DNA of 64,000 nucleotides from Oceanidesulfovibrio marinus (GTDB lineage: Bacteria; Desulfobacterota; Desulfovibrionia; Desulfovibrionales; Desulfovibrionaceae): NCBI RefSeq assembly GCF_013085545.1, contig NZ_CP039543.1:2821322-2885321 (forward strand), read 5' to 3'. The notes beneath the pieces were generated by a model. That model made no database searches, had not been told where the DNA came from, and worked only from the letters and a program-made list of their open reading frames with translations. Of this stretch, positions 1 to 64,000 are shown in pieces. Numbering within the stretch: the first letter of the stretch is position 1; each line of letters opens with the position of its first letter. The position numbers were made by a program, and so were the translations under genes.

Positions 1-1009
<1,009 letters not shown>

Positions 1010-1081
1010 GGATGATCCTTGGAAAAATCGGCCGCACAAGGGCCGGTAACTGGTGTGCATGCTGTCCATTGGTGAGGGCGC

Positions 1082-1109
1082 ATCATAAAAATGTTGGCCG
1101 GCCTGTCAA
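1082..1109 (-). promoter_or_regulatory. sigma-70-type promoter of the htrA gene
   Basis: Reading the minus strand, a perfect TTGACA (1109-1104) is followed after 16 bp by TATGAT (1087-1082). Transcription would start near 1075, giving a leader of about 65 nt before the htrA ATG. No sigma-E-like motif was recognised. Confidence 0.6.
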
Positions 1110-1413
1110 CAATCTTCCCGGCGGAATCCCTGCGCGGCGCGCACCGCCAGCCCCTCCGGCCCGAATCGGCGCGGCTGCCACGGCTTCATAAAAAATTCGT
1201 AACCGTCCGTTTCCCTTGCACCCGGCTCAACTGTCCGGGCCTCCCTTCCCACAGAAAACTCGCGGTACGAACAGGCGATCCTGCCGACAACGTGCGTGTC
1301 CTGTGCCTGTGGACCACACGCTACAGCCGTGCTACCATCCTTGAAAACGTGACTGTTTCGTACGGTCGGGGGAGTCTCCGGCCTGCGGCATCTACCCTAT
1401 TTCCGGAGAATTT
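1110..1413. other. intergenic stretch between htrA and the HMA gene
   Basis: Together with 1010-1081 this is about 400 bp without a convincing gene. It holds the htrA promoter at its left end and a GGAG ribosome site at about 1401-1404 for the HMA gene. A forward open frame across it reads directly into the HMA start in another frame and has no family features. No copper operator was recognised. Confidence 0.4.
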
Positions 1414-1623
1414 ATGAGCTCCTCGCAGACAATCCGCGTCAAAGGCATGCGCTGCCAGCATTGCAGCCAGTCCGTCACCCAGGCCCTCGAAGCCATTCCC
1501 AACGTCCATGACGTGCAGGTGGACCTCTCCTCCGGCGATGTGACCTTCGAGACTTCCGGCCCGGTGGACAAGGACACGGTCCGTTCGGCCATCGAGGCCA
1601 TCGGCTTCGACGTCGAAGAGTAG
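1414..1623 (+). CDS. heavy-metal-associated (HMA) domain protein, CopZ-like
   Basis: Small cytoplasmic metallochaperone-type protein of 69 residues consisting of one ferredoxin-like HMA domain. The metal-binding motif is MRCQHC near residues 10-15, matching the MxCxxC motif that binds Cu(I) in CopZ and the N-termini of copper ATPases. The remainder fits the family (VDLSSGDVTFE, then the IEAIGFDVEE end). GGAG lies just upstream of the ATG. No copper ATPase or regulator is adjacent; the next gene is convergent and ends 5 bp away. Copper is the likeliest metal, but mercury or other soft metals cannot be excluded. Confidence 0.9.
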   Translation: MSSSQTIRVKGMRCQHCSQSVTQALEAIPNVHDVQVDLSSGDVTFETSGPVDKDTVRSAIEAIGFDVEE

Positions 1624-1628
1624 CGAGC

Positions 1629-2591
1629 CTACCCGCCGTAGTCCCTTGCCAGCGCCTCTTGCAGCGCGGCGATATGCGGCGGCCGGATGCCGCAGCACCC
1701 CCCCACGGCGCGCACCCCCAGCCGGACCCAGTCCATGGCCCTCGCGGCAAAGGCCTCGGGCTCCAGGGTGTCGTCGAACCGCCAGTTGGGCATCTCGAAG
1801 ATGCCGTGGTGGGGGTACGCAAAGATCGGCCCGTCCCACGCACGCCTGATCGCGGCGACGGCGTCCGCCACCAGCTCCATCTGGCTGTGCATCACGCCCA
1901 CGGCCTGCGGCGCACGGCCCTGGTCCAGTACCTCGGCCACGCCCTCCTCAAAGGGTGCTTGCGAGCCGTAGAAGCGCAGCCCGCCGCGGGTGTCGCGCTC
2001 CGCGCTGAAGCCGAGCCACACCGGCAGCCCGGTATCCTGCGCCGCGTCCAGGCAGAGCAGGGTCTCCTCCACGTCGCGCATCATCTCCAGAATGAGCAGA
2101 TCCGCCCCGGCGCCGGCCAGAATCCGCGCCTGCGCCTGGTAGCCATGGTCGGAAGCGCCGCCCAAGGCAAGCACGTCGCTGTCCAGTCCGCCGGTAAACG
2201 TGGTTGTGGACATGGAGCCCGCCACCCACAGACGGCGGCCGGGAGCCGCCCTGCCCCGCGCCTCCACCTCGGCGCGCGCCTCCAACGCCAGCTCCACAGC
2301 CCGGCGGTTGGCCGGCTCGAACTCCGAGGCCAGCCCGGCCCGCGACATGACATGGCGGTTCGAAGGATAGGTGTTGGCGATGATGAGCTCCGCTCCGGCC
2401 TCCAGATAGGAACGGTGTACGCCGCGCACGATGTCCGGATCGGTGAGCGAGGCCATGGCGCTCCAGGCCTTTTCGTGCATGGCCGCGCCGCGGCGCTCGA
2501 TCTCCGTGCCGGTGCCGCCGTCCAGCAGCATGGGCGGATTCTCGCGGAGCCTGGCCTCCAGAGCCTCCATCGCTTCATTCCCCGTGGGCAT
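1629..2591 (-). CDS. homocysteine S-methyltransferase family protein
   Basis: Cytoplasmic zinc-dependent methyltransferase of the BHMT/MmuM/MetH N-terminal family, 320 residues, a normal single-domain length. The start at 2591 has AGGAGA about 8 nt upstream; the frame stays open further upstream but without family sequence. Visible landmarks are LLDGGTGTEIERRG near the N-terminus, IIANTYPSNR, and the zinc motif VGGCCGI near residue 300, with the third Zn cysteine expected in the middle of the chain. Such proteins move a methyl group to homocysteine from S-methylmethionine, betaine or another donor; the donor cannot be decided here. It is not adjacent to methionine genes. Confidence 0.88.
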   Translation of the reverse strand: MPTGNEAMEALEARLRENPPMLLDGGTGTEIERRGAAMHEKAWSAMASLTDPDIVRGVHRSYLEAGAELIIANTYPSNRHVMSRAGLASEFEPANRRAVELALEARAEVEARGRAAPGRRLWVAGSMSTTTFTGGLDSDVLALGGASDHGYQAQARILAGAGADLLILEMMRDVEETLLCLDAAQDTGLPVWLGFSAERDTRGGLRFYGSQAPFEEGVAEVLDQGRAPQAVGVMHSQMELVADAVAAIRRAWDGPIFAYPHHGIFEMPNWRFDDTLEPEAFAARAMDWVRLGVRAVGGCCGIRPPHIAALQEALARDYGG

Positions 2592-2635
2592 GGCGTTTCG
2601 TCTCCTGTATTGATACGGCGCCTTGCGGCGACCTT

Positions 2636-3133
2636 TCAGCCGGTCAGTTCGTCCGGCGGTTCCACAAGCAATCCCAGGTCCAGACACGCGGCCACGCCCA
2701 GGCAGATGGCCTCGGCCGCGTCGGCCTGCGCCTCCCGCGGGCCGGAGGGACCGTCGCGCAGGATGATGCGCCCGGCCGCCTGCCGCGCATAGGACTTGGC
2801 CCGCTCGCCGTCCGCGCGCTCCCGCAGGGGGAAAAGCGTTTCCCGCCACTCCTCCGCGCTGTAGACCAGCACCTCGATGCCCCGCCGCCTGGCCTCGTTT
2901 TCCCAGTGGCGCAGGAGCGGCCCCCCGCCCTCCAGGGCCAGCCAGTCCACCTCGCCGGCGCGGTCCAATATATGGATAACGCCGCGCTTGTGCCGGGCCG
3001 CGGCGCCAAAGTTGTGCGAGCCATGCCAGAGCAGCCGGCACTCGTCGTCGAACCGTGCGAATCCAGTTGAAAGCCCCACATCGACGGCAAGCAGGCCTCC
3101 ATCGACTGTGCCGTTATCATCCAATCGACGCAT
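2636..3133 (-). CDS. RuvC-like / RNase H-fold protein of unknown role
   Basis: Predicted 165-residue protein. The first strand LLAVDVGLSTGFARF contains the DxGxxxG pattern of RNase H-fold nucleases such as RuvC; LALEGGGP supplies the second acidic position, and later acids occur in the helix near AQADAAEA. The order resembles small RuvC-like phage and bacterial proteins. The start at 3133 (MRRLDD) is chosen because upstream codons read through the AT-rich promoter gap and look non-coding. It is divergent from the iron operon and probably independent of it. Nuclease activity is inferred from fold-level resemblance only. Confidence 0.6.
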   Translation of the reverse strand: MRRLDDNGTVDGGLLAVDVGLSTGFARFDDECRLLWHGSHNFGAAARHKRGVIHILDRAGEVDWLALEGGGPLLRHWENEARRRGIEVLVYSAEEWRETLFPLRERADGERAKSYARQAAGRIILRDGPSGPREAQADAAEAICLGVAACLDLGLLVEPPDELTG

Positions 3134-3301
3134 GAATGTCTCGCTTTTGCCGTTGCATGGGCCGAGGATACCATACCGGATAGACAGTGTGTTTCTCTCG
3201 ATACCACTTTGCCAGCGTTTTGCACAAGCAACCCTATTCAAAGGATATTCATTCTTTGTTAAAAAACTGACCATCGCGGAAGGATTTTTTCCCCACAGCG
3301 C

Positions 3302-3330
3302 TTGACAACCATTCTCAACGAGAATAGCTA
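3302..3330 (+). promoter_or_regulatory. Fur-controlled promoter of the feo operon
   Basis: TTGACA (3302-3307) is followed after 17 bp by TAGCTA (3325-3330). Inside the spacer is the perfect inverted repeat ATTCTC-aac-GAGAAT (3311-3325), the core of a Fur-type box. A bound repressor would cover both promoter elements, as expected for an iron-repressed ferrous transport operon. The same GAGAAT/ATTCTC half-site recurs in the 60989-61007 Fur box. Confidence 0.65.
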
Positions 3331-3337
3331 TCAAGAC

Positions 3338-3820
3338 ATGCGCAACTTCCGTTTCTTCACTTTTGGCTCGGACGACGGACCAGACAAGGTTGGCTCGGGC
3401 CACAGACATCACAAACGGCGCCGCCGTCATGGCTGCGGCAAGCCGTGTTGCGAGCAACCTGCCGGAGTTGCGCATCCGGACGCGAAACCCTTGCCCGATT
3501 TCCGCGCCGGAGAAACCGTGCTGGTGGACAGAATCGAGCGCGGCCGCATGGCCTGCCGGCTATACGCCATGGGGTTCACCCCTGGCACTGCGCTTGTCAT
3601 CGAGTCCCCTGGCCGGAGTGCGGTGCGCTGCTCGGTCCGCGGCAGCTCCATCGTCATTGGTCGTGGTCAGGCGGACAAGATCCTGTGCATTCCCGCTTCC
3701 GCCGCCGTTCGGGGGGAAGAGACCGCTCCCGCGCAGGAAGCAGCCTCGAACATGAAGTCGGATGCAAGCAAAACCGCTTCGCCGGCCCACCTTCCCCAGC
3801 TGAAAGGGACGTTGACGTAG
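3338..3820 (+). CDS. feoA: FeoA-domain protein with His/Cys-rich N-terminal extension
   Basis: Predicted 160-residue protein, about twice the usual FeoA length. Residues ~55-125 form an SH3-like FeoA domain (FRAGETVLVDRIERG, RLYAMGFTPGTALVIE). Before it is a basic segment GHRHHKRRRRHGCGKPCC, rich in His and Cys, which could bind metal. After the domain is a low-complexity tail of about 35 residues. FeoA proteins help FeoB import Fe2+. The ATG at 3338 lies almost at the predicted transcription start, so it would be a leaderless start; an initiation further downstream, near the FeoA domain, is possible. It is first in the feoA-feoA-feoB operon. Confidence 0.75.
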   Translation: MRNFRFFTFGSDDGPDKVGSGHRHHKRRRRHGCGKPCCEQPAGVAHPDAKPLPDFRAGETVLVDRIERGRMACRLYAMGFTPGTALVIESPGRSAVRCSVRGSSIVIGRGQADKILCIPASAAVRGEETAPAQEAASNMKSDASKTASPAHLPQLKGTLT

Positions 3821-3887
3821 GTTGCCTAGCCGTGCCGCCTGCCCGCATTGTTTTATCTGTTCAATACACACCATGGAGGTATGAAAT

Positions 3888-4139
3888 ATGTCCGAACAAA
3901 TTCACAGCTTGCGCGGTCTGGCTGTCGGTGTGAAGGCCGAGGTGCGCCGCATCGAAGCGCATGGCGAGCTTGGCCGCCGCATTCGTGACATGGGCCTGAT
4001 TCCAGGCACCGAGATCGAGGTCATCGGCCGGGCTCCGCTCAAGGACCCCGTCGCCCTCCGTCTCCGCGGTTTCACCCTGACCCTGCGCAACAACGAAGCC
4101 GACTTTATCTATGTGGAGCCCCTCGCCTCCTCCAACTAG
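3888..4139 (+). CDS. feoA: ferrous iron transport protein A
   Basis: Stand-alone FeoA of 83 residues, the standard length, made of one SH3-like domain. Diagnostic segments are RRIRDMGLIPGTEIEVIG and VALRLRGFTLTLRN. A strong GGAGG lies about 8 nt before the ATG. It sits between the long FeoA-like protein and FeoB in the same direction, so the three are taken as one iron-regulated operon. It acts in the cytoplasm on the membrane transporter FeoB, with which it is thought to interact. Confidence 0.95.
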   Translation: MSEQIHSLRGLAVGVKAEVRRIEAHGELGRRIRDMGLIPGTEIEVIGRAPLKDPVALRLRGFTLTLRNNEADFIYVEPLASSN

Positions 4140-4221
4140 ATAAACAACATCTCCTGCCTACCCCCATTTCTTTAAGAATAGCGAGCACAAGGACGCTCGA
4201 GACAATATGCGGAGTTCAACA

Positions 4222-6435
4222 ATGGACAGAAGGGACCTTATGCAGAAGCCCCTTGTCATAGCCCTCGCCGGCAATCCCAACGCCGGCAAGACAACAGTAT
4301 TCAACGCCATCACAGGTGCCCGCCAGCACGTGGGCAACTATCCGGGCATCACCGTGGAGCGCAAGGAAGGCTGCGTGACCTGCGGTGATCGCAAGCTCCA
4401 GCTTGTCGACCTTCCCGGCACATACTCGCTTACGGCTTACTCCCAGGAAGAGGTTGTCGCACGCGAGTATCTGGCGGACGAACGTCCTGACGCCGTCATC
4501 CACGTGCTCAACGCCAGCGCCCTGGAGCGCAACCTCTACCTCACCGTCCAGCTCCTGGAGCTCGGCGCACCCGTGATGCTGGCCCTGAACGTGATGGACG
4601 AGGCCAGAGCCCACGGCTGGATCGTGGATTCCGAGCGGCTCTCCAAGCTGTTGGACCTTCCCGTGGTGGAGACCATCGCCCGCACCGGCAAGGGCATGGA
4701 CGAGCTGCTTGCCGCCGCCGGCACCCACGCCCAAGAGAACCAGAATGCGGACTGGAAGCCGCTGACCATCTCCTACGGCCCGGACCTGGACCCTGTCATC
4801 GCCGAGATGGTCGACGCCATCGAGCGCGAGAAGTTCCTTACCGATCGCTACCCCGCCCGCTGGACCGCCATCAAGTACCTCGAACGCGACGACGCCGTGC
4901 TCGAACAGGGCCGCAACGCGGGCAAGGTGGCCGAGACCCTGGAAGACCTCGCCCGCCGCGTTGCCGAGCACTGCCGCACCACCCTGAACATGGATCCGGA
5001 AGCGATCATCGCCGACTACCGCTACGGCTTCATCTCCTCCATCCTCAAGCAGGGCGTGCTCTCCCGCGAGGACCGCAAGGAGCGCATCCTGCTCTCGGAC
5101 AAGATCGACCGGGTGCTGACCCAGCGGCTGGTCGGCCCCATCATCATGGTCGCCGTGCTCTTCGCCATCTACAACCTGACCTTTGTGCTGGGCGAGGTGC
5201 CCATGGGCTGGCTGGAGTCGCTCTTCGGCTTCCTGCACGACACGGCCGCCTCCATACTGCCAGACGGCCTGCTGCAGTCCCTCGTGGTCTCGGGCGTCAT
5301 TGACGGCGTGGGCGGCGTGCTCGGTTTCGTGCCGCTCATCATGATCATGTTCTTCTGCATCTCCTTCCTGGAGGACTCCGGCTACATGGCGCGTGTGGCG
5401 TACATGCTGGACAAGGTCTTCAACTTCTTCGGCCTGCACGGCTCCTCGGTCATGCCCTTCATCATCTCGGGCGGCATCGCCGGCGGCTGCGCCGTTCCCG
5501 GCGTCATGGCCGCGCGCACCCTGCGCAGCCCCAAGGAGAAGATCGCCACGGTGCTCACCGCGCCGTTCATGACTTGCGGCGCCAAGCTGCCCGTGTTCAT
5601 CCTGCTCGTGGGCGTGTTCTTCCCCACCCACCAGGCGCTGGCCCTGTTCCTGGTTTCCCTGGCCGGCTGGACCATGGCCCTGGTCACCTCCAAGGTCCTG
5701 CGCTGCACCGTGATCCGCGGCCCCTCCACCCCCTTTGTCCTGGAGTTGCCGCCGTACCGCATGCCCACCTTCCGCGGCATGTGCATCCACACCTGGGAGC
5801 GCACCTGGCACTACATCAAGAAAGCCGGTACGGTCATCCTGGCCGTCTCCATCCTGCTCTGGGCGCTGATGACCTTCCCGTCCCTGCCCCAGGATCAGGT
5901 CACGCAGTTCGAGACCATGGCCGAGACGGCGCAGACCCAGGCCCTGGCCGAGGCCCAGGCTCAGAACCTCTCGACTGAGGAAACCGACGCCCTTGTGACC
6001 TCGTCCCTGGACGACGTTGCCAACCAGGAGGCCGAGGCCGCGCTCCTGCACTCTTACGCCGGCCGTATCGGCACGGCCCTCGAGCCCGTGACCAGCTGGG
6101 CCGGGTTTGACTGGCGGCTGAACATCGCCCTGGTGGGCGGCTTCGCGGCCAAAGAGGTCGTCATCTCCACGCTGGGTACGTCGTACTCCCTGGGCGAGGT
6201 GGACCCGGAGGACTCGGGCTCCCTGGCTGAGCGGATCGAGAGCAACCCCAACTTCACCATGGCCACCGCCGTGGCGCTCATGGCCTTTGTGCTGATCTAC
6301 GCGCCATGCTTTGTGACTGTCGTAACCATTGCCAAGGAAACAAACTGGAAGTGGGCGATATTCTCAACCGCCTACTCCACTATCATCGGCTTCGTCCTGG
6401 CAGTGGTCCTCTACCAGGGCTTAAGCGTGACCTAG
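4222..6435 (+). CDS. feoB: ferrous iron transport protein B
   Basis: Inner-membrane Fe2+ transporter with an N-terminal G domain, about 737 residues. G motifs are visible: G1 GNPNAGKTT, G2 region YPGITVERK, G3 DLPGTYSL, G4 NVMDEA. A helical spacer follows, then the polytopic channel with two Gate-type regions (DSGYMARVAYMLD; GGIAGGCAVPGVMAARTL) and a C-terminal helix pair. An acidic, Ala/Gln-rich loop of about 90 residues lies before the last helices. Three in-frame ATGs compete: 4207, 4222 (GGAG 7 nt upstream) and 4240 (AGGG 5 nt upstream, directly before the G domain). I chose 4222. Transcribed with the two feoA genes under the Fur-type promoter. Confidence 0.95.
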   Translation: MDRRDLMQKPLVIALAGNPNAGKTTVFNAITGARQHVGNYPGITVERKEGCVTCGDRKLQLVDLPGTYSLTAYSQEEVVAREYLADERPDAVIHVLNASALERNLYLTVQLLELGAPVMLALNVMDEARAHGWIVDSERLSKLLDLPVVETIARTGKGMDELLAAAGTHAQENQNADWKPLTISYGPDLDPVIAEMVDAIEREKFLTDRYPARWTAIKYLERDDAVLEQGRNAGKVAETLEDLARRVAEHCRTTLNMDPEAIIADYRYGFISSILKQGVLSREDRKERILLSDKIDRVLTQRLVGPIIMVAVLFAIYNLTFVLGEVPMGWLESLFGFLHDTAASILPDGLLQSLVVSGVIDGVGGVLGFVPLIMIMFFCISFLEDSGYMARVAYMLDKVFNFFGLHGSSVMPFIISGGIAGGCAVPGVMAARTLRSPKEKIATVLTAPFMTCGAKLPVFILLVGVFFPTHQALALFLVSLAGWTMALVTSKVLRCTVIRGPSTPFVLELPPYRMPTFRGMCIHTWERTWHYIKKAGTVILAVSILLWALMTFPSLPQDQVTQFETMAETAQTQALAEAQAQNLSTEETDALVTSSLDDVANQEAEAALLHSYAGRIGTALEPVTSWAGFDWRLNIALVGGFAAKEVVISTLGTSYSLGEVDPEDSGSLAERIESNPNFTMATAVALMAFVLIYAPCFVTVVTIAKETNWKWAIFSTAYSTIIGFVLAVVLYQGLSVT

Positions 6436-6455
6436 CCTCGCGCAGCCTCCTCGAC

Positions 6456-6526
6456 TGCGGACCGGCGATGCGCCGCCGGTCCGCACAATCTTTCACAGCC
6501 CGCAGGCGTTCACACCTGCGGGCTGT
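6456..6526. terminator. tandem hairpins after feoB
   Basis: Two perfect 12-bp stems follow the feoB stop: 6456-6467/6474-6485 with a 6-nt loop, and 6495-6506/6515-6526 with an 8-nt loop. The second is followed by TCT rather than a long T run, so it is a probable but not textbook intrinsic terminator separating feoB from the next gene. Confidence 0.55.
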
Positions 6527-6576
6527 TCTGGTATAGAGCACAGGGGGTTCCACACTCCAAAGGTACATCCACGCAC

Positions 6577-8511
6577 ATGCCATCCTCCCCGAAACGCACC
6601 GGCGCCCTGTTCAACGCCGTGGACGCCCTGCTCGCCGCTGCGGCCTATGCCCTGGCCTATCTCGTGCGCTTCGAGGGCGGGGCTCTGCCGGCCGAGCAGT
6701 GGACCTATCTTCTGGCCTTCATCGTCCCCTTCACCGCGCTCAAGCTGCTCTTTTTCCGGCTCTTCCACCTGCACCGCGGCATGTGGCGGTTCACCAGCAT
6801 CCACGACCTCGCAGCCGTGGCCAAGGCCGCCACCCTGGCCTCCCTGGTCATGCTTGCGGCGCTGCTCATCGCCCACCGCTTCCACGGCTTCTCGCGCTCG
6901 GTCTTTGTGCTCGACTGGCTGTTCACCATGCTGCTGGTGGGCGGCGTGCGGGTGTTCATTCGCATGGTGGCCGGCATGGGCTGGCCGGATCTCTCGCGGG
7001 AGCGGCTCATGCACCTCGCGCGGGGCCGCTGGAGGCCGGCGGCCCGGCGTCGCTGCGTGCTGTTCGGTGCGGGCACTGCGGCCGAGGCGCTGCTGCGCGA
7101 CATGGAGGACCGCCCCGAGACAGGCATCGAGGTTGCGGCCATCTTTGACGACAACCCGTCCAAGCAGGGGCTGCGGCTGCACGCCGTGCCCGTGGTGGGT
7201 GGGCTTGACGACGTGGAGGAGTGGCTTACTACGCAGCGCGCGCCCGTGCAGGAAGCGCTCATCGCCTTGCCGGAAGCCGTGCCCGAGGCCATGCGCCGCG
7301 CCGTGGACGTGTGCGAGCGCGCCGGCCTGGGCTACCGGACCATTCCTTCCCTGCACGAGATCGCCCAGGGCCGGGTCACGGTCTCCGCCCTGCGCGAGGT
7401 GGACTACCGCGACCTTCTGCCACGCGAGACGGCCCAGCCCGAACGGGAGCGCATTTCCGCCTATCTCACGGGCCGACGGGTGCTGGTCACCGGCGCTGGC
7501 GGCTCCATAGGCTCGGAGCTCTGCCGGCAAATCGCCCACTTCGACCCCGCCTCGCTGCTGCTGGTGGAGATGAACGAGTCCAGCCTCTACACCATCGCCA
7601 TGGAGCTGGAGCACGAACGGGGCTTTACCAGGCACACGCCCTTGCTGGGCACCCTGGCGGACCGCCGGTGGACCGAGTGGGTCTTTGCCGAGCACAAGCC
7701 CCACGTGGTCTTCCATGCCGCGGCGTACAAGCATGTGCCCATGCTGGAGCTCCACCCCTGGCAGGCCGTGACCAACAACGTGCTGGCCACGGAGAGCCTG
7801 TTGGACATCGCCGACGCCCACGGCGTGGAACGCACCATCATCGTCTCCACGGACAAGGCCGTGAACCCGGCCAACGTCATGGGCGCGACCAAGCGGCTCA
7901 CCGAACGGTTGATGCAGTGCCGCCGGGGCGGCTCCATGAAGCTCGCCGCGGTGCGCTTCGGCAACGTGCTCGGCTCCTCCGGCTCGGTCATCCCGCTCTT
8001 CCGACGGCAAATCGCCCACGGCGGTCCCGTAACCGTGACCCACCCGGAGATGACGCGCTTCTTCATGACCGTGGAGGAGGCGTGCCTGCTCATCCTGCAG
8101 GCCGGGGCCATGGGCTCGGCCGGCGAGATCTTCGTGCTCAACATGGGCAACCCGGTGAAGATCATCGACCTGGCGCGAGACCTGATCCACCTCTCGGGCA
8201 AAGAGCCGGACAAGGACATCGAGATACGCATCACCGGCCTCAGACCCGGCGAGAAGCTGGCCGAGGAGCTGGTGAGCGCGGACGAGCACGCCGCGCCCTC
8301 CGAGCACTCGCAGATCCTTGTCCTGGAGGAGTCCTCCTGCCCGGCGCCCGGGACCTATGCTGATATCCTGACCACGCTGGCCGATGCGGCCGCCCGGCGC
8401 GAGCCGGACGAGCTGCGGCGGCTGCTGGCCATGGCGGTTCCGGAGTACCATCCTGCATCCGGCGGCAGTGTCGGCGCAGCGTCGCCCGAGCCGTCAGAAT
8501 CGCCTGCCTGA
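6577..8511 (+). CDS. membrane-anchored nucleotide-sugar 4,6-dehydratase/epimerase (CapD/WbpM-like)
   Basis: Polysaccharide biosynthesis protein of 644 residues. The first ~130 residues hold four membrane helices; next is a CoA-binding-like Rossmann domain (RRCVLFGAGTAAEALLRDME), then the catalytic SDR domain (VLVTGAGGSIGSELCRQI). In this family Met-Lys replaces the Tyr-Lys pair, seen here in STDKAVNPANVMGATKR. Homologs convert UDP-GlcNAc to 4-keto-6-deoxy sugars for capsule, O-antigen or protein glycans. It directly precedes the flagellar operon, so a role in flagellar or surface glycosylation is possible but unproven. The start has only a weak AAAGG site. Confidence 0.9.
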   Translation: MPSSPKRTGALFNAVDALLAAAAYALAYLVRFEGGALPAEQWTYLLAFIVPFTALKLLFFRLFHLHRGMWRFTSIHDLAAVAKAATLASLVMLAALLIAHRFHGFSRSVFVLDWLFTMLLVGGVRVFIRMVAGMGWPDLSRERLMHLARGRWRPAARRRCVLFGAGTAAEALLRDMEDRPETGIEVAAIFDDNPSKQGLRLHAVPVVGGLDDVEEWLTTQRAPVQEALIALPEAVPEAMRRAVDVCERAGLGYRTIPSLHEIAQGRVTVSALREVDYRDLLPRETAQPERERISAYLTGRRVLVTGAGGSIGSELCRQIAHFDPASLLLVEMNESSLYTIAMELEHERGFTRHTPLLGTLADRRWTEWVFAEHKPHVVFHAAAYKHVPMLELHPWQAVTNNVLATESLLDIADAHGVERTIIVSTDKAVNPANVMGATKRLTERLMQCRRGGSMKLAAVRFGNVLGSSGSVIPLFRRQIAHGGPVTVTHPEMTRFFMTVEEACLLILQAGAMGSAGEIFVLNMGNPVKIIDLARDLIHLSGKEPDKDIEIRITGLRPGEKLAEELVSADEHAAPSEHSQILVLEESSCPAPGTYADILTTLADAAARREPDELRRLLAMAVPEYHPASGGSVGAASPEPSESPA

Positions 8512-8576
8512 ACCGCACGATCCGCCGTATCCATTGACCTTCGCCGCTTGGCCCCTCCCTTGCATCTCGCGTGGGC

Positions 8577-9356
8577 ATGGAGTTTCTCGGCATCGCACCA
8601 GACACAGTCCTGAGCTTTCTGCTGACCCTCTTCCGGGTCAGCATCGTGCTCTTCATGCTGCCCTTCTACGGCGGGGACACCATCCCGAGATCGGTCAAGG
8701 CCGCCCTGACCCTGGTGGTCACGCTGGCGTTCTGGCCGCACCTGTCGCTGCCGGGCTCCGCCTTCCCGACGCACCCTGTCTCCATCATCCTGATGATTCT
8801 CGGCGAGGCCGCCATGGGCCTGACCCTGGGGCTCATCGTCCATTTCATCTTCGCCGCCATCCAGACCGGCGGCCAGATCGTCGGCTTCCAGATGGGCTTC
8901 GCCATGGTCAACGTGATCGACCCCATCACCGGCACGTCCGAGGCCGTAACCGCCCACTTCTTGTGGATGGTTGCGATGCTCACATTTTTGACATTGGGCG
9001 GCCACCTGTATCTTCTGTTCGCCGTGACCAAGAGCTTCGAGCTGGTGCCGCCGGGCAGCCTGTTCATCACGCCTGCCGTTGCCGGGCGGGTTCTCGAGTT
9101 CTCCGGGCAGATGTTCATCCTCGCGGTGCGCATTGCCGCGCCGATCATGGTCTCGCTCTTTCTGGTGGACCTGGGCCTGGCCCTGGTCTCCCGCGCGGCT
9201 CCGCAAATGAACGTCCTGTTCGTGGGCTTCCCCATCAAGGTTGGCGTGGGCTTCTTCTTCCTGGGCTTGGTTTTCACAATCATTTCCAACTACATGGGCC
9301 GCTTCATCGACCAGTTCCTGGCGATCTTCGACTCGCTCATGCGCCTTGCGGCATAG
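8577..9356 (+). CDS. fliR: flagellar biosynthesis protein FliR
   Basis: Integral membrane subunit of the flagellar type III export gate, 259 residues. It is highly hydrophobic, with family-typical segments LFRVSIVLFMLPFYGG, IPRSVKAALTLVVTL and GGQIVGFQMGFAMVNVIDP. The ATG at 8577 is preferred; an in-frame GTG two codons upstream (8571) is an alternative, and neither has a clear Shine-Dalgarno. First gene of the fliR-flhB-flhA-flhF-flhG-fliA series. FliP and FliQ, the usual partners, are not in the window. Confidence 0.95.
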   Translation: MEFLGIAPDTVLSFLLTLFRVSIVLFMLPFYGGDTIPRSVKAALTLVVTLAFWPHLSLPGSAFPTHPVSIILMILGEAAMGLTLGLIVHFIFAAIQTGGQIVGFQMGFAMVNVIDPITGTSEAVTAHFLWMVAMLTFLTLGGHLYLLFAVTKSFELVPPGSLFITPAVAGRVLEFSGQMFILAVRIAAPIMVSLFLVDLGLALVSRAAPQMNVLFVGFPIKVGVGFFFLGLVFTIISNYMGRFIDQFLAIFDSLMRLAA

Positions 9357-9365
9357 GGTCTCGGC

Positions 9366-10445
9366 ATGCCCCAGCAAGATCCAAGCAGAACAGAAGAGCC
9401 GACTCAAAAACGGCTCGACAAAGCCCGCAACGAGGGCAACGTCGCCAAGTCGCAGGAGGTGGGCAAGACCTTTGTGCTGCTGGCCGGCGTGGTCGTTCTC
9501 AGGATGTACGTGTCGTACATAGGTGAGGATATGGAGGAGCTCTTCCGCTGGTTCATGGAGACCGCCCCCACCTTCGCGCTGACGCCCGAGAGTCTCTACG
9601 CGCTATTCTCCATGATACTCAAAGCCATGGCCGTCATGGTTCTGCCCGTGATGCTCGCCCTGGCAGTCTTCGCCTTCTTCAGCAACTATCTGCAGGTCGG
9701 TTCCTTGTGGACCACCAAGGTCTTCGAGCCCAAATTCGGCAAGATGTTCAACGTCGTCGGCGGAATGCAGCGCATTTTCTTCAGCCTCTCCACCCTGGTT
9801 CGCCTCTTCAAGTCCATGGGACAGGCCTTGGTCATCGGCCTGGTCGCCTACTACATGGTCAAGGGCAAGCTCTCGGAATCGCTACCCATGTTCTATCAGC
9901 CGGCGCGCAATGTGGCTGCTTACATGCTGGACTCCGGCGGAGACATGGTGATCTGGGTGTTGCTGCCACTCTTTATCATCACGGCCCTGGACCTCTGGTA
10001 CACGCGCTGGGACTACACCGAACAGCTGAAGATGACCAAGGACGAGGTCAAGGACGAGCGCAAGCAGATGGAAGGCGACCCCAAGGTCAAGCAGCAGCAG
10101 AAGCAGAAGATGCTCCAGATGTCGAGCCGGCGAATGATGGCTCAGGTGCCCAAGGCCGACGTGGTCGTCACCAACCCCACGCACATCGCCGTGGCCCTGC
10201 GCTACGATCCACAAGAGGCGCCTGCGCCGCAGGTTCTGGCCAAGGGCGCGGACGCCGTGGCCGAGCGGATCAAGGAAGTCGCCCGCGAAAACAACGTACC
10301 TGTCCGCGAAAACAAGCCGCTGGCACGAGCCTTGTATAGTGCTGTGGAAGTGGGAGATACGATTCCCGAGGAGCTGTACCAGGCGGTGGCCACGATACTC
10401 GCGCAGATCTTCAAGAACCGGGGTCAGGCAGGCCCCGTCGGATAA
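9366..10445 (+). CDS. flhB: flagellar export switch protein FlhB
   Basis: Export-gate protein that switches substrate class when the hook is complete, 359 residues. The N-terminus shows DPSRTEEPTQKRLDKAR, typical of the family, followed by four membrane helices and the cytoplasmic domain. The autocleavage site NPTH is present in VVVTNPTHIAVALRY. It begins 9 bp after fliR and is followed by flhA, so it is part of the same transcript. The length is normal and nothing appears missing. Confidence 0.96.
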   Translation: MPQQDPSRTEEPTQKRLDKARNEGNVAKSQEVGKTFVLLAGVVVLRMYVSYIGEDMEELFRWFMETAPTFALTPESLYALFSMILKAMAVMVLPVMLALAVFAFFSNYLQVGSLWTTKVFEPKFGKMFNVVGGMQRIFFSLSTLVRLFKSMGQALVIGLVAYYMVKGKLSESLPMFYQPARNVAAYMLDSGGDMVIWVLLPLFIITALDLWYTRWDYTEQLKMTKDEVKDERKQMEGDPKVKQQQKQKMLQMSSRRMMAQVPKADVVVTNPTHIAVALRYDPQEAPAPQVLAKGADAVAERIKEVARENNVPVRENKPLARALYSAVEVGDTIPEELYQAVATILAQIFKNRGQAGPVG

Positions 10446-10466
10446 CGACAATGAGGTGTCAAAAAG

Positions 10467-12569
10467 ATGGCTGACTACGCAGGCCCCCGCATAAATTACG
10501 AGCGTTTCGCCAAACAGGGAGATATTCTCCTTGCCGGCGGCGTGGTGGTCATCCTCTTTGTGATGCTCATCCCGCTGCCGACCATCTTCCTGGACCTCAT
10601 GCTCTCGCTGTCCATCTCCCTGAGCCTCGTCACACTCATCACTGCGATGTTCATGACGAGCCCCATGGAGTTCTCGGTCTTCCCGTCCCTTTTGCTGGTC
10701 ATGACACTCTTGCGCCTGGCGCTGAACGTGGCCTCCACCCGACTCATTCTGCTGCACGGCGAAGAAGGCACGGCCGCGGCCGGTAAGGTCATCCAGTCCT
10801 TTGGCGAGTTCGTGGTGGGCGGCAACTTCATCATCGGCATCGTCATCTTCGTCATCCTCTTCATCCTGAACAAGGTCGTCATCGTCGCGGGTACCACGCG
10901 TATCGGCGAGGTCGCCGCGCGCTTCACCCTGGACGCCATGCCCGGTAAGCAGATGGCCATCGAGGCGGATCTGAACTCCGGCCTCATCGACGAAGAGGAA
11001 GCCACCAGACAGCGCGACGCCATCCGTCGCGAGGCCGACTTCTACGGTTCCATGGACGGCGCGGGCAAGTTCGTCCAGGGCGATGTGAAGGCCGGCATGT
11101 TCATCACCATCATCAACATCGTAGGCGGCATCCTGCTCGGCACCATGCAACAAGGCATGACCTGGCAGGAAGCGGCGCAGACATACACCCTTTTGACGAT
11201 CGGTGATGGCCTGGTTTCGACCATTCCCTCGCTGGTCATCTCCACGGCCGCCGGCATCATCGTCTCCCGCTCCGCCTCCGAGGCCAAGATGGGCGAGGAG
11301 TTCATCGGCCAGCTGGCCTACAACGCCCGCTCGCTCAAGCTCGTCTCCGCAGTGCTGGCTGTCTTCGCCCTGGTCCCCGGCATGCCCACCATCCCCTTCC
11401 TCATCTTCGCCTCGCTCATGTTCGGCGCGGCCAGGCTGGTCAGCAAGGGCAAGATTACCGAGGACGCACCCAGCGCCAAGCGCGCCAAGGAAGGACAGGC
11501 TCCCTCGCTGGATTCTCCGGAAGAGGTGCAGAGCCTGCTGCCCCTGGACGCCCTGGAGCTGGAGGTGGGTTACGGCCTGATACCGCTGGTGGACGAGGAA
11601 CAGAACGGCAACCTGCTCACCCGCATCCGCTCCATCCGCCGGCAGTTCGCCCTGGACATGGGTGTCATCGTTCCTTCGCTGCACCTGCGCGACAACCTGC
11701 AGCTCAAGCCCGGCCAGTACACCGTGCTGATCAAGGGCAACGAGGTGGCCTCGGCCGAGATCCTGCTGGACCATCTGCTGGCCATGGACCCCGGCGACGT
11801 GAAGCACCGCATCAAGGGCGTGGAGACCAAGGAGCCGGCCTTCAACCTGCCCGCGCTCTGGATTCCGGAGTCGCACAAGGAAGAGGCCATGCTCGCCGGC
11901 TACACCGTGGTCGATCCATCCACGGTCATCGCCACGCACCTCACCGAGGTCTTCAAGCGCCAGCTGCACGAGTTCCTGGGCCGCCAGGAGGTGCAGAACC
12001 TGCTGGACAACCTTTCCAAGACAGCACCCAAGGCCGTGGAGGACCTGGTGCCCAACGTGCTCTCCCTGGGCACGGTGCAGAAGGTGCTCCAGAACCTCGT
12101 GCGCGAGGGCGTCTCCATCCGCGACCTGCTCTCCATCGTGGAGACCCTGGCCGACTACGGCGTGTCTTCCAAGGACCCGGACCAGCTCACCGAATTCGTC
12201 CGCGAGAAGCTCTCCCGCACGGTCATCAAGCCGCACCTGGACTCCGAGGGCACTCTGCCCATCATCACCCTGGACCACTCCGTGGAGAAAAGCCTGCAGG
12301 AGTCCATCCGCCAGACCGACAGCGGCACCTACCTGGCCATGGAGCCGGGGCTGGCGCACAAGCTCATCAGCAAGATCAACCAGGCCGTGGAGTCCAGCGC
12401 CGTGGCCGACGGCCAGCCCGTTCTGCTCACCACGCCCATGGTTCGCGCCCACCTGGCACAGCTGCTCCTGCGTTTCATTCCCACACTCCCCGTCATCTCA
12501 CAGGCCGAGATACCTTCTGACATCCGCCTGAACTCCGTGAACACTGTGGTACTCGACAATGCGCGTTAA
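10467..12569 (+). CDS. flhA: flagellar export gate protein FlhA
   Basis: Largest subunit of the flagellar export gate, 700 residues. Eight membrane helices occupy roughly residues 1-320, including the conserved FHIPEP-like region and the cytoplasmic loop (RIGEVAARFTLDAMPGKQMAIEADLNSG split over residues ~140-170). The C-terminal half is the cytoplasmic ring domain that docks chaperone-substrate complexes (PLDALELEVGYGLIPLVDEEQ). The last codons overlap the flhF start by 11 nt, implying coupled translation. Confidence 0.96.
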   Translation: MADYAGPRINYERFAKQGDILLAGGVVVILFVMLIPLPTIFLDLMLSLSISLSLVTLITAMFMTSPMEFSVFPSLLLVMTLLRLALNVASTRLILLHGEEGTAAAGKVIQSFGEFVVGGNFIIGIVIFVILFILNKVVIVAGTTRIGEVAARFTLDAMPGKQMAIEADLNSGLIDEEEATRQRDAIRREADFYGSMDGAGKFVQGDVKAGMFITIINIVGGILLGTMQQGMTWQEAAQTYTLLTIGDGLVSTIPSLVISTAAGIIVSRSASEAKMGEEFIGQLAYNARSLKLVSAVLAVFALVPGMPTIPFLIFASLMFGAARLVSKGKITEDAPSAKRAKEGQAPSLDSPEEVQSLLPLDALELEVGYGLIPLVDEEQNGNLLTRIRSIRRQFALDMGVIVPSLHLRDNLQLKPGQYTVLIKGNEVASAEILLDHLLAMDPGDVKHRIKGVETKEPAFNLPALWIPESHKEEAMLAGYTVVDPSTVIATHLTEVFKRQLHEFLGRQEVQNLLDNLSKTAPKAVEDLVPNVLSLGTVQKVLQNLVREGVSIRDLLSIVETLADYGVSSKDPDQLTEFVREKLSRTVIKPHLDSEGTLPIITLDHSVEKSLQESIRQTDSGTYLAMEPGLAHKLISKINQAVESSAVADGQPVLLTTPMVRAHLAQLLLRFIPTLPVISQAEIPSDIRLNSVNTVVLDNAR

Positions 12570-13761
12570 AACCTACCGCGGAACAGACACCCGGAGCGTG
12601 CTCGCGCGCATCAGAAGCGAGCTGGGTCCGGACGCCGTGATTCTCTCAACACGATCCTGCAAGGACGACGGCGCCAATGCCTGCGAAATAACCGCCGCCC
12701 TGGACGACAGCCCCCCGGCCGGCAAGGCCAGACCCGGCGGCGCCGGCACGGCGGAAAAGCCGGGCGACTCCATCGTTACGGATCTCATCGGTTCGCAGCC
12801 GCCGCAGTTCTCGGGCTGGGAGCAGTGGCACCGCGAGTGGCAGTCCATCAAGGAGCACCTGAGCGCGCTGATGAAACCGCAGATGGACCTGGCCCGGCTG
12901 ACCCCGAGCCAGCGGATGCCCCTGGAGTATCTGGAGCGCGAAGGCGTCTCCACCGAGGTCATTGCCTCTCTCTACCGTTCGCTGCTGCACGACAGGAACG
13001 CCTCGGTGCTGGCCCCGCTGGGAAAGCTGACGCCCATGCGGCCGTGGTCCATGGAGGGCTGGCCGCAGAAGGTGCACGGCGTGACCGGACCCCACGGCGT
13101 AGGCAAGACCTCCTCGCTCATCCGCATGGCCTTTGCCCTGCGGCACGAGGACCCTACCCTGAAAATACTCATCGTCAACGCGGACACCTCCAAATCCGCA
13201 GGCCGCATGCTCCTGCGCCAGTATGCCGAGCTGGCCGAGTTCGAGTACTGCGAGGCGTCCACGGGCCAGGAGTTCATGGAAGCCGCGGCCCAGGCCCGTT
13301 CCTTCCACCGCGTGCTGGTGGACCTGCCGGCCCTGGCGCGCGGCGAGAGCCTGGACGAGGTGCTCAACCGCCTGGGCTTCGCCGCCCTGGCCGACGCCGA
13401 CCCTTCCTGCGGCCACGGCGTCATCCATCTGGCGCTCTCGCCAGTCTACGGCCCCGAGCAGATTTCCGCGTTCACCCGCAGCTATGCATCGGAAAGACTC
13501 GCAGGTATCGTCTGGACGAAGCTCGACGAAGCATTTAGTTTCGGATCTATGGTCAACACGGGTGAATCCACCGGCCTGCCCACTGTGGCGCTTTCGTGCG
13601 GCTCTGGCCTTCGGGACACCCTGGCCCCGGCGAAGCCTGTCGACTTCTGGCGGCTCGTCTTCAAGCACAGGCTGCCCTGCGCAGAAAAGACCGAGGACCA
13701 CGCCGGCGTCCGGGACACGGCGTCCACTCCACGTTCAAAGAGGAGCGCGTGTTCGTCATGA
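12559..13761 (+). CDS. flhF: flagellar GTPase FlhF (SRP family)
   Basis: SRP-type GTPase that sets the polar position and number of flagella, 400 residues. It has the basic N-terminus MRVKTYRGTDTRSVLARIR, a linker, an N domain and the NG GTPase domain with P-loop GPHGVGKTSSL near residue 180. The later motif TKLDEAFSFGSMVN matches the FlhF G4 region. The C-terminal tail is short and ends in a basic stretch. The gene overlaps flhA by 11 nt and flhG by 4 nt (ATGA). With flhG it indicates a polar, probably single, flagellum. Confidence 0.94.
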   Translation: MRVKTYRGTDTRSVLARIRSELGPDAVILSTRSCKDDGANACEITAALDDSPPAGKARPGGAGTAEKPGDSIVTDLIGSQPPQFSGWEQWHREWQSIKEHLSALMKPQMDLARLTPSQRMPLEYLEREGVSTEVIASLYRSLLHDRNASVLAPLGKLTPMRPWSMEGWPQKVHGVTGPHGVGKTSSLIRMAFALRHEDPTLKILIVNADTSKSAGRMLLRQYAELAEFEYCEASTGQEFMEAAAQARSFHRVLVDLPALARGESLDEVLNRLGFAALADADPSCGHGVIHLALSPVYGPEQISAFTRSYASERLAGIVWTKLDEAFSFGSMVNTGESTGLPTVALSCGSGLRDTLAPAKPVDFWRLVFKHRLPCAEKTEDHAGVRDTASTPRSKRSACSS

Positions 13762-14576
13762 GTTCTGAGCTTCCCCTGGTCTTCTCCGTCACCTCGGGGA
13801 AAGGAGGCGTTGGCAAGACCAACCTCTCTGCCAACCTTTCCCTGGCCCTGGCCGAGCAGGGCAACCGTGTTGTGTTGCTCGACGCCGACCTGGGTCTGGC
13901 CAACGTGGACGTTATCCTGGGCCTCACGCCGGAGCGTAACCTCTTCCACCTCTTCCGCGAGGGCGAGAGCCTGGAGTCCATACTTCTGGACACCGGCTTC
14001 GGATTCGATATCCTGCCAGCCTCGTCCGGCGTGTCCGAGATGCTCGAACTCTCCACCGGCCAGAAGCTTGAGCTGCTCGAGTCCATGGACTACCTGGAGG
14101 ACAAGGTAGACTACCTGGTGGTGGACACCGGCGCAGGCATCAACGACAACGTCATCTACTTCAACCTTGCGGCGCAGGAGCGCATCATCGTGCTCACGCC
14201 GGAGCCTACATCGCTGACCGACGCCTACGCGCTGATCAAGGTGCTCAAGCTGGAGCACGGCATGGAGCACTTCAAGATTCTGGTGAACATGGCCAGAACC
14301 AAGGACGCCGCCAAGGAAGTCTTCTCGCGGCTCTACCGCGCCTGCGACCACTTTCTGGACGGCGTCTCGCTCGATCTGGTAGGCTCGGTACCGTACGATC
14401 CTATGGTCAAAAAGTCGGTTATCCAGCAGACGCCGTTTGTAAAGTATGCGCCGGACTCACCGGCATCCAAGGCTGTGCGCGAAGCGGCCAAACGCATTCA
14501 AACTTGGGACGTGGCAACGAATCTCGATGGTAACATCAAGTTTTTCTGGAAAAAACTCCTCTTCCAGCAAGCCTGA
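13758..14576 (+). CDS. flhG: MinD-like ATPase FlhG (FleN)
   Basis: Flagellar-number regulator of the MinD/ParA family, 272 residues. The deviant Walker A is SGKGGVGKTNLSANLS near residue 12, followed by VVLLDADLGLANVDV. A C-terminal amphipathic segment typical of membrane targeting is not obvious, though the end FFWKKLLFQQA is aromatic/basic. Start at 13758 forms an ATGA overlap with flhF; an upstream in-frame GTG (13749) is possible. It antagonises FlhF and restrains flagellar synthesis in polar flagellates. Confidence 0.93.
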   Translation: MSSELPLVFSVTSGKGGVGKTNLSANLSLALAEQGNRVVLLDADLGLANVDVILGLTPERNLFHLFREGESLESILLDTGFGFDILPASSGVSEMLELSTGQKLELLESMDYLEDKVDYLVVDTGAGINDNVIYFNLAAQERIIVLTPEPTSLTDAYALIKVLKLEHGMEHFKILVNMARTKDAAKEVFSRLYRACDHFLDGVSLDLVGSVPYDPMVKKSVIQQTPFVKYAPDSPASKAVREAAKRIQTWDVATNLDGNIKFFWKKLLFQQA

Positions 14577-15333
14577 CGTCAATTCCTGGGAATTGCTCGA
14601 ATCGGGCGCTGTTGCATGGGAGGATATGGGCGCGGTGGATCGCCGCCACGTCGTCCAGCATTATGCGCCCAAGATCAAGTTCCTTGCGTTGCGTCTGAAG
14701 GCCAAGCTGCCCCAGAACGTAGAGCTCGGCGACATCATCTCGTCCGGCACCCTGGGCCTCATGGAAGCGCTCGGCAAGTTCGATCCGGGCCTCGGCATCA
14801 AGTTCGAGACCTACGCCGAGAACCGCATCCGCGGCGCCATGCTCGACGAGCTCAGGCGCATGGACTGGTTCTCCCGCGGTCTGCGCCAGCGCGTCCGCAC
14901 CCTGGAAGACGCCTCCAAGCAGTTCGAGAACCGCCACGGCAAGAAAGCCAGTGAAGAAGAGCTCATGGAGATGACCGGCCTCTCCGAAAAAGAGGTCCGC
15001 ACCGGTCTTGAGGCGCTGCAGAACCAGCTCTGCCTGGACATCGACGCCATCCAGGAAACTTTCTCCGCCGAAGGCAAGGGCAAGGCCGGCGACGAACCCT
15101 ACCACACCACGGCCCTGCAGGAGGTGGTGGACAAGGTCGCCCTGCTCATCGAGGAGCTCACACCCCGCGAAAAAATGGTCATGTCCCTCTACTACGGCGA
15201 CGAGCTCACCATGCGCGAGACCGCCGAGGTCATGAACATCACCGAGGGCCGCGTCTCGCAGCTCCACTCCCAGGCCATGGCCCGGCTCCGCCAGCTCTTC
15301 CGCGAACGCTACGGCGCCGATTTCACCCTCTAA
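14527..15333 (+). CDS. fliA: flagellar sigma factor FliA (sigma-28)
   Basis: Sigma-70-family factor for late flagellar and chemotaxis promoters, about 268 residues. Region 2 is visible (HYAPKIKFLALRLK, GTLGLMEALGKFD, FETYAENRIRGAMLDELR), then region 3 (KKASEEELMEMTGLSEKEV) and region 4 with its helix-turn-helix (ELTMRETAEVMNITEGRVSQLHSQA). The start is uncertain: the ATG at 14527 overlaps flhG by 50 nt and gives a Ser-rich leader, whereas an internal ATG at MGAVDRR would remove it. The anti-sigma factor FlgM is not in the window. Confidence 0.94.
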   Translation: MVTSSFSGKNSSSSKPDVNSWELLESGAVAWEDMGAVDRRHVVQHYAPKIKFLALRLKAKLPQNVELGDIISSGTLGLMEALGKFDPGLGIKFETYAENRIRGAMLDELRRMDWFSRGLRQRVRTLEDASKQFENRHGKKASEEELMEMTGLSEKEVRTGLEALQNQLCLDIDAIQETFSAEGKGKAGDEPYHTTALQEVVDKVALLIEELTPREKMVMSLYYGDELTMRETAEVMNITEGRVSQLHSQAMARLRQLFRERYGADFTL

Positions 15334-15358
15334 GCTCCCCACGGGAGCCCTTCAGTCC

Positions 15359-16081
15359 ATGGCAGATCAGTCAGAACTCCTCTCCGACAACGAGAAAGCG
15401 CTCCTCGACACCGAGGAACTGAGCGGCATCGACGACGAACCTGTTGCGCCGGACACGGACAAGGTCGAGCTGGATCTGGAAGACGCGCCGTTTCTCGAAG
15501 ACGAGGAGGAAGAGGAGGAGGAAGCCGCCGCCACCGGCGAGGAGGAATTCTCCGACCTCGAAGCCGCGCCCAAGAAGTTCGACATCAAGACGCTGATCCG
15601 GGACCGCCGCTTCCAGATCGGCTCCGGCGCCGGGCTCCTCATCCTGCTTGTCGCGCTCTTTTTCCTCGTCTGGCCGTCCCATGAACCCATCCCCGACATC
15701 CCGGTCGAGCTGCCCGAGCAGACAGCAGCCACCGAGCAGCCCCTGCCTCCTCCGCCGCCGCTTGAAGAAGAGCCCGAGGAGTTCATCGTATCCTTTGAGC
15801 CCTTCTGGGTGGAGCACCAGGAAGCCAACGGCACGGTGCGCTTCCTCTACTGCAAGTTCGCCGCGCCCGCGCCCTCGGAAAAGCTGGCCTGGGAGATACG
15901 CCACAAAAAAGTTGTCCTGCGCGACGCCATATTCTACTATCTACGGAATAAAGACCTGACATTCCTGGCCGATAAGAGTAATGCGGAGCTACTGAAGAAG
16001 GACCTGCTCTCTGTCATCAACCAGTATCTCGGAAACGCGCAGCTGGAGTCGATCCTTATCGAGGAATATCTGGTCAAGTAA
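15359..16081 (+). CDS. fliL: FliL-like flagellar basal-body-associated protein
   Basis: Single-pass inner-membrane protein of 240 residues. About 85 cytoplasmic residues are extremely acidic (an unbroken run of seven Glu around residue 50), then one helix (GLLILLVALFFLVW), a Pro-rich linker and a periplasmic domain resembling FliL (VRFLYCKFAAPAPSEKLAWE, ending NAQLESILIEEYLVK). FliL surrounds the stator and affects motor torque. The acidic extension is longer than in enteric FliL. It follows fliA by 25 bp. Confidence 0.78.
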   Translation: MADQSELLSDNEKALLDTEELSGIDDEPVAPDTDKVELDLEDAPFLEDEEEEEEEAAATGEEEFSDLEAAPKKFDIKTLIRDRRFQIGSGAGLLILLVALFFLVWPSHEPIPDIPVELPEQTAATEQPLPPPPPLEEEPEEFIVSFEPFWVEHQEANGTVRFLYCKFAAPAPSEKLAWEIRHKKVVLRDAIFYYLRNKDLTFLADKSNAELLKKDLLSVINQYLGNAQLESILIEEYLVK

Positions 16082-16105
16082 TGGCCCGCGCGCAAGGAGC
16101 CCGTC

Positions 16106-16420
16106 ATGTCCTCCTTCCAGATCAGCCTTCTCTTCCAGCAATTGCCCCTTGTCGGACAGATTGCCGGCGCGGAAATGGCTGCGCCCGAGGCCCAGGCCGC
16201 GGCGGCCTCGCACATGGCCTACGAGGCCCTGCGCAAGCAGCGCGAGCAGGTGCCCGAGACCGAGAAGAGCGAGAACGTGAAGGCCGACTTCGACGCCGGC
16301 AAACGCGGCGGCGGCTCCGGCCGCCCTGCCCGGCGCAGAAAGAAAAACGAACCGGAAGAACCAGCCGAGGACCAGGGCAAGACCCCGTGGTCCGGAAACA
16401 TCGTCAACCGCAATATCTAG
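16106..16420 (+). CDS. conserved small protein of the flagellar operon, unknown function
   Basis: Predicted 104-residue protein, not assigned to a family. The N-terminal half is Ala/Gln-rich and probably helical; the C-terminal half is highly charged (AGKRGGGSGRPARRRKKNEPEEPAED) and likely disordered. AAGGAG precedes the ATG, and the gene lies 25 bp after the FliL-like gene in the same direction, so it should be expressed with the flagellar operon. No signal peptide or membrane helix is evident. Confidence 0.7.
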   Translation: MSSFQISLLFQQLPLVGQIAGAEMAAPEAQAAAASHMAYEALRKQREQVPETEKSENVKADFDAGKRGGGSGRPARRRKKNEPEEPAEDQGKTPWSGNIVNRNI

Positions 16421-16443
16421 CGACGCCGCACCCCGATTACTCT

Positions 16444-16860
16444 ATGCTCCAGTGGGCCTTCATCCTCCTCTCCTGCCTCGAGGTCGTCCTTCTCACCCTC
16501 GTGATCGTATTTTTCCAACGGCTCAAGCGCTCCGAGTCCGTGCTCAACACGCTCCAGGACAAGCAGCAGAACCTCCTGAACAAGCTCGACTTCAACTCCC
16601 GCATCGAAGAGCAGCTCATGGAGACCTTCCGCGAGCGCCAGAACGAGCTCATCCGCCTGGCCGACGACATCGAGCGCAAATCCGACGAGCTGCGTTCGCT
16701 CATCAAGCAGGCCGACTCCATCTCCCACTCGCCACGCACCAAGCGCCAGGCCGTTATCAACGCCTACCGCCGCGGCATGAGTGCGCGACAGATCGCCAAG
16801 GCCATGAACCTCTCCGTGGACGAGGTCGAGCTCATGCTCATGGAGACAGGATCGAGGTAG
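16444..16860 (+). CDS. membrane-anchored coiled-coil protein with C-terminal HTH-like end (DUF6115-like)
   Basis: Predicted 138-residue protein. An N-terminal membrane helix (FILLSCLEVVLLTLVIVFF) is followed by a coiled coil over residues ~25-95 and a short C-terminal helix-turn-helix-like segment (RRGMSARQIAKAMNLSVDEVELML). This layout is seen in small proteins of flagellar loci annotated DUF6115; the assignment is by memory of layout. Start 16444 begins directly with the membrane helix, although no clear ribosome site is seen. Function unknown; it may link envelope and motor assembly. Confidence 0.72.
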   Translation: MLQWAFILLSCLEVVLLTLVIVFFQRLKRSESVLNTLQDKQQNLLNKLDFNSRIEEQLMETFRERQNELIRLADDIERKSDELRSLIKQADSISHSPRTKRQAVINAYRRGMSARQIAKAMNLSVDEVELMLMETGSR

Positions 16861-16863
16861 CGC

Positions 16864-17757
16864 ATGCGCATCCGCTCCACGTCCGGCGGTTCGGGCAGCG
16901 GCGCCTCGGGATCGGGCAGGCGCGACGATTCCGGCGAACGCCGCCAGAGCTTCCGCCGCAAGCAGCGCGTGGGCGACCGCGTCCGCGGCACAATGCTGGG
17001 CTGGGAGTCTCCCGGTCTGGCCTGGGTGGAGATCTCGGGCGTGCGGCTGCTCGCCGCGCTGGAGTCCGGGCCGGAGCCCGGCGCGCCCCTCACCTTTCTG
17101 GTCAAGGCCCTCGAACCCGACATCGTGCTCCAGGAGCTGCCGGCCGCCGCCGGAGGCGACAGTCTCATTGCCGAGTCCGTGGCCGGATTCTGGGCCGCCC
17201 GCGCCGGCTTCGAGCACGCCGTGCAGGACGCCCCGCTGCCCGAGGACCTGGCCGACGCTCCTGACCCGCGCGCACGCCTCCACAAGCACCTCGCGGCCCA
17301 TCCGCCCGCCCTGGCCGCATGGCTCCGCGCCCAGTCGGCTGTAGAAGCTCTCAACGCCATGCTCGTGCCGGCGCGCAAGATCATGCTGCTCTACCGGCCG
17401 GAGCTCATGCCCGCGGCGTGGGACCACGAGCTCCTCGTCAACCACGGCCGCGAGCTGGCATGGGCCTTCACCCTGCCGCACTGGGGCCGCTGCCAGGTGC
17501 GCATTCTGCACCACCCGCCCGTGGCCGGCGCGCGCGTCTTCCTGGAGCGGCCGGAGCACATCGAGCCGCTCAAACGCGTCCTGCCAAAACTCGTGGAGAC
17601 AATCGCCGCGGCCGCGCTGCCGAACGTTCAGAACCTCGACCGCATCGACATCCTGTCCGTAGGGCAACTGCCCCCCGGCTCGGGCCAGCTATTGGCGGGG
17701 TTGTTCACGAATCCGGTGGAGGGGAGGCCAACGACCGGGTTTTCAGCGAGGGTGTAG
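16864..17757 (+). CDS. uncharacterised protein at the end of the flagellar operon
   Basis: Predicted 297-residue protein starting 3 bp after the previous stop, so translation is probably coupled. The first ~40 residues are Gly/Ser/Arg-rich. Residues ~35-90 (VGDRVRGTMLGWESPGLAWVEI split, then LLAALESGPEPGAPLTFLV) look like a small beta-barrel such as occurs in FliK-like proteins; the middle is helical. I do not recognise a family. Genomic position suggests a flagellar or surface function, possibly hook-length related, but that is inference. The IS insertion lies about 90 bp downstream and does not interrupt it. Confidence 0.7.
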   Translation: MRIRSTSGGSGSGASGSGRRDDSGERRQSFRRKQRVGDRVRGTMLGWESPGLAWVEISGVRLLAALESGPEPGAPLTFLVKALEPDIVLQELPAAAGGDSLIAESVAGFWAARAGFEHAVQDAPLPEDLADAPDPRARLHKHLAAHPPALAAWLRAQSAVEALNAMLVPARKIMLLYRPELMPAAWDHELLVNHGRELAWAFTLPHWGRCQVRILHHPPVAGARVFLERPEHIEPLKRVLPKLVETIAAAALPNVQNLDRIDILSVGQLPPGSGQLLAGLFTNPVEGRPTTGFSARV

Positions 17758-17842
17758 AGGGGGGGGTTGAAGAGGGCCTTTGTCTGGGTTTCTTGAGCCG
17801 TCGGGCCACGCTCTTTTGAGCGCTGGCTTGTCGCGTACGCTA

Positions 17843-17849
17843 CCCCGGC
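17843..17849. repeat. left copy of the IS target-site duplication
   Basis: CCCCGGC directly precedes the left terminal repeat of the IS element and is repeated directly after the right end at 19059-19065. Confidence 0.85.
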
Positions 17850-19058
17850 TGTACAGAGATAGTATTCACCTGACACTCCGCCCCTGGCGGGGTGATGGCT
17901 ACGCTGCTTCTTCTTTTTCTACCTCTGCTTCGTCGATTACGATGCCGTCCAGGAACGCTTGGTAGGGCACTCGGCCGTCCATGCCGCGGCCCTGATGGGT
18001 GCGTTCCCGGTTGTAGTGGTTCAGGTAACTGTCCAGATCCTCTTGCATTTCCTCCACCGATTCGTACCACTTCTCGCGGCCCTTGATGCGGAAATGCTCG
18101 TCGAGCAATGTCCGATGCAACCGCTCCACAAAGCCGTTGCTCTGCGGCCGGCGAACCTGCGTTGTCCGGTGCTCAATCCCTTCTAATTGCAAGAACAATT
18201 CGTACGGATGCTTGTCCGGGCGACCGCAGAACTCGCGACCGTTGTCCGAGAGAATCGTCGAAATGCGCGCGATGTGCTCCTCGAAGAACGGCAGCACGTC
18301 CTCATTGAGCACGTGAACCGCGGTAACCGGCAACTTGGTGGTGTAGAGTCGGCCCCAGGCATAGCGGCTGTGGCAGTCGATAACCGACTGCAAATACACG
18401 CGTCCAACGCCCTTGAGCGTGCCCACGAAGAAGGTGTCCACGGCCACGAGGTCGCCGGTGTGACGCGTCTCGATGTGCCGGTCGCGAAACTCGGGACTGA
18501 AGCGCTCCAGGACGCGGATTTGTTCGTCCGAGAGCTCCAAACGCTGCTCTCGCACGCTCTTCTCCAGCCGCAGCAACCGCTCGTGGCGTGTGAGCAAGCC
18601 GTGCCGGCTCCAGACGCCGCGGACACCGCCGGAGCTGACCTGGACGCCTTGCAGGACAAGCTGTTGGGCGACGCGGAGCGGCCCGTGCGTGGGGTGAGCC
18701 AAGCAGTAGTCGAGGATGGCCTGCTCGACAGCCTCGTCGACGCGGTTGGGGTGCGGGCCTCGCGGCCCGGGCAGGCGGTCCAATAGACCTTCGGCGCCGA
18801 AGGTCTGGTAGTTGCGCCGGATCTCGTAGAACTGCTGCCTGGAATAGCCCATGATTTTGCACGCTTTGCTGACGTTGCCCAATTCAGTGGCCAGCTCTAG
18901 CAGACTCATCTTCCTTCGTGCTACTTTGCGTTTCGTGGTCATGGCGTTCTCCTCGAAAGGGTTCGTGAAGCTTCGCAACTCCATCGATACCCAGCCAGGG
19001 ACGGCATGACCACAACCTTTTGGTGGCCCAGGTGTCAGGTTATATCCATCTCAGTTCA
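17850..19058. mobile_element. IS481-family insertion sequence, complete (1,209 bp)
   Basis: The ends are imperfect 27-bp inverted repeats (17850-17876 and 19032-19058, 20 of 27 identical) that begin TG and share the inner block ACCTGACAC. A 7-bp direct repeat, CCCCGGC, flanks the element. One transposase gene occupies it on the minus strand. Intact ends, gene and duplication indicate a recent insertion. It lies between the flagellar operon and the AT-rich dGTPase gene without disrupting either. Confidence 0.9.
17899..18942 (-). CDS. IS481-family transposase
   Basis: DDE transposase of 347 residues. The N-terminal half carries helix-turn-helix regions (LATELGNVSKACKIMGYS, then the linker with PRGPHPNRV); the C-terminal rve integrase core shows Asp in VAVDTFFVG, Asp in STILSDNGREF and Glu in NGFVERLHRTL, so the triad is complete. 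The ATG at 18942 has GAGGAG about 8 nt upstream; an upstream in-frame start is less likely. The frame is intact, so the element may be active. Confidence 0.93.
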   Translation of the reverse strand: MTTKRKVARRKMSLLELATELGNVSKACKIMGYSRQQFYEIRRNYQTFGAEGLLDRLPGPRGPHPNRVDEAVEQAILDYCLAHPTHGPLRVAQQLVLQGVQVSSGGVRGVWSRHGLLTRHERLLRLEKSVREQRLELSDEQIRVLERFSPEFRDRHIETRHTGDLVAVDTFFVGTLKGVGRVYLQSVIDCHSRYAWGRLYTTKLPVTAVHVLNEDVLPFFEEHIARISTILSDNGREFCGRPDKHPYELFLQLEGIEHRTTQVRRPQSNGFVERLHRTLLDEHFRIKGREKWYESVEEMQEDLDSYLNHYNRERTHQGRGMDGRVPYQAFLDGIVIDEAEVEKEEAA

Positions 19059-19065
19059 CCCCGGC
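19059..19065. repeat. right copy of the IS target-site duplication
   Basis: CCCCGGC directly follows the right terminal repeat, identical to 17843-17849. Confidence 0.85.
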
Positions 19066-19135
19066 CGTATGACCTAAATGCGTTGAATAAGGGACCTTCG
19101 AATTCGACAAATGGATGACCGATGCTATAAATTGC

Positions 19136-20509
19136 TTACCTAGTGGTGCTTGAAGCGCCATGTCCTAATATCTGGCAAGAAATATGTGTAGCGAAATTAT
19201 CTGTCATCCCGCCGAGATAATCCAAAAATCGCATCATAATTTCGTGAAACCCAGTCCCTGGCTTAGGCCTATTGACACCCAGTAAATCTACAACCCTTTT
19301 AGACTTGAAACCTAATTCGTCGTATTCTTTAACCTCTGATAATTCTTTTGCCGCTAAACCGAACGCGCTTAACATAGCTCCTAAAGCGTTATACGATCCA
19401 ATTTCTAACTCAATTTTTCTATGATGTTGATACACTCTCCTTTCACATATCTCTCCCGCCGTTTTTAGTAATTCCCGCGAGTCCTCAGTACAATGCTCAA
19501 TAATTGACCCCTCAAGACACCCCTTCATGATCTCTTCATGCTTATTTGAGAACGCATTTGAAACGTCTTCGATTAGTTTATCAACAGTGATACCTCGAAT
19601 AAATGCAAGCTTCCTTCTGTCAGAAACGTCCCTTTTCCCCACGATATGACTATATTCATCATCACCGTCGTGGTATTTATCAAATAATTCCCTTTTTAAA
19701 TACTTAAGATTAACTATTCTCAACTCTTTTGCGTCCTCTAAATCCAGTAAAGAATAACAAATATCATCTGCCGCTTCTACTAAATAAGCTAAGGGATGGC
19801 GGCACCACCAATCATCTCCTTTTCGGATCATACCGAGATGCGTTGCAACTTCATTGAGCATCTCGACTTCTGAACTAAAGCTACTGAATTTTTCTTTCCC
19901 AAAATCTTCTGACTTCAAAGCTGACCATGGATATTTCATCATCGCTGCTAGAGTGGGAAATGACAATCGCATTCCACCTTCAAAGGAATCATATTCCGTT
20001 TTTGTCAACACGCGGAACCCCATGGCATTGCCATCATAATATTTAAAATCAGCTTGTTGCTTTGCATCCAGCTTGCTTATTAAATGATGGTTGTCGTTAT
20101 CTTTGAACCAATCTTTGATTGCATCTTCTCCAGCATGGCCAAACGGTGGATTGCCAATATCATGCGCAAGGCAAGCTGCTTGTACTATTTCTCCGACATG
20201 CTTGGCATTTATATCGTTATTTAAAAAAACGTCTTCAACCTTCTTTGCCATTTTTACAGCGAGCGACCTTCCAACACTTGCAGTTTCTAAGCTATGGGAT
20301 AGCCTCGTATGAATATGATCATTATTCACCAACGGGTGAACCTGGGTTTTCTTCCCTAACCTTCTAAATGAATTCGAAAATAATATTTTGTCTTGGTCTT
20401 TTTGAAATGGACTTCTGCCTCCGTCAAGTAGATCAATTTGTATTCCTTTGTTACCTCTTTGGACTCGGTGGGGCTTAATTAATTCATCCCACTTCATTAC
20501 TTTACTCAT
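19136..20509 (-). CDS. dgt: dGTPase-like HD-domain nucleotidohydrolase
   Basis: Predicted deoxynucleoside triphosphate triphosphohydrolase of 457 residues (dGTP to deoxyguanosine and PPPi). HD-domain landmarks: FRRLGKKTQVHPL, HTRLSHSLETASVGRSLA, the HD pair in CLAHDIGNPPFGHAGEDAI, and the third metal Asp in LVEAADDICYSLLDLEDA. GGAGG lies 8 nt before the ATG at 20509. Base composition is strikingly AT-rich, with many AAA, AAT and ATA codons, unlike every neighbour, which points to horizontal acquisition. Related dGTPases act as phage defence by draining dNTPs; here that role is inferred from context. It is a single gene with its own upstream region. Confidence 0.92.
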   Translation of the reverse strand: MSKVMKWDELIKPHRVQRGNKGIQIDLLDGGRSPFQKDQDKILFSNSFRRLGKKTQVHPLVNNDHIHTRLSHSLETASVGRSLAVKMAKKVEDVFLNNDINAKHVGEIVQAACLAHDIGNPPFGHAGEDAIKDWFKDNDNHHLISKLDAKQQADFKYYDGNAMGFRVLTKTEYDSFEGGMRLSFPTLAAMMKYPWSALKSEDFGKEKFSSFSSEVEMLNEVATHLGMIRKGDDWWCRHPLAYLVEAADDICYSLLDLEDAKELRIVNLKYLKRELFDKYHDGDDEYSHIVGKRDVSDRRKLAFIRGITVDKLIEDVSNAFSNKHEEIMKGCLEGSIIEHCTEDSRELLKTAGEICERRVYQHHRKIELEIGSYNALGAMLSAFGLAAKELSEVKEYDELGFKSKRVVDLLGVNRPKPGTGFHEIMMRFLDYLGGMTDNFATHISCQILGHGASSTTR

Positions 20510-20723
20510 ATTAGTACCTCCATTCATTCAAAAAATTCTGATAGATTGTATTTTGTAGGCTAGCTTATAATACTTAACACACATTCATGCGCCTCCACAA
20601 GCCCTCCTAATCACCCCTGTCTATCCACCCCACCCCAACCTCCTAATTATTTCAATTTCCCTTTCCCCACTCCTGTGGTTAGTTTCCATAGTCTGAACCA
20701 ATCCCTGACCACAAGGAGACCCA

Positions 20724-21158
20724 ATGCAACCTCGTTCCCTGTTTGCCATTTTTGCCTGCATGCTCATCCTCGCCACGGCCATTCCCCAGGCCGCTTCTGC
20801 AGGCGATTTCAAGTACATGACCCCTGATCAGGTCAAAGAGATGATCGACTCCAAGACGCCCATGCACATCGTGGACATCCAGGTGGAGGAGGAGTTCGAC
20901 GACCACCATCTGGCCGACGCCATGGCCACATACTCCTACCCGGTCAAGTCCCAGGAGGACACGGACAAGATCGACGTGATCATCGACGAGCTCAAGGCCG
21001 ACACCACGCCCGTCGTGGTCGTCTGCCCCCGAGGCAAGGGCGGCGCTGAGCGCTGCTACAACTATCTGGCCAAGCAGGGTGTGGAGGAAGAGCGCATCTT
21101 CATCCTGGAAGGCGGGCAAGGCGGCTGGCCTTTCGACGATTACGTCGAGTCCAAGTAG
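20724..21158 (+). CDS. secreted rhodanese-like protein
   Basis: Predicted periplasmic sulfurtransferase-type protein of 144 residues. It has a signal peptide (hydrophobic core FAIFACMLILATAI, cleavage near ASA-GDF) and one rhodanese domain. The active-site loop is VVVVCPRGKGGAERC, with the catalytic Cys in CPRGKGG. Many such proteins carry sulfane sulfur; the substrate is unknown. AAGGAG lies just before the ATG, and a strong terminator follows the stop, so it is monocistronic. Confidence 0.9.
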   Translation: MQPRSLFAIFACMLILATAIPQAASAGDFKYMTPDQVKEMIDSKTPMHIVDIQVEEEFDDHHLADAMATYSYPVKSQEDTDKIDVIIDELKADTTPVVVVCPRGKGGAERCYNYLAKQGVEEERIFILEGGQGGWPFDDYVESK

Positions 21159-21185
21159 CTGCCGCGCAGAATAGTGCGATTATCG

Positions 21186-21221
21186 CGCCCCCCGGAGGAT
21201 GGCTCCAGGGGGCGTTTTTTT
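21186..21221 (+). terminator. intrinsic terminator after the rhodanese gene
   Basis: An 11-bp GC-rich stem with one mismatch (arms 21186-21197 and 21203-21214, 5-nt loop) is followed directly by seven T residues. It ends just before the convergent stop at 21229. Confidence 0.9.
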
Positions 21222-21228
21222 GTCGGGA

Positions 21229-23730
21229 TCAGCGGCGGCGACTGCTGCCGGAGGAGCGCCGTTTGCGCTTCCGCTCGGTCTTTTCTGCGCGCAGGCAGAA
21301 CCACGCCAGGGGGTAGAGCACGAACCCCAGCAAGGCGGCCGCGCCGAAGCCGGCCTCCACGGCCAGGAGCTGCGCACACAGGGGACCAGCCACCGAGGCG
21401 CAGCCATTGACACCGAATGCCCAGGCCGACCAGCGGGGGTTGCGCCGCGAGACCAGGGCCAGCCCCAGCGGGAATGGGAAGCCCAGACACACAGCCAGTG
21501 GTGCGACCACCGCGGCCACAATGCCGGCCTTGGCCAGCACGGGTAGTCCGGCCCACATGGGCAACCGCGCCGCCATGAAGAAGAGCACGAACGCCGAGAT
21601 TGCCGCGACCAGGATGGCGATGGCCAGGACCTTGCGGATGTGCTTGGCCGAGTGCTCCACCCAGCGTTGCGCCCAGCCGGCCCCCACGCCGGAGAACACG
21701 AGAAACGGCCCGAGCACGGCGGCCGTGGTCTGCACCGGTCCGCCCATGAACAGCGTGAGCCGCTTGATGGCGATGATCTCCAGGATCATGTAGCCCAGGC
21801 CCAATGCAATGAAGTAGAGCGTGAACCGCGCGGCAGGTCCCGGTTCCAGCCGCGTCTCCTCCTCGGGCGCGATGCGCCGGGCGATAAAGAGCGGCGCGAT
21901 GATGAACAGCAGACCGGCCGCCACGGCCTGGACCAGGGTGATGGGGATGAGCAGGTACGTCCACTGCAGGAGCCCCATGGAGCCGCGCATCCGCTCGGCA
22001 TAGAGCTCGCCGGCGCTGCCCCAGCGGAACACGGAGGCGAAGTACGGCCGGTTGTCCGTGGGCGGGGTCAGGTCGTAGGGATAGTCATCGATATACGCCT
22101 CGCGGTCCGGCCCCAGCAACGACTCGGCCGCCTCGTAGAACAGCGGCTGTTCCAGCACGTTGCGCAGGTTCGCCTCCGCGGGGATCATGTTCGGCAGCCA
22201 CACCGGGTCCAGCCCCTGCTGATCCATGAACCCGCGCAGGATCATCAGCTCCTCGAACGTGAACGGCGACGTGCTCGCCAGCATGGTCAGGGTGAAGGGA
22301 CCGCGGAATATGGCCAGACAATCCTTGGCTGCGGCCCCCTCCGGCAGGCCGTGCGCCTCCAGCGCGTCGGCCACCATCGGAATGAGCCGGACCCCGGCCG
22401 AGGGCAGCGCCTCCATGGGCCGGGAGAAACAGACGATGCCATTGGGCGCCAGCCGCGAGAGTATGGCGACCACGCCTTCGCGCGTGCGCAGGAAATCCTC
22501 ACCCACGGAAAGCTCGGGCCCGGCCGGGCCGCGGAAGCTCACGCGGATCACGTCGTAGGTCTTGTCGGTCTGCTCCACATAGGCGCGCGCCGTGCCGGGC
22601 AGTAGGTGCACTTCGGGCCGCGCATAGAGGTTGCTGGACGCGCCGGCCAGCTCGGTGGTCAAGGCTTCGCGCAGACGGCTGAGCGGCTCCACGGCGTCCA
22701 CCTGCGATGCGCCGCCGGCCAATGCCTCCAACACGGGCAGGCCGCCGGCGTTGTCCAGCACCAGCACCCGCGCCTGGGGCCGCAGCCGGAACGGCGCCGC
22801 CGTGGGCAGGCAACGCACGAATCCGGGAATCTCCGCCGCACTGGTCACGGCGCCGTGCGCGCCCTCGTTCAGGTACAGGCCCACCTGTTCAGGTATGGGG
22901 TCCTGGCAGTTCATGCTGAGGCCAGGGGCGAACCGGATGGGAAAGGACGGCGAGCGCACGGCCGTGATCAGGCCCAGGGGGTCCCACGCTTCGTAGGCAA
23001 TCTCGGAGTCCGGCGCGGTCAGGGCCCGGCCCAGGTCGCGGTAATCGGAGTAATGCGGCGACGGCCGCCACGAGGGCAGCGCCAGAATCACCAGGATGCA
23101 CACCACCATCAGCCCGGCCATGGAGAGCGGCACCCAGCGCTTCGGGTTGCGCGTGCTGAAGACCGCCGCGGCCGCGAACCCGGCTGCGCTGGCAACGAGA
23201 ATGCCGTGGCTCGGGTCCAGCCAGTAGGCCGCGGCCAGCGCCCCGCCCCCGCCGATGCCCGCGCCCACAAGGTCCGCGCTGTAGATGGCGCCTGGATAGC
23301 GCCTGTACGTGGCCAGGGTCAGCCCAATGACGCCGCCGGAAAAGAAGAACGGCACGGCCAGCAGCACGTACAGGAAGCCGAGCTTGACGAGCCGGAGCGG
23401 CTGCCAGGCGAACGCCTCGGGCAGGATATCCCAGGACAGGCCCCACACCGAGCAGATGATGGCCGAGACGGCGAACCCGGCGGCCGCCGCAAAAAGCAGC
23501 GTGTCCGAGCGCTCCGTGGCGCGGCCCCCCGCAATGGCCAGGACCGAGCCGGCCGCGCCCACGCCCAGCAGGGCCAGGCTGATGACCATGCCGGCCAGGT
23601 CGTGTCCCAGGGAGGCGGAGAAGAGGCGGATGAAGGAGATTTCCAGGCCGATGGCTCCGGCGGAAACCAGAGCCACGGCCAGCAGAGCCGGGCTGCGCTC
23701 CGTGCTGGGTTGGCGTTGCGTGACGGCCAT
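21229..23730 (-). CDS. large membrane protein with spermidine-synthase-like domain
   Basis: Predicted 833-residue polytopic protein. About seven N-terminal membrane helices (GAIGLEISFIRLFSA at the start) are followed by a cytosolic Rossmann domain of spermidine-synthase type and a second block of C-terminal helices. The nucleotide loop is degenerate (VLDNAGGLPVLEALAGGASQVDAVE, lacking the GGGDG motif), so polyamine synthesis is unlikely. Similar fused proteins are widespread and uncharacterised. The ATG at 23730 overlaps the previous stop as TGATG, with GGAGG 7 nt upstream, implying coupling to the methyltransferase. The C-terminus is Arg/Lys-rich. Confidence 0.85.
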   Translation of the reverse strand: MAVTQRQPSTERSPALLAVALVSAGAIGLEISFIRLFSASLGHDLAGMVISLALLGVGAAGSVLAIAGGRATERSDTLLFAAAAGFAVSAIICSVWGLSWDILPEAFAWQPLRLVKLGFLYVLLAVPFFFSGGVIGLTLATYRRYPGAIYSADLVGAGIGGGGALAAAYWLDPSHGILVASAAGFAAAAVFSTRNPKRWVPLSMAGLMVVCILVILALPSWRPSPHYSDYRDLGRALTAPDSEIAYEAWDPLGLITAVRSPSFPIRFAPGLSMNCQDPIPEQVGLYLNEGAHGAVTSAAEIPGFVRCLPTAAPFRLRPQARVLVLDNAGGLPVLEALAGGASQVDAVEPLSRLREALTTELAGASSNLYARPEVHLLPGTARAYVEQTDKTYDVIRVSFRGPAGPELSVGEDFLRTREGVVAILSRLAPNGIVCFSRPMEALPSAGVRLIPMVADALEAHGLPEGAAAKDCLAIFRGPFTLTMLASTSPFTFEELMILRGFMDQQGLDPVWLPNMIPAEANLRNVLEQPLFYEAAESLLGPDREAYIDDYPYDLTPPTDNRPYFASVFRWGSAGELYAERMRGSMGLLQWTYLLIPITLVQAVAAGLLFIIAPLFIARRIAPEEETRLEPGPAARFTLYFIALGLGYMILEIIAIKRLTLFMGGPVQTTAAVLGPFLVFSGVGAGWAQRWVEHSAKHIRKVLAIAILVAAISAFVLFFMAARLPMWAGLPVLAKAGIVAAVVAPLAVCLGFPFPLGLALVSRRNPRWSAWAFGVNGCASVAGPLCAQLLAVEAGFGAAALLGFVLYPLAWFCLRAEKTERKRKRRSSGSSRRR

Positions 23731-24470
23731 CAATGCCCTCCGGTGAGCGGTACGAATGATACGGGCAGAACGCTGCGGGTTCGCACCGCCCCGGCCGCGT
23801 CCTTTTCCACAAACATGAGATGTTGCAGGTGAAACGCCGGCCCCACGGGAATGATCATCCGGCCGCCTGGACGGAGCTGCTCCACCAGCGGCGGCGGTAT
23901 GTGCGTGGCCGCGGCCGTGACGATGATCGCGTCAAAGGGGGCCGCGCCCGGCTTGCCGTAGTAGCCGTCGCCGTGGGTCGCCTGTACGTTGTCGTAGCCG
24001 AGGTCCGCCAGCCGCGTTCTGGCCGATGCGGCGAGCTGCGGCACGATCTCCACGCTGTGCACCTCGGCCACGAGCTCTGCCAGCACGGCGGCCTGGTAGC
24101 CGGAGCCCGTGCCCAGCTCAAAGACCACGTCATCCGGCTGCGGGTCCAGCAGGTCGGTCATCAGGGCCACGATGTATGGTTGGGAAATGGTCTGGCCGTA
24201 GCCGATGGGCAGGGGCCGGTTCTCGTAGGCGTGTCGCCTTTGCGCCAGGGGCACGAACTCGTGACGCGGTACGGTAAGCAGGGCGTCCTCCACGCGCGGG
24301 TCCAGGGGCTCGCCCTGGATGAGCTCCGCCGTGTGGGAGACGTCGTCGCGTATCTCGTCCATCAGTGCGATGCGCTCTGATTCCCGGCTCTGGCCCCATG
24401 CGGCAATCGGCGCACAGAGCAAGACGCCGAGGCACAGCGCGGCCAGCGGAAAACGCCCTCCATACTGCAT
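23730..24470 (-). CDS. pcm: protein-L-isoaspartate O-methyltransferase, exported
   Basis: Repair enzyme that methylates L-isoaspartyl residues in damaged proteins, 246 residues. SAM-binding motif VVFELGTGSGYQAAVLAEL and the family signature GYGQTISQPYIVALM are present. The start at 24470 gives MQYGGRFPLAALCLGVLLC, a signal peptide ending near AWGQS, so the enzyme is probably periplasmic. Its stop overlaps the start of the membrane spermidine-synthase-like protein. Confidence 0.93.
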   Translation of the reverse strand: MQYGGRFPLAALCLGVLLCAPIAAWGQSRESERIALMDEIRDDVSHTAELIQGEPLDPRVEDALLTVPRHEFVPLAQRRHAYENRPLPIGYGQTISQPYIVALMTDLLDPQPDDVVFELGTGSGYQAAVLAELVAEVHSVEIVPQLAASARTRLADLGYDNVQATHGDGYYGKPGAAPFDAIIVTAAATHIPPPLVEQLRPGGRMIIPVGPAFHLQHLMFVEKDAAGAVRTRSVLPVSFVPLTGGH

Positions 24471-24820
24471 CCGGATTGCCCCCCGTAAATGCCCGGCTGG
24501 CGCCGCCTTTGCGTTCGCGAACACTGCGACCTGGCGGCGACTGCGCGCATTTTTCAGAGAACTATAGCATGGCAGGACCACAGACGGAATGGCTCGGCGA
24601 AAAGTTGTGGATATTCCTCCGCCGCACGGCAGTGTGGTCCTGTTATTCCGGCAGGATAGAACCATGGAAGCATGGACGCCCTGCCCGAACGCGCTCGCCG
24701 TCCGGACATGACGGATGGCGTGGACTACGGTACAAGAGATAGCGCCCGGCCACAGTGCGGACGATCCCCTTTGAGCACCCCAACCCGGAATCCTTCCGGC
24801 CGATGCAGAGCCCCTGACGC
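24471..24820. other. intergenic region between pcm and the metallophosphatase gene
   Basis: About 350 bp between divergent genes. Short open frames on both strands lack ribosome sites and family features. It must contain both promoters, but I could not find elements that stand out. No RNA gene or repeat recognised. Confidence 0.35.
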
Positions 24821-25471
24821 ATGGAGCAGCGCATATTCGCCGTCGGCGACATCCACGGAACGCTGGGCAAGCTGCGCACCCTGCTGGACCGCCTGCCCGT
24901 CACGGAGCAGGACACGGTCGTGTTCATGGGCGACTACATCAACCGCGGGCCGGACGCCAAAGGCGTCATCGATCTGCTGCTCGAATTCCGCGCGCACCAT
25001 CCGGACACGATCTTTCTGATGGGCAACCACGAGTACGAGCTCCTGGAGTATGCACACACCCACGATACGGAGCATCTGCAGACGCTGCGACGCCTGGGCG
25101 TGGAGGCCACGCTGGAGAGCTATGGCGACGCCCCGGTCAGCGCGCTGCGCGATCTCTCCTTCATGCCTGCGGAGCACGCCGCCTTTTTAGAGGAGCTGCT
25201 GCCCTTTTACAGGCAGGACGGCTATCTCTTCGTGCACGGGGGGGTAACGCCGGGCTGCACGCCCGAAGAATGCCCGCTCGACGTGATGCTGGCCCTGCGG
25301 GGATCGTTTCTGACCGACCCGTGGCAGGGGCCGGAGACCGTCGTGTTCGGACACACGTCCTTCCAAACGCCGTTCGTGGCGGAGCGCAAGATCGGCATCG
25401 ATACCGGGGCTGTGCTCGGCAACCTGCTCACGGCCGTGGAGCTGCCGCGGCTGCGCTTCTATCACGCCTGA
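24821..25471 (+). CDS. calcineurin-like metallophosphoesterase (Ser/Thr phosphatase PPP-type)
   Basis: Predicted cytoplasmic phosphatase of 216 residues. All metal motifs are seen: GDIHG (residues ~9-13), GDYINRGP, GNHE, then HGG and GHTSFQTP. This matches bacterial PPP-type enzymes like PrpA/PrpE that act on phosphoproteins or Ap4A; which one is undecided. The stop overlaps the convergent end of the PEP-binding gene by 10 nt. It lies outside the operon on the other strand, but a phosphatase next to a phosphotransfer system is noteworthy. Confidence 0.9.
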   Translation: MEQRIFAVGDIHGTLGKLRTLLDRLPVTEQDTVVFMGDYINRGPDAKGVIDLLLEFRAHHPDTIFLMGNHEYELLEYAHTHDTEHLQTLRRLGVEATLESYGDAPVSALRDLSFMPAEHAAFLEELLPFYRQDGYLFVHGGVTPGCTPEECPLDVMLALRGSFLTDPWQGPETVVFGHTSFQTPFVAERKIGIDTGAVLGNLLTAVELPRLRFYHA

Positions 25472-27996
25472 AAATCAACGTGCTCCAGGGCCAGATCGCC
25501 CTCCAGAAACGCCTCGGCCGCCTTGCGCGGCGCGTCGTCGTCCACCATGGCGCCGTCCATGAGCCGGCTGAAGCCGAGCAGACGCCCCAGCATGTGGAGC
25601 TGCTCGCGCACGTCGTCGCCGGGCACCTCCGTGAGCGAGGCCGTGACCAGGTCGCCCTGGGTGTCCGTTGCGTAGCCGTTCGCCCGCAGAATCCGGCCGA
25701 TGAACTCGGCGCGGCGCTCCCGCTGCACGGCCGCTGTGCCCCCGCCCTTGAAGCGGAAGCGAACGAAGTTCTCCTGCTGGTTGGGGCCGCACACGCTGTC
25801 CACCATGGCGAAGTGGAAGTCCACGCGAGCGTTGAGGTTCAGGTAGTCGCGGGTGATCAGGGCGTAGTTCTGGTTGCCCAGGGGACGCTCGCCGCCGCCG
25901 TCGATCATGGAGCGGGACATGAGCTCGGACACGGAAAGCACGGGCGGGGCCGCCCGCCAGCGCAGGCCCGGAGTGTTCATGCCCTCGCAGAGCGCCTGGA
26001 GCGGCGCGGAGAGCACGTCCCTGACGCTGATCCTGCGCCCCACGTCCGGGGCTAGGCCGCCGCCCAGGTCGATGATCAGAAACTGCAACGGCACGTCGTC
26101 CAGCCAGTGGACCAGGCTGTCCGCCTCCTCCACCGCCTCGTCCCCGGCGTGGAACAGGCTGAGCAGCGTCTTCTCGTGGCAGAAGCGCACGATGTCGTGC
26201 AGGGAGCGGCACTCGCTGATGGAGAAGGTGGGGCCATACGCGTCGGTCAGGTTGAGCGGCACGATGAGGTCGCGGAGCTCCCTGGCGCGGGCCGAGAGGC
26301 TGGCGTGGGGCGCGTGCTCGCGCTTGCGCTGCGGCATGCTCGCCACCACGTCGGGCGGAACCCGCGTCACCACGTGGTCGTCAGCATCCACGATGACCAG
26401 CTCACCCTCGGGAATGGCGTCCACTGCGCCGGGCGCGCCGGTGATCATGGGCACGCCGTACTCCCTGGCCACGCAGGAAAGATGGTCGGTGGGGTTGCCC
26501 AACTCCACCACCACGCCCTCCAGCCGCGGCATGAGCTGCGCCGCGTCCACAAGACTCTGGTGCAGCACGAGCACCACCGGGCCTTCGGGCAGGGGCTTGG
26601 TAAGATTGTCGGCGTCGCGCAGGACGCGGGCCTTGCCGAATGCCCGCCCAGATGCGGCGCAGACGCCGTCCGCAACCAGCTTCTCGCCGGTAATTCTGCG
26701 CGCCGCGCGGATAGCCTTGCCCTGCAGCCGGATGCTTCTGGACTGGAGGAAAAAGAGATCGCCATTCTGGTCCACGGCCCATTCCATATCCTGGGGCGCG
26801 CCGAATAGAACCTCGGCCAGCAGGCCCCAACGTAGCAGCGCGGAAATTTCATTGTGAATCAGAGCCGGCTCGGCGCGCTCCTGCTCGGAAAGCGTGGCCA
26901 TGGTCAGGCCGCCGCCTTCGGCAGGCACCTCGCCCCCTTCCTTGTCGGCAATGATGCTCAGCACGTCGGCCGGGTCGTCGCGCAGGGGCTGGAAAACGTC
27001 GGCCGGGGAGCTCCCGCCAACAGCCTGGGTGCCCAGGCCGCGCACCGCGGAGAGCAGCATGCGCCCGTTCTCCGGGTCCGAGGGGTTGAGCGTGAAAAGC
27101 ACGCCGGCGGCGCGGGCATCGACCATGGTCTGGACAATGGCGGCCATGGAAAAATCGTCCAGGGGCAGCCCGGCCTGGCGGCGGTAGGTCAGGGGCCGGG
27201 CCCCGAAGTTGCTGGCCACCACATCCTTGTACGCCTGGATGAGCGCGTCCTCGCTGCACACGTTGAGCACGGAGGTGAACTGCCCGGCAAAGGAGTGGGC
27301 CGGGTTGTCCTCCACCAGAGCGCTGCTGCGCACGGAGACCGGAGGCGAGCCGATGGCGCGCCAGTGATCCGCCAGGGCCGATCGGATGTCATCCGGCACC
27401 TGCGCGGCGTTGATGAGCGCCCGAATTTCCCGCGCCGCGGCGGACGGGTCCCCTGCCCCGGCGTCCAGGGGCCGCAGGATGCGCAGGATGCTCTCGTCCA
27501 GGCCGCTACGCTCCAGAAAACGCCGGCACGCCAGCGACGTCATCACAAAGCCGGGCGGCACCGGCATGCCGGAGCGGATCATCTCGCCCAGGAAGGCGGC
27601 CTTGCCGCCGATGGAGCGCGCCTGCTCCGTGGCCGCGTCCTCCAGGGGTATAGCCAGGATCTCGGCGTCGCCCTCGGAGTCCAGCCGGGCGGTTACCTGT
27701 CGCGTGGTCCGGGCCAGGCGGTCGTGCGCGCTGTACAGGGCCGGGTAACGGTTGTCCGAGAGCCGGTTCAGGCCGTCCACCAGCTCGAAGGTTACGGCCA
27801 GCAGCTCTTCCAGGATGGTGCTCAGGCCGGAGCGTTTCAGCAGCGCCTCGTCGAACGAGCTGATGAGCTCCAGGGCGCGCTCGTTGCTGTGCAGCACGGC
27901 GCGGAAGGTGTGGTAGCGGGCCTTGAGGATGCGCAGGGCCTCCTGTTCCCGCTCCAGCCGCCGTCTGGCGTAGATATCCCTGACCCAGCGAATCAT
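25462..27996 (-). CDS. PEP/pyruvate-binding domain protein, paralog 3 (PEP-synthase-like, no barrel)
   Basis: Predicted 844-residue cytoplasmic protein. Residues ~1-105 are helical; ~125-425 form a PPDK/PEP-synthase N-terminal ATP-grasp domain with GGKAAFLGEMIRSG, SVRSSALVEDNPAHSFAGQF and the end LFFLQSRSI; ~440-540 form the swivelling phosphohistidine domain with His505 in NPTDHLSCVAREYGVP. Real PEP synthases then have a PEP/pyruvate barrel. It is replaced by a ~260-residue domain with CRSLHDIVRFCHEK near 596-609. Start ATG overlaps the stop of paralog 2 (ATGA). This is the paralog whose ATP-grasp motifs are best kept. Last gene of the operon; substrate unknown. Confidence 0.85.
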   Translation of the reverse strand: MIRWVRDIYARRRLEREQEALRILKARYHTFRAVLHSNERALELISSFDEALLKRSGLSTILEELLAVTFELVDGLNRLSDNRYPALYSAHDRLARTTRQVTARLDSEGDAEILAIPLEDAATEQARSIGGKAAFLGEMIRSGMPVPPGFVMTSLACRRFLERSGLDESILRILRPLDAGAGDPSAAAREIRALINAAQVPDDIRSALADHWRAIGSPPVSVRSSALVEDNPAHSFAGQFTSVLNVCSEDALIQAYKDVVASNFGARPLTYRRQAGLPLDDFSMAAIVQTMVDARAAGVLFTLNPSDPENGRMLLSAVRGLGTQAVGGSSPADVFQPLRDDPADVLSIIADKEGGEVPAEGGGLTMATLSEQERAEPALIHNEISALLRWGLLAEVLFGAPQDMEWAVDQNGDLFFLQSRSIRLQGKAIRAARRITGEKLVADGVCAASGRAFGKARVLRDADNLTKPLPEGPVVLVLHQSLVDAAQLMPRLEGVVVELGNPTDHLSCVAREYGVPMITGAPGAVDAIPEGELVIVDADDHVVTRVPPDVVASMPQRKREHAPHASLSARARELRDLIVPLNLTDAYGPTFSISECRSLHDIVRFCHEKTLLSLFHAGDEAVEEADSLVHWLDDVPLQFLIIDLGGGLAPDVGRRISVRDVLSAPLQALCEGMNTPGLRWRAAPPVLSVSELMSRSMIDGGGERPLGNQNYALITRDYLNLNARVDFHFAMVDSVCGPNQQENFVRFRFKGGGTAAVQRERRAEFIGRILRANGYATDTQGDLVTASLTEVPGDDVREQLHMLGRLLGFSRLMDGAMVDDDAPRKAAEAFLEGDLALEHVDFQA

Positions 27997-30377
27997 GGCA
28001 GTTCCTTTGCGGCCTCGTATTGAGCTGCCACCTCGCGGAAGGCCTGCTCCATGCGGCCCAGGCTGTCCTCCCGGCCCATGGAGATATCGAGCTGCCTAGT
28101 GAAAGCCGTGAGGATACCGAGCTGCTCCAGCGCGTCCGCCATGGTCTCGCGGTCTACGATCTTGAGCCGGCCTGTCACCAGATCGCCGGTCATCTCCACG
28201 TTGAACTGCAGCGTGGCCAGCACACGGCGGATCAGCTCCGCACGCCTGTTCTTGCGTTCTGCGTCGGCAAAGCCGCCGGCAAAGCGGAAGTAGATGTAAT
28301 TCTGGTGCGGATTGTCCTGCATGAAAGCGTCCACCACGCTGTAGTGGTAGCCCATGTGCAGGCTGAGGTTGAAGTACCCGGTGGCCAGGATGGCGAGGTT
28401 CATGCCCTGCTCGGCCGGTGCCTGGAGCACGGCCGCGGTGCGCTGCATGCCGGAGAAGATGTCGCGCATGGAGACCTGCAGGTTCTCCCGGTTGTCCCAG
28501 GCGTAGCGCAGGCCGCCCAGGAAGCGGTGCATGGGTTCGGAGAGAATATCATCGCGCGTGACCACGGGGCCGGCGTCCTCGGCCAAGCCGCCGCCGGCGT
28601 CCACCAGGCCGATGTTCAGGGGGATGCGCATCTCCAGGCGATGCGGCTCGATGCACGCGCCGCCGCCCTCGTGCGCGTCCAGCAGCTCCTCCACGGCGCG
28701 TTCGTGCGCAAAGTGGATGATGTCGTGGAAGCTGCGGCAGTTCTGCGGGGCAAAGGACTCGGAGCCGGAGTCCGTGAGCTTGAGCGGCATGATGAACTGC
28801 AGCAGCCGGCGCAGGGTGGTGAACTCGGGGTCGGTGGCGTAGAGCTCGGAGCCTGCCCTGCTCTGGGAAAGAAGGATGTCGAGGGAGCCTGCGTAGACCA
28901 CCGGGACCGAGGCGTCCACGGTGACCTCCGCGCCGGGCTTGAGGGTCTTGAGCGCGCCGGCCGCGCCGAACACGGCCGGGATGCGGTACTCCCGCGCCAC
29001 GGTGGCGAGGTGGCCGATGGTGGAGCCCAACTCCGTGACCAGGGCGCCGGCCTTGAGCAGGAACGGGGCGAGCTGCGGCGAGGCGGCGCGGGCCACGGCA
29101 ACTGCGCCCAGGGGGAACTCCTCCGGGTCGTCGCCTTCCTTGATGTGCACCACCTTGCCGGCGGCCGCGCCGGCCTGTGCCGAGTTGCCGCCGCGCAGCA
29201 GCACTTTCGCCTGGTCCAGCACGGCGGCCAGATCGTCGGCGTCCGCGGCCTCCTCCACGATCTCGGCGACCGCCGCATCCAGGATGCGCGGAACCCCTTC
29301 CCTGTCCAGGCAGAGGTGCAGCTCCTGCGGCGCGCCCAGGGCGCGCTCCAGCACAATGCCCGCCTCGGCGATGAGCCGCTGGGAATCGGCCGGCAGCAGG
29401 CCGGAGCCGCGCAGCAGGCCGCCGCCCACGGGCGTGAGTGGTTTGACGCCGTCGGGCAGGCGCACGGCCTCGTCCTTGGGCCGGATGTCGGACTCTGCCG
29501 GCGGAAATGGGTGGGCGCGGCGCAGGTTGTAATGCTCCTCACCGGCCGGGCCGCTCATGGCCAGGGACATGGCTCCCAGAGTGCGGGACTCCGGGCAGCA
29601 GGTGCGCAGGCGTCCCCAGTACTCGCTGGGCACGCGCTCGCGCACGCCCACAGCCATATCGCGCCAGCCCAGGGCCACGCCTTTGCGGCACGCTTCCAGC
29701 ACGTCCCGGACGATGTGCTCCCTGTTCGATTCCTGCGCCGGCAGGCCGGAGGCCGGCTCGCTACCGCCGGCCGGGCAGGCCGAGACGGCTAGCCCTTCCG
29801 GACGGCCCAGGCGCTGCCACAGGGCGTCGGTCTCGCGCAAGATGGCCTGCTCCAGCTTCGGGGTCATGCCCTTCTCCTGCATCAGGCGGCAGGCGGTCAC
29901 CGTAACCACGAAGCCGTCCACGGCGCCGATGTGCGGAGTGCGCAGCAGCTCGGCCAGACAGACGTTGGGCATGCCGGCCAGGGGCAGGTTCTCCCAATGC
30001 AGCTCGGGAAAGCCCATGGCCAGCCGGGAGGCCTGCGGGCCGAGGCCGCCCGAAAGAATGTCGTCGAGCACGCCCTTGATGTACTCGTAGCGGTCGTAGA
30101 GCTCCACGTAGCGGTCGTCGGTCATGGCGTTCAGGCTGTAGGCCACCTGATGGACCAGACCGCTCATGTCCCGCACGGCGCGTGAGAGGAAGGCGTTGTC
30201 GAAGATGTACTCGCCGCCGAGGGCGCTTTCGAGCTCGGCCATCTTTTCCATGATGGCGTTGTTGAGCTCCAGAATGCGTCTGAACTTGTGGAACAGGGAG
30301 CGCAGCGACGTCGGGCTCTCCTGCTCTTGCTTGCATCCACCCCGACGCGAGAAGAGTGAGCGCAAGTAGCCGGCCAT
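27993..30377 (-). CDS. PEP/pyruvate-binding-like protein, paralog 2, with decayed ATP-grasp domain
   Basis: Predicted 794-residue paralog of its neighbours. The helical N-terminus (LRSLFHKFRRILELNN; ALGGEYIFD) aligns with paralog 1. The ATP-grasp region has lost GGKA, VRSS-type and ILQxRPI motifs (last reads ILDAAVAEI), so ATP binding is doubtful. The swivel domain is intact with His456 in STIGHLATVAREYRIP, and the C-terminal domain keeps CRSFHDIIHFAHER near 547-560. It might accept phosphate from a sister protein; that is inference. The ATG overlaps the receiver stop as TGATG and its stop overlaps paralog 3. Confidence 0.82.
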   Translation of the reverse strand: MAGYLRSLFSRRGGCKQEQESPTSLRSLFHKFRRILELNNAIMEKMAELESALGGEYIFDNAFLSRAVRDMSGLVHQVAYSLNAMTDDRYVELYDRYEYIKGVLDDILSGGLGPQASRLAMGFPELHWENLPLAGMPNVCLAELLRTPHIGAVDGFVVTVTACRLMQEKGMTPKLEQAILRETDALWQRLGRPEGLAVSACPAGGSEPASGLPAQESNREHIVRDVLEACRKGVALGWRDMAVGVRERVPSEYWGRLRTCCPESRTLGAMSLAMSGPAGEEHYNLRRAHPFPPAESDIRPKDEAVRLPDGVKPLTPVGGGLLRGSGLLPADSQRLIAEAGIVLERALGAPQELHLCLDREGVPRILDAAVAEIVEEAADADDLAAVLDQAKVLLRGGNSAQAGAAAGKVVHIKEGDDPEEFPLGAVAVARAASPQLAPFLLKAGALVTELGSTIGHLATVAREYRIPAVFGAAGALKTLKPGAEVTVDASVPVVYAGSLDILLSQSRAGSELYATDPEFTTLRRLLQFIMPLKLTDSGSESFAPQNCRSFHDIIHFAHERAVEELLDAHEGGGACIEPHRLEMRIPLNIGLVDAGGGLAEDAGPVVTRDDILSEPMHRFLGGLRYAWDNRENLQVSMRDIFSGMQRTAAVLQAPAEQGMNLAILATGYFNLSLHMGYHYSVVDAFMQDNPHQNYIYFRFAGGFADAERKNRRAELIRRVLATLQFNVEMTGDLVTGRLKIVDRETMADALEQLGILTAFTRQLDISMGREDSLGRMEQAFREVAAQYEAAKELP

Positions 30378-30811
30378 CAGGCGCTTCCGTTGGTGTCGTC
30401 CTGCGGCTGGTCTGAAGCGGAGTCGGCTTGCCGCCGCCCGGCCTCCACGCGTTTCACGGCGTCGAGTATCTCACTGAGCTTGAAGGGCTTGGCCAGAAAG
30501 TCGAAGGCGCCCTTGCGGAAGGACTCCTTGGCTGTGTCCAGAGTGGCAAAGCCGGTGATGACGATGACCCCGGTATCCGGAGATATTTCTTTGATCCTGG
30601 TGAGAAAGCGCATGCCGTCCACGCCTTCCATCTTCAGGTCGGTGATAACCACGTCAAAGTGCGCCTCCTCGATGCGGGCCATGGCTGAGGCGCTGTCGTT
30701 CAGGGTCTCGACATCGTACCCCGCCTTCTGGAACGCCGGCTTGAGCCGCTTGCAGACGATGGGCTCGTCATCCAGTATAAGTATTCGAACTTTCTCGTTG
30801 TCCTTGTTCAT
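30377..30811 (-). CDS. single-domain response regulator (receiver) between PEP-like paralogs
   Basis: Predicted 144-residue receiver domain. Acidic pair in LILDDEPIVC, phosphoacceptor Asp58 in VVITDLKMEGVDG, Thr in VIVITGFAT, and Lys in FLAKPF. There is no output domain; the tail is polar. The start at 30811 lies inside the end of paralog 1 (44-nt overlap) and its stop overlaps the paralog 2 start, so it is coupled to both. It may be phosphorylated by the divergent kinase at 35735-37180 or another kinase, linking two-component signalling to these proteins. Confidence 0.9.
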   Translation of the reverse strand: MNKDNEKVRILILDDEPIVCKRLKPAFQKAGYDVETLNDSASAMARIEEAHFDVVITDLKMEGVDGMRFLTRIKEISPDTGVIVITGFATLDTAKESFRKGAFDFLAKPFKLSEILDAVKRVEAGRRQADSASDQPQDDTNGSA

Positions 30812-33368
30812 CCTGTTCTCCCGGGCCGTTGGAAATCTGTTGCATGAAGACGGCAAGATGGTCCTGCACGTCCTCGTCGCTCTGCAACACCACGTCGAGC
30901 TGACGGGTGTAGCCGACCAGGCCGCCAAGCATGTTCATCTTCTCTATGCCGCGTGCCAAGGATATCTTTTTAATCCTACCCACGACAAGGTCGCCGCGTA
31001 CTTCCACCCTGAAGTCGAAGCGCTCCAGGACCTCGGCGATGAAGCTCGCCCGGCGGGAACGGCGCTCGATATCGGTGACGCCGCCAAGGAAACGGAAATA
31101 GATGTAGTTGTCGTTCTCGGATTCACTCAGGAACGCGTCGATGATGTTGTAATGATAGCCGAGCTGCAGGTGCAGGTTGAGGTACTCCTTGGAGACCACG
31201 GCCAAGTTCCGCCCGATGCGGCTGGTGGCGGCCACCGAGAAGGTGCGTGTGAAGCTGGACATGAAGCTGGACAGGTCCACGGAGACCGGCCGCGTGCACC
31301 ACATGCCGGGCTGGCACATGCCGTCCAGCAGACTTTTGAGCGGCACGGAGAGCACGTGCTTGAGCTCCAGGTCCTCGTCGGTCTTGCACATGCCGTCTTC
31401 CACGTCGATAACCGTCAGCCCCAGGGACATGTGCAGGTTCAGCCGTCTGGGCTTGGTCTCGTGCAGCTCCCGGCGCTCGCTGAGCTGGATGAGCTCACTC
31501 ACGGCCTTCTCGTGGATGTAGCGCGTGATGTCGTGGAACGTGGTGCAGTTGGAGGGCCGGAAGTCGTCGCTCTTCGGGTCCACCAGGTGCAGGGGCGTGA
31601 TGCGCTTGAGCAGCCGGCGGAGCAGCCGGTACTCGTACGACTCTTCAAACACGCACTGGCTGGTGAGCTCGTAGCGCCTCAGGCCGGGCACGATGCCGCG
31701 GTAGACCACGTTGTTGCCGGCGTCCAGGGTGATCTCCTCGCCGGTTTGGAGCCGGGTGGTGGCGTCGCCGGCATTCACGATGGTGGGCACGCGGTGCTCC
31801 CTGGCGATGGTAGCCATGTGGCCGGCCGGGGAACCGATGTCGGTGATGATGCCCCTGGCGTGGGACATGATCCGCGAGAAGCGCGGCGAGGTGAAGTGGC
31901 TGACCAGGATGGCGCCATAGGGAAAGTCGTGCAGGTCCTCGTCGTTCTCCACCACGAACACCTTGCCCGAGGCCACGCCCTGCTGCACGATGATGCCCTG
32001 GCCGGCCATCAGCGTGTCCTCCACGTCCGGGGCGGGAGGCGGCGGCAGCGTATCGGCCTGCAGCTCGAAACGTATGGGACGCGCCTGGAGGATGTAGAGC
32101 TCGCCGTCCGCGTCGTAGCACCACTCCGCCTCGACGGGCCGCTTGAGAAAACTTTCGATGTCCAGGCCGGCGCGGGCCAGCTGCACGAGCTGTTCCTTGG
32201 AGATGCAGGGCGTCTTGCCCTCATCCTGGGAGAGATTCTTCCAGACCGTGCCGCCTTCCGGGTTGAGTTCCAGAAGCTGGTCCTTGATCTCGGTGTGGGT
32301 GGAGCGCACGGCGAACGGCGCCAGCCGCTCGATATAAAAAGTATCGGACTTGATCACCCCGCCCATGAGCGGCGCGCCCAGGCCCGGCGTGCAGTTGACC
32401 ACCATAACCTCTTTCTGCGACGGATCGGCCGGGTAGGTCTGCAGGGTGCCGCTGCACTCGGCGGCGATCATGAGCTGGAAGCCCACGCCCATGGCCAGCT
32501 CTTCTTCATGAAAGCCCTTGATGATGCGGTAGCGCCAGGCCTGCGGGGAGTAGGCGCCGGCAACGACCATCTTGTAGGCGTCGAGCAGCCCCTCCTGCCT
32601 GATGCCCAGCTCGCTCTCGTACTGGCCGGCAAAGCTGCTCTCTTCGTCCTCGCCCCAGGCGCTGCTGCGCACGGCAAAAAGGTGGGGCCCCTTATCGCCT
32701 TCGCGCCTGAGCCTGGAAACGAGCGCGTCGGCCTCGCCCATGATGTCTGCGGCCAGAGGCTTGGGGATGTCGGCCTTGAGGATCTTCTCGCGGATCTCCA
32801 CGCACATCTGGTCGAAGGCGGCCTCGTCCTTGCCGTCCCAGGCCGTCACGGCCTCGTGGATGGTGCGGCGCAGGCCGTTGTGGTCGAGAAATGCGAAGAA
32901 CGCCTTGGTGGTGGCCACGAACCCGTCCGGCACCCGGTGGCCCAGGGTGTTGCGGATGATGCCCAGGTTGTTGAGCTTGCTCCCGGCCGCGTCCACCGTG
33001 CCCTGGTCCAGAGATTCCAGGGGAATGGTCAGGCTCACCTGGTCGAAGGCGTGCCTGCCGGAGAGTTCCTCGTGGATGGCGTGGCGGATGCGCTCGTACG
33101 CCTTGAAGAGCTCCACGTTCTTGTCCTGGTTCAGCACGCTCAGGTCGGAGATGAGCTTGAAGACCAGGTCCTCGAGCTGCTCGCACGAGGAGAGGATGTA
33201 CTGCTTGTCAAAGACGTACTCGCCTCCCAGCTTGTCGCCCATGTCGCCCATCAGCTCAAGGATGCGGTTGTTCCGCTCGATAAGCCCCTTGAACTTGCGA
33301 AAGAGCGTGGTGAAGGAAACCGGGGGCTTCTTGGGGCGCCAGAAGGCGAGTACGTTTAACAGATTCAC
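30768..33368 (-). CDS. PEP/pyruvate-binding domain protein, paralog 1
   Basis: Predicted 866-residue cytoplasmic protein. Helical region 1-110 (FTTLFRKFKGLIERNN); ATP-grasp domain ~125-432 keeping FAVRSSAWGEDEESSFAGQY and the end LYILQARPI, though GGKA is replaced by GSKL; swivel domain ~455-560 with His517 in SPAGHMATIAREHRVP; then a C-terminal domain with CTTFHDITRYIHEK (608-621) and YLNLHLQLGYHYNIIDAF later. The PEP/pyruvate barrel of PEP synthase or PPDK is absent. Located between the TIGR02186-like gene and the receiver gene. An ATP-driven histidine phosphotransfer reaction is plausible; acceptor unknown. Confidence 0.85.
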   Translation of the reverse strand: MNLLNVLAFWRPKKPPVSFTTLFRKFKGLIERNNRILELMGDMGDKLGGEYVFDKQYILSSCEQLEDLVFKLISDLSVLNQDKNVELFKAYERIRHAIHEELSGRHAFDQVSLTIPLESLDQGTVDAAGSKLNNLGIIRNTLGHRVPDGFVATTKAFFAFLDHNGLRRTIHEAVTAWDGKDEAAFDQMCVEIREKILKADIPKPLAADIMGEADALVSRLRREGDKGPHLFAVRSSAWGEDEESSFAGQYESELGIRQEGLLDAYKMVVAGAYSPQAWRYRIIKGFHEEELAMGVGFQLMIAAECSGTLQTYPADPSQKEVMVVNCTPGLGAPLMGGVIKSDTFYIERLAPFAVRSTHTEIKDQLLELNPEGGTVWKNLSQDEGKTPCISKEQLVQLARAGLDIESFLKRPVEAEWCYDADGELYILQARPIRFELQADTLPPPPAPDVEDTLMAGQGIIVQQGVASGKVFVVENDEDLHDFPYGAILVSHFTSPRFSRIMSHARGIITDIGSPAGHMATIAREHRVPTIVNAGDATTRLQTGEEITLDAGNNVVYRGIVPGLRRYELTSQCVFEESYEYRLLRRLLKRITPLHLVDPKSDDFRPSNCTTFHDITRYIHEKAVSELIQLSERRELHETKPRRLNLHMSLGLTVIDVEDGMCKTDEDLELKHVLSVPLKSLLDGMCQPGMWCTRPVSVDLSSFMSSFTRTFSVAATSRIGRNLAVVSKEYLNLHLQLGYHYNIIDAFLSESENDNYIYFRFLGGVTDIERRSRRASFIAEVLERFDFRVEVRGDLVVGRIKKISLARGIEKMNMLGGLVGYTRQLDVVLQSDEDVQDHLAVFMQQISNGPGEQDEQGQRESSNTYTG

Positions 33369-33392
33369 GTGTATTGTCCTTAACGCAGAGAC

Positions 33393-34151
33393 CTAGTGCG
33401 CTTCTCCCTTGCTCTGGAAGATCAGGCCGATGACCAGGCCGCTGACAAGTGCGATGATCGTGGCCAGGATACCATACAAGGCGCCGTGGCCGAAGGCGAG
33501 CTTTGCCATGAACAGAGGCGTGCTGACCAGCTCGACCTTGAGATCCTTCTCGGTCATGGCGACCTCCTGCCCGTCCTTCACGGCGATGCTGGCCAGCTTG
33601 TAGTCGCCGGGGGCCAAGCGGGAGGGAATGGGCAGCGTGGCCATGAACGATTGCATGCCGTCCTTGACCTCGCCCATGGCAACCTCGCCGGCTTCTTCCT
33701 GATACAGGCGTTCCTTGGTCTTCAGCTTGATGAGCTGATCGATGAGCTCGGGCCGGGCCGCGGTGTCGGGCTCGATCTCGATGGTGTTGAGCATGGACTC
33801 GGCCTTCAGCTCCTTGCCGGCGGCGCCCAGCTCGTCCAGAGGCTTGGAGCTGCCCACGATGTAGAGCACCGGCACGCCGTGGAAGGTGAGGGAGTCCATG
33901 TTCATCCACAGCAGGCCCAGGGCCTTGTCCTTGCGCTTCATGTGCAGCTCGCCGGCCTCGCCGACGATGCGCAGCACGATCTGGCTGCCTTCGGGCGCCT
34001 GGCCTTCGACCTTGACGGTGGTGCCGTTGTAGGTGGTGTCGATCTTGATGGTCTCAGGCGTGACCTGCATGGACATGTCGCCTTGCGCAAAGGCGGGAAC
34101 ACACAGGGCCGCGATCAGCATCGTGGTGAGGATGAGGTGTCTGAGCTTCAT
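33393..34151 (-). CDS. TIGR02186-like membrane-anchored periplasmic protein
   Basis: Predicted 252-residue protein with a signal peptide (LILTTMLIAALCVPAFAQ), a periplasmic region of about 190 residues and one C-terminal helix (ILATIIALVSGLVIGLIF) with a short cytoplasmic tail. Beginning and layout match the TIGR02186 / Alph_Pro_TM family, known to accompany TauE/SafE permeases. Here it starts 2 bp after the permease stop, supporting that partnership. Biochemical role unknown; it may bind the exported anion or gate the permease. Confidence 0.75.
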   Translation of the reverse strand: MKLRHLILTTMLIAALCVPAFAQGDMSMQVTPETIKIDTTYNGTTVKVEGQAPEGSQIVLRIVGEAGELHMKRKDKALGLLWMNMDSLTFHGVPVLYIVGSSKPLDELGAAGKELKAESMLNTIEIEPDTAARPELIDQLIKLKTKERLYQEEAGEVAMGEVKDGMQSFMATLPIPSRLAPGDYKLASIAVKDGQEVAMTEKDLKVELVSTPLFMAKLAFGHGALYGILATIIALVSGLVIGLIFQSKGEAH

Positions 34152-34153
34152 GA

Positions 34154-35092
34154 TTAATGACCTCCCACGTACGCCAGCAGGATATCCGGCCGGGCGATGA
34201 GTTCATAGAGCATCTTGCCCATCACGACCAGAACCAGAGTTGCGAGCAGGATCTTGAGCTGGTCGCCCTGGAGCTTGCGGCCGATGCGGGCGCCGACCTG
34301 CGCTCCGATGGAGGAGCCGATGAGCAGGAGGAACGCCAGCACGAAGTCCACCGTGTGGTTCTGGCTGGCCTGCATGATGGTGACGTTGATGCAGGTGAAA
34401 AGAATCTGGAACAGGCTGGTGCCCACAACCACGTGCATGGGCATACGCAGCAGGTAGACCATGACCGGAACCATGATGAAGCCACCGCCGACGCCCATGA
34501 TGGCGGCGAGGATGCCGACCAGAGTGCCCAGCGCCAGGGGCATGATCACGGACATGCGTACGCCGGAGCGCTTGAAGTCGGTCTGCCAGGGCAGGGCCTG
34601 GAACATGCGCGCGTACTTGGATTCCTTCTTGGGCTTGGCCGCTTCCTTTTCCGCGGTCTTGCTCTTGCGCATGGACTGCAGGCTCTCCAGGAACATGTAG
34701 CCGCCCACGAAACCGAGCATGAGCACGTATGTGATGCTGATGAGGAAGTCCGCGTTGCCCATGGCCCGCAGGACCTTGATTATCTGCACACCCACCGTGC
34801 CGCCCAGCACGCCGCCGATCAGCAGCAGAAAGCCCATTTTGAAGTCGACGTTGCCCAGGCGGAAGTGCGCCAGGGTGCCGGACGTCGAAGCACCGACAAT
34901 TTGGTTGGAGTCCGAAGCCGCCGCCACGGTGGCGGGGATGCCCAGCATGATCAGCAGCGGCGTCATGAGAAAGCCGCCGCCCACGCCAAATATGCCAGAG
35001 AGCAACCCAACGCCGCCGCCGAGTCCGAAGATCGCGGCGATATTAACGCTGTTGCCTGCGATTGGCAGGTAAAGATGCAAAGGTAGAGTCAT
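34154..35092 (-). CDS. TauE/SafE-family anion permease
   Basis: Predicted inner-membrane permease of 312 residues with about eight helices. The family repeat is seen twice: GGGVGLLSGIFGVGGGFLMTPLL near the start (split over residues ~25-50) and LVGILAAIMGVGGGFIMVP in the second half. TauE/SafE proteins export sulfite, sulfoacetate or other organosulfur anions. A cytoplasmic loop around residues 125-150 is very Lys-rich. It sits between the UspA-like and TIGR02186-like genes. In this probable sulfate reducer sulfite or sulfonate is a reasonable but unproven substrate. Confidence 0.9.
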   Translation of the reverse strand: MTLPLHLYLPIAGNSVNIAAIFGLGGGVGLLSGIFGVGGGFLMTPLLIMLGIPATVAAASDSNQIVGASTSGTLAHFRLGNVDFKMGFLLLIGGVLGGTVGVQIIKVLRAMGNADFLISITYVLMLGFVGGYMFLESLQSMRKSKTAEKEAAKPKKESKYARMFQALPWQTDFKRSGVRMSVIMPLALGTLVGILAAIMGVGGGFIMVPVMVYLLRMPMHVVVGTSLFQILFTCINVTIMQASQNHTVDFVLAFLLLIGSSIGAQVGARIGRKLQGDQLKILLATLVLVVMGKMLYELIARPDILLAYVGGH

Positions 35093-35094
35093 TG

Positions 35095-35508
35095 TTATTC
35101 CCCTCTGGAGGTCATTCGTCTAGGGGTGACTATCTCGACGCGGCAGGAGACCCGATGGCGGATCGTCTGCAGCGACGCCCACTCCTGTTCTGAATGGCCA
35201 CGCCCGATGTTGCCGTATTCAGTTACCAACAAGGTTATCTTGTTCTGTTCCACAAACCTGATCACTTCCTGCTCATAGCTACCCTCCGAGATAAACGAGT
35301 CGACGTGCAGGCCGTCGTCACTGGCGTCTTTGATCTGTTGATCGAGCTTGCGCCGGGAGTCCGGATCGGGTCCCGCATCGGGTTTTCCCGGCGGAAAAAC
35401 TGAAAGCACGTAGAGGCTCGCGCCTATTCTCTTGGCCAATGCAATGGACCTTGAGAGCGCCTCCCAAGGGACTTTGCCTCTGTTCATGCTGACAAGTATC
35501 CGTTCCAT
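35095..35508 (-). CDS. UspA-like protein, first gene of the seven-gene operon
   Basis: Predicted 137-residue protein with the UspA alpha/beta pattern: MERILVSMNRGKVPWEAL, then ALAKRIGASLYVLSVF and ITLLVTEYGNIGRG. The ATP-binding loop GxxGxxxxxxxxxG(S/T) is not clearly kept, so it may not bind ATP. GAGG lies 8 nt before the ATG. A sigma-54-type promoter is about 20 bp upstream, giving a very short leader. The operon continues with the permease, the membrane protein, PEP-like 1, receiver, PEP-like 2 and PEP-like 3. Confidence 0.78.
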   Translation of the reverse strand: MERILVSMNRGKVPWEALSRSIALAKRIGASLYVLSVFPPGKPDAGPDPDSRRKLDQQIKDASDDGLHVDSFISEGSYEQEVIRFVEQNKITLLVTEYGNIGRGHSEQEWASLQTIRHRVSCRVEIVTPRRMTSRGE

Positions 35509-35528
35509 GTTCGCCTCGTGAAATTTTT

Positions 35529-35544
35529 AGCAAGCCCTGAGCCA
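35529..35544 (-). promoter_or_regulatory. sigma-54 promoter of the UspA/TauE/PEP-like operon
   Basis: On the minus strand TGGC (35544-35541) and TTGC (35533-35530) are separated by 7 bp, the exact -24/-12 spacing of sigma-54 promoters. Transcription would start near 35519, about 11 nt before the first ATG. Two palindromic sites lie 90-140 bp upstream. Confidence 0.7.
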
Positions 35545-35607
35545 AAGTTGCATACATTTGTAAATCAGGTAGTTATGAAATCGTGAGGCGCCGCAAACCA
35601 CGCCAGA

Positions 35608-35624
35608 CGTTTCAAAATGAAACG
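35608..35624. promoter_or_regulatory. activator-binding palindrome, site 1
   Basis: Perfect palindrome CGTTTCA-AAA-TGAAACG. Its centre (35616) is about 97 bp upstream of the predicted sigma-54 start, a normal enhancer distance. The same motif occurs at 35650-35664 and 38584-38600. Confidence 0.65.
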
Positions 35625-35649
35625 GAACTCGGCTCTGCTCACTGGACAC

Positions 35650-35664
35650 GGTTCAATCTGAAAC
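35650..35664. promoter_or_regulatory. activator-binding palindrome, site 2
   Basis: GGTTCA-ATC-TGAAAC, one mismatch from the palindrome at 35608. The two centres are 41 bp apart, about four helical turns, so bound dimers would lie on the same face of the DNA. Confidence 0.6.
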
Positions 35665-35734
35665 ATATGGTCTGTCGGCCGGCAGAGATTCAGCCACGGC
35701 GCCCAGGCTTTTTCGCCGGCACACGGGGAACGGC

Positions 35735-37180
35735 ATGACTGACACACCGGCTGAGACACCCTCCCGCTACTCCCGGATGCGGACGTTTTGGCGGTCGATC
35801 AAGGGCAAGATATTCCTTGTCTTTTTTTCGACCTTCATCTCCGTTGCCGCGCTCACGCTGCTCAATTATTGGAGCATGAGCATGGTCACGGACCGCCTGC
35901 ACCTGCTGGAGCGCTACGAAGACCTCCTGAACAACGTCCTGGAGGTCCGGCGCTTCGAGAAGAACTTCCTCTTCTACAACGACCCCACCAGCCTGCAGGA
36001 GAGCCTCGAGTATCTGCAGCGCATCGACGTGATTTTCGAGGAGCTGGGCGCCGACATCCGCCAAGTCATCGGCAACGTCGCCTACAGGCAGCTCACCGGC
36101 GTGTTCCTTGTGTATGAGGACATCATCGAGGAGGCGCGGGACGAGCCCGTCGCCCACCAGGAGCAGCTCAGAAGCCTGGGCAAGGAGCTGGTGGAATCGG
36201 CCGACGCCCTGCTCAAGAACAAACGGGAGCGCATCCATCGCGCCGTGGTGCGCACCTCGTTCATCCCGTTCACCTCGCTCGTGGTCTTCGGCCTGCTCAT
36301 GTTCCTGGTGGTCAAGCTCATCTCCCGCGGGCTGCTCGTGCCCCTGGCCACGATCAAGGTGACCACGCAGCGCGTTGCGCGCGGCGACTTCCGGCCCATC
36401 TCGCCCACGGCCGACCAGATCGAGGAGATCGCCGGCCTGATCGGCGCCTTCAACCGCATGGCCCAGGAGCTGGAGGCCAACCAGGAAGACCTGCTGCAGG
36501 CGCGCAAGATCGCGGCCCTCGGCACCTTCACCGCCGGCATCGCCCACGAGCTGAACAACCCCATCAACAACATCTCGCTCTCGGCCGAGACGTTGGGCGA
36601 GCTCTACGGCGAGGAGCTGGACGAAGACGCCAACGAGATGGTCCACGACATCATCATGCAGTCCGAGCGCGCCGGCGAGATCGTCAAGAATCTCCTGGAC
36701 TTCTCGCGCACGGAACGGCCGGCCTTCTCGCCGCTTCAGGTACTGGACGTCATCGACAGCACCGTAACCCTGATCAAGAACCAGCTCATGGTCACCGGCG
36801 TCACCCTGGACATGGACATCCCGGAGGACATTCCGGACATCCAGGGCAACCTGCGCAACCTCCAGCAGGTGTTCATGAATCTCCTGCTCAACGCCATCCA
36901 GGCCATGCCGGGCGGCGGCGCCATCACCATAGCCGCGCGGGAGCAGGGCCAGAAGATGGTGCGCATCGAGGTGCGCGACACCGGCGCAGGCATCGATCCA
37001 AAGGTGCTCGAACACATCTTCGAGCCCTTCTTCACCACAAAGGAAGTGGGCAAGGGCACCGGCCTGGGCCTTGCCGTGATGTACTCCATTGTCCAGCGCC
37101 ACGGCGGACGCGTGGAGGTGAAAAGCGAACCGGGCAAAGGCAGTGTCTTTGCCGTGATCCTGCCCAGGGCGGAGCAGTAA
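35735..37180 (+). CDS. membrane sensor histidine kinase
   Basis: Predicted 481-residue inner-membrane kinase. Two membrane helices (residues ~24-45 and ~177-197) enclose a periplasmic helical sensor of about 130 residues rich in charged residues; HAMP follows (~198-250). HisKA has His271 in GIAHELNNPINNISL; ATPase boxes are NLLLNAIQAM, DTGAGID, and GTGLGLAV. The ATG has GGGGAA just upstream. Its partner is the sigma-54 regulator 4 bp downstream. The signal is unknown; the divergent permease operon suggests a periplasmic sulfur anion or stress. Confidence 0.92.
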   Translation: MTDTPAETPSRYSRMRTFWRSIKGKIFLVFFSTFISVAALTLLNYWSMSMVTDRLHLLERYEDLLNNVLEVRRFEKNFLFYNDPTSLQESLEYLQRIDVIFEELGADIRQVIGNVAYRQLTGVFLVYEDIIEEARDEPVAHQEQLRSLGKELVESADALLKNKRERIHRAVVRTSFIPFTSLVVFGLLMFLVVKLISRGLLVPLATIKVTTQRVARGDFRPISPTADQIEEIAGLIGAFNRMAQELEANQEDLLQARKIAALGTFTAGIAHELNNPINNISLSAETLGELYGEELDEDANEMVHDIIMQSERAGEIVKNLLDFSRTERPAFSPLQVLDVIDSTVTLIKNQLMVTGVTLDMDIPEDIPDIQGNLRNLQQVFMNLLLNAIQAMPGGGAITIAAREQGQKMVRIEVRDTGAGIDPKVLEHIFEPFFTTKEVGKGTGLGLAVMYSIVQRHGGRVEVKSEPGKGSVFAVILPRAEQ

Positions 37181-37184
37181 ACGT

Positions 37185-38531
37185 ATGTCCAGAACACGCA
37201 TTGCCGTCATTGACGACGAAGTCACGGTCTGCCGCAGGCTCAGCCAGGCGCTCTCCAAGGACGGCATGGACGTGGAGGCGTTCACCACCGGCGCGGCCTT
37301 CCTCGCCCGGCTGGAGGAAGGCGGCTTCGACGTGGTCATCACCGACCTGCGCCTGCCGGACATCTCCGGCATGGAGATTCTGGAGAAGATCAAGGGGTTG
37401 CGGCCGGAGATCGAGGTCATCATGATCACCGGCTACGGCGCCGTGGATACGGCCATCGAGGCCATCAAGCTGGGTGCGCACCACTACGTGACCAAGCCCA
37501 TCAAGCTGGGCGAGATCCGCGTGCTCATCCAGGGCGCGCTGGAGAAGATCGCCCTGCGCCGGGAGAACCAGCGCCTGCGCGACGTCATCAAGCCCGAAGG
37601 CGGCATCAGCTCCATCATCGGCGCGGGCGATGCCATGCGCGACATCTTCTCGCTCATCCATAAGGTGGCGCCGGTGGACTGCAACGTGCTGCTCGAAGGC
37701 GACAGCGGCACGGGCAAGGCCCTGGTGGCGCGCGCCATCCACGACCTCAGCCCCCGCCGGGACCACCCCTTTGTCTCCTTCAACTGCGGCGGCTTTACCG
37801 ACGAGCTCATCACCAGCGAGCTCTTCGGCTACGAGAAAGGCGCATTCACCGGCGCGGCCGCAACCAAGATCGGCCTGCTGGAGTCCGCGGCCGGCGGCAC
37901 CGTATTCCTGGACGAGATCGGCGAGATGCCCCTGACCATGCAGGTGAAGCTGCTGCACGTGCTCCAGGAGCGCAAGATCCTGCGCGTGGGCGGCACCCGG
38001 CCCATCGACCTCGACATCCGCATCGTGGCCGCCACCAACAAGGACCTCAAGCAGGAGGTCACGGACGGCGGGTTCCGCGAGGACCTCTTCTTCCGGCTCA
38101 ACGTGGTCACTATCCACCTGCCGCCGCTGGTGGAGCGCAAGGAGGACATCCCCCTTCTGGCCAAGCACTTCATGGAAAAGTACAGCCTGGCCTTCCACAA
38201 GACCGTGGCCTCCATCCATCCCTCGGCCATGAACCTGCTCATCGGCTACAGCTTCCCGGGCAACGTGCGCGAACTGGAGAACATCATCGAGCGCGCCGTG
38301 GCGCTGACCGACTGCGAAGAGATACGCCTGCAGGACCTGCCGCAGGATCTGCAGCAGCTCGAAGTGGACACCATGGAGGGTGAGGGGCTCCAGAGCCTGG
38401 AGGAGCTGGAGCGCCGGCACATCGCCAAGGTGCTGGAGAAAACCGGCTACAACAAGGGGCTGGCCGCGCAGATTCTGAACATTCCCAGGACCACCCTCTG
38501 GCGCAAGCTCAAGCAGTACAATATCGAATGA
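37185..38531 (+). CDS. sigma-54-dependent response regulator (NtrC family)
   Basis: Predicted 448-residue activator. Receiver domain with Asp54 in VVITDLRLPDISG; AAA+ domain with Walker A LLEGDSGTGKALVARA, the sigma-54 contact motif GAFTGA, Walker B VFLDEIGEMP; and a Fis-type HTH at the end (NKGLAAQILNIPRTTLWRKL). The Walker A has Asp where Glu is common (GDSGTGK). It is cotranscribed with the kinase. GTTTCA-N3-TGAAAC palindromes near two sigma-54-like promoters, one on each side of this gene pair, are its probable targets. Confidence 0.94.
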   Translation: MSRTRIAVIDDEVTVCRRLSQALSKDGMDVEAFTTGAAFLARLEEGGFDVVITDLRLPDISGMEILEKIKGLRPEIEVIMITGYGAVDTAIEAIKLGAHHYVTKPIKLGEIRVLIQGALEKIALRRENQRLRDVIKPEGGISSIIGAGDAMRDIFSLIHKVAPVDCNVLLEGDSGTGKALVARAIHDLSPRRDHPFVSFNCGGFTDELITSELFGYEKGAFTGAAATKIGLLESAAGGTVFLDEIGEMPLTMQVKLLHVLQERKILRVGGTRPIDLDIRIVAATNKDLKQEVTDGGFREDLFFRLNVVTIHLPPLVERKEDIPLLAKHFMEKYSLAFHKTVASIHPSAMNLLIGYSFPGNVRELENIIERAVALTDCEEIRLQDLPQDLQQLEVDTMEGEGLQSLEELERRHIAKVLEKTGYNKGLAAQILNIPRTTLWRKLKQYNIE

Positions 38532-38583
38532 GCGGCCCAGCCGCACAGATCACACCGCGCCCATCTTGTTCTCCGACCATATT

Positions 38584-38600
38584 TGTTTCAGTTTGAAACA
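38584..38600. promoter_or_regulatory. activator-binding palindrome, site 3
   Basis: Perfect palindrome TGTTTCA-GTT-TGAAACA, the same core as at 35608-35624. Its centre is about 120 bp upstream of the start expected from the sigma-54-like promoter at 38687. Confidence 0.65.
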
Positions 38601-38686
38601 GATTTCCGGGCCGAAACGCCCTCGCAACGCCCCTGTTTCTCCAGCTTTTCCCCAATATATCAATCGATTGCAGCGCAGCACATCCT

Positions 38687-38702
38687 TGGCATGGATATTG
38701 GA
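38687..38702 (+). promoter_or_regulatory. sigma-54-like promoter of the small gene
   Basis: TGGCATG (38687-38693), then four bases and TTGGA (38698-38702). The -24 element is ideal; the -12 element has GG instead of GC. Start of transcription near 38713 would leave the AAAGGAG ribosome site intact. Confidence 0.5.
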
Positions 38703-38728
38703 ATATTCTGGTCAAAGGAGATCGCTGT

Positions 38729-38893
38729 ATGTTGAAGATCAGAGCGTTTCTGGAAAGATGGACCGCCGCCGCGGCCCTGGCCGAAGGCGGCCTGTGGGAC
38801 GAGGCGCGCGCTACCGTGCGTGAACCCGAGATCGCTGCGGCCAGGAAGAACGCCCGCCCCGTGCAACGGAAGCGGCCCCGTCTCCACGCCTAG
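38729..38893 (+). CDS. small 54-residue protein under sigma-54-like control
   Basis: Short gene with AAAGGAG 8 nt upstream of the ATG. The product begins MLKIRAFLERWTAAAALAEG and continues LWDEARATVREPEIAAARKN, ending in a very basic tail (RPVQRKRPRLHA). It is helical, without signal peptide or membrane segment. Small Ala/Glu-rich proteins with an AxAxAEEGxxxxA pattern occur in Desulfovibrio-type genomes without known function. The palindrome and sigma-54-like promoter suggest it is induced by the adjacent regulator. It might be an effector or adaptor for the divergent operon (inference). Confidence 0.65.
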   Translation: MLKIRAFLERWTAAAALAEGGLWDEARATVREPEIAAARKNARPVQRKRPRLHA

Positions 38894-39497
38894 CGCCCGG
38901 TTCGTCTGACGTAATTCGTCTTTCACGGATCGCGTATCGCGGTTCCTGCCAAGCATGACCTGGTGGAGCTGCCGGCAAAACCCTCCGCACTGGATGCGGA
39001 TGCGAGTTGGCCCGTGCCCGTTCGGCGCACGGCGTCTTTGTGGTTGCGCAGTGCCTGCCTAAAAAAAGGGCACGCAGTGCGGGTGGTCTCCTGTTGTCCC
39101 GTTCCCGCATGCATACCCTTTTGTCGAACCCCACAGGCGCTGGCTGTTGACGCTGCCACCCCTGCCCGGTTCCCGGAATGACTCGCTCGTCCGGCGTCTT
39201 TCCCGGTCCGGCTTACTCATTCCCCGCTGCGCAAGCCGCTTATCCTGACTGCAATACCGCCGGCCGGCCCGTCTTCCGGTCGAGGCCGTTCGCCTCGAAA
39301 ATCCTGGTGCGTCTCCTACGCATCCCTCAGCATAGTCTCGCCACGTCGTCTTCCGCACACGGCTGCCGGGCGACCGTCCTTCGCCGTCCCCCCGGACTGC
39401 GTTCTCCCCTGGACGTTCTCCCGGCGCGCCTTCCCCTTGTGCGTCCCCATCTCTCCTCTTCCCCGCGCGGCTCTCCTCTGCCCGTTCTGCCAAAAAT
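38894..39497. other. 604-bp region without a convincing gene
   Basis: Lies between the small gene and the 3' end of cheA. The right half is strongly pyrimidine-rich on the plus strand. On the minus strand GCAC-TGC-GTGC is followed by CC and seven T (39059-39080), which may terminate the chemosensory transcript about 400 bp downstream of cheA. Open frames crossing it run into cheA in wrong frames. No tRNA or known RNA was recognised; an untranslated RNA or decayed gene cannot be excluded. Confidence 0.35.
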
Positions 39498-41546
39498 CTA
39501 CTGCAAGTTGTGCTGGCGGTTGGCGAAGCGCACCAGCTGCGGCACGTCCAGGATGATGGAGATGCCGCCGTCGCCGTTGATCGTGGTTCCGGCAATCCAC
39601 TCGGAGTGGTTGCACGACTCGTCGAGGCTCTTGATCACGGCGTGTTGCTGGCCCAGCACCGCGTCCACGGCCAGGCCCACGTACATGCCGTCGGCCTCCG
39701 TCACCACGATGCGCTCGTAATCGGGCTGCTCCCCCTCCACCTGCAGCAGGTTGCGCAGGCTGATGCACGGAGCCATCTTGTCGCGCAGCTCGAACTTCTC
39801 GATGATCCTGGTGGGTCCGTCCACGAACCGCTCCTGGCAGGACTCCACGGCGGACATGGGCAGAATGTACAGCTCGCCGCCCACGCGCACGTGCAGGCCG
39901 TCGATGATGGCCAGGGTCAGAGGGATGCGCATGCGCACCGTGGTGCCCATGCCCAGCTCGCTCTGTATCTCCACGCTGCCGCGCAGGGCGTCCACGCCCC
40001 GGCGCACAACGTCCATGCCCACGCCGCGGCCGGAAAGGTCCGAGACCTGGTCCGCGGTGGAGAAGCCGGGCTCGAAAATCAGGTTCAGGAGCTCGGGCTC
40101 GGTCAGTTGCTGCTCCGGAGTGATGAGCCCGCGCTCGATGGCCTTGCCGCGCACCTTCTGGGCATCGATGCCCGCGCCGTCGTCGGCGATCTCGATGAGC
40201 ACGTCGCCGCTGGCGTGCCTGGCGCTCAGGCGGATGACGCCCGCTTCGGCCTTGCCTGCCTCCCGCCGCCGCTCCGGCGTCTCCAGGCCGTGGTCGATGG
40301 CGTTGCGCATGATGTGCATGAGCGGGCCCTTGATCTCCTCGATGACGTTCTTGTCCAGCTCGGTCTCGCCGCCTTCGGTGACGAACTCGACCTCCTTGCC
40401 GATATCGTCACTGATGTCGCGTACGAGCCGGCGCATGGAGCCGAAGGATGTGGAGATGGGCACCATTCGCAGGCCCAGGGCGTCGTCGCGCATCTCGTCG
40501 GAGAGCCGCTCCAGCTCCTCGGCTATCTGGTGCAGGTCCGGGTCGTCCTCGTGCCGGCCGGCGGCCCGGTTGAGCCGGGTCTGGAGAATGATCAGCTCGC
40601 CCACCATGTTCACGAGACGGTCCAGCCGGGCCGCGTCCACGCGGAGGGAGGTGGCCTTACTCTTGGTTTCGGTGCGCGCCGCGCTCTGCTCCTCGGGCTC
40701 GGCGTTGCGTTTGGCCAGGTTCTGGGCGTACGTCTGCCGCATCTCCCGGAGCGCGGCCTTGGGATCGGCCGCCTTGGACAAACACTCCAGCATGTCGTTG
40801 ACGTCGTTGCCGCGTGGCCGGTCGTCGCCGATCTTCTCTATGGTGATGTCGTGGTCGTCCTCCACAAAGATGAAGACGTCGCGAATGGCGTCCACGCCTC
40901 GTGCGGTAGAGATGATAACATCCCAGAAACCAAAGGCCCGCTCCGGGTCCATCTCCTCCAGGCCGGGCATGATCTGGTGGGTGAAGAGCGAGTCTCCGGC
41001 GCCAATCTCGAAAAGCTCAAGGATCAGACGCAGCGGATCGGTGCCAGTGAGAAATGAATCCGCCGTAGGAATGTAGCGGATCCAGAAGGTCTCCCGCGGC
41101 AGCTCCTCGCTCTCCACCACCACCTGCTGCACCTGCTCCTTGACCGGAGCCTCGGGCGCCGCCGCGCCGCCGGTCAACGCGCGGAACTTAGTCAGCAGCT
41201 CGTCGGAATGCGCCTTGGCCGCGGCGTCCGGCTCGGCCATGTTCAGAAGGTCATGGATGTGGTCCTTGGCCTTCAGGGTCAGGGTTATCATCGACGGCTC
41301 CAGAGCAAGACGGCCCTCCCGCACGGCGTCGAACGTATTTTCGATCTCGTGCGTGAAGCGGGCGATCTCGTCAAAGCCGAACATGGCTCCCGATCCCTTG
41401 ATGGTATGCAGGGATCGGAAGATTGTATTGACGAGGTCCTTGCGGCCTGGATTCTCATCCAGCTCCAGCAGCGATTCCTCAAGGGAGCTCAACAGCTCAA
41501 GGGCCTCGTCGCGGTAGATGCTCTCTGGGTTGGTCGGCTGCGTCAT
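39498..41546 (-). CDS. cheA: chemotaxis histidine kinase CheA
   Basis: Signalling kinase of 682 residues. P1 Hpt domain with His47 in RSLHTIKGSGAMFGF; a P2-like segment ~160-260; P3 dimerisation (VDAARLDRLVNMVGELIILQ); P4 ATPase with MRNAIDHGLE, DDGAGID and GRGVGMDVVRR; and P5 CheW-like domain to the end. The ATG overlaps the STAS stop (TGATG), so they are coupled. It completes a receiver-like/MCP/CheW/STAS/CheA operon that lacks CheY, CheR and CheB in this window, so these proteins must come from elsewhere or be dispensable. Confidence 0.95.
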   Translation of the reverse strand: MTQPTNPESIYRDEALELLSSLEESLLELDENPGRKDLVNTIFRSLHTIKGSGAMFGFDEIARFTHEIENTFDAVREGRLALEPSMITLTLKAKDHIHDLLNMAEPDAAAKAHSDELLTKFRALTGGAAAPEAPVKEQVQQVVVESEELPRETFWIRYIPTADSFLTGTDPLRLILELFEIGAGDSLFTHQIMPGLEEMDPERAFGFWDVIISTARGVDAIRDVFIFVEDDHDITIEKIGDDRPRGNDVNDMLECLSKAADPKAALREMRQTYAQNLAKRNAEPEEQSAARTETKSKATSLRVDAARLDRLVNMVGELIILQTRLNRAAGRHEDDPDLHQIAEELERLSDEMRDDALGLRMVPISTSFGSMRRLVRDISDDIGKEVEFVTEGGETELDKNVIEEIKGPLMHIMRNAIDHGLETPERRREAGKAEAGVIRLSARHASGDVLIEIADDGAGIDAQKVRGKAIERGLITPEQQLTEPELLNLIFEPGFSTADQVSDLSGRGVGMDVVRRGVDALRGSVEIQSELGMGTTVRMRIPLTLAIIDGLHVRVGGELYILPMSAVESCQERFVDGPTRIIEKFELRDKMAPCISLRNLLQVEGEQPDYERIVVTEADGMYVGLAVDAVLGQQHAVIKSLDESCNHSEWIAGTTINGDGGISIILDVPQLVRFANRQHNLQ

Positions 41547-41863
41547 CACTGCGCTCCGTTCTCGGAAAGGTTGATCTCCGCCTTTTCCACCGCGCCGCCA
41601 CCTTCGAACAACCTGTGGCATCCCATAGCCTTTGCCAGGGGTACGAGCTCCTTGGCGAGGTCGGGGGCAAAGCTGAGCTCCACCCCCTCCCGACGGAAGC
41701 TTTCATCGGCGGCAAGCAACACCAGAAAGAATGACATGTCCGCATCTTGCACGCCGGCGCAGCTCACACGCACCGGCTCGCCTTGCTGCAGCGCGGCAAG
41801 CAGCTCGTCGCGCACGCTCCCGGCCTTGTCGACCGTCATGTCACCTTGGAAGTTGATAACCAT
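41546..41863 (-). CDS. STAS-domain protein
   Basis: Predicted 105-residue protein built of one STAS fold, as in anti-anti-sigma factors. Typical features: MVINFQGDMTVDKAGSVRDE, then VRVSCAGVQDADMSFFLVLLA, where Asp-Met-Ser is the expected phospho-Ser region. The start at 41863 has GGAGG 10 nt upstream. Position between CheW and CheA suggests a regulatory partner of the chemosensory complex, as found in some operons controlling outputs other than swimming. Confidence 0.85.
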   Translation of the reverse strand: MVINFQGDMTVDKAGSVRDELLAALQQGEPVRVSCAGVQDADMSFFLVLLAADESFRREGVELSFAPDLAKELVPLAKAMGCHRLFEGGGAVEKAEINLSENGAQ

Positions 41864-41886
41864 GGTTTGTTCCTCCTTGCCGTGGG

Positions 41887-42387
41887 TCATGCGGCTACAG
41901 CCTCATGTGCGACTGCGGCTTCGTCGACGGCCTCCTCGACCTCGCCCGAGGAAAAGACCCGGGCGCTGTCGAGAACCAGGATGAACTCATTGTCCTGCCG
42001 GGCCACGCCCTTGAGGAAGCCTGTGTGGATCGACGCCCCCATCTTGGGCGGGGCGTCGATCTGATCGTTTTCCAGCTCCAGGACCTCGCGCACCGAGTCG
42101 GCCAGCGCGCCGATGATGCTCTCGCCGTCCTCGTTGTCGATGACCACGATGACGATGCGCGTGTTGATGGTGTGCTCGGTGCGGCCGAGCCCGAACTTCT
42201 CGCGCAGGTCCATCACCGGGATGGCCGCGCCGCGGAGGTTGACCACGCCGCGCATGTAGGCGGGGCTGTGGGGTATTCTCGTAATGTCCGCCACGTCCTG
42301 GATCTCGCGGACTGAGCTGATCTCAAAGGCGAATATCTCGTCCGCCAGGGTGAAGGTCAGGTATTTTCTTGATTCGTTGGCGCTCAT
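41887..42387 (-). CDS. cheW: chemotaxis coupling protein CheW
   Basis: Adaptor of 166 residues linking receptor to CheA. Typical sequence: YLTFTLADEIFAFEISSVREI, RGVVNLRGAAIPVMDLREKFG. AAAGGAGG lies just before the ATG at 42387. It has an Ala/Glu-rich C-terminal tail of about 20 residues after the fold. Lies 16 bp after the MCP stop and 23 bp before the STAS start in one operon. Confidence 0.94.
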   Translation of the reverse strand: MSANESRKYLTFTLADEIFAFEISSVREIQDVADITRIPHSPAYMRGVVNLRGAAIPVMDLREKFGLGRTEHTINTRIVIVVIDNEDGESIIGALADSVREVLELENDQIDAPPKMGASIHTGFLKGVARQDNEFILVLDSARVFSSGEVEEAVDEAAVAHEAVAA

Positions 42388-42403
42388 GGCTGCCTCCTTT
42401 TCC

Positions 42404-44518
42404 CTAGAAGGACTCGAAGTACTCATCCTGGGAATCGTCTTCCAGACTCATGTCCAGCTTGACCTTGGCGTCCTTGCCGGACTTGCCGTTGCCGCCGGCC
42501 GAACTGCTCTTGGGCACGGACACGGCCTCGAACCTCTGTTCCCGGCTGGACGTGGCTGGCCGTGATGCGTACCGGCCCGCTGCCTGCTCCGTCCTGAAGA
42601 AGGCGATGGAGCTCTGGAGCTGCGCGGCCTGGCTGGAGAGCTCTTCGGCCGTGGAGGCGAGCTCCTCGGAAGCCGAGGCGTTCTGCTGGACCACGGTGTC
42701 GAGCTGCTGCAGACCCTGGTTCACCTGCTCGGCGCCTGCGCTCTGCTCCTGGCTGGCCGCGGCGATCTCCTGCACGAGCTCGGCCGTCTTGCGGATGTCC
42801 GGCACCAGGCGGGCAAGCATGCCGCCGGCGTTCTCGGCCACTTCCGTGCTCTTGGACGAGAAGTCGGTGATCTCCTCGGCGGCCTTCTGGCTGCGTTCGG
42901 CCAGCTTGCGGACCTCGGAGGCGACCACGGCGAAGCCCTTGCCGTGCTCGCCGGCGCGGGCGGCCTCGATGGCCGCGTTCAGGGCCAGCAGATCGGTCTG
43001 CCGCGCGATCTCCTGGATGATGGAGATACGCTCGGCGATCTGCTTCATGGCTTCCACGGCCTGCTGCACTGCCTGGCCGCTCTTGTCGGCGTCGCCGGCG
43101 GCGCGCAGGGCGATCTCTTCGGTCTGGCGCGAGTTATCAGCGTTCTGCTGGATGCCGGCGGCCATCTCTTCCATGGCCGAGGAGGACTCTTCCACGGAAG
43201 CGGACTGCTCCGTGGCGCCCTGGGACAGGCTCTCGGACGAGGAGCTCATCTCTTCGCTGCCGGCAGCCACGTTCTCGGCGGCCGTCTGCACATCCATCAC
43301 CACTTCGGTCAGCCTCTCGATCATGCTCTTCAGCGACTTGATGAGCACGTCCTTGTCGGAACGCGGAGTCACTTCCACCCGCAGGTCGCCGTCGGCGAGC
43401 TTGCCGGCCACGTCGGCCACGTTCTTCTCGGCCTGCACCAACCTGGTCATGGCCTGCAGCAGTTGGCCGATCTCATCCTTGGAGTCGCTGTCGATTTCCA
43501 CGTCCAGGTCGCCTTCGGAGACGGCCTCCGTGACTTCGAGGGCCTTGTGCAGACCGCGCTTGATGACCCGGGTGATCAGGATGGCGAACGCCAGGCCAAG
43601 GATGATGCTCACGCCGGCCACGGCGGCCAGGGTCGTGATGGAGGAGCTGGCCTGGTGCTGCATGGCGACGCGCTGGGCATCCGCAGCCTCGGTGGCGGTA
43701 TCGAATACGCTCGCGCCGACCGCGCCGAGCTTGGTGAAGATATCCTTCTGCACGGCGTCGAGAGCCTTCAGATCGCTGGTGTGCTCCTTGTATATCTTGG
43801 CCTTGTCGACGATCTCGTTAACGTAGGCTGCGGACTGGCCGCTGACGTGCGCGCGCATGGCCTCGCCGGACTGGATCACCTTGTCCAGGTATCCCTGGGC
43901 ATTGGTCAGACGCTCGGGCTCCTTGCGCCACAGAAAGTACAACGTCTCGATGCGAGCATGCAGAAAGTCGTCCACGATCTGTCCGCTGCCCTCGATGTTT
44001 TCCACTGCCTGGCGGATATCGCCGGCATAGGCGTCCCTTTCGAGCAGACCGCTCAGACGCTGGTGCTCCTGGGTCACGAGCTTGTCGGCGTTTTCACCCA
44101 GCGCCGTGGCCGCGGCGACTACCAGGTTGACGATCTCGAGCCGCTTCTTGTCCTGATCGGTGTACCCGTTGAAGCTCGACACATACTCGCCCACATACTT
44201 GGATATGGAATCCATGCGATTCAGGTTCTCGGCGTCACTGAACATGTTTTTTGCGCCATTGGCGACCTTGCCGATCTTATCGGTCTTTTCCTGGAACGCC
44301 TTCACCGATTCCGAATCCTGATAAAGCATGTAGTACGCCGCCTGCAGCCTAGCGTTGTACGTCTCGTCCATGATGGAGTTGATGGTGCTGGTCTTGTCGT
44401 ACCTGTCGATGAGATTGTTCAGGCTACTCCAGCCTGTATAGGCCATGGCTGCGGTCAACAGCAGCACTAATCCGAAACCCAATCCCAGCTTCATGCTGAT
44501 CTTCATGTTTTTGAACAT
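42404..44518 (-). CDS. methyl-accepting chemotaxis protein
   Basis: Membrane chemoreceptor of 704 residues. First helix ~10-32 ([19 protein letters not shown]), a helical periplasmic sensor of ~250 residues, second helix ~295-315 ([19 protein letters not shown]), HAMP with additional linkers, and the cytoplasmic hairpin whose tip reads [31 protein letters not shown], split around residue 530. The tail after the hairpin is long, Ser-rich and acidic, ending DEYFESF; no clear CheR-tethering pentapeptide. The start overlaps the previous gene by 16 nt. Ligand unknown; the sensor looks like a helical-bundle MCP_N type. Confidence 0.94.
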
Positions 44519-44934
44519 AATTCCCCCTCGCTCTTTCCGGCCGCGCGTAACACGCTGGCCAATGCATTTTGAAAAAGCGTCAGTGTGTACGGTTTCACAA
44601 CACAGGCGTGATTGCCCAGCTCCATGAAATAGCTGGAGTAAGAGTAGGTGACGTCCTCCAGCAGAAACACCGCCATCGGCACTTCATTCTTCAGCCAGTT
44701 CATGAAGTTGTAGTTGATCTGCGAGCCTCCGGCATTCTGGAGACATTCCCAGTCTATGATGAGCAGCTGGTAATCCCGTCCCAGATGCTCGGCGAGCATG
44801 CTGTGCGTCTCCGTGATGGAGGCGCATCGCACAACATCCTGCAACGCTTGACGAATAAGCAGAATCTCCGTGGAGTTCCGCAGACATAGCAATACGTCCA
44901 GTTGCTGCTGCTTATGGTGAATGAAATGATCCAT
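44503..44934 (-). CDS. atypical receiver-like protein at the head of the chemosensory operon
   Basis: Predicted 143-residue protein with a receiver-like fold pattern. The phosphoacceptor position is kept ([12 protein letters not shown]) and a Lys-Pro occurs late ([12 protein letters not shown]), but the acidic pair after strand 1 is missing ([16 protein letters not shown]) and the conserved Thr is unclear. It may therefore work unphosphorylated. No good ribosome site precedes the ATG at 44934; a GGCACG/CGTGCC inverted repeat directly adjoins it. Overlaps the MCP gene by 16 nt. Confidence 0.6.
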
Positions 44935-45014
44935 GGCACGTACAGATCACGAACCGTGCCTGCTCTCAAAAATTTTTTTATTTCAATATATTATTCCAGT
45001 GAAGCGGGCGGCCT

Positions 45015-45105
45015 GTCCCAAAAAACAGAACATGACGGGCCACCGGGCCGGTCGGGAATGTCCCGTTTTCTGGAACAGTCCCAAAAAAGTGAACAGTCCA
45101 GTTCA
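45015..45105. promoter_or_regulatory. array of three dyad operators upstream of the chemosensory operon
   Basis: GTCCC-N8-GAACA occurs at 45015-45032, 45060-45077 and 45078-45095. With flanking bases the sites read as an imperfect dyad TGTCCC-N7-GGAACA. The first and third copies share GTCCCAAAAAA and are 63 bp apart, six helical turns. A TGAAC-N6-GTTCA inverted repeat (45090-45105) overlaps the last. The array is 80-170 bp upstream of the 44934 start. The likely binder is the sigma-54 regulator encoded just upstream. Confidence 0.55.
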
Positions 45106-45172
45106 GTTCGCACGTTTCAAGACGGCGGATGCGCCGCGGACAAGGAAAGGGAGGGACCCGGAGGTCGGTGAA

Positions 45173-46594
45173 TCAGGAGGCGGACGGCGTCAGCCCATGT
45201 TTCTTGAGCAGGCCGTAGAGACGGGTGCGGGAAAGGCCGGAGATGACACATGCCTCAGGCACGTTGCCGCCGCACTGACGGAGCACGGCGCGCATGTACT
45301 CGGCCTCGGCTTTGTCCACCACGTTGTTGCGGTACTCCTTGAATGTGGGGAGCGGTCCGGAGGCGACAGGACCGTCTGGCGCAAGCGTCGCCCCGGCGGC
45401 TGGTTCTTCGGCCGGCGTCTGCAGTGCATCCTTGGCCGCGCCCACCCGCAAGGCGACGTTCAGGTGCTCCGGATAGAGCATGGGGGCGGAACCGGCAGCC
45501 ACGTTCGCCTGCTCCAGCGCATTCACAAGCTCGCGCACGTTGCCTGGCCAATGATGCGCGGTCAGGGCTTGCAGAAACTCGGAGGAGGAGGACTTGGCCG
45601 GCTGGCCGGAGTCGTTGCCGATGCGCTCCAGGTGGAAGCGCACCAGCCGGGAGATATCGCCCTGGCGGTCGCGCAGCGGCGGCAGCTCGATCTGCATCGC
45701 GCGGATGCGGAAAAGCAGATCCTCGCGGAACTCCCCGCCCGCGCACATGGCGTCCAGGTCCCTGTTGGTGGCGGAGATGAGTCGGAAATCGCTGGACAGC
45801 TCGACACGGGAGCCCACGGGCCGGAACATGCGCTCCTGCAGCACCCTCAGGAACATCTTCTGTACGGTCAGGGGCAGCTCGCCTATCTCGTCAAGGAAAA
45901 GCGTGCCGCCGTCGGCCAGCGCGACGAGCCCTTCGCGTTTGGCGTCCGCGCCGGTGAAGGCGCCCTTGACGTGGCCGAAGAGGATGCTCTCCACCAGATT
46001 TTCCGGGAGAGCCGCGCAATCCACCACCACAAACGGTTTGTCGCCGCGGGCGCTGTTGGTGTGGATGGCCCTGGCCATGAGCTCCTTGCCGGTTCCCGTC
46101 TCGCCGGACACGAGCACCGGAACCTTGCTGGCGGCGGCCTGGGCCACCTGCTCCAGAACCCGCTGCATGGCCGGGCTCTCGCCCACGATGCCGGCCAGCT
46201 TCATGGCGTGCCTGGCCAGCCCTTTCTCGCGTTCCTGATAGGACAGGGCCCGCTGCAGGTTGAGGACGATCTGCTGGAACGAGCTGCCCTTGTCTATGTA
46301 GTTGAATGCCCCGTGGGTGATGGCGAGCTCGGCGCCGTTGGGATCGCCGAAGCCGGTAACGATGATGACCTGCGGGTTGGACGGGGCCGAGCGGATGTCG
46401 TCCAGGGCGTCCAGGCCGCTGCCGTCCGGCAGATTCACGTCCAGAAAGACGAGATCGAAGTCCTGCTCGCGTACGGCGTTGCGGCCCTTCTCCAGGGTCT
46501 GGACCACCACACCCTCGTGCCCGTCCTGCTCGGCGATGCGGCACAAGCTGTAGCCGAAGCCCGGGTCGTCATCAATCACCAGAATGCGTGCCAT
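45173..46594 (-). CDS. sigma-54-dependent response regulator
   Basis: Predicted 473-residue NtrC-type activator. Receiver with Asp52 in LVFLDVNLPDGSG; AAA+ domain with Walker A VSGETGTGKELMARA, GAFTGA in GHVKGAFTGADAK, Walker B FLDEIGELP; C-terminal Fis-like HTH (GNVPEACVISGLSRTRLYGLL). A Pro/Ala-rich linker precedes the HTH. The ATG at 46594 lies inside the kinase gene (23-nt overlap), so the pair is coupled. It probably controls the chemosensory operon that begins 240 bp downstream. Confidence 0.93.
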   Translation of the reverse strand: MARILVIDDDPGFGYSLCRIAEQDGHEGVVVQTLEKGRNAVREQDFDLVFLDVNLPDGSGLDALDDIRSAPSNPQVIIVTGFGDPNGAELAITHGAFNYIDKGSSFQQIVLNLQRALSYQEREKGLARHAMKLAGIVGESPAMQRVLEQVAQAAASKVPVLVSGETGTGKELMARAIHTNSARGDKPFVVVDCAALPENLVESILFGHVKGAFTGADAKREGLVALADGGTLFLDEIGELPLTVQKMFLRVLQERMFRPVGSRVELSSDFRLISATNRDLDAMCAGGEFREDLLFRIRAMQIELPPLRDRQGDISRLVRFHLERIGNDSGQPAKSSSSEFLQALTAHHWPGNVRELVNALEQANVAAGSAPMLYPEHLNVALRVGAAKDALQTPAEEPAAGATLAPDGPVASGPLPTFKEYRNNVVDKAEAEYMRAVLRQCGGNVPEACVISGLSRTRLYGLLKKHGLTPSAS

Positions 46595-49500
46595 GTGCCT
46601 CGCTCCGGCCAATGGTTTCGGTAATGAGCTGGCTCACCGTTTGCCAGTCCATGGGCTTTTGCAGATACCCGGCCATGCCCGCCGTGGCAGCGTCATCCGG
46701 CCCGAAAGTGTCGCTGTAGCCGGTGCAAAGGAGCACGGGCAGCTTGGGCCGCAGCCGCTTCAAGGCCTGCGCCAGCTGGCTGCCGGTCATCCGCGGCATG
46801 GCCATGTCCGTGATCACGAGGTCGAACTCGTTGGTCTGTACGAGCTCCAGCGCTTCCTGACCGTCGGCCGCCGTATGCACGGAGTAGCCGAGCCCCTCCA
46901 GGATGCGCTGGCTCGAATCGCGCAGGGCGACTTCGTCATCCACGAACAGGATGCGCCCGGCCCCCGGCCTGGGCGTGGCGGCGGCGCCTTCCTCGCGCGC
47001 GGCAGCCATGTCCACCTGGGGAAAGTACGCGGTGAACTCGGAGCCCTTGCCCGGCTCGCTGGTGTAGCGCACCACGCCGCCGTGCCGGCGCATGATGCCG
47101 TGGACCACGGACAACCCCAGCCCGGTGCCCCGGCCCAAGGGCTTTGAGGTGTAGAACGGGTCGAAGATCTTGTCGCCAAGGGAGGGGTCCACCCCATACC
47201 CGGAGTCGGCAACGCTGAGTGCCACATACCGGCCCGGCGGCAGCTCCGGATCGTCCTGCGTGCGCTCCTCCTGTCGCAGGCGGATGCGTATCTCGCCGCC
47301 GGTTTCGCGCGTGGCGTCCGCCGCATTGGTGCAGAGGTTGAGCATGACCTGGTGGATGTTGGTGGGGTTGGCCATGATAACCGCGTCCTGCGCCTCGTTC
47401 TCGTACGTCATGCTGATGTTTGCGGGCAGCGATGCACGCAGCAGCTTGAGCGTCTCGTTCACCAGGCTGTCGGGATAGATCGGCTTGCGCTCGCGGCTGT
47501 CGGACTTGCGGCTGAAGGTGAGTATCTGCTGCACCAGCTTCTTGCCCCTGTCTGTGGAGGCGATGATCTGGTCCAGGTCGTTGCGCGCCGATCCCTGCTC
47601 CGGCGCCTGCATCCGCAAGAGGAATGCGAGATTCTGGATAGCCGCCAGGATGTTGTTGAAGTCATGGGCGATGCCGCCGGCCAGCGTGCCCACGGACTCC
47701 ATCCGCTCGGCCCGTCGCAGGGCCTGCTCCGCCTTGCGCTGATCCGTGATGTTCAGGGCCACGCCCAGGAGGCCGACCACGTTGCCGGAGTCGTCGTGGA
47801 TGGGGTTGAAGCAGGAGTTGTAGATCTTGTCGCCCTGCTCCGTCTCGACGCAGAACGCCTCACCGGCCAGGCCGCGGCGGGCTGCCGCGCTCAGCTCGGG
47901 CGGGAAGTCGTGGATCGACATGCCGACCATGGTCTCGGTCGTAAGGCCGATCTCCTCCAGCCCCCTGCCGGCGGCGTAGTCGATGATCCCGTCCGCATCC
48001 GCGCTGTAGAGGATGATGCCGAGGTCGCGGACCAGGTTGGTCAGCATCCACTCGCTCGTCCTCAGGGAATCCTCGGCCTGTTTGAGCTTGGTCATGTCGC
48101 TGCGGTAGACGACCACGCCTTCGATCTCGCCGACCCTGTTGCGATGCGGATAGTACATGACGCTGGAAAAGCGTTCATCCGGAAGGCCGGGGTACTTGAT
48201 CCACTGGTTGAACTGGATGGTCTCGCCGTTCAGGCACTTGGCCACGCCTTCCCTGGAGAGCGCCTCGAAAAGCTCGCCCCCTATGACGTCTTTGGCGTGA
48301 CGGCCGATGAGGCCTTCGGACTCCAGGCCAAACGCCTGCTGGTACGAAGGGTTAGCGTATTTGTAGCAGTAGTTCTTGTCCAGCAGCGCCATGAGCACTG
48401 GGGAGGCGGAGAACATCTGGCCGAAGTCGCGCAGCCCTTTCTGGGCGTACCATCGCTCCGAGATGTCGGTGATTGCGCCCACGATGCGCTCCGGTTGTCC
48501 GTTCGGCCCGTGCCGCACGGCCTTGCAGCGCATCAATGTCCATGACCAGCCGCCGTCCTTGCGCTGGATACGGCACTCCATATGCACGGCGGCCAGCCGC
48601 CCATCCAGATGGTGCTCCAGAGTGGTTTCCAGCAAGGGACGGTCCTCCTGATGGACCAGGCTCATCAGGAAGTTGCGCGTGGAGGGGAACTCCTCGGGGT
48701 TGTAGCCCAACATGCGCGGCAGCCGCGGGCTGATGTAGAACCTGTCCTGCGCGAGGTTCCAGTCGAAGATGCAGTCCTGCGTCGCTTCCAGCACAAGGTT
48801 CACCCGTTCCTCGCTGCGCATCAGGGCCTGCTCGGTAACGCGTCGCTCCGTGACATCGGAGAGGAATACCAGTGCGGCGGCCGAGCCTTCCCACTCGCAG
48901 GGCACCCCGCTCGTCTCCAGCCAGTGCATCACCCCATTCTTGTCGATGACCCGGAACATGTAGCGCGGTACGAAGTTCCCAGCCTGGCGCTTGATGTGGT
49001 TCTTGGTGACGAGCTGCAGGTCGTCCGGATGGATGTACTTCCCGAACGGGGTCCCGACCATCTCCTCGGGCATGTAGCCGAGGATCTGCCGGGACATGGG
49101 GTTGGAGAAGCGGATCATGCCGTTCTGAGAGACAAGAATCCACTCGTTGGCGTTGTTCACCAGCTGCCGGTACTTCTGCTCTTCGCGCACCAGGTCCTGC
49201 TCGGCCTGCTTGCGCCCGGTGATGTCCATGACCACGCCCATCATCTGCGGCGGCCCCTGCTTCCAGGCGGCGGAAAACATGGCGCCGGCGACCAGCACCC
49301 AGCGGTAGGAGCCGTCCGGCAGCAGCACCCGCGAGTCGAACTCCAACCGTCCTCCGGCGCGGACCTGCTCGCGCATCTTGGCCTCTATCTTGGGGCGGTC
49401 TTCGGGGTGCAGGGCGCGCAGGGCGTTGCGCAGGCTGGGGGCGCTCGATTCCGGAGAGCGGCCGAGCAGCTTGAACAGCGACTCCGACCAGGTCATGGCG

Positions 49501-49949
49501 CCGTTTTCCAGGTTGTAATCCCAGAAACCGATCTCCACGAGCTTGCCGATGAGCACGTTTCGTTCGTTGATATGCAGCAGCGCCTTGATGATCCGGTCGC
49601 GCTGCGTATGCACGAGGTGGGAGTCGTTGCTCCCGTCGCCATCCGGCGTGGCCTTGCGGATTCCGGTGATGATCCGCCCGGCCATGTTAAAGACATCGTC
49701 CAGGACCTCGCGATCCTGAGCGGAGATGGAGTCCAGCGGTCCGGACACGCCCACGGGGATGGTCTCGCCGTCGATGAAGAGATCCATATAGACGGCGGCC
49801 GCTTTGGTCAGTTCGGCGGAAAAATGGAGTGGAGCCGCAATGCGGTTCAGGCCGTCCAGAAAGCAACGGATCAAATCGCCGCTGCACTCCGGCTTGTGCA
49901 AGGCCGAGAGGGTGTCAAACAACTGGGACTTCAATTCTACAAGCATCAT
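46572..49949 (-). CDS. multi-PAS hybrid sensor histidine kinase
   Basis: Predicted soluble kinase of about 1,125 residues with no membrane helix. A helical N-terminal region is followed by about five PAS domains (for instance WDYNLENGAMTWSESLFKLLG; IRFSNPMSRQILGYMPEEMVG; FYISPRLPRMLGYNPEEFPS; YANPSYQQAFGLE; IIDYAAGRGLEEIGLTTE, each in turn), HisKA (TLAGGIAHDFNNILAAI), ATPase (DSGYGVDPSLGDKIFDPFYT) and a C-terminal receiver (ILFVDDEVALRDSS; VITDMAMPRMTG). Start chosen at the ATG pair near 49949; further upstream is non-ATG. Such soluble PAS kinases often sense redox or ligands; none can be named here. Confidence 0.92.
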   Translation of the reverse strand: MMLVELKSQLFDTLSALHKPECSGDLIRCFLDGLNRIAAPLHFSAELTKAAAVYMDLFIDGETIPVGVSGPLDSISAQDREVLDDVFNMAGRIITGIRKATPDGDGSNDSHLVHTQRDRIIKALLHINERNVLIGKLVEIGFWDYNLENGAMTWSESLFKLLGRSPESSAPSLRNALRALHPEDRPKIEAKMREQVRAGGRLEFDSRVLLPDGSYRWVLVAGAMFSAAWKQGPPQMMGVVMDITGRKQAEQDLVREEQKYRQLVNNANEWILVSQNGMIRFSNPMSRQILGYMPEEMVGTPFGKYIHPDDLQLVTKNHIKRQAGNFVPRYMFRVIDKNGVMHWLETSGVPCEWEGSAAALVFLSDVTERRVTEQALMRSEERVNLVLEATQDCIFDWNLAQDRFYISPRLPRMLGYNPEEFPSTRNFLMSLVHQEDRPLLETTLEHHLDGRLAAVHMECRIQRKDGGWSWTLMRCKAVRHGPNGQPERIVGAITDISERWYAQKGLRDFGQMFSASPVLMALLDKNYCYKYANPSYQQAFGLESEGLIGRHAKDVIGGELFEALSREGVAKCLNGETIQFNQWIKYPGLPDERFSSVMYYPHRNRVGEIEGVVVYRSDMTKLKQAEDSLRTSEWMLTNLVRDLGIILYSADADGIIDYAAGRGLEEIGLTTETMVGMSIHDFPPELSAAARRGLAGEAFCVETEQGDKIYNSCFNPIHDDSGNVVGLLGVALNITDQRKAEQALRRAERMESVGTLAGGIAHDFNNILAAIQNLAFLLRMQAPEQGSARNDLDQIIASTDRGKKLVQQILTFSRKSDSRERKPIYPDSLVNETLKLLRASLPANISMTYENEAQDAVIMANPTNIHQVMLNLCTNAADATRETGGEIRIRLRQEERTQDDPELPPGRYVALSVADSGYGVDPSLGDKIFDPFYTSKPLGRGTGLGLSVVHGIMRRHGGVVRYTSEPGKGSEFTAYFPQVDMAAAREEGAAATPRPGAGRILFVDDEVALRDSSQRILEGLGYSVHTAADGQEALELVQTNEFDLVITDMAMPRMTGSQLAQALKRLRPKLPVLLCTGYSDTFGPDDAATAGMAGYLQKPMDWQTVSQLITETIGRSEAHGTHSGD

Positions 49950-50300
49950 GGACCTGCCGAGGGGATATTCTGAAACGCGCCGCACAACATCGGTCTTTTC
50001 CGAACTCCGTGGGGGCGCGATAAACCCGGGAGCGAAACCGCGGTGCGCGTCGGCAACGTTGTCGTAGCTCTGATCGTCCCTTTTCGCATTCTCTTTATGC
50101 TGCCTGCCGCGCCATATCGTTTTTCGGCATAGGCGCTAATTGCAACCCGATAGAGTTGTCCGACTTACTCCCACCATGTACGGACGCCTTCATCACAGGC
50201 CTCATGTCTTGGTCGTGCAGGCTCGGTCAACGGCCGCCGGGATGCGACGGCGGGTCCATTACAGCGGCGAGCGCTCCCGGGAGAATCGATGCCCGTATGC
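49950..50300. other. intergenic region upstream of the hybrid kinase
   Basis: About 350 bp between the kinase start and the end of the ribbon-helix-helix gene. It must hold the kinase promoter, but neither sigma-70 nor sigma-54 elements stood out. No gene with a credible ribosome site, repeat or RNA gene recognised. Confidence 0.35.
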
Positions 50301-50639
50301 TCAATGCCGTTTGGTTTGAGGGGAGGCGTCCATGGCCGGATCGCCGTGCGCGGCGCGGACGATGGCTCCGGCCGGGACCGGTCTGTTCACCAGATACGTG
50401 GTGCAGGCCACGCGCAAAAGCGACGTGAAGTTGTCGATGTGCCCCTGCGCGTTCATGGCCTCGTCGTACAGGCTGGACAGGAACTTGCCCAGCGTGGTGC
50501 CCTCGTCCTGTACAAGCTGCTCCAGGATGGACCAGAAGCGCTGTTCCAGCCGGATGCTGGTCACCGCGCCGTTGAGACGTACGGACTTGGTCCTGCTGGC
50601 GTATTCTTCGGGAGGGGTCGAGGAGTAGATCCGACACAT
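50301..50639 (-). CDS. ribbon-helix-helix domain protein
   Basis: Predicted 112-residue protein with a ribbon-helix-helix domain of the PF13467 kind: SVRLNGAVTSIRLEQRFWSILEQL (split) followed by GTTLGKFLSSLYDEAM and LRVACTTYLV. Proteins of this kind may bind DNA or act as small adaptors. Its ribosome site AAGGAG lies within the 3' arm of a 12-bp hairpin, so translation may be regulated by folding of the leader. It follows the DJ-1 gene by 86 bp in the same direction. Confidence 0.82.
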   Translation of the reverse strand: MCRIYSSTPPEEYASRTKSVRLNGAVTSIRLEQRFWSILEQLVQDEGTTLGKFLSSLYDEAMNAQGHIDNFTSLLRVACTTYLVNRPVPAGAIVRAAHGDPAMDASPQTKRH

Positions 50640-50643
50640 GACA

Positions 50644-50677
50644 AGGCTCCTTTCCGCTTGGTTTGGGAAAGGAGCCT
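50644..50677 (-). promoter_or_regulatory. hairpin that sequesters the ribosome site of the RHH gene
   Basis: A perfect 12-bp stem (50644-50655 with 50666-50677, 10-nt loop). In the minus-strand RNA the 3' arm contains GGAAAGGAG, the Shine-Dalgarno for the ATG at 50639, paired with CTCCTTTCC. There is no T run after it, so a ribosome-site switch is favoured over a terminator of the DJ-1 gene. Confidence 0.55.
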
Positions 50678-50725
50678 AAAGGATTTCGGCCTTAGCCGCC
50701 ACCCTGGCCGGACAGCAGCCGCTTG

Positions 50726-51295
50726 CTAGCGGGATTCGAGCAGGTCCACGAACTGCTTGAGCCACGCCGGATGGGCCGGCCACGCAGGCGCGGTGACGAG
50801 GTTGCCGTCGGTCACGGCCCCGTCGATGGGAATGTCCGCGTACTCGCCTTTGGCCAGCTTCACCTCGGGCGAGCATGCCGGGTAGCAGGAGACCTTGTGG
50901 CCTTCCAGCACGCCGGCCGCGGCGAGGATCTGCGGGCCGTGGCATACGGCGGCGATGGGTTTGCCGGCTGCGTCGAAGTCGCGCACGAGCTTGAGCACGG
51001 CCTCGTTCAGGCGCAGATACTCCGGCGCACGGCCGCCCGGAATGAGCAGCGCGTCATAGTCCTCGGCCTTGGCCTTGGCGAAGTCCGCGTTGATGGCGAA
51101 GTTGTGGCCGGGCTTTTCCGAGTACGTCTGGTGACCTTCGAAGTCGTGAATCGCTGTGGCCACCGTGTCGCCGGGCTTCTTGTCCGGGCAGACGGCATCT
51201 ACCTGGAAACCGAACGTCTGCAAGGTCTGGAACGGCACCATGACCTCGTAATCTTCCACAAAGTCTCCGCAGATAATGAGAATTCTCTTGCTCAT
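50726..51295 (-). CDS. DJ-1/PfpI family protein
   Basis: Predicted 189-residue cytoplasmic protein of the DJ-1/PfpI superfamily. Nucleophile Cys is in [11 protein letters not shown] near residue 105, with the Glu of [10 protein letters not shown] near the N-terminus and GGRAPEYLR in between, matching the YhbO/PfpI-type subgroup (glyoxalase-like or stress-protective). The ATG at 51295 has AAGGAGG 8 nt upstream. Role is probably defence against reactive carbonyls or general stress; catalysis not proven. Confidence 0.92.
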
Positions 51296-51470
51296 GACGT
51301 GACCTCCTTGTTCTTTCCGGATTGTGCGGAAAACTGCCGCCACTATACACGAGCATCACGGCGCTTGGTATTACCCGAATACTACACATGGTGGCTTTTG
51401 GGAGAAGCCATGAAAACGCGGCATCCATGCATGGGCCGGGAATTACCGCCCGATTCCTGCTGGCGCACAT

Positions 51471-51500
51471 AAAAAAAGCGGAGCTGCGAACTCTGCCCGC
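51471..51500 (-). terminator. terminator downstream of the betaine/choline-binding protein gene
   Basis: On the minus strand a GC-rich imperfect stem (51500-51478, GCGG...CCGC ends) is followed by seven T residues (51477-51471), about 50 bp after the stop at 51552. Confidence 0.6.
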
Positions 51501-51551
51501 AACCCCGCCTGTCCAACGCGCCCGCAGCGCATCGATCTGGTTCTGGTCATA

Positions 51552-52472
51552 TTAGTAGGCTTCGTTGATCTTCTCCATGGCGGGCGTTCCGTCTGCAGCC
51601 TTCACGCCGTCCAGCCATTGGGCCACGGTGTCCTTGTTGGCGGAGATCCAGTCCTTGGCTACCTTGTCGACCGGGATCTCCTTCTGCCCGTAATCGCGAA
51701 TCCACTCGCTCTGTGCCTGAGACGTCACCTTGATCTGCTTGAGGAAGCGGTAGATGTCCGGATCGGTGTCCTTCATGTCGCCGCGCACCACCGTATACAC
51801 CTTGGAATTGCTGGCGAACTTCTCGGTGCCGGGCACGGGCGTCAGGTAGGTCATATCCATCATCAGGTTCATCCAGTGGGGTTTCCAGCAGCCGAACACG
51901 ACCCACTCGCCCCTGTCCGCCTTGCCCGTGACCTCCTTGAGCATCGCCGGGGTGGTCACGCCGGTCTGCGTCCAATCGCCCAGGCCGGCCACGTCGTTCT
52001 TGATGATCTCTTCCATGTTCGTGTGCATGGCCGAGCCGGCTTCGATGTTGTACATATGATGGCCAAATTTATCCGCGTACTTGTCGAGGTCGGCAAAGCT
52101 CTTCACGCCTTCGTCGCCCACGAACTTCGGCACGCACAGGCTGATCACGGCGGTGTCGAGATTGACGGCGGCCTTCTCCACCACGCCCTTCTCCACCAGC
52201 GGCTCCAGCATGGCCGTCTGCTGCGGCATCCAGGCGCCCAGGAAGGCGTCCACCTCGCCGGACGAGAACCCACTGTAGGCGATAGACAGACCGATCTGAA
52301 GCTGCTCCGTGGGGTAGTCCAGGGTTTCGAGAATCTGCGAGGTGATCTCGGTTTTCACTTCCACACCGGGCCAGGGCGGCGTGGCAAATCGGGTCTTCTC
52401 CGCCGCATGGGCAGAGGCGCCTACAATGAACACGGCCATGATACACGCCAAACACGTGGTCAAATACTTCAT
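51552..52472 (-). CDS. choline/glycine-betaine-type ABC substrate-binding protein
   Basis: Secreted solute-binding protein of 306 residues of the OpuAC/ProX/ChoX family. Signal peptide MKYLTTCLACIMAVFIVGAS with cleavage near AHA-AEK. Tryptophans typical of a quaternary-ammonium box are present: PPWPGVE, FLGAWMPQQ and FGCWKPHWMN. No permease or ATPase gene is adjacent, so it must use a transporter encoded elsewhere. It is 61 bp downstream of the sulfatase maturase, with choline sulfatase beyond, so choline sulfate, choline or betaine is the likely ligand. Confidence 0.9.
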   Translation of the reverse strand: MKYLTTCLACIMAVFIVGASAHAAEKTRFATPPWPGVEVKTEITSQILETLDYPTEQLQIGLSIAYSGFSSGEVDAFLGAWMPQQTAMLEPLVEKGVVEKAAVNLDTAVISLCVPKFVGDEGVKSFADLDKYADKFGHHMYNIEAGSAMHTNMEEIIKNDVAGLGDWTQTGVTTPAMLKEVTGKADRGEWVVFGCWKPHWMNLMMDMTYLTPVPGTEKFASNSKVYTVVRGDMKDTDPDIYRFLKQIKVTSQAQSEWIRDYGQKEIPVDKVAKDWISANKDTVAQWLDGVKAADGTPAMEKINEAY

Positions 52473-52533
52473 GAATCCTCCTTGGTTACAATGAAGCCAC
52501 CAGCTGTGGACGGATGCAGCGAGACGAACGCCT

Positions 52534-53676
52534 CTAGGCTGCCCGCAGCGCTATGGAACGGGCCATGCTCTGGAACCGCTCCCTGGTGGCCATGAAAAAA
52601 TACTGCCAGCCATCACACAACCGGCTGCGTTTATTGAATTGCTCGCCCGTGCGGAACTTGGGGCAATCGCCCATGCAGACGCGCAAGAACTCGCACGCCG
52701 AGCAGGGCTCGGGAATTCGGGACTTGGCCTGGAAAAACGCCGCATATGCCGGCGATTCGCGCACATCGCGCAGGGACGTGTCGTGCACGTTTCCCAGCCA
52801 GTGTGCCTTATCCACGAAAAAGTCGCACGGGTAGATATCTCCGTTGTGCTCCACCACCAGGTACTGGTCGCAGCGCTCGCACAGCCGGCATTCCCCACTG
52901 CCCATCCCGGCAAGACGGGCCAGTACGGACTCGAAGTTCCGCACCGACACACCCCAGTCCGCGGCCGCGTACCACTCCTCGAACACGGCCTCCAGAAAGC
53001 GGCCCCACTCCGCCCCGGTGATGGACCAGGGCAAAGGCTCGCCCTGCTCGTCCAGCTCCACGCAGGGGATGTACTGGATGTGGCGGAAGCCCTGCTCCAG
53101 CAAATGGCGATGCACCCGCAGCGGCTCGCGCACATTGGCGGCAGAGACCAGGGTCACTGCATTCACCGGCACGCGGTACTTCTGCAGCATGCGCACGCCG
53201 CGCAGTACCCGGGAGTGGGAGGGCTTGCCCCCTGCGGTCCTGCGGCTCACGTCGTGCAGATCAGCTGGGCCGTCGATGCTACAACCGGCCAGGAAGCGGT
53301 ACCGGCCCAGATGCGCGGCCAGCGCCTCGCCCACCATGGTGGCGTTGGTCTGGATGCTGTTGGCGATGTGCGCGCCACGCGGGGCCAGCTCCTGCTGCAG
53401 CGCCGTGACCCGCTTGTAGAACGGTGCGCCCATCAGCGTTGGCTCGCCCCCCTGCCAGACCATGGAGTACACGGGCTGCTCCGTCTCGAAGTACCGGGCC
53501 AGCATGGCGCGCAGGGTCTCCTCGCTCATGCGGTGCTTCCCGGACTCGGGGTACAGCGCCGCCTTGTCCAGGTAGAAGCAGTAGTCGCAGCGCAGGTTGC
53601 AGTCTGCGGACGCCGGCTTGATGAGCAGGGAAAAGGGCTGGTGCATACGATCGTTCGGCCGGCCCGGACGCCTCAT
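52534..53676 (-). CDS. anaerobic sulfatase-maturating radical SAM enzyme
   Basis: Radical SAM enzyme (anSME) that oxidises the active-site Cys or Ser of sulfatases to formylglycine without oxygen, 380 residues. The cluster motif is CNLRCDYC (residues 26-33); the SPASM-type C-terminus has further Cys (CRLCERCDQY, YPCDFFV, CSACEFLRVCMGDC). WQGGEPTL is the GGEP-like motif. The first ATG is used; MHQPFSLL ten codons later is an alternative with equally poor ribosome site. Encoded next to its presumed substrate, the Cys-type sulfatase. Confidence 0.94.
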   Translation of the reverse strand: MRRPGRPNDRMHQPFSLLIKPASADCNLRCDYCFYLDKAALYPESGKHRMSEETLRAMLARYFETEQPVYSMVWQGGEPTLMGAPFYKRVTALQQELAPRGAHIANSIQTNATMVGEALAAHLGRYRFLAGCSIDGPADLHDVSRRTAGGKPSHSRVLRGVRMLQKYRVPVNAVTLVSAANVREPLRVHRHLLEQGFRHIQYIPCVELDEQGEPLPWSITGAEWGRFLEAVFEEWYAAADWGVSVRNFESVLARLAGMGSGECRLCERCDQYLVVEHNGDIYPCDFFVDKAHWLGNVHDTSLRDVRESPAYAAFFQAKSRIPEPCSACEFLRVCMGDCPKFRTGEQFNKRSRLCDGWQYFFMATRERFQSMARSIALRAA

Positions 53677-53749
53677 GCAATGGAAGCGCCCGGCCGGCGT
53701 TGGTTCGGTCGTTTTCAGCTACAGCAGATCCACGTCGGTGCGGATTCGC

Positions 53750-55276
53750 TTACTTGCAGACGAGGCGCGCCCCGGCCTCCACGTCGTTCAGGTCCAGGTG
53801 GTTGCGCATGTACTGGTTCGCGGCACGGCACGGCGGGTGGTAGTCCCAAGGGGTGCGCGCTCCCTCCATGTGCGCCCGGAACACCGTGCGGCGGCGCTTC
53901 TGGCTGGCCAGCACCCGGCGCTCCACGGCTTCGACGTCGGCGTGCTCGCGTACGCGCCTCTCGAAATCGGCGGCCAGCTCCGCATGTTCAGGATCTTGGG
54001 CCAGGTTTGTCAGCTCGTGCGGATTATTCTGCAAATCAAAGAGCTGCGGCGGATCCACTGGGCAATGGATGTACTTGTAGCGAGCGCTGCGGATCATCAC
54101 CATGGGCGCGATGGAGCCCTCGCCCATGTACTCGCTGATCACGGCCGGGCGGTCCGGCTCCTCTTCCCCCCGCGCCAGGGGCAGCAGGCTGCGGCCGTCC
54201 ATGGTGTCCGCGGGATCGTCCAGCTCCGGCGCGCCGGCCAAGTCCAGAAGCGTGGGCAAGAGATCCACCAGGGAGACCGGCGTATCCACCGTGCCGGACA
54301 TGAAGCCCGTGCCGTTCATTATAAAAGGAACGCGGGCCGAGCCTTCCAGCAGCGACATCTTGTACCACAGGCCGCGCTCGCCCAGCATGTCGCCGTGGTC
54401 GGCGGTGAGGATGATCACGGTGTTTTCCCGCAAACCTGTGTCGTCCAAGGCCTTGAGGATGCGGCCGATCTTGTCGTCCAGAAAGCTTATCTGCCCGTAG
54501 TAGGCGTGGCGTGCGTTGCGGATGTCGGCCTCGTCCATCTCGCCCTCGCCCATGCCGTAGGCCTGGCGCAGCCGCCTGCTGTGCGGGTCGCACTGCTTAT
54601 ACGGAATATGGCCCACGCTCGGCATGTCGATGGCGTCGTGGTCGTAACGGTCCCAATACTCCCTGGGGCAGACGTACGGGTCGTGCGGGTCGGTGAAGGA
54701 AACGGCCATACAGAACGGCCGGCAGTCCTTGCTGCGGGCCATGTCCAGGATGTGGCGCTCGGCGCGGAAGCCCACCTCGTCGTCAAAATCGATCTGGTTG
54801 GCGCGCTCGTTGTGGCCGGCCTGGGTCACGCTGTCCATGTTGTGGTACCACCAGTCGAAGCGGTGCTCCGGCCTGGTCCAGTCCGGGGTCCAGCCGTGGT
54901 CGGCCGGGTAGACGTCGGTGGTCAGCCGCTCCTCGAAGCCGTGCAGCTGGTCGGCGCCCACAAAGTGCATCTTGCCGCACAGTGCCGTGCGGTAGCCGTT
55001 CACACGCAGGTAGTGGGCGAATGTGGGGATGTCCGCCGGGAACTCGGCGCCGTTGTCCCAGGCGCCGATGCGCGAGGGGTACTGCCCGGCCATCATGGAG
55101 AACCGCGACGGCGCGCACAGCGGGCTGTTGCAGTACGCACTGGTGAAGACAACCCCACCCTCGGCGATGCTGTCCATGTGCGGGGTTTTGGTCACCTCGT
55201 TGCCGTAGCACGGCAGGGCCGAGGCGGCGAGCTGGTCGCATTGGATGATCAGAATGTTCGGCCTGTCCTGGGCCAT
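53750..55276 (-). CDS. betC: choline-sulfatase
   Basis: Sulfatase of 508 residues that splits choline-O-sulfate into choline and sulfate. The maturation motif is CAPSR in NSPLCAPSRFSMMAGQ, so Cys is converted to formylglycine. Metal ligands: IIQCDQLAAS near the start and TADHGDMLGE. Sequences TFAHYLRVNGYRT, CGKMHFVGADQLHGFEERL and the C-terminal NQYMRNHLDLNDVE tail are characteristic of BetC rather than other sulfatases. No signal peptide, so cytoplasmic. The ATG at 55276 has AGGAG 12 nt upstream. Runs with the maturase and binding protein. Confidence 0.93.
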   Translation of the reverse strand: MAQDRPNILIIQCDQLAASALPCYGNEVTKTPHMDSIAEGGVVFTSAYCNSPLCAPSRFSMMAGQYPSRIGAWDNGAEFPADIPTFAHYLRVNGYRTALCGKMHFVGADQLHGFEERLTTDVYPADHGWTPDWTRPEHRFDWWYHNMDSVTQAGHNERANQIDFDDEVGFRAERHILDMARSKDCRPFCMAVSFTDPHDPYVCPREYWDRYDHDAIDMPSVGHIPYKQCDPHSRRLRQAYGMGEGEMDEADIRNARHAYYGQISFLDDKIGRILKALDDTGLRENTVIILTADHGDMLGERGLWYKMSLLEGSARVPFIMNGTGFMSGTVDTPVSLVDLLPTLLDLAGAPELDDPADTMDGRSLLPLARGEEEPDRPAVISEYMGEGSIAPMVMIRSARYKYIHCPVDPPQLFDLQNNPHELTNLAQDPEHAELAADFERRVREHADVEAVERRVLASQKRRRTVFRAHMEGARTPWDYHPPCRAANQYMRNHLDLNDVEAGARLVCK

Positions 55277-55308
55277 ATAGATGCTGCTCCTTTGTTGCTT
55301 GCGTTCTG

Positions 55309-56046
55309 CTAGGGATTCATGGCGTCTTCGATGCGCGCCTTGGCGTCCTGCAACGCGACGGCGATATGCTCCACGCCATCGGCCTGCTCCTGCCTGGCCT
55401 CCAGCACGCCGAGCCCCAGCACCATGGTGACCCGGCCCTGGTCCACCAGCGGCACAGCCATGCGGATGATGCCCGGATAGAAGAGCCCGGCATCCCGCTG
55501 GATTCCGGTCTCCCTGGCGTCTTCGATCATCCGGCGCACGTCGGCCACCTGGAGCCGCGGGCGGTGGCGCTCGCACTCGGCCTGCAGAAACACCTCGTCA
55601 TCCAGCTGCTCCCGGCTAAAGAAAAAGATGGAGCCGATAACCGGAAGCTGGAGCTTGAGCCCTTTGCCCGCCGGCCACAGGGACGGTGACTCCGGCGACA
55701 TGATGCTCTCCAGGCAGAACATGTGCTCGTCCGAGCAGGTGAAGAGGTTGACCGACGCCTCGAACGCATCGTGCAGCGTGGCCATTTCCTCGCGGATGAA
55801 CCGGAAAGGGCCACGGCTGGAGGCTGCGGATTTGCCCCAGAAGTAGGCCTTCATGCCCAGGAGGTAGCGGCCCTCTGGCCCCTTGGCGATGACGTCCGCC
55901 TGGGACAGCTCCCGCAGAATCTTACTCACCGTGGAGGGGCTGGGCGAACCGAGCAGGGTCTGGACCTCGGAAAAGCGCAATCCCTGGGAGCTGCGGCTGA
56001 TGGCGTCCACCACCAGCAACGCCCGCGTCAGAATCGAGTCACTCAT
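55309..56046 (-). CDS. IclR-family transcriptional regulator
   Basis: Predicted 245-residue regulator. N-terminal winged HTH (LRFSEVQTLLGSPSPSTVSKILREL) and C-terminal IclR effector domain (FYPGIIRMAVPLVDQGRVTMVLGLG). It is the first gene before choline sulfatase, 32 bp apart in the same direction, so it very likely controls the sulfatase-maturase-binding protein genes in response to choline sulfate or a product. The upstream region is AT-rich with TATATATA near 56055. Confidence 0.9.
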   Translation of the reverse strand: MSDSILTRALLVVDAISRSSQGLRFSEVQTLLGSPSPSTVSKILRELSQADVIAKGPEGRYLLGMKAYFWGKSAASSRGPFRFIREEMATLHDAFEASVNLFTCSDEHMFCLESIMSPESPSLWPAGKGLKLQLPVIGSIFFFSREQLDDEVFLQAECERHRPRLQVADVRRMIEDARETGIQRDAGLFYPGIIRMAVPLVDQGRVTMVLGLGVLEARQEQADGVEHIAVALQDAKARIEDAMNP

Positions 56047-56225
56047 GGTTACTACTCATATATATAGTTAGCTTTCTCTTTGTGTAGTATTAGGCCAGGG
56101 ACGGTCTTCTTGTCAAATCCGCCCCCGGAACAAGAACTAAGGAGCAAGAACAGACTGGGGCGCAGACCCTTGCATGATGGCCACCCTCTTGCCCTCATCC
56201 CTGCGCCGGGCTATGCAAATAACCA

Positions 56226-56891
56226 ATGACCTCCGAACGTTCCCGACTCGCACTACGCACCGCCCTGGTTGTGCTCACGACGGCTGCCCTGGTCCTGGTC
56301 ATGTATACGTTTCTGGACAGACCGGCGGCGTGGTTCGCGCATGGGATGCAGCACACGCCTGTGCACGCCTGGGCCCGGGGAATCAGCTACCTGGCCGACC
56401 ACACCGTATTCTTCGCGTTCACCGCCATCGGGTTCTGCGTCTGCTGCGCCAACCTCGCAGGCCGTTCCCCCCGGCCCTGGGCGCGCCATCTGCTCTTCCT
56501 CTGCCTCACAGCGCTTTTCGCCATCGCCATGGTGGAGAGCGTGAAGTTCGTTTTCGGCCGCTGCCGGCCCGAGCTCCTGTTCAAGGACCATCAGTTCGGC
56601 TTCACTTGGTTCACCCAGGCCTTTGTGCGCAACTCCTTCCCCTCCGGTCACACCACACGGATTTTCGCACTGGCCACGGGAATCGCGCTGCTGTGGCGCG
56701 GCGTGGCCGTTCCGGCCTACCTGCTGGCCGTGCTGGTGGGGGTCAGCCGTGTTTTTGCGCTGATGCACTACCCCTCGGACGTGCTGGCCGGCGCGGTGCT
56801 CGGCGTACTGGTCGCCTGCTGGACTCATCTCCTGTGGCGCGCACTTTTCGATGAGCTGCAACAACGTCCGATCCATTTTCCGCCGGCCTGA
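56226..56891 (+). CDS. PAP2-family membrane phosphatase
   Basis: Integral membrane phosphatase of 221 residues with five to six helices. The three PAP2 motifs are intact: KFVFGRCRP, PSGH in NSFPSGHTTR, and SRVFALMHYPSD. Substrates in the family are undecaprenyl pyrophosphate, phosphatidylglycerophosphate or lipid A phosphates; undecided here. No strong ribosome site is seen at the ATG. Confidence 0.92.
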   Translation: MTSERSRLALRTALVVLTTAALVLVMYTFLDRPAAWFAHGMQHTPVHAWARGISYLADHTVFFAFTAIGFCVCCANLAGRSPRPWARHLLFLCLTALFAIAMVESVKFVFGRCRPELLFKDHQFGFTWFTQAFVRNSFPSGHTTRIFALATGIALLWRGVAVPAYLLAVLVGVSRVFALMHYPSDVLAGAVLGVLVACWTHLLWRALFDELQQRPIHFPPA

Positions 56892-57070
56892 GCCCTTTTC
56901 GCCGGCCGTGTCTCGCCGTTTCCAGATGGGGCACCCGGTTTCCTGAGTTTTCCGCGCACGATGGGTCGCGTTCCATGAACCGGGTTGGCTTTTACCCGAT
57001 CTTTCAGGCATGAATAAGGTCCGGGACCCATGGCGACGCGATGACGCGCCGCGGACAAAGGAAACTGCAC

Positions 57071-58285
57071 ATGTACGAGCACCTGGCCCTGGTGGCCCTG
57101 TTCATATTCTTCTACAGCCTCGTGGCCGGCCGGCTGGAGCGCACGCCCATCTCGGGACCCATCGTCTACGTCCTGTTCGGCCTGCTGCTCAGCGCGCCCT
57201 TCCTGGGGCTGCCGCCCCGCACGGTATCGGCCCATGTGCTGCGCGGCCTTGCGGAGCTGACCCTCGCCCTGGTGCTGTTTACGGACGCGGCCAATGCCGA
57301 CCTGAACGTGCTCCGATCCAGCTCCAAGCTGCCCCGACGGCTCCTGCTCATCGGCCTGCCCCTGACCATTCTGCTGGGATTCCTTGGCGCTGCGGTCATC
57401 TTTCCCGGCCTGACCCTGCTGGAGGCAGCCGTGCTGGCCACCATGCTCGCGCCCACGGACGCCGCCCTGGGACAGCCGGTGGTGGAAAACGCAGCGGTGC
57501 CGGCGGACATCCGCGACGGCCTCAATGTGGAAAGCGGCCTCAACGACGGCATCTGCGTGCCCTTTCTTTTCATCTTTCTGGTCCTGTCCGTGGACACCAC
57601 CGGGCACATCGCGCCGCTGGGGCTCGCGCTCAGGCTGGTGCTGGAGGAGATCGGCATCGGCGCCGTGACAGGCGCCTCGGTCACACTGCTGGGCGTTCTG
57701 GCGGTGAACATCAGCAAGAAACAGGGCTGGATCTCCGACGAGTGGTCCCAGCTCACGGGCATGGCTCTTGCCCTCTCCTGCTTCGCCACGGCGCAGTGGC
57801 TGGGCGGCAGCGGGTTCATCGCCTCGTTCACTGGCGGCCTGCTCTTCGGCTATCTGGCCCAGCCCCACAAGAAGCTGATGCTCTCCGCCGCCGTGGACGC
57901 CGGCGACATTTTCGGCGTCGTGACCTGGGTGGCCTTCGGCTATGCCGTGGTGAGCATCGCTGTGGAAGGCTTCGAGTGGCGGTATCTCATCTACGCGGTG
58001 CTGAGCCTGACGCTGTTCCGAATGCTGCCGGTGTGGCTGAGCCTCAGACACATGGACCTGAACCGCGGCTCCAGGCTCTTCATCGGCTGGTTCGGGCCAC
58101 GCGGTCTGGCCAGCATCGTCTTCGCCATCATCGTTCTGGAGGAGAAGCTGCCCGGCGGCAGGACCATCCTCATGACCACGGTCTGCACCATCATCCTCAG
58201 TGTCTTCGCCCACGGCTTTACCGCCGAGCCGCTGGCCGCCATCTTCGGCGCCCGCAGGAGAGCCGCTCCCGTCAAAGAGTCCTGA
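57071..58285 (+). CDS. CPA1-type Na+/H+ antiporter (NhaP-like)
   Basis: Predicted cation/proton antiporter of 404 residues with about 12 helices. Landmarks: ISGPIVYVLFGLLL, TLALVLFTDAANADLN, LAPTDAALGQPVV (transport Asp/Thr region), and the ND-type motif NVESGLNDGICVPF. Start at 57071 has AAAGGAAA just upstream; the upstream extension has no membrane segment. It would export Na+ or K+ for pH and salt balance. Followed closely by the YrhK-like gene. Confidence 0.93.
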   Translation: MYEHLALVALFIFFYSLVAGRLERTPISGPIVYVLFGLLLSAPFLGLPPRTVSAHVLRGLAELTLALVLFTDAANADLNVLRSSSKLPRRLLLIGLPLTILLGFLGAAVIFPGLTLLEAAVLATMLAPTDAALGQPVVENAAVPADIRDGLNVESGLNDGICVPFLFIFLVLSVDTTGHIAPLGLALRLVLEEIGIGAVTGASVTLLGVLAVNISKKQGWISDEWSQLTGMALALSCFATAQWLGGSGFIASFTGGLLFGYLAQPHKKLMLSAAVDAGDIFGVVTWVAFGYAVVSIAVEGFEWRYLIYAVLSLTLFRMLPVWLSLRHMDLNRGSRLFIGWFGPRGLASIVFAIIVLEEKLPGGRTILMTTVCTIILSVFAHGFTAEPLAAIFGARRRAAPVKES

Positions 58286-58339
58286 CGACATGCTGCGCCT
58301 GCAACGCGCCTAAACCCTCGACCTGGAGAAGCCGGACTC

Positions 58340-59071
58340 ATGCCCCATCTGTTCATCAGCCGGCCGCGGCTCTACAACCTGGCCAGGGAAAGCAAGGAAC
58401 TCCACACCCAGTTCGTCTGGGAAACCATCAACGCCTTTGTCTACAAGGCGGGCGGGCTGGTCTTCATTATCGGCAGCATCCTCTTCTTCCCGGCGCTTGA
58501 GAAGTATCAGGACATCGGCGCCTGGACCTTCTTCGTGGGCTCACTGCTTTATCTGGTCGTCACCGGCCACGACATGGCAGAGGTCCGCCTCCACTGGAAA
58601 AAGAAGAGAAGCCACAAACGGGATAGACGGCAGGAGGTCACCTCCGCCGCCAGCTACCTCTTCGGCACCATCCTCTTCACCGTGGGCAGCATCTTCTTTC
58701 TCTCCTGGGTGGGTTGGAGCACCGCAGGGGCGTGGTGCTTTGTCATCGGCAGCCTGCTCTTCGTGCTCGGCGCGTCCATAAACATCACGCGGATCGTCAA
58801 AGCCGAGGGCATGCTCACCCTGCAGCTCATGAACTACACGGCCGTCACGTTCGTGGCCGGCTCGCTGCTCTTCACCGTGGCCTCGGTGCCGTACCTGTGG
58901 CACCTGCACAACCCGGCGGACAAAACCACGCTCTACGCCTTCCTGGCGTGGCAGTACCTCATCGGCAGCGTGCTCTTCTTCACCGGGGGCGTCTTCAACT
59001 ACTGGCGCATCTATGTATATATGCGCAAACGCATCCTGCGGCAGGAGGCCGCACAGAGGGCCGCGAAGTAA
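58340..59071 (+). CDS. YrhK-like membrane protein, duplicated
   Basis: Predicted 243-residue membrane protein with about six helices in repeated helix pairs: GGLVFIIGSILFFPALE, FGTILFTVGSIFFLS, FVAGSLLFTVASVPYL and YLIGSVLFFTGGVFNYW. These GSxLF repeats resemble the YrhK family. A basic cytoplasmic loop (WKKKRSHKRDRRQE) splits the protein. GGAG lies upstream of the ATG. Function unknown; possibly a partner of the antiporter encoded 55 bp upstream. Confidence 0.78.
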   Translation: MPHLFISRPRLYNLARESKELHTQFVWETINAFVYKAGGLVFIIGSILFFPALEKYQDIGAWTFFVGSLLYLVVTGHDMAEVRLHWKKKRSHKRDRRQEVTSAASYLFGTILFTVGSIFFLSWVGWSTAGAWCFVIGSLLFVLGASINITRIVKAEGMLTLQLMNYTAVTFVAGSLLFTVASVPYLWHLHNPADKTTLYAFLAWQYLIGSVLFFTGGVFNYWRIYVYMRKRILRQEAAQRAAK

Positions 59072-59110
59072 GCCTGCCCGCGGGACAGGGCCTCTCCCAA
59101 AATAAGGAAA

Positions 59111-59151
59111 GCCGCGGTCCGGATCCCCTTGCCCAGAATCCGTACCGCGGC
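59111..59151. terminator. bidirectional hairpin between convergent genes
   Basis: Stem GCCGCGGT/ACCGCGGC (59111-59118 with 59144-59151) plus an inner CGGAT/ATCCG. On the minus strand it is followed by a T-rich tract (TTTCCTTATTTT). It lies between the YrhK-like gene and the small minus-strand gene and could serve both. Confidence 0.6.
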
Positions 59152-59329
59152 CTCCGCTATACGACCACCCCAATATGTTCCTGAAACGGTCCTGCCTGGG
59201 ACGGCCGTTTTATCGACGACCCGGCGACCCCCTGGCCCCGGCAGGAACGCTCCCTGCCGGCAACCATCGCGCCGCGCCGTCCATCCCCTCCGGCCCTCTC
59301 CGGAGGAAGACTCATCTCGATGAAAAATA

Positions 59330-59500
59330 CTACCTGCTGGAAGCAGGCGACTCGCGCCCGCGCTCCTGCGCTGCGGTCTCTTCTCCCGCCCGCGGGGCGC
59401 TTGCCTTGGCGCATTGTTTGTTCGCATCCGAACCCATCAGCGATTTTTTAAAGAACGCTCGCAGGCAGCCGGCCGACGAAATAGAAGAGTGCATAACCAT
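59330..59500 (-). CDS. small gene downstream of the DUF2325 gene, unknown product
   Basis: A 56-codon frame whose ATG (59500) has a perfect AAGGAG 8 nt upstream, 23 bp after the DUF2325 stop. The product begins MVMHSSISSAGCLRAFFKKS and then is polar and probably disordered. No family recognised. The ribosome site and spacing suggest cotranscription with the Fur-controlled gene; a terminator hairpin follows about 180 bp downstream. It could still be a chance frame. Confidence 0.45.
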   Translation of the reverse strand: MVMHSSISSAGCLRAFFKKSLMGSDANKQCAKASAPRAGEETAAQERGRESPASSR

Positions 59501-59523
59501 TTGAAACTCCTTGGATATGATTT

Positions 59524-60795
59524 TCAACAGGATGATTCAGGATTAGCACCAAGAACCGGCATCACGTACGCGCCGCGATCGCAGCTTTGCTCCGGCAGGC
59601 ATGAGACGGTCTTGGCCAATGAAGATATTCCGGCCGTGCGCATCATGAAGCACGGCTTGAGCGAGCGTTTGCAGAACGACTTGACGATGGTGCATGCCTC
59701 GTGGCTGACGCAGTCCACCGGGCAGACCACGGCGTCGGCCTGGGCCAGGAAGCTTTCCAGCCGCTTGGAGGCCTCCTCCATGCCGCCGTCGTGGTGGATC
59801 AGCGTGCCGCCGCGGGATTCCACCAGCGCGCGGTATTGCGGCACAAGGCCGGTGCGGCCGCCCACATAGAGGACGCACATGCCGCAGAGGTCCGGACAGG
59901 GACAGCCGCTGCAGGACTCGGGGCAGCCGTCCGGACAGCCTCCCGGCTTTTCGAGCATCCGGGCGATCTCCCCTTCGAGCACGGCGTTTTCCGCGGCCAG
60001 CTCCCGGCGCTCCGACTCCAGATACTCCAGGCGGCGCGACTCGGCCTCCAGCAGCTTCACGGCCTCGTTACGCTCGCGCTTCGCCTCCTCCAGCTCCCGG
60101 CGAAGCGTCTCCAGCTCGTACTCGTCAAAGATATTGCCGGATGCGTTCTCCTGCGACGGCGCGGACGCCTTGTCCCCGCGCCAGCGGAGCTCGCGCCGGA
60201 GCGCAATCGCCTCGTCGGCCAGGGCGTCGCGCTCTTCACGCAACGTCGCCACGCGCTTGGCGAACACATGCTTCATCTTGGATATGGTGAACTGCAACCG
60301 CTCCTGCTCGGCCTCAAGCATGGACAGACGGCGGATGTCCGCCCGGTTGGCCGCGCCAACCAGGTGGGAGAGCATGTGCACCTCGCTGAAAACCTCGGTC
60401 CGCAGCTCTATGGTGGCATGCGCATGGGAGAGCACGGCCCAGAACGGTCCGGGGATGTCGCCGTGTTCGCGATCCTCCCGCCAGAGCGCGCGCAGGGAAT
60501 CGTCCTCCTTGCATGCGTTGTAACGGCGCAGCTTGGCCGCGAACTTCTTGTCCAACTTTTTGGACACAAGCCGTGCGGCCCGCGTGGGCTCCTTGCAGCT
60601 TGAGACGAAGTAGCTGTGGATATCGAACTCCGAGACGCCCTCCGGAAAATCCACGTTGGCCTGGCGGGCAATCTTACGGAGCTCGCCGATGGTCAGACAT
60701 GTACCGATGATCGGGCACTGCAGATCGACAAGCTCCCAGACGCGTTTGCGCTTGGGTGCTGTCTCGGTGAGATTTTTTTGCGTGTCCATCAGCAT
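59524..60795 (-). CDS. Cys-rich DUF2325 protein under Fur control
   Basis: Predicted 423-residue cytoplasmic protein. N-terminal part (~20-160) contains CPIIGTCLTIGELRKIA; a long coiled coil spans ~157-285; a cluster of seven Cys (residues ~287-307, GGCPDGCPES then CSGCPCPDLCGMC) precedes the C-terminal DUF2325 domain (VLYVGGRTGLVPQYRALVE; HDGGMEEASKRLESFLAQAD). Several more Cys follow. GGAGAG lies before the ATG at 60795. Two Fur boxes upstream indicate iron repression. The function of DUF2325 is unknown; iron or Fe-S sensing is inference. Confidence 0.82.
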   Translation of the reverse strand: MLMDTQKNLTETAPKRKRVWELVDLQCPIIGTCLTIGELRKIARQANVDFPEGVSEFDIHSYFVSSCKEPTRAARLVSKKLDKKFAAKLRRYNACKEDDSLRALWREDREHGDIPGPFWAVLSHAHATIELRTEVFSEVHMLSHLVGAANRADIRRLSMLEAEQERLQFTISKMKHVFAKRVATLREERDALADEAIALRRELRWRGDKASAPSQENASGNIFDEYELETLRRELEEAKRERNEAVKLLEAESRRLEYLESERRELAAENAVLEGEIARMLEKPGGCPDGCPESCSGCPCPDLCGMCVLYVGGRTGLVPQYRALVESRGGTLIHHDGGMEEASKRLESFLAQADAVVCPVDCVSHEACTIVKSFCKRSLKPCFMMRTAGISSLAKTVSCLPEQSCDRGAYVMPVLGANPESSC

Positions 60796-60988
60796 GGTGG
60801 AAACTCTCCTGGTACGTATTGGGTTCGCGGGGCGGCGTGGACGGTTTTTTGCGCTACCGGATGAGGTCTCGAACAATCCATGGCCCGAATGACGGGGTGT
60901 GACGGGATTTGTTATGTGAGACAGCCGCCCCGAGCGGCGTAGGCGTCGGCGGATGAGTGCCGCGCTGTGTGGAAGAGATATAAATGGG

Positions 60989-61007
60989 ATTGAGAATCAT
61001 TGTCAAT
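60989..61007. promoter_or_regulatory. Fur box upstream of the DUF2325 gene
   Basis: Near-perfect 19-bp palindrome ATTGAGAATCATTGTCAAT centred on the C at 60998, matching the GATAATGATAATCATTATC-type Fur consensus. Confidence 0.8.
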
Positions 61008-61086
61008 CTCTTTTCGTATTTTTCTTCTCTTTTTTAAGATCGGGGTCCCCTGCCCTGGGTAATTTTTCATATCACTCCTTCTTGAC

Positions 61087-61105
61087 TGTGATAATCATTT
61101 TCAAC
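61087..61105. promoter_or_regulatory. Fur box upstream of the HD-GYP gene
   Basis: Palindrome TGATAATCATTTTCA at 61089-61103 within a 19-bp site centred at 61096. TTGACT at 61082-61087 directly precedes it and could be the -35 element of the HD-GYP gene, so Fur binding would block this promoter. Confidence 0.75.
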
Positions 61106-61195
61106 TAGACATGGCCGTGAGGGCCGTTACAACGCGCTTCGCGGCACCATGAACTCCGGAGAGAAAACAGTGACACATGTTCAGGCAGGCTCGTG

Positions 61196-61984
61196 ATGGG
61201 CTATATCTTGACACTGAATCAACAAGAACCCGCAGGCGCCCAGGCGCCAGCCCTGAAGACCGGCCGGACCGTGTCGCAACGCGTGATTACGCCGCCGTGC
61301 AGCCCGCTCTGCCGGTCCATCCACCAATTTGCGGAGTCCCTGGGCAACGCCATGGACGCCAAGGACCACTGCACCAAAGACCACTCTGAGCAGGTCGCGG
61401 TCGTGGCCTACGGCTTGGCTCTGGAGCTCGGCTTCTCGCCCAAACGGGCCGGGGCCATCCACATTGCCGGCCACCTGCACGACATCGGCAAGATCGGTCT
61501 GCCGGATAGTATCTTGAGCAAGCCCGGCAAGCTGGACGAGCACGAGTGGGCCGAGGTGCGGCGGCATCCGGTCATCGGCGCGCAGATCGTCGCCCCGGTG
61601 GCGGCGCTCAACGGCGCGTCCGGCATCGCCGGCATGATTCTGCACCACCACGAACGCTGGGACGGCCGGGGCTACCCGGATGGTCTGGACGGCCGGGACA
61701 TTCCAGCCGGCGCACGCGTGCTCGCCGTTGCCGACTCGCTTTCGGCCATGGTGCAGGACAGGCCCTACCGGCCCGGCATGTCCATGGCCGACGCCCTTGA
61801 GGAGCTCTGGCATGCATCAGGCACCCAGCTCGACCCCAGCATGGTGGCGGCGTTTCTCGACATGGCCGACCGGGCCTTCCGTCCGGCAATGCCCAGAAAC
61901 GCCGCCGAAGCCATCGCCCTGCTTTCGCGCCTGCACGGGGCCCCGCCCGATGCACCGGACTCGATCTACGTGCCGCACTTGTGA
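61196..61984 (+). CDS. HD-GYP domain phosphodiesterase
   Basis: Predicted cyclic-di-GMP phosphodiesterase of 262 residues. HD-GYP motifs are complete: DHSEQVAVVAYGLA, HLHDIGKIGLPDSIL, HHHERWDGRGYPDGLDG, and VLAVADSLSAMVQDRPYRPG. No receiver or sensor domain; a short N-terminal extension of ~35 residues with a few Cys. An in-frame GTG just upstream (61193) is an alternative start. A short frame GTG...TGA (61170-61196) with GGAG upstream ends over the ATG as TGATG. Fur control suggests that c-di-GMP turnover follows iron. Confidence 0.92.
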   Translation: MGYILTLNQQEPAGAQAPALKTGRTVSQRVITPPCSPLCRSIHQFAESLGNAMDAKDHCTKDHSEQVAVVAYGLALELGFSPKRAGAIHIAGHLHDIGKIGLPDSILSKPGKLDEHEWAEVRRHPVIGAQIVAPVAALNGASGIAGMILHHHERWDGRGYPDGLDGRDIPAGARVLAVADSLSAMVQDRPYRPGMSMADALEELWHASGTQLDPSMVAAFLDMADRAFRPAMPRNAAEAIALLSRLHGAPPDAPDSIYVPHL

Positions 61985-62025
61985 TGCCCGGCATCGTGGC
62001 TACGCGCCCCATTCCTGAGAACTCC

Positions 62026-62108
62026 GTCCAGAATACTAGACACAAAAGTCAACGGCACAGACATGAAAGTCTGTGCCCCGTGTTCAATTGTGTCCAGAAA
62101 AATAGACA
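62026..62108. repeat. repeat element with nested hairpins
   Basis: Two 17-bp direct repeats (62026-62042 and 62092-62108, 15 of 17 identical, beginning GTCCAGAA and ending TAGACA) flank nested inverted repeats: outer GACACAA/TTGTGTC (62039-62045 with 62088-62094) and inner GGCACAGAC/GTCTGTGCC (62054-62062 with 62069-62077). Located between convergent HD-GYP and eutC genes. It may be a small mobile remnant or a bidirectional terminator. Confidence 0.55.
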
Positions 62109-62166
62109 AGAATCCGTGCCTCAGGCCCCCAGGGTTCGCGACGCCGCCGCGCGACCGGTTGCGGCG

Positions 62167-62958
62167 TCAGCCCTTCAGCGCCGGCTGGATACCGCTGTAC
62201 GGCAGGTAGTCCTGCGCCATCTTGTCCTTGAGCGCCACGCCCGATGTCTGCATGTGGAACGCCGTTTCCACCAGATAGGCCAGCTTCTGCACGGCGGCGT
62301 CGACAGTCATGCCGCCGGTGCGCACGTTGGAGATGCAGTTGCGCGACTCGTCCGTTGCGCCCGGCTTTGGCGCGTAGGTCATGTAAATGCCCATGGAGTT
62401 GGGCGAGCTCAGGCCCGGCCGTTCACCGATGAGGATGACCGAAAGCCTGGCCTTCAGAATGGCCGCGATCTCGTCGGCAATGGCCACACGGCCGTTCTCC
62501 ACCAGGCAGACCGGGGTCACGCGCAGCCCCACGTTGCGGCTGAGAATCAGGAAGGACTCCAGAAACGAGGCCGCATTCTCGTGGATGGCGCGGGAGGAGA
62601 GGCCGTCGCTGACCACGATACAGAGATCATACCCCTTGCTTTGCGATTCCAGACGCCTACGTGAATCGTCACTGAGCTTCCGCCCCTTGTCCGGCCGGGT
62701 GAGGTACTCGCTGCGGTCCTCCACGCTGCTTGCAAGCCGCAGACAGCTCCCCCCCAGAGCCTCGATCTCTCCGGCCAGCTCGTCAATATTGAAAGGGCTC
62801 CACACCGCATCCCGTGCCTGGGCGTGGGCCAGCTTGAAGGAAAGACTTTCCGAAAGCGGCAGGCTGCAGCCACAACGGCCCAGGCTGATCCGCGCATCCG
62901 TGAACCGCTTGAGCTCGCTCCACATGTCCGGCGTGACGTGCGATTGTTTCTTGGCCAT
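62167..62958 (-). CDS. eutC: ethanolamine ammonia-lyase small subunit
   Basis: Small subunit of the adenosylcobalamin-dependent enzyme that converts ethanolamine to acetaldehyde and ammonia, 263 residues. Typical sequence: ARISLGRCGCSLPLSE, LCIVVSDGLSSRAIHENA, VILIGERPGLSSPNSMGIYMTY, RNCISNVRTGGM. AGGAT lies before the ATG. It follows eutB by 35 bp. The C-terminus extends past SNVRTGGM by about 50 residues, as expected. Confidence 0.95.
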   Translation of the reverse strand: MAKKQSHVTPDMWSELKRFTDARISLGRCGCSLPLSESLSFKLAHAQARDAVWSPFNIDELAGEIEALGGSCLRLASSVEDRSEYLTRPDKGRKLSDDSRRRLESQSKGYDLCIVVSDGLSSRAIHENAASFLESFLILSRNVGLRVTPVCLVENGRVAIADEIAAILKARLSVILIGERPGLSSPNSMGIYMTYAPKPGATDESRNCISNVRTGGMTVDAAVQKLAYLVETAFHMQTSGVALKDKMAQDYLPYSGIQPALKG

Positions 62959-62993
62959 GCTTTATATCCTAAATATTCTGGTCTCTTAGCGCG

Positions 62994-64000
62994 TCAGTCA
63001 GTCGGCAGGTTCTCGGGCAGGGCCAGCAGCGTGTTGCCGCCCTCGATGGGCCGCAGGTTGCCCGTGGGGTCCAGCACGCCCGCTCGCTCCAGCCACTCGG
63101 CAAACTCCGGCGCCGGCTTCTTGCCCAGAAGCTTACGCAGATACGCCGCATCGTGGAACGATGTGGACTGGTAGTTGAGCATGATGTCGTCTGCACCGGG
63201 AATGCCCATGACATAATTGCAGCCGGCCGTCCCGAGCAGGGTCAAGAGCGCGTCCATGTCGTCCTGGTCGGCCTCGGCGTGGTTCGTGTAGCAGACGTCC
63301 ACACCCATGGGCAGCCCCAGGAGCTTGCCGCAGAAATGGTCCTCCAGGCCGGCGCGTATGATCTGTTTACCATTGAATAGGTACTCCGGTCCGATGAAGC
63401 CGACAACCGTATTCACCAGCAATGGCTTGAACTTTCTGGCCACGGCGTAGGTGCGGGCCTCGATGGTCTGCTGGTCCACGCCGCCGTGGGCGTTGGCCGA
63501 GAGCGCACTGCCCTGCCCTGTCTCGAAGTACATAACGTTTTCGCCAACAGTACCGCGATGTTGCGAGAGCGTGGCCTCGTACGCTTCCTGGAGCATGGCC
63601 AGGGAGATGCCGAAGCTGGTGTTGCCCTTCTCCGTGCCGGCAATGGACTGGAAGCAGAGGTCCACGGGCACGCCTTGCGCGATGGCCTCCATGGTGGTGG
63701 TCACGTGTGTCAGTACGCAGCTTTGCGTTGGGATTTCATGTCGTTGGATGATCATGTCGAGCATCCACAACAGCCGCGAGATGTTCTCCAGGTTGTCCGT
63801 GGCCGGGTTGATGCCGATGACCGCGTCGCCGCAGCCGTAGCACAAACCGTCCAGGGTGGAGGCGGCGATGCCTTCCAGGTCGTCGGTGGGGTGGTTGGGC
63901 TGCAGCCGCACCGAGAAATGGCCGGGCAGGCCGATGGTGTTGCGGAAGCGCGTAACCACCTCGCACTTGGAAGCCACGAGAATGAGATCCTGAAGCCGCA
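62994..64000 (-). CDS. eutB: ethanolamine ammonia-lyase large subunit (N-terminus off window)
   Basis: Catalytic subunit; 335 codons including stop are present and the frame is open to base 64000, so roughly the first quarter is missing. Recognisable parts: RLQDLILVASKCEVVTRF at the edge, GLCYGCGDAVIGINPATDN, PVDLCFQSIAGTEKGNTSFG, FETGQGSALSANAHGGVDQQ, and HAEADQDDMDALL, MGIPGADDIMLNYQSTSFHD. Acts with eutC in the cytoplasm or a microcompartment; shell genes are not in the window. Confidence 0.96.
   Translation of the reverse strand, partial: RLQDLILVASKCEVVTRFRNTIGLPGHFSVRLQPNHPTDDLEGIAASTLDGLCYGCGDAVIGINPATDNLENISRLLWMLDMIIQRHEIPTQSCVLTHVTTTMEAIAQGVPVDLCFQSIAGTEKGNTSFGISLAMLQEAYEATLSQHRGTVGENVMYFETGQGSALSANAHGGVDQQTIEARTYAVARKFKPLLVNTVVGFIGPEYLFNGKQIIRAGLEDHFCGKLLGLPMGVDVCYTNHAEADQDDMDALLTLLGTAGCNYVMGIPGADDIMLNYQSTSFHDAAYLRKLLGKKPAPEFAEWLERAGVLDPTGNLRPIEGGNTLLALPENLPTD

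Follow-up and report, generated by a model that had tools for sequence, protein, structure and literature searches.

What three proteins resembling PEP synthase do in one operon with a permease and a lone receiver domain is the question raised by this locus. The window, a stretch of 64,000 nucleotides of Oceanidesulfovibrio marinus (contig NZ_CP039543.1, positions 2,821,322 to 2,885,321), carries on its minus strand, at 25462-35508, seven packed genes in the order Usp, TauE/SafE, Alph_Pro_TM, PEP-like 1, receiver, PEP-like 2 and PEP-like 3 (Table 1). All seven ORFs lie where the initial annotation had put them and on the same strand, and each has, corrections of name aside, the domain ascribed to it by Pfam: Usp scored 29.9 bits (cut-off 24), Response_reg 104.8 bits (cut-off 30.2) and TauE 166 bits (cut-off 32.6), which places the permease in the TauE/SafE (TSUP) family. 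The protein named as TIGR02186-like reached only 66.6 bits with TIGR02186 (cut-off 255), but passed the Pfam cut-off for Alph_Pro_TM (147 bits, cut-off 24.5). Tight packing with ATGA/TGATG overlaps was also borne out by the ORF coordinates: 2 bp separate Usp from TauE and TauE from Alph_Pro_TM, 24 bp lie between Alph_Pro_TM and PEP-like 1, the end of PEP-like 1 contains the likely start of the receiver, the receiver and PEP-like 2 have one base in common (TGATG), and PEP-like 2 and PEP-like 3 overlap by 4 bases (ATGA). The gene list was, however, incomplete, as a divergent histidine kinase and sigma54 activator (35735-38531) and a convergent metallophosphatase had been missed. Elements like the sigma54 -24/-12 element in front of Usp were not above chance number in a window-wide scan; of 28 equivalent intergenic regions, 14 contain a strict version (13 of 26 when two duplicate contigs are removed).

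Table 1. Coordinates of the operon and of the neighbouring features in the window
Feature	Position	Strand	Remarks
Metallophosphatase (Metallophos, PPP-type motifs)	24821..25471	plus	Convergent with the operon; kept beside the three-paralog set
PEP-like 3	25462..27996	minus	Helical N-terminal domain, intact ATP-grasp (PPDK_N), swivel domain with His, C-terminal domain (CTD)
PEP-like 2	27993..30377	minus	Architecture as in PEP-like 3; swivel His retained, ATP-grasp degenerate with loss of K,R,E,Q,R
Stand-alone receiver (CheY-like)	30377..30811	minus	Listed ORF opens at 30928, likely ATG at 30811
PEP-like 1	30768..33368	minus	Helical N-terminal domain, intact ATP-grasp, swivel domain (His 517), CTD
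CTD of PEP-like 1	30771..31652	minus	Uncharacterised domain in the place of the barrel; alignments and structure model
Alph_Pro_TM (TIGR02186-like) protein	33393..34151	minus	Sole match in the genome
TauE/SafE (TSUP) permease	34154..35092	minus	One of 8 matches in the genome
UspA-like protein	35095..35508	minus	Pfam Usp
Sigma54 -24/-12-like element TGGCTCAGGGCTTGCT	35529..35544	minus	20 bp before the Usp start codon, 1 mismatch
Histidine kinase (HAMP, HisKA, HATPase)	35735..37180	plus	Divergent; recurs in the neighbourhoods of relatives
NtrC-type response regulator (receiver, sigma54 activator, Fis HTH)	37185..38531	plus	Pfam

The PEP-like proteins are not PEP synthases. The description of each as having a phosphohistidine swivel domain but no PEP/pyruvate barrel was confirmed: PEP-utilizers (the swivel) was matched with 65, 59 and 50 bits in PEP-like 1, 2 and 3 (Pfam cut-off 23.1), while PEP-utilizers_C (the barrel) was absent from all three in Pfam at E<=1, and the alignments to the PEP-synthase models TIGR01418 and NF005057 end at position 450-472 of 784-798 (for TIGR01418 at 450-466 of 784, with scores of 73-261 bits against a cut-off of 740). 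A clear barrel, which the initial annotation had named among the findings that would refute its reading, was looked for by Pfam, NCBIfam and structure comparison, including that of the CTD, and none was found. PPDK_N was matched with 215 bits in PEP-like 1 and 248 bits in PEP-like 3 (Pfam cut-off 27), and a Pfam search gave no match in PEP-like 2, the ATP-grasp region of which is degenerate, a correction to the initial description of three PEP-synthase-like paralogs. The ATP-site residues K,R,E,Q,R, the roles of which come from work on pyruvate phosphate dikinase, are present in PEP-like 1 and PEP-like 3 and lost in PEP-like 2, and the swivel His is found in all three. The degenerate region of PEP-like 2 still gives a 99.7% profile match to the ATP-grasp of PEP-like 1 and superimposes on the ATP-grasp fold of PEP synthase (Z 21.8, 239 aligned, 3.9 A). 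It is very improbable that these are ordinary PEP synthases or pyruvate-phosphate dikinases for gluconeogenesis that came into the operon by chance: PPDK_N (PEP-like 1 and 3) and the swivel domains are far over cut-off, but the barrel is not found, the scores are hundreds of bits under the cut-offs of the listed PEP-synthase models, PEP-like 2 is without the ATP-site residues, and the same genome has a separate PPDK_N protein of 800 residues (C1:4204134) without the CTD.

In place of the barrel, all three proteins end in an unnamed CTD of about 280 residues, which had no match in Pfam and no PDB sequence match at E<=10. A structure model of this domain from PEP-like 1 (pLDDT 88.4, pTM 0.80) gave weak fold matches (best Foldseek E 0.049; best VIA Z 6.0, 130 aligned, 3.9 A). 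Among 170 proteins, duplicates included, its near-invariant residues are H40 (170/170), D41 (169/170), H47 (169/170), H167 (168/170, with 2 gaps) and C36 (162/170). The H/D/H/H set would also suit a small-molecule active site, and near-invariant residues of this kind, as an active or metal site would have, enter a second explanation, by which an anion brought in by TauE would be phosphorylated by the PEP-like proteins, with the CTD as acceptor site like the rifampin domain of rifampin phosphotransferase, PEP-like 2 as a substrate-binding or structural subunit and the receiver as an allosteric subunit. Dikinase relatives without a barrel and with small-molecule acceptors exist, and rifampin phosphotransferase is among both the family and the fold matches. 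We nevertheless consider such a metabolite dikinase unlikely, since the neighbours are usually two-component genes, a PEP-like protein is in one case fused to a receiver, and PEP-like 2 retains the swivel His without an ATP site.

The three paralogs follow a recurrent pattern. In 22 of 26 distinct three-copy loci their order is intact-degenerate-intact: the middle paralog has lost the ATP-site residues and kept the swivel His, and in each of the 22, PEP-like 1 and PEP-like 3 retain all five ATP-site residues as well as the swivel His. In three of the four exceptions (L072, L089 and L099) all three ATP sites are kept; the fourth (L063) is rearranged, with one swivel His changed to Pro. The swivel His is present in 169 of 170 proteins, duplicates included. 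Identity of the ATP-grasp is 0.31 within the PEP-like 2 group, as against 0.48 in both PEP-like 1 and PEP-like 3, while that of the swivel is 0.59 in PEP-like 2, 0.65 in PEP-like 1 and 0.50 in PEP-like 3, indicating that the ATP site was lost selectively. In the tree, the first, middle and third paralogs form supported groups (0.982, 0.988 and 0.998). The proposal that paralogs 1 and 3 are ATP-using histidine kinases and paralog 2 the phosphate acceptor is supported by the residue pattern in 22 of the 26 loci, although the phosphotransfer itself is predicted from sequence; since many loci have a single PEP-like protein, PEP-like 2 cannot be the general acceptor. Nucleotide binding rather than phosphotransfer might instead report the energy state of the cell to the receiver and the permease, a role of scaffold or ATP sensor with which the degenerate yet folded ATP-grasp of PEP-like 2 would agree; it is rather improbable in view of the swivel His and five ATP-site residues kept in PEP-like 1 and 3 of every degenerate-middle triplet.

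Conservation of these genes together, on which the initial annotation had made its reading depend, was examined in a neighbourhood survey, and many other genomes were found to carry the gene set, which is more than chance: it occurs in sulfate-reducing bacteria and their kin, with up to three PEP-like copies. Of the genomes sampled, 102 of 120 in the order (E<=0.001) and 24 of 59 in the phylum (E<=1e-20) contain the family. A named set of 79 loci was kept as nearest to the CTD query, which biases the following counts: in the 2.5 kb upstream, on the same strand, TauE is found in 57 of the 62 named loci with flank and Alph_Pro_TM in 50 of 62; the receiver is directly downstream of a PEP-like gene in 65 of 78, and 40 of 44 have a histidine kinase no more than 9 kb away. 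In thirteen of these 44 a kinase is present without a sigma54 activator close by, which leaves the stand-alone receiver as the obvious output there. The receiver residues D,D,D,T,K are intact in all 66 receivers adjoining seed PEP-like genes (window included), and in one case (L097) a PEP-like protein and a receiver are fused in one ORF. Of 20 loci from the lower part of the order-wide matches listed, 13 had TauE within the 16-18 kb surveyed, as had 7 of 13 in an earlier pick (L109-L121); some relatives are not beside TauE, and L125, L129 and L137 are also without a receiver. The genome of the window itself has five CTD proteins at three loci, with TauE within about 6 kb at each.

The metallophosphatase (Metallophos, 58.6 bits in Pfam) belongs to the three-paralog version of the cluster. 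Its homologs adjoin 21 of the 22 distinct degenerate-middle triplet loci, and over 12 kb were found in 15 of 16 named triplets against 2 of 43 other named loci (Fisher p 5e-11). Among 27 ORFs, three of them duplicates, the PPP-type motifs GDxHG, GDxxxRG and GNHE occur in 27, 25 and 26. The nearest NCBIfam models, ApaH/PrpE for nucleotide hydrolases with 68 and 54 bits and models of protein phosphatases with 39 and 35 bits, all stay below cut-off; as the best, the Ap4A/nucleotide hydrolase model PRK00166, gave 68 bits against a cut-off of 176, this enzyme may not act on proteins, and a nucleotide hydrolase would also fit the metabolite dikinase.

TauE/TSUP permeases are numerous in sulfate reducers and their functions cannot be predicted (PMC5840216), but genetic data are available for a sister locus, the nitrate cluster of Desulfovibrio (DVU0251-DVU0245 / Dde_0597-Dde_0605; PMC4001038). 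D. vulgaris insertions in the genes of TauE (DVU0251), the receiver (DVU0247) or the PEP-like protein (DVU0246) are indifferent to 100 mM nitrate, phosphatase (DVU0245) mutants are still inhibited, and a D. alaskensis phosphatase mutant has raised fitness in nitrate; for DVU0250 and DVU0248 pooled and single mutants disagree (PMC4001038). The strain does not consume nitrate, and the authors suggested a leaky thiosulfate transporter and a block of anion entry; the available part of PMC4001038 describes neither the PEP-like family nor a mechanism for it. DVU0246 (2235 bp, shorter than the relatives analysed here) was assigned to the family from gene order, size and annotation rather than from its own sequence. 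In the present data the order TauE-?-PtxB-HK-receiver-PEP-like-DSP is seen in L110, whose PEP-like gene includes the CTD, and L010, from the genome of the window, represents at least part of such a cluster with the CTD, comprising HK, receiver, PEP-like, DSP and TauE. The same nitrate phenotype of PEP-like and permease insertions, with nitrate not consumed, is hard to explain by a metabolite dikinase unless uptake is coupled to phosphorylation. The proposed tie to an anion permease is supported by gene neighbourhood and by the genetics of this cluster (PMC4001038), while the direction, from signalling to permease, is presumed. With the direction reversed, TauE/Alph_Pro_TM would be the sensor ("transceptor"), and the PEP-like proteins and receiver would inform metabolism or the sigma54 regulator of its state. 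The gene sets fit this too, and DVU0539, the D. vulgaris regulator of a partly similar operon (Usp, PSE transporter), also targets lactate genes (PMC3333781, PMC4641369); its probability is low, however, given the 13 of 44 loci that have a kinase and no nearby sigma54 activator, and given that the simplest reading of nitrate resistance is the blocked anion entry suggested by the authors (PMC4001038).

The best reading, to which we give a little under an even chance, is that the locus encodes a two-component-gated, ATP-driven phosphohistidine switch controlling a TauE-type anion permease. The histidine kinase would sense an outside or redox signal and the NtrC-type regulator would turn the operon on; the stand-alone receiver, phosphorylated by the kinase, would dock onto the PEP-like proteins, a partnership suggested by adjacency and one fusion. 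PEP-like 1 and 3 would use ATP to phosphorylate their own swivel His in the manner of PEP synthase, and without a barrel the phosphate would pass not to pyruvate but to the swivel His of PEP-like 2, or to an acceptor handled by the CTD. This transfer would set the activity of the permease (anion uptake or export, perhaps of a sulfur oxyanion), and the metallophosphatase may reset the system, the whole being a PTS-type phosphorelay fed by ATP and commanded by a receiver. The linkage of the gene set is good; the phosphotransfer, the direction, the acceptor and the substrate are our inference. It is possible, though doubtful, that the module forms a bacterial signalling class of its own, the ATP-fed equivalent of the PTS with a pseudo-dikinase acceptor, in which swivel-His transfer under a CheY-like receiver would gate TauE-type permeases and the CTD, perhaps metal-binding, would be the output module; no description of the module as such was found in the literature searches made. 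A module that may switch TauE/TSUP permeases by histidine phosphate would join two-component systems with phosphoryl carriers of the PEP-synthase/PTS type, two kinds of signalling kept apart so far, and would explain the unexplained nitrate-resistance locus, which is relevant to souring control. This common family has an uncharted output domain, and the degenerate middle paralog with its conserved His makes a sharp and cheap phosphotransfer test possible.

Several known systems can be compared with the cluster. PEP synthase (TIGR01418) has ATP-grasp and swivel His domains in the same order, but the PEP-like proteins lack its barrel and carry, in addition, a helical N-terminal domain and the unnamed CTD. 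Rifampin phosphotransferase, a dikinase without a barrel, matches the ATP-grasp in family and fold; its swivel is C-terminal, whereas that of the PEP-like proteins precedes the CTD, and alignments split in two pieces. An assignment of PEP-like 1 and 3 to this enzyme was rejected on that swivel position and on scores of 118-202 bits against cut-offs of 999 and 1700. The PTS, a phosphorelay controlling transporters, shares the swivel His domain through enzyme I and PTS-Ntr (swivel fold of PEP-like 2, Z 11.5-16.2 among the matches listed), but ATP rather than PEP would be the donor, and the barrel was not found in the PEP-like proteins, which with TIGR01417 scores of 24, 12.5 and 17 bits (PEP-like 1, 2 and 3; cut-off 342) were rejected as enzyme I. 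No HPr/EIIA-like partner was noticed in passing. In D. vulgaris DVU0539-DVU0545, a histidine kinase and a sigma54-type regulator are likewise transcribed away from an operon that encodes Usp, a transporter and a small membrane protein, and the regulator activates the operon promoter (PMC10102598); the transporter there is PSE (TC 2.A.98) and not TauE, the phenotype is with molybdate, and PEP-like proteins and a stand-alone receiver are absent from the locus as described in the available part of that paper (PMC10102598). The nitrate cluster likewise brings together a TauE permease, a histidine kinase, a 360-bp receiver gene and a protein with PPDK_N and mobile domains (PMC4001038). Its full set includes a protein of about 195 aa, a PtxB-like protein and a dual-specificity phosphatase, and the window cluster falls outside it, with no PtxB-like or DSP gene in the ORF list or by Pfam; instead, the window has a metallophosphatase where the nitrate cluster has the dual-specificity phosphatase, and adds Usp, Alph_Pro_TM and two more paralogs, one of them degenerate.

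The seven tightly packed genes described in the initial annotation are real, and their open reading frames and Pfam domains are as stated there. In the order of transcription, Pfam assigns Usp, TauE/SafE, Alph_Pro_TM, PPDK_N with PEP-utilizers (PEP1, 866 aa), Response_reg, PEP-utilizers as the only match (PEP2, 794 aa) and PPDK_N with PEP-utilizers (PEP3, 844 aa). This account of the seven genes stood, but the flanking genes of a histidine kinase (HK), an NtrC-type regulator and a metallophosphatase had been overlooked. Opposite PEP1, an antisense frame stays open for 989 codons, probably as a by-product of high-GC coding.

Features of the window and of related loci (L009 and L010, other PEP-like loci of the same genome; L078, L087 and L110, loci of relatives; DSP, dual-specificity phosphatase)
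Feature	Location	Strand or orientation	Remark
Seven-ORF operon	window 25462-35508	minus	gaps of 2-24 bp or overlaps
Metallophosphatase gene	window 24821-25471	convergent with operon	overlaps end of PEP3 by 10 bp
Histidine kinase with HAMP	window 35735-37180	divergent from operon
NtrC-type regulator	window 37185-38531	divergent from operon
Sigma54-like element	20 bp before Usp start
CheA-like kinase	window 39498-41621	minus	just past the cluster
Antisense open frame	window 30390-33359	plus
DSP	L010 6631-7707	minus	nitrate-type cluster
DSP	L110 9037-10122	plus	nitrate-type cluster
234-residue protein	L009 7972-8673		between TauE and PEP-like gene
Degenerate PEP2-like protein	L078 65-2746	minus	divergent from operon
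Degenerate PEP2-like protein	L087 2-2071	minus	divergent from operon
Recurring arrangement 1			window type
Recurring arrangement 2			TauE...HK-receiver-PEP-like-DSP
Recurring arrangement 3			HK-receiver-TauE-?-PEP-like
Recurring arrangement 4			TauE divergent from sigma54-activator protein, then PEP-like

The three PEP-like proteins had been said to lack the PEP/pyruvate barrel, and none was found: the PEP-synthase models TIGR01418 and NF005057 (784-798 positions) align to them only up to 450-472, with scores far below the cut-offs, and on this ground ordinary PEP synthases were rejected. A helical N-terminal domain of ~110 residues and a C-terminal domain (CTD) of ~280 residues are common to PEP1-3 and two more proteins of the same genome. 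The predicted CTD model (pLDDT 88.4, pTM 0.80) is mixed alpha/beta, and its order of helices and strands disfavours a hidden barrel; the barrel-bearing entries noticed among the listed fold matches were only designed barrel-ferredoxin fusions, mostly over 62-64 residues, such lists being no proof of absence. No clear fold relative of the CTD was found with Foldseek (best E 0.049) or VIA (best Z 6.0), and a profile search of PDB sequences with the CTD gave no match at E<=10. Kinship with red chlorophyll catabolite reductase (Z 6.0) or coproporphyrinogen oxidase (Z 5.8) was dropped, as both lie within the VIA background.

Sampling of the order showed that 102 of 120 genomes carry the CTD (E<=0.001); for the phylum the figure is 24 of 59 (E<=1e-20). 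A scan of the species-genome collection revealed 433 stretches encoding it. The 79 loci retained belong mostly to sulfate reducers, but also to bins labelled Nitrospirae, Zixibacteria, Latescibacterota, Elusimicrobia, Armatimonadetes, Planctomycetota, Myxococcota and others. Among 170 surveyed proteins, which include duplicates (163 distinct sequences with swivel domain and CTD), the best conserved CTD residues are H40 (170), D41 (169), H47 (169), H167 (168) and C36 (162). This survey, which also covered the ATP site, excluded L001-L008 and L015-L022, whose fetched stretches were short or overlapped, and any protein not longer than 600 residues. The residue two positions before the swivel His, considered with a PEP-synthase regulatory protein in mind, is Thr in 99 of the 170 proteins and Ala in 41.

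The residues K, R, E, Q and R, which we take to form the ATP site with the roles they have in pyruvate phosphate dikinase, are all intact together with the swivel His in 139 of the 170 aligned proteins. Where three copies lie in the fetched stretch, the order intact-degenerate-intact is found in 22 of 26 distinct loci, and all 22 degenerate middle proteins retain the swivel His; L102 and L104, which duplicate the contigs of L042 and L040, were discounted, lowering the three-copy loci from 28 to 26 and the degenerate-middle loci from 24 to 22. The exceptions are L072, L089 and L099, with all three copies intact, and the rearranged L063, where the degenerate and third paralogs lie upstream of the metallophosphatase and TauE genes and the first-type copy carries Pro in place of the swivel His and Gly in place of the Lys. 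In L078 and L087 the degenerate protein accompanies an operon with one intact PEP-like protein, with no third copy within the fetched stretch.

The loss in PEP2 is concentrated in the ATP-grasp region, where mean identity is 0.31 against 0.48 in PEP1 and PEP3, while that of the swivel domain is 0.59 (PEP1, 0.65; PEP3, 0.50). The region is still recognisable by profile (99.7%), and its predicted fold (pLDDT 83.6) matches the ATP-grasp of PEP synthase with Z 21.8 over 239 aligned residues at 3.9 A. PPDK_N was absent from nine of ten middle paralogs scanned, L047 giving a partial match of 28.1 bits (cut-off 27). A re-check with regular expressions agrees with the alignment for the ATP site of PEP2, whose motifs it found in 0, 1 and 0 of 22 proteins; for PEP1 it found the RSS form in 19, the GGK form in 15 and the swivel form in 11 of 22, missing many motifs visible in the alignment because the patterns were over-strict, and the ATP-site and His counts rest on the alignment. 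A conserved swivel His without an ATP site is how a phosphate acceptor would be expected to look. In a FastTree tree with midpoint root, one group (support 0.988) holds the middle proteins and another (0.998) the third proteins, each with one outsider, and the first proteins group with 12 others (0.982). Since the paralogs group separately, the triplet appears to be ancient and to have been passed on as a unit.

The neighbourhood survey, made with local profiles of the window's domains over the fetched loci, revealed that the genes are conserved together, although the 79 named loci were chosen by likeness to the CTD query and their counts are biased accordingly. After exclusion of loci with too little flank, TauE lies <=2.5 kb upstream in 57/62, Alph_Pro_TM <=2.5 kb upstream in 50/62, a receiver directly downstream of the PEP-like gene in 65/78 and an HK <=9 kb away in 40/44. 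All five catalytic residues are kept in 66/66 receivers, including that of the window, and a fusion of receiver and PEP-like protein is seen in one Armatimonadetes bin (L097). In 20 further loci, from the lower part of the order-wide CTD matches listed, TauE was present in 13 and a receiver-type ORF in 17, the latter a weak figure since receivers are common in such genomes; an earlier pick (L109-L121) had TauE in 7 of 13. In the window's own genome TauE lies within about 6 kb of all three PEP-like loci, and, given the 8 TauE matches of this 4.76-Mb genome, the chance of this is ~3% per locus by hand estimate. The tie between PEP-like protein and TauE is thus strong, not universal. In the fourth recurring arrangement (L124, L126, L132, L134, L135 and L136) the sigma54-activator protein is large (850-1010 residues) and the PEP-like gene follows directly. 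The place of Alph_Pro_TM is taken in L009, the third cluster of the genome, by the 234-residue protein, for which Pfam gave no match at E<=0.01, and by unlabelled ORFs of 236-260 residues in L123, L130, L138 and L140.

A scan of the window for the sigma54 element gave 29 matches at <=2 mismatches, fewer than the 36.3 expected, and was discarded as evidence by itself. The element is retained only because it recurs in equivalent intergenic regions, its strict form occurring in 14 of 28, or in 13 of 26 once two duplicate contigs are removed, against ~1% expected per region by hand estimate. An HK without a sigma54 activator within 9 kb was found in 13/44 named loci. The CheA-like kinase carries Hpt, dimerisation, HATPase and CheW domains.

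The metallophosphatase gene goes with the triplet: 15 of 16 named triplet loci have it, compared with 2 of the 43 other named loci longer than 12 kb (Fisher p 5e-11); L063 (11.6 kb) fell under this filter despite having the gene, which L072 and L077 also carry. The six additional distinct degenerate-middle loci, the window among them, all have the gene, giving 21/22 overall, L039 being the one without it. The nitrate-type cluster, of the Desulfovibrio DVU0251-DVU0245 kind, has a DSP instead, which in L010 shows a C-terminal CxxCxxCC zinc/iron-chelating match (21.1 bits, under the cut-off of 23), making a redox or metal input possible. That each of the two versions of the system has its own, unrelated phosphatase gene would fit reversible phosphorylation.

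The best explanation, held tentatively and at slightly less than an even chance, is that the PEP-like proteins, ATP-driven and receiver-gated, would signal by phosphohistidine to the TauE-type permease. The linkage of the module genes is well supported; phosphotransfer and the direction of control are what we infer. The main rival is that the proteins act as a small-molecule dikinase. Confidence in signalling to the permease is reduced because the NCBIfam models nearest to the metallophosphatase are ApaH/PrpE-kind nucleotide hydrolases, followed by protein phosphatases (none reaching its cut-off), and because the DVU0543 transporter is, according to PMC10102598, of the PSE family, not TauE.

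Published genetics of the nitrate cluster can be linked to this family. According to PMC4001038, D. vulgaris with insertions in DVU0251 (TauE), DVU0250, DVU0247 (receiver) or DVU0246 (PPDK_N and mobile domain) grew equally with and without 100 mM nitrate, which inhibited mutants in DVU0245 (phosphatase), and the authors proposed a leaky thiosulfate transporter. L110 and, in part, L010 show the same gene order, with a receiver of 119 residues and a PtxB-like gene among its members, and in both clusters the PEP-like gene carries the CTD; DVU0246 is tied to the CTD family through this gene order, not by its own sequence. Pfam gave no match at E<=0.01 for the 197-residue DVU0250-like protein. If the cluster is read from TauE towards the PEP-like gene, the direction seen in L110, disruption of the PEP-like gene should spare TauE expression, and permease function then probably requires the PEP-like protein. 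Against such a role, PMC4001038 reports raised fitness of a D. alaskensis phosphatase mutant, conflicting results for DVU0250 and DVU0248 between single and pooled mutants, and similar resistance of rex mutants, outside the cluster. In the portions of the open-access literature searched, no description of a module that combines a TauE permease with a PEP-like protein and a receiver was found beyond that of PMC4001038. The module is wider than in the initial annotation.
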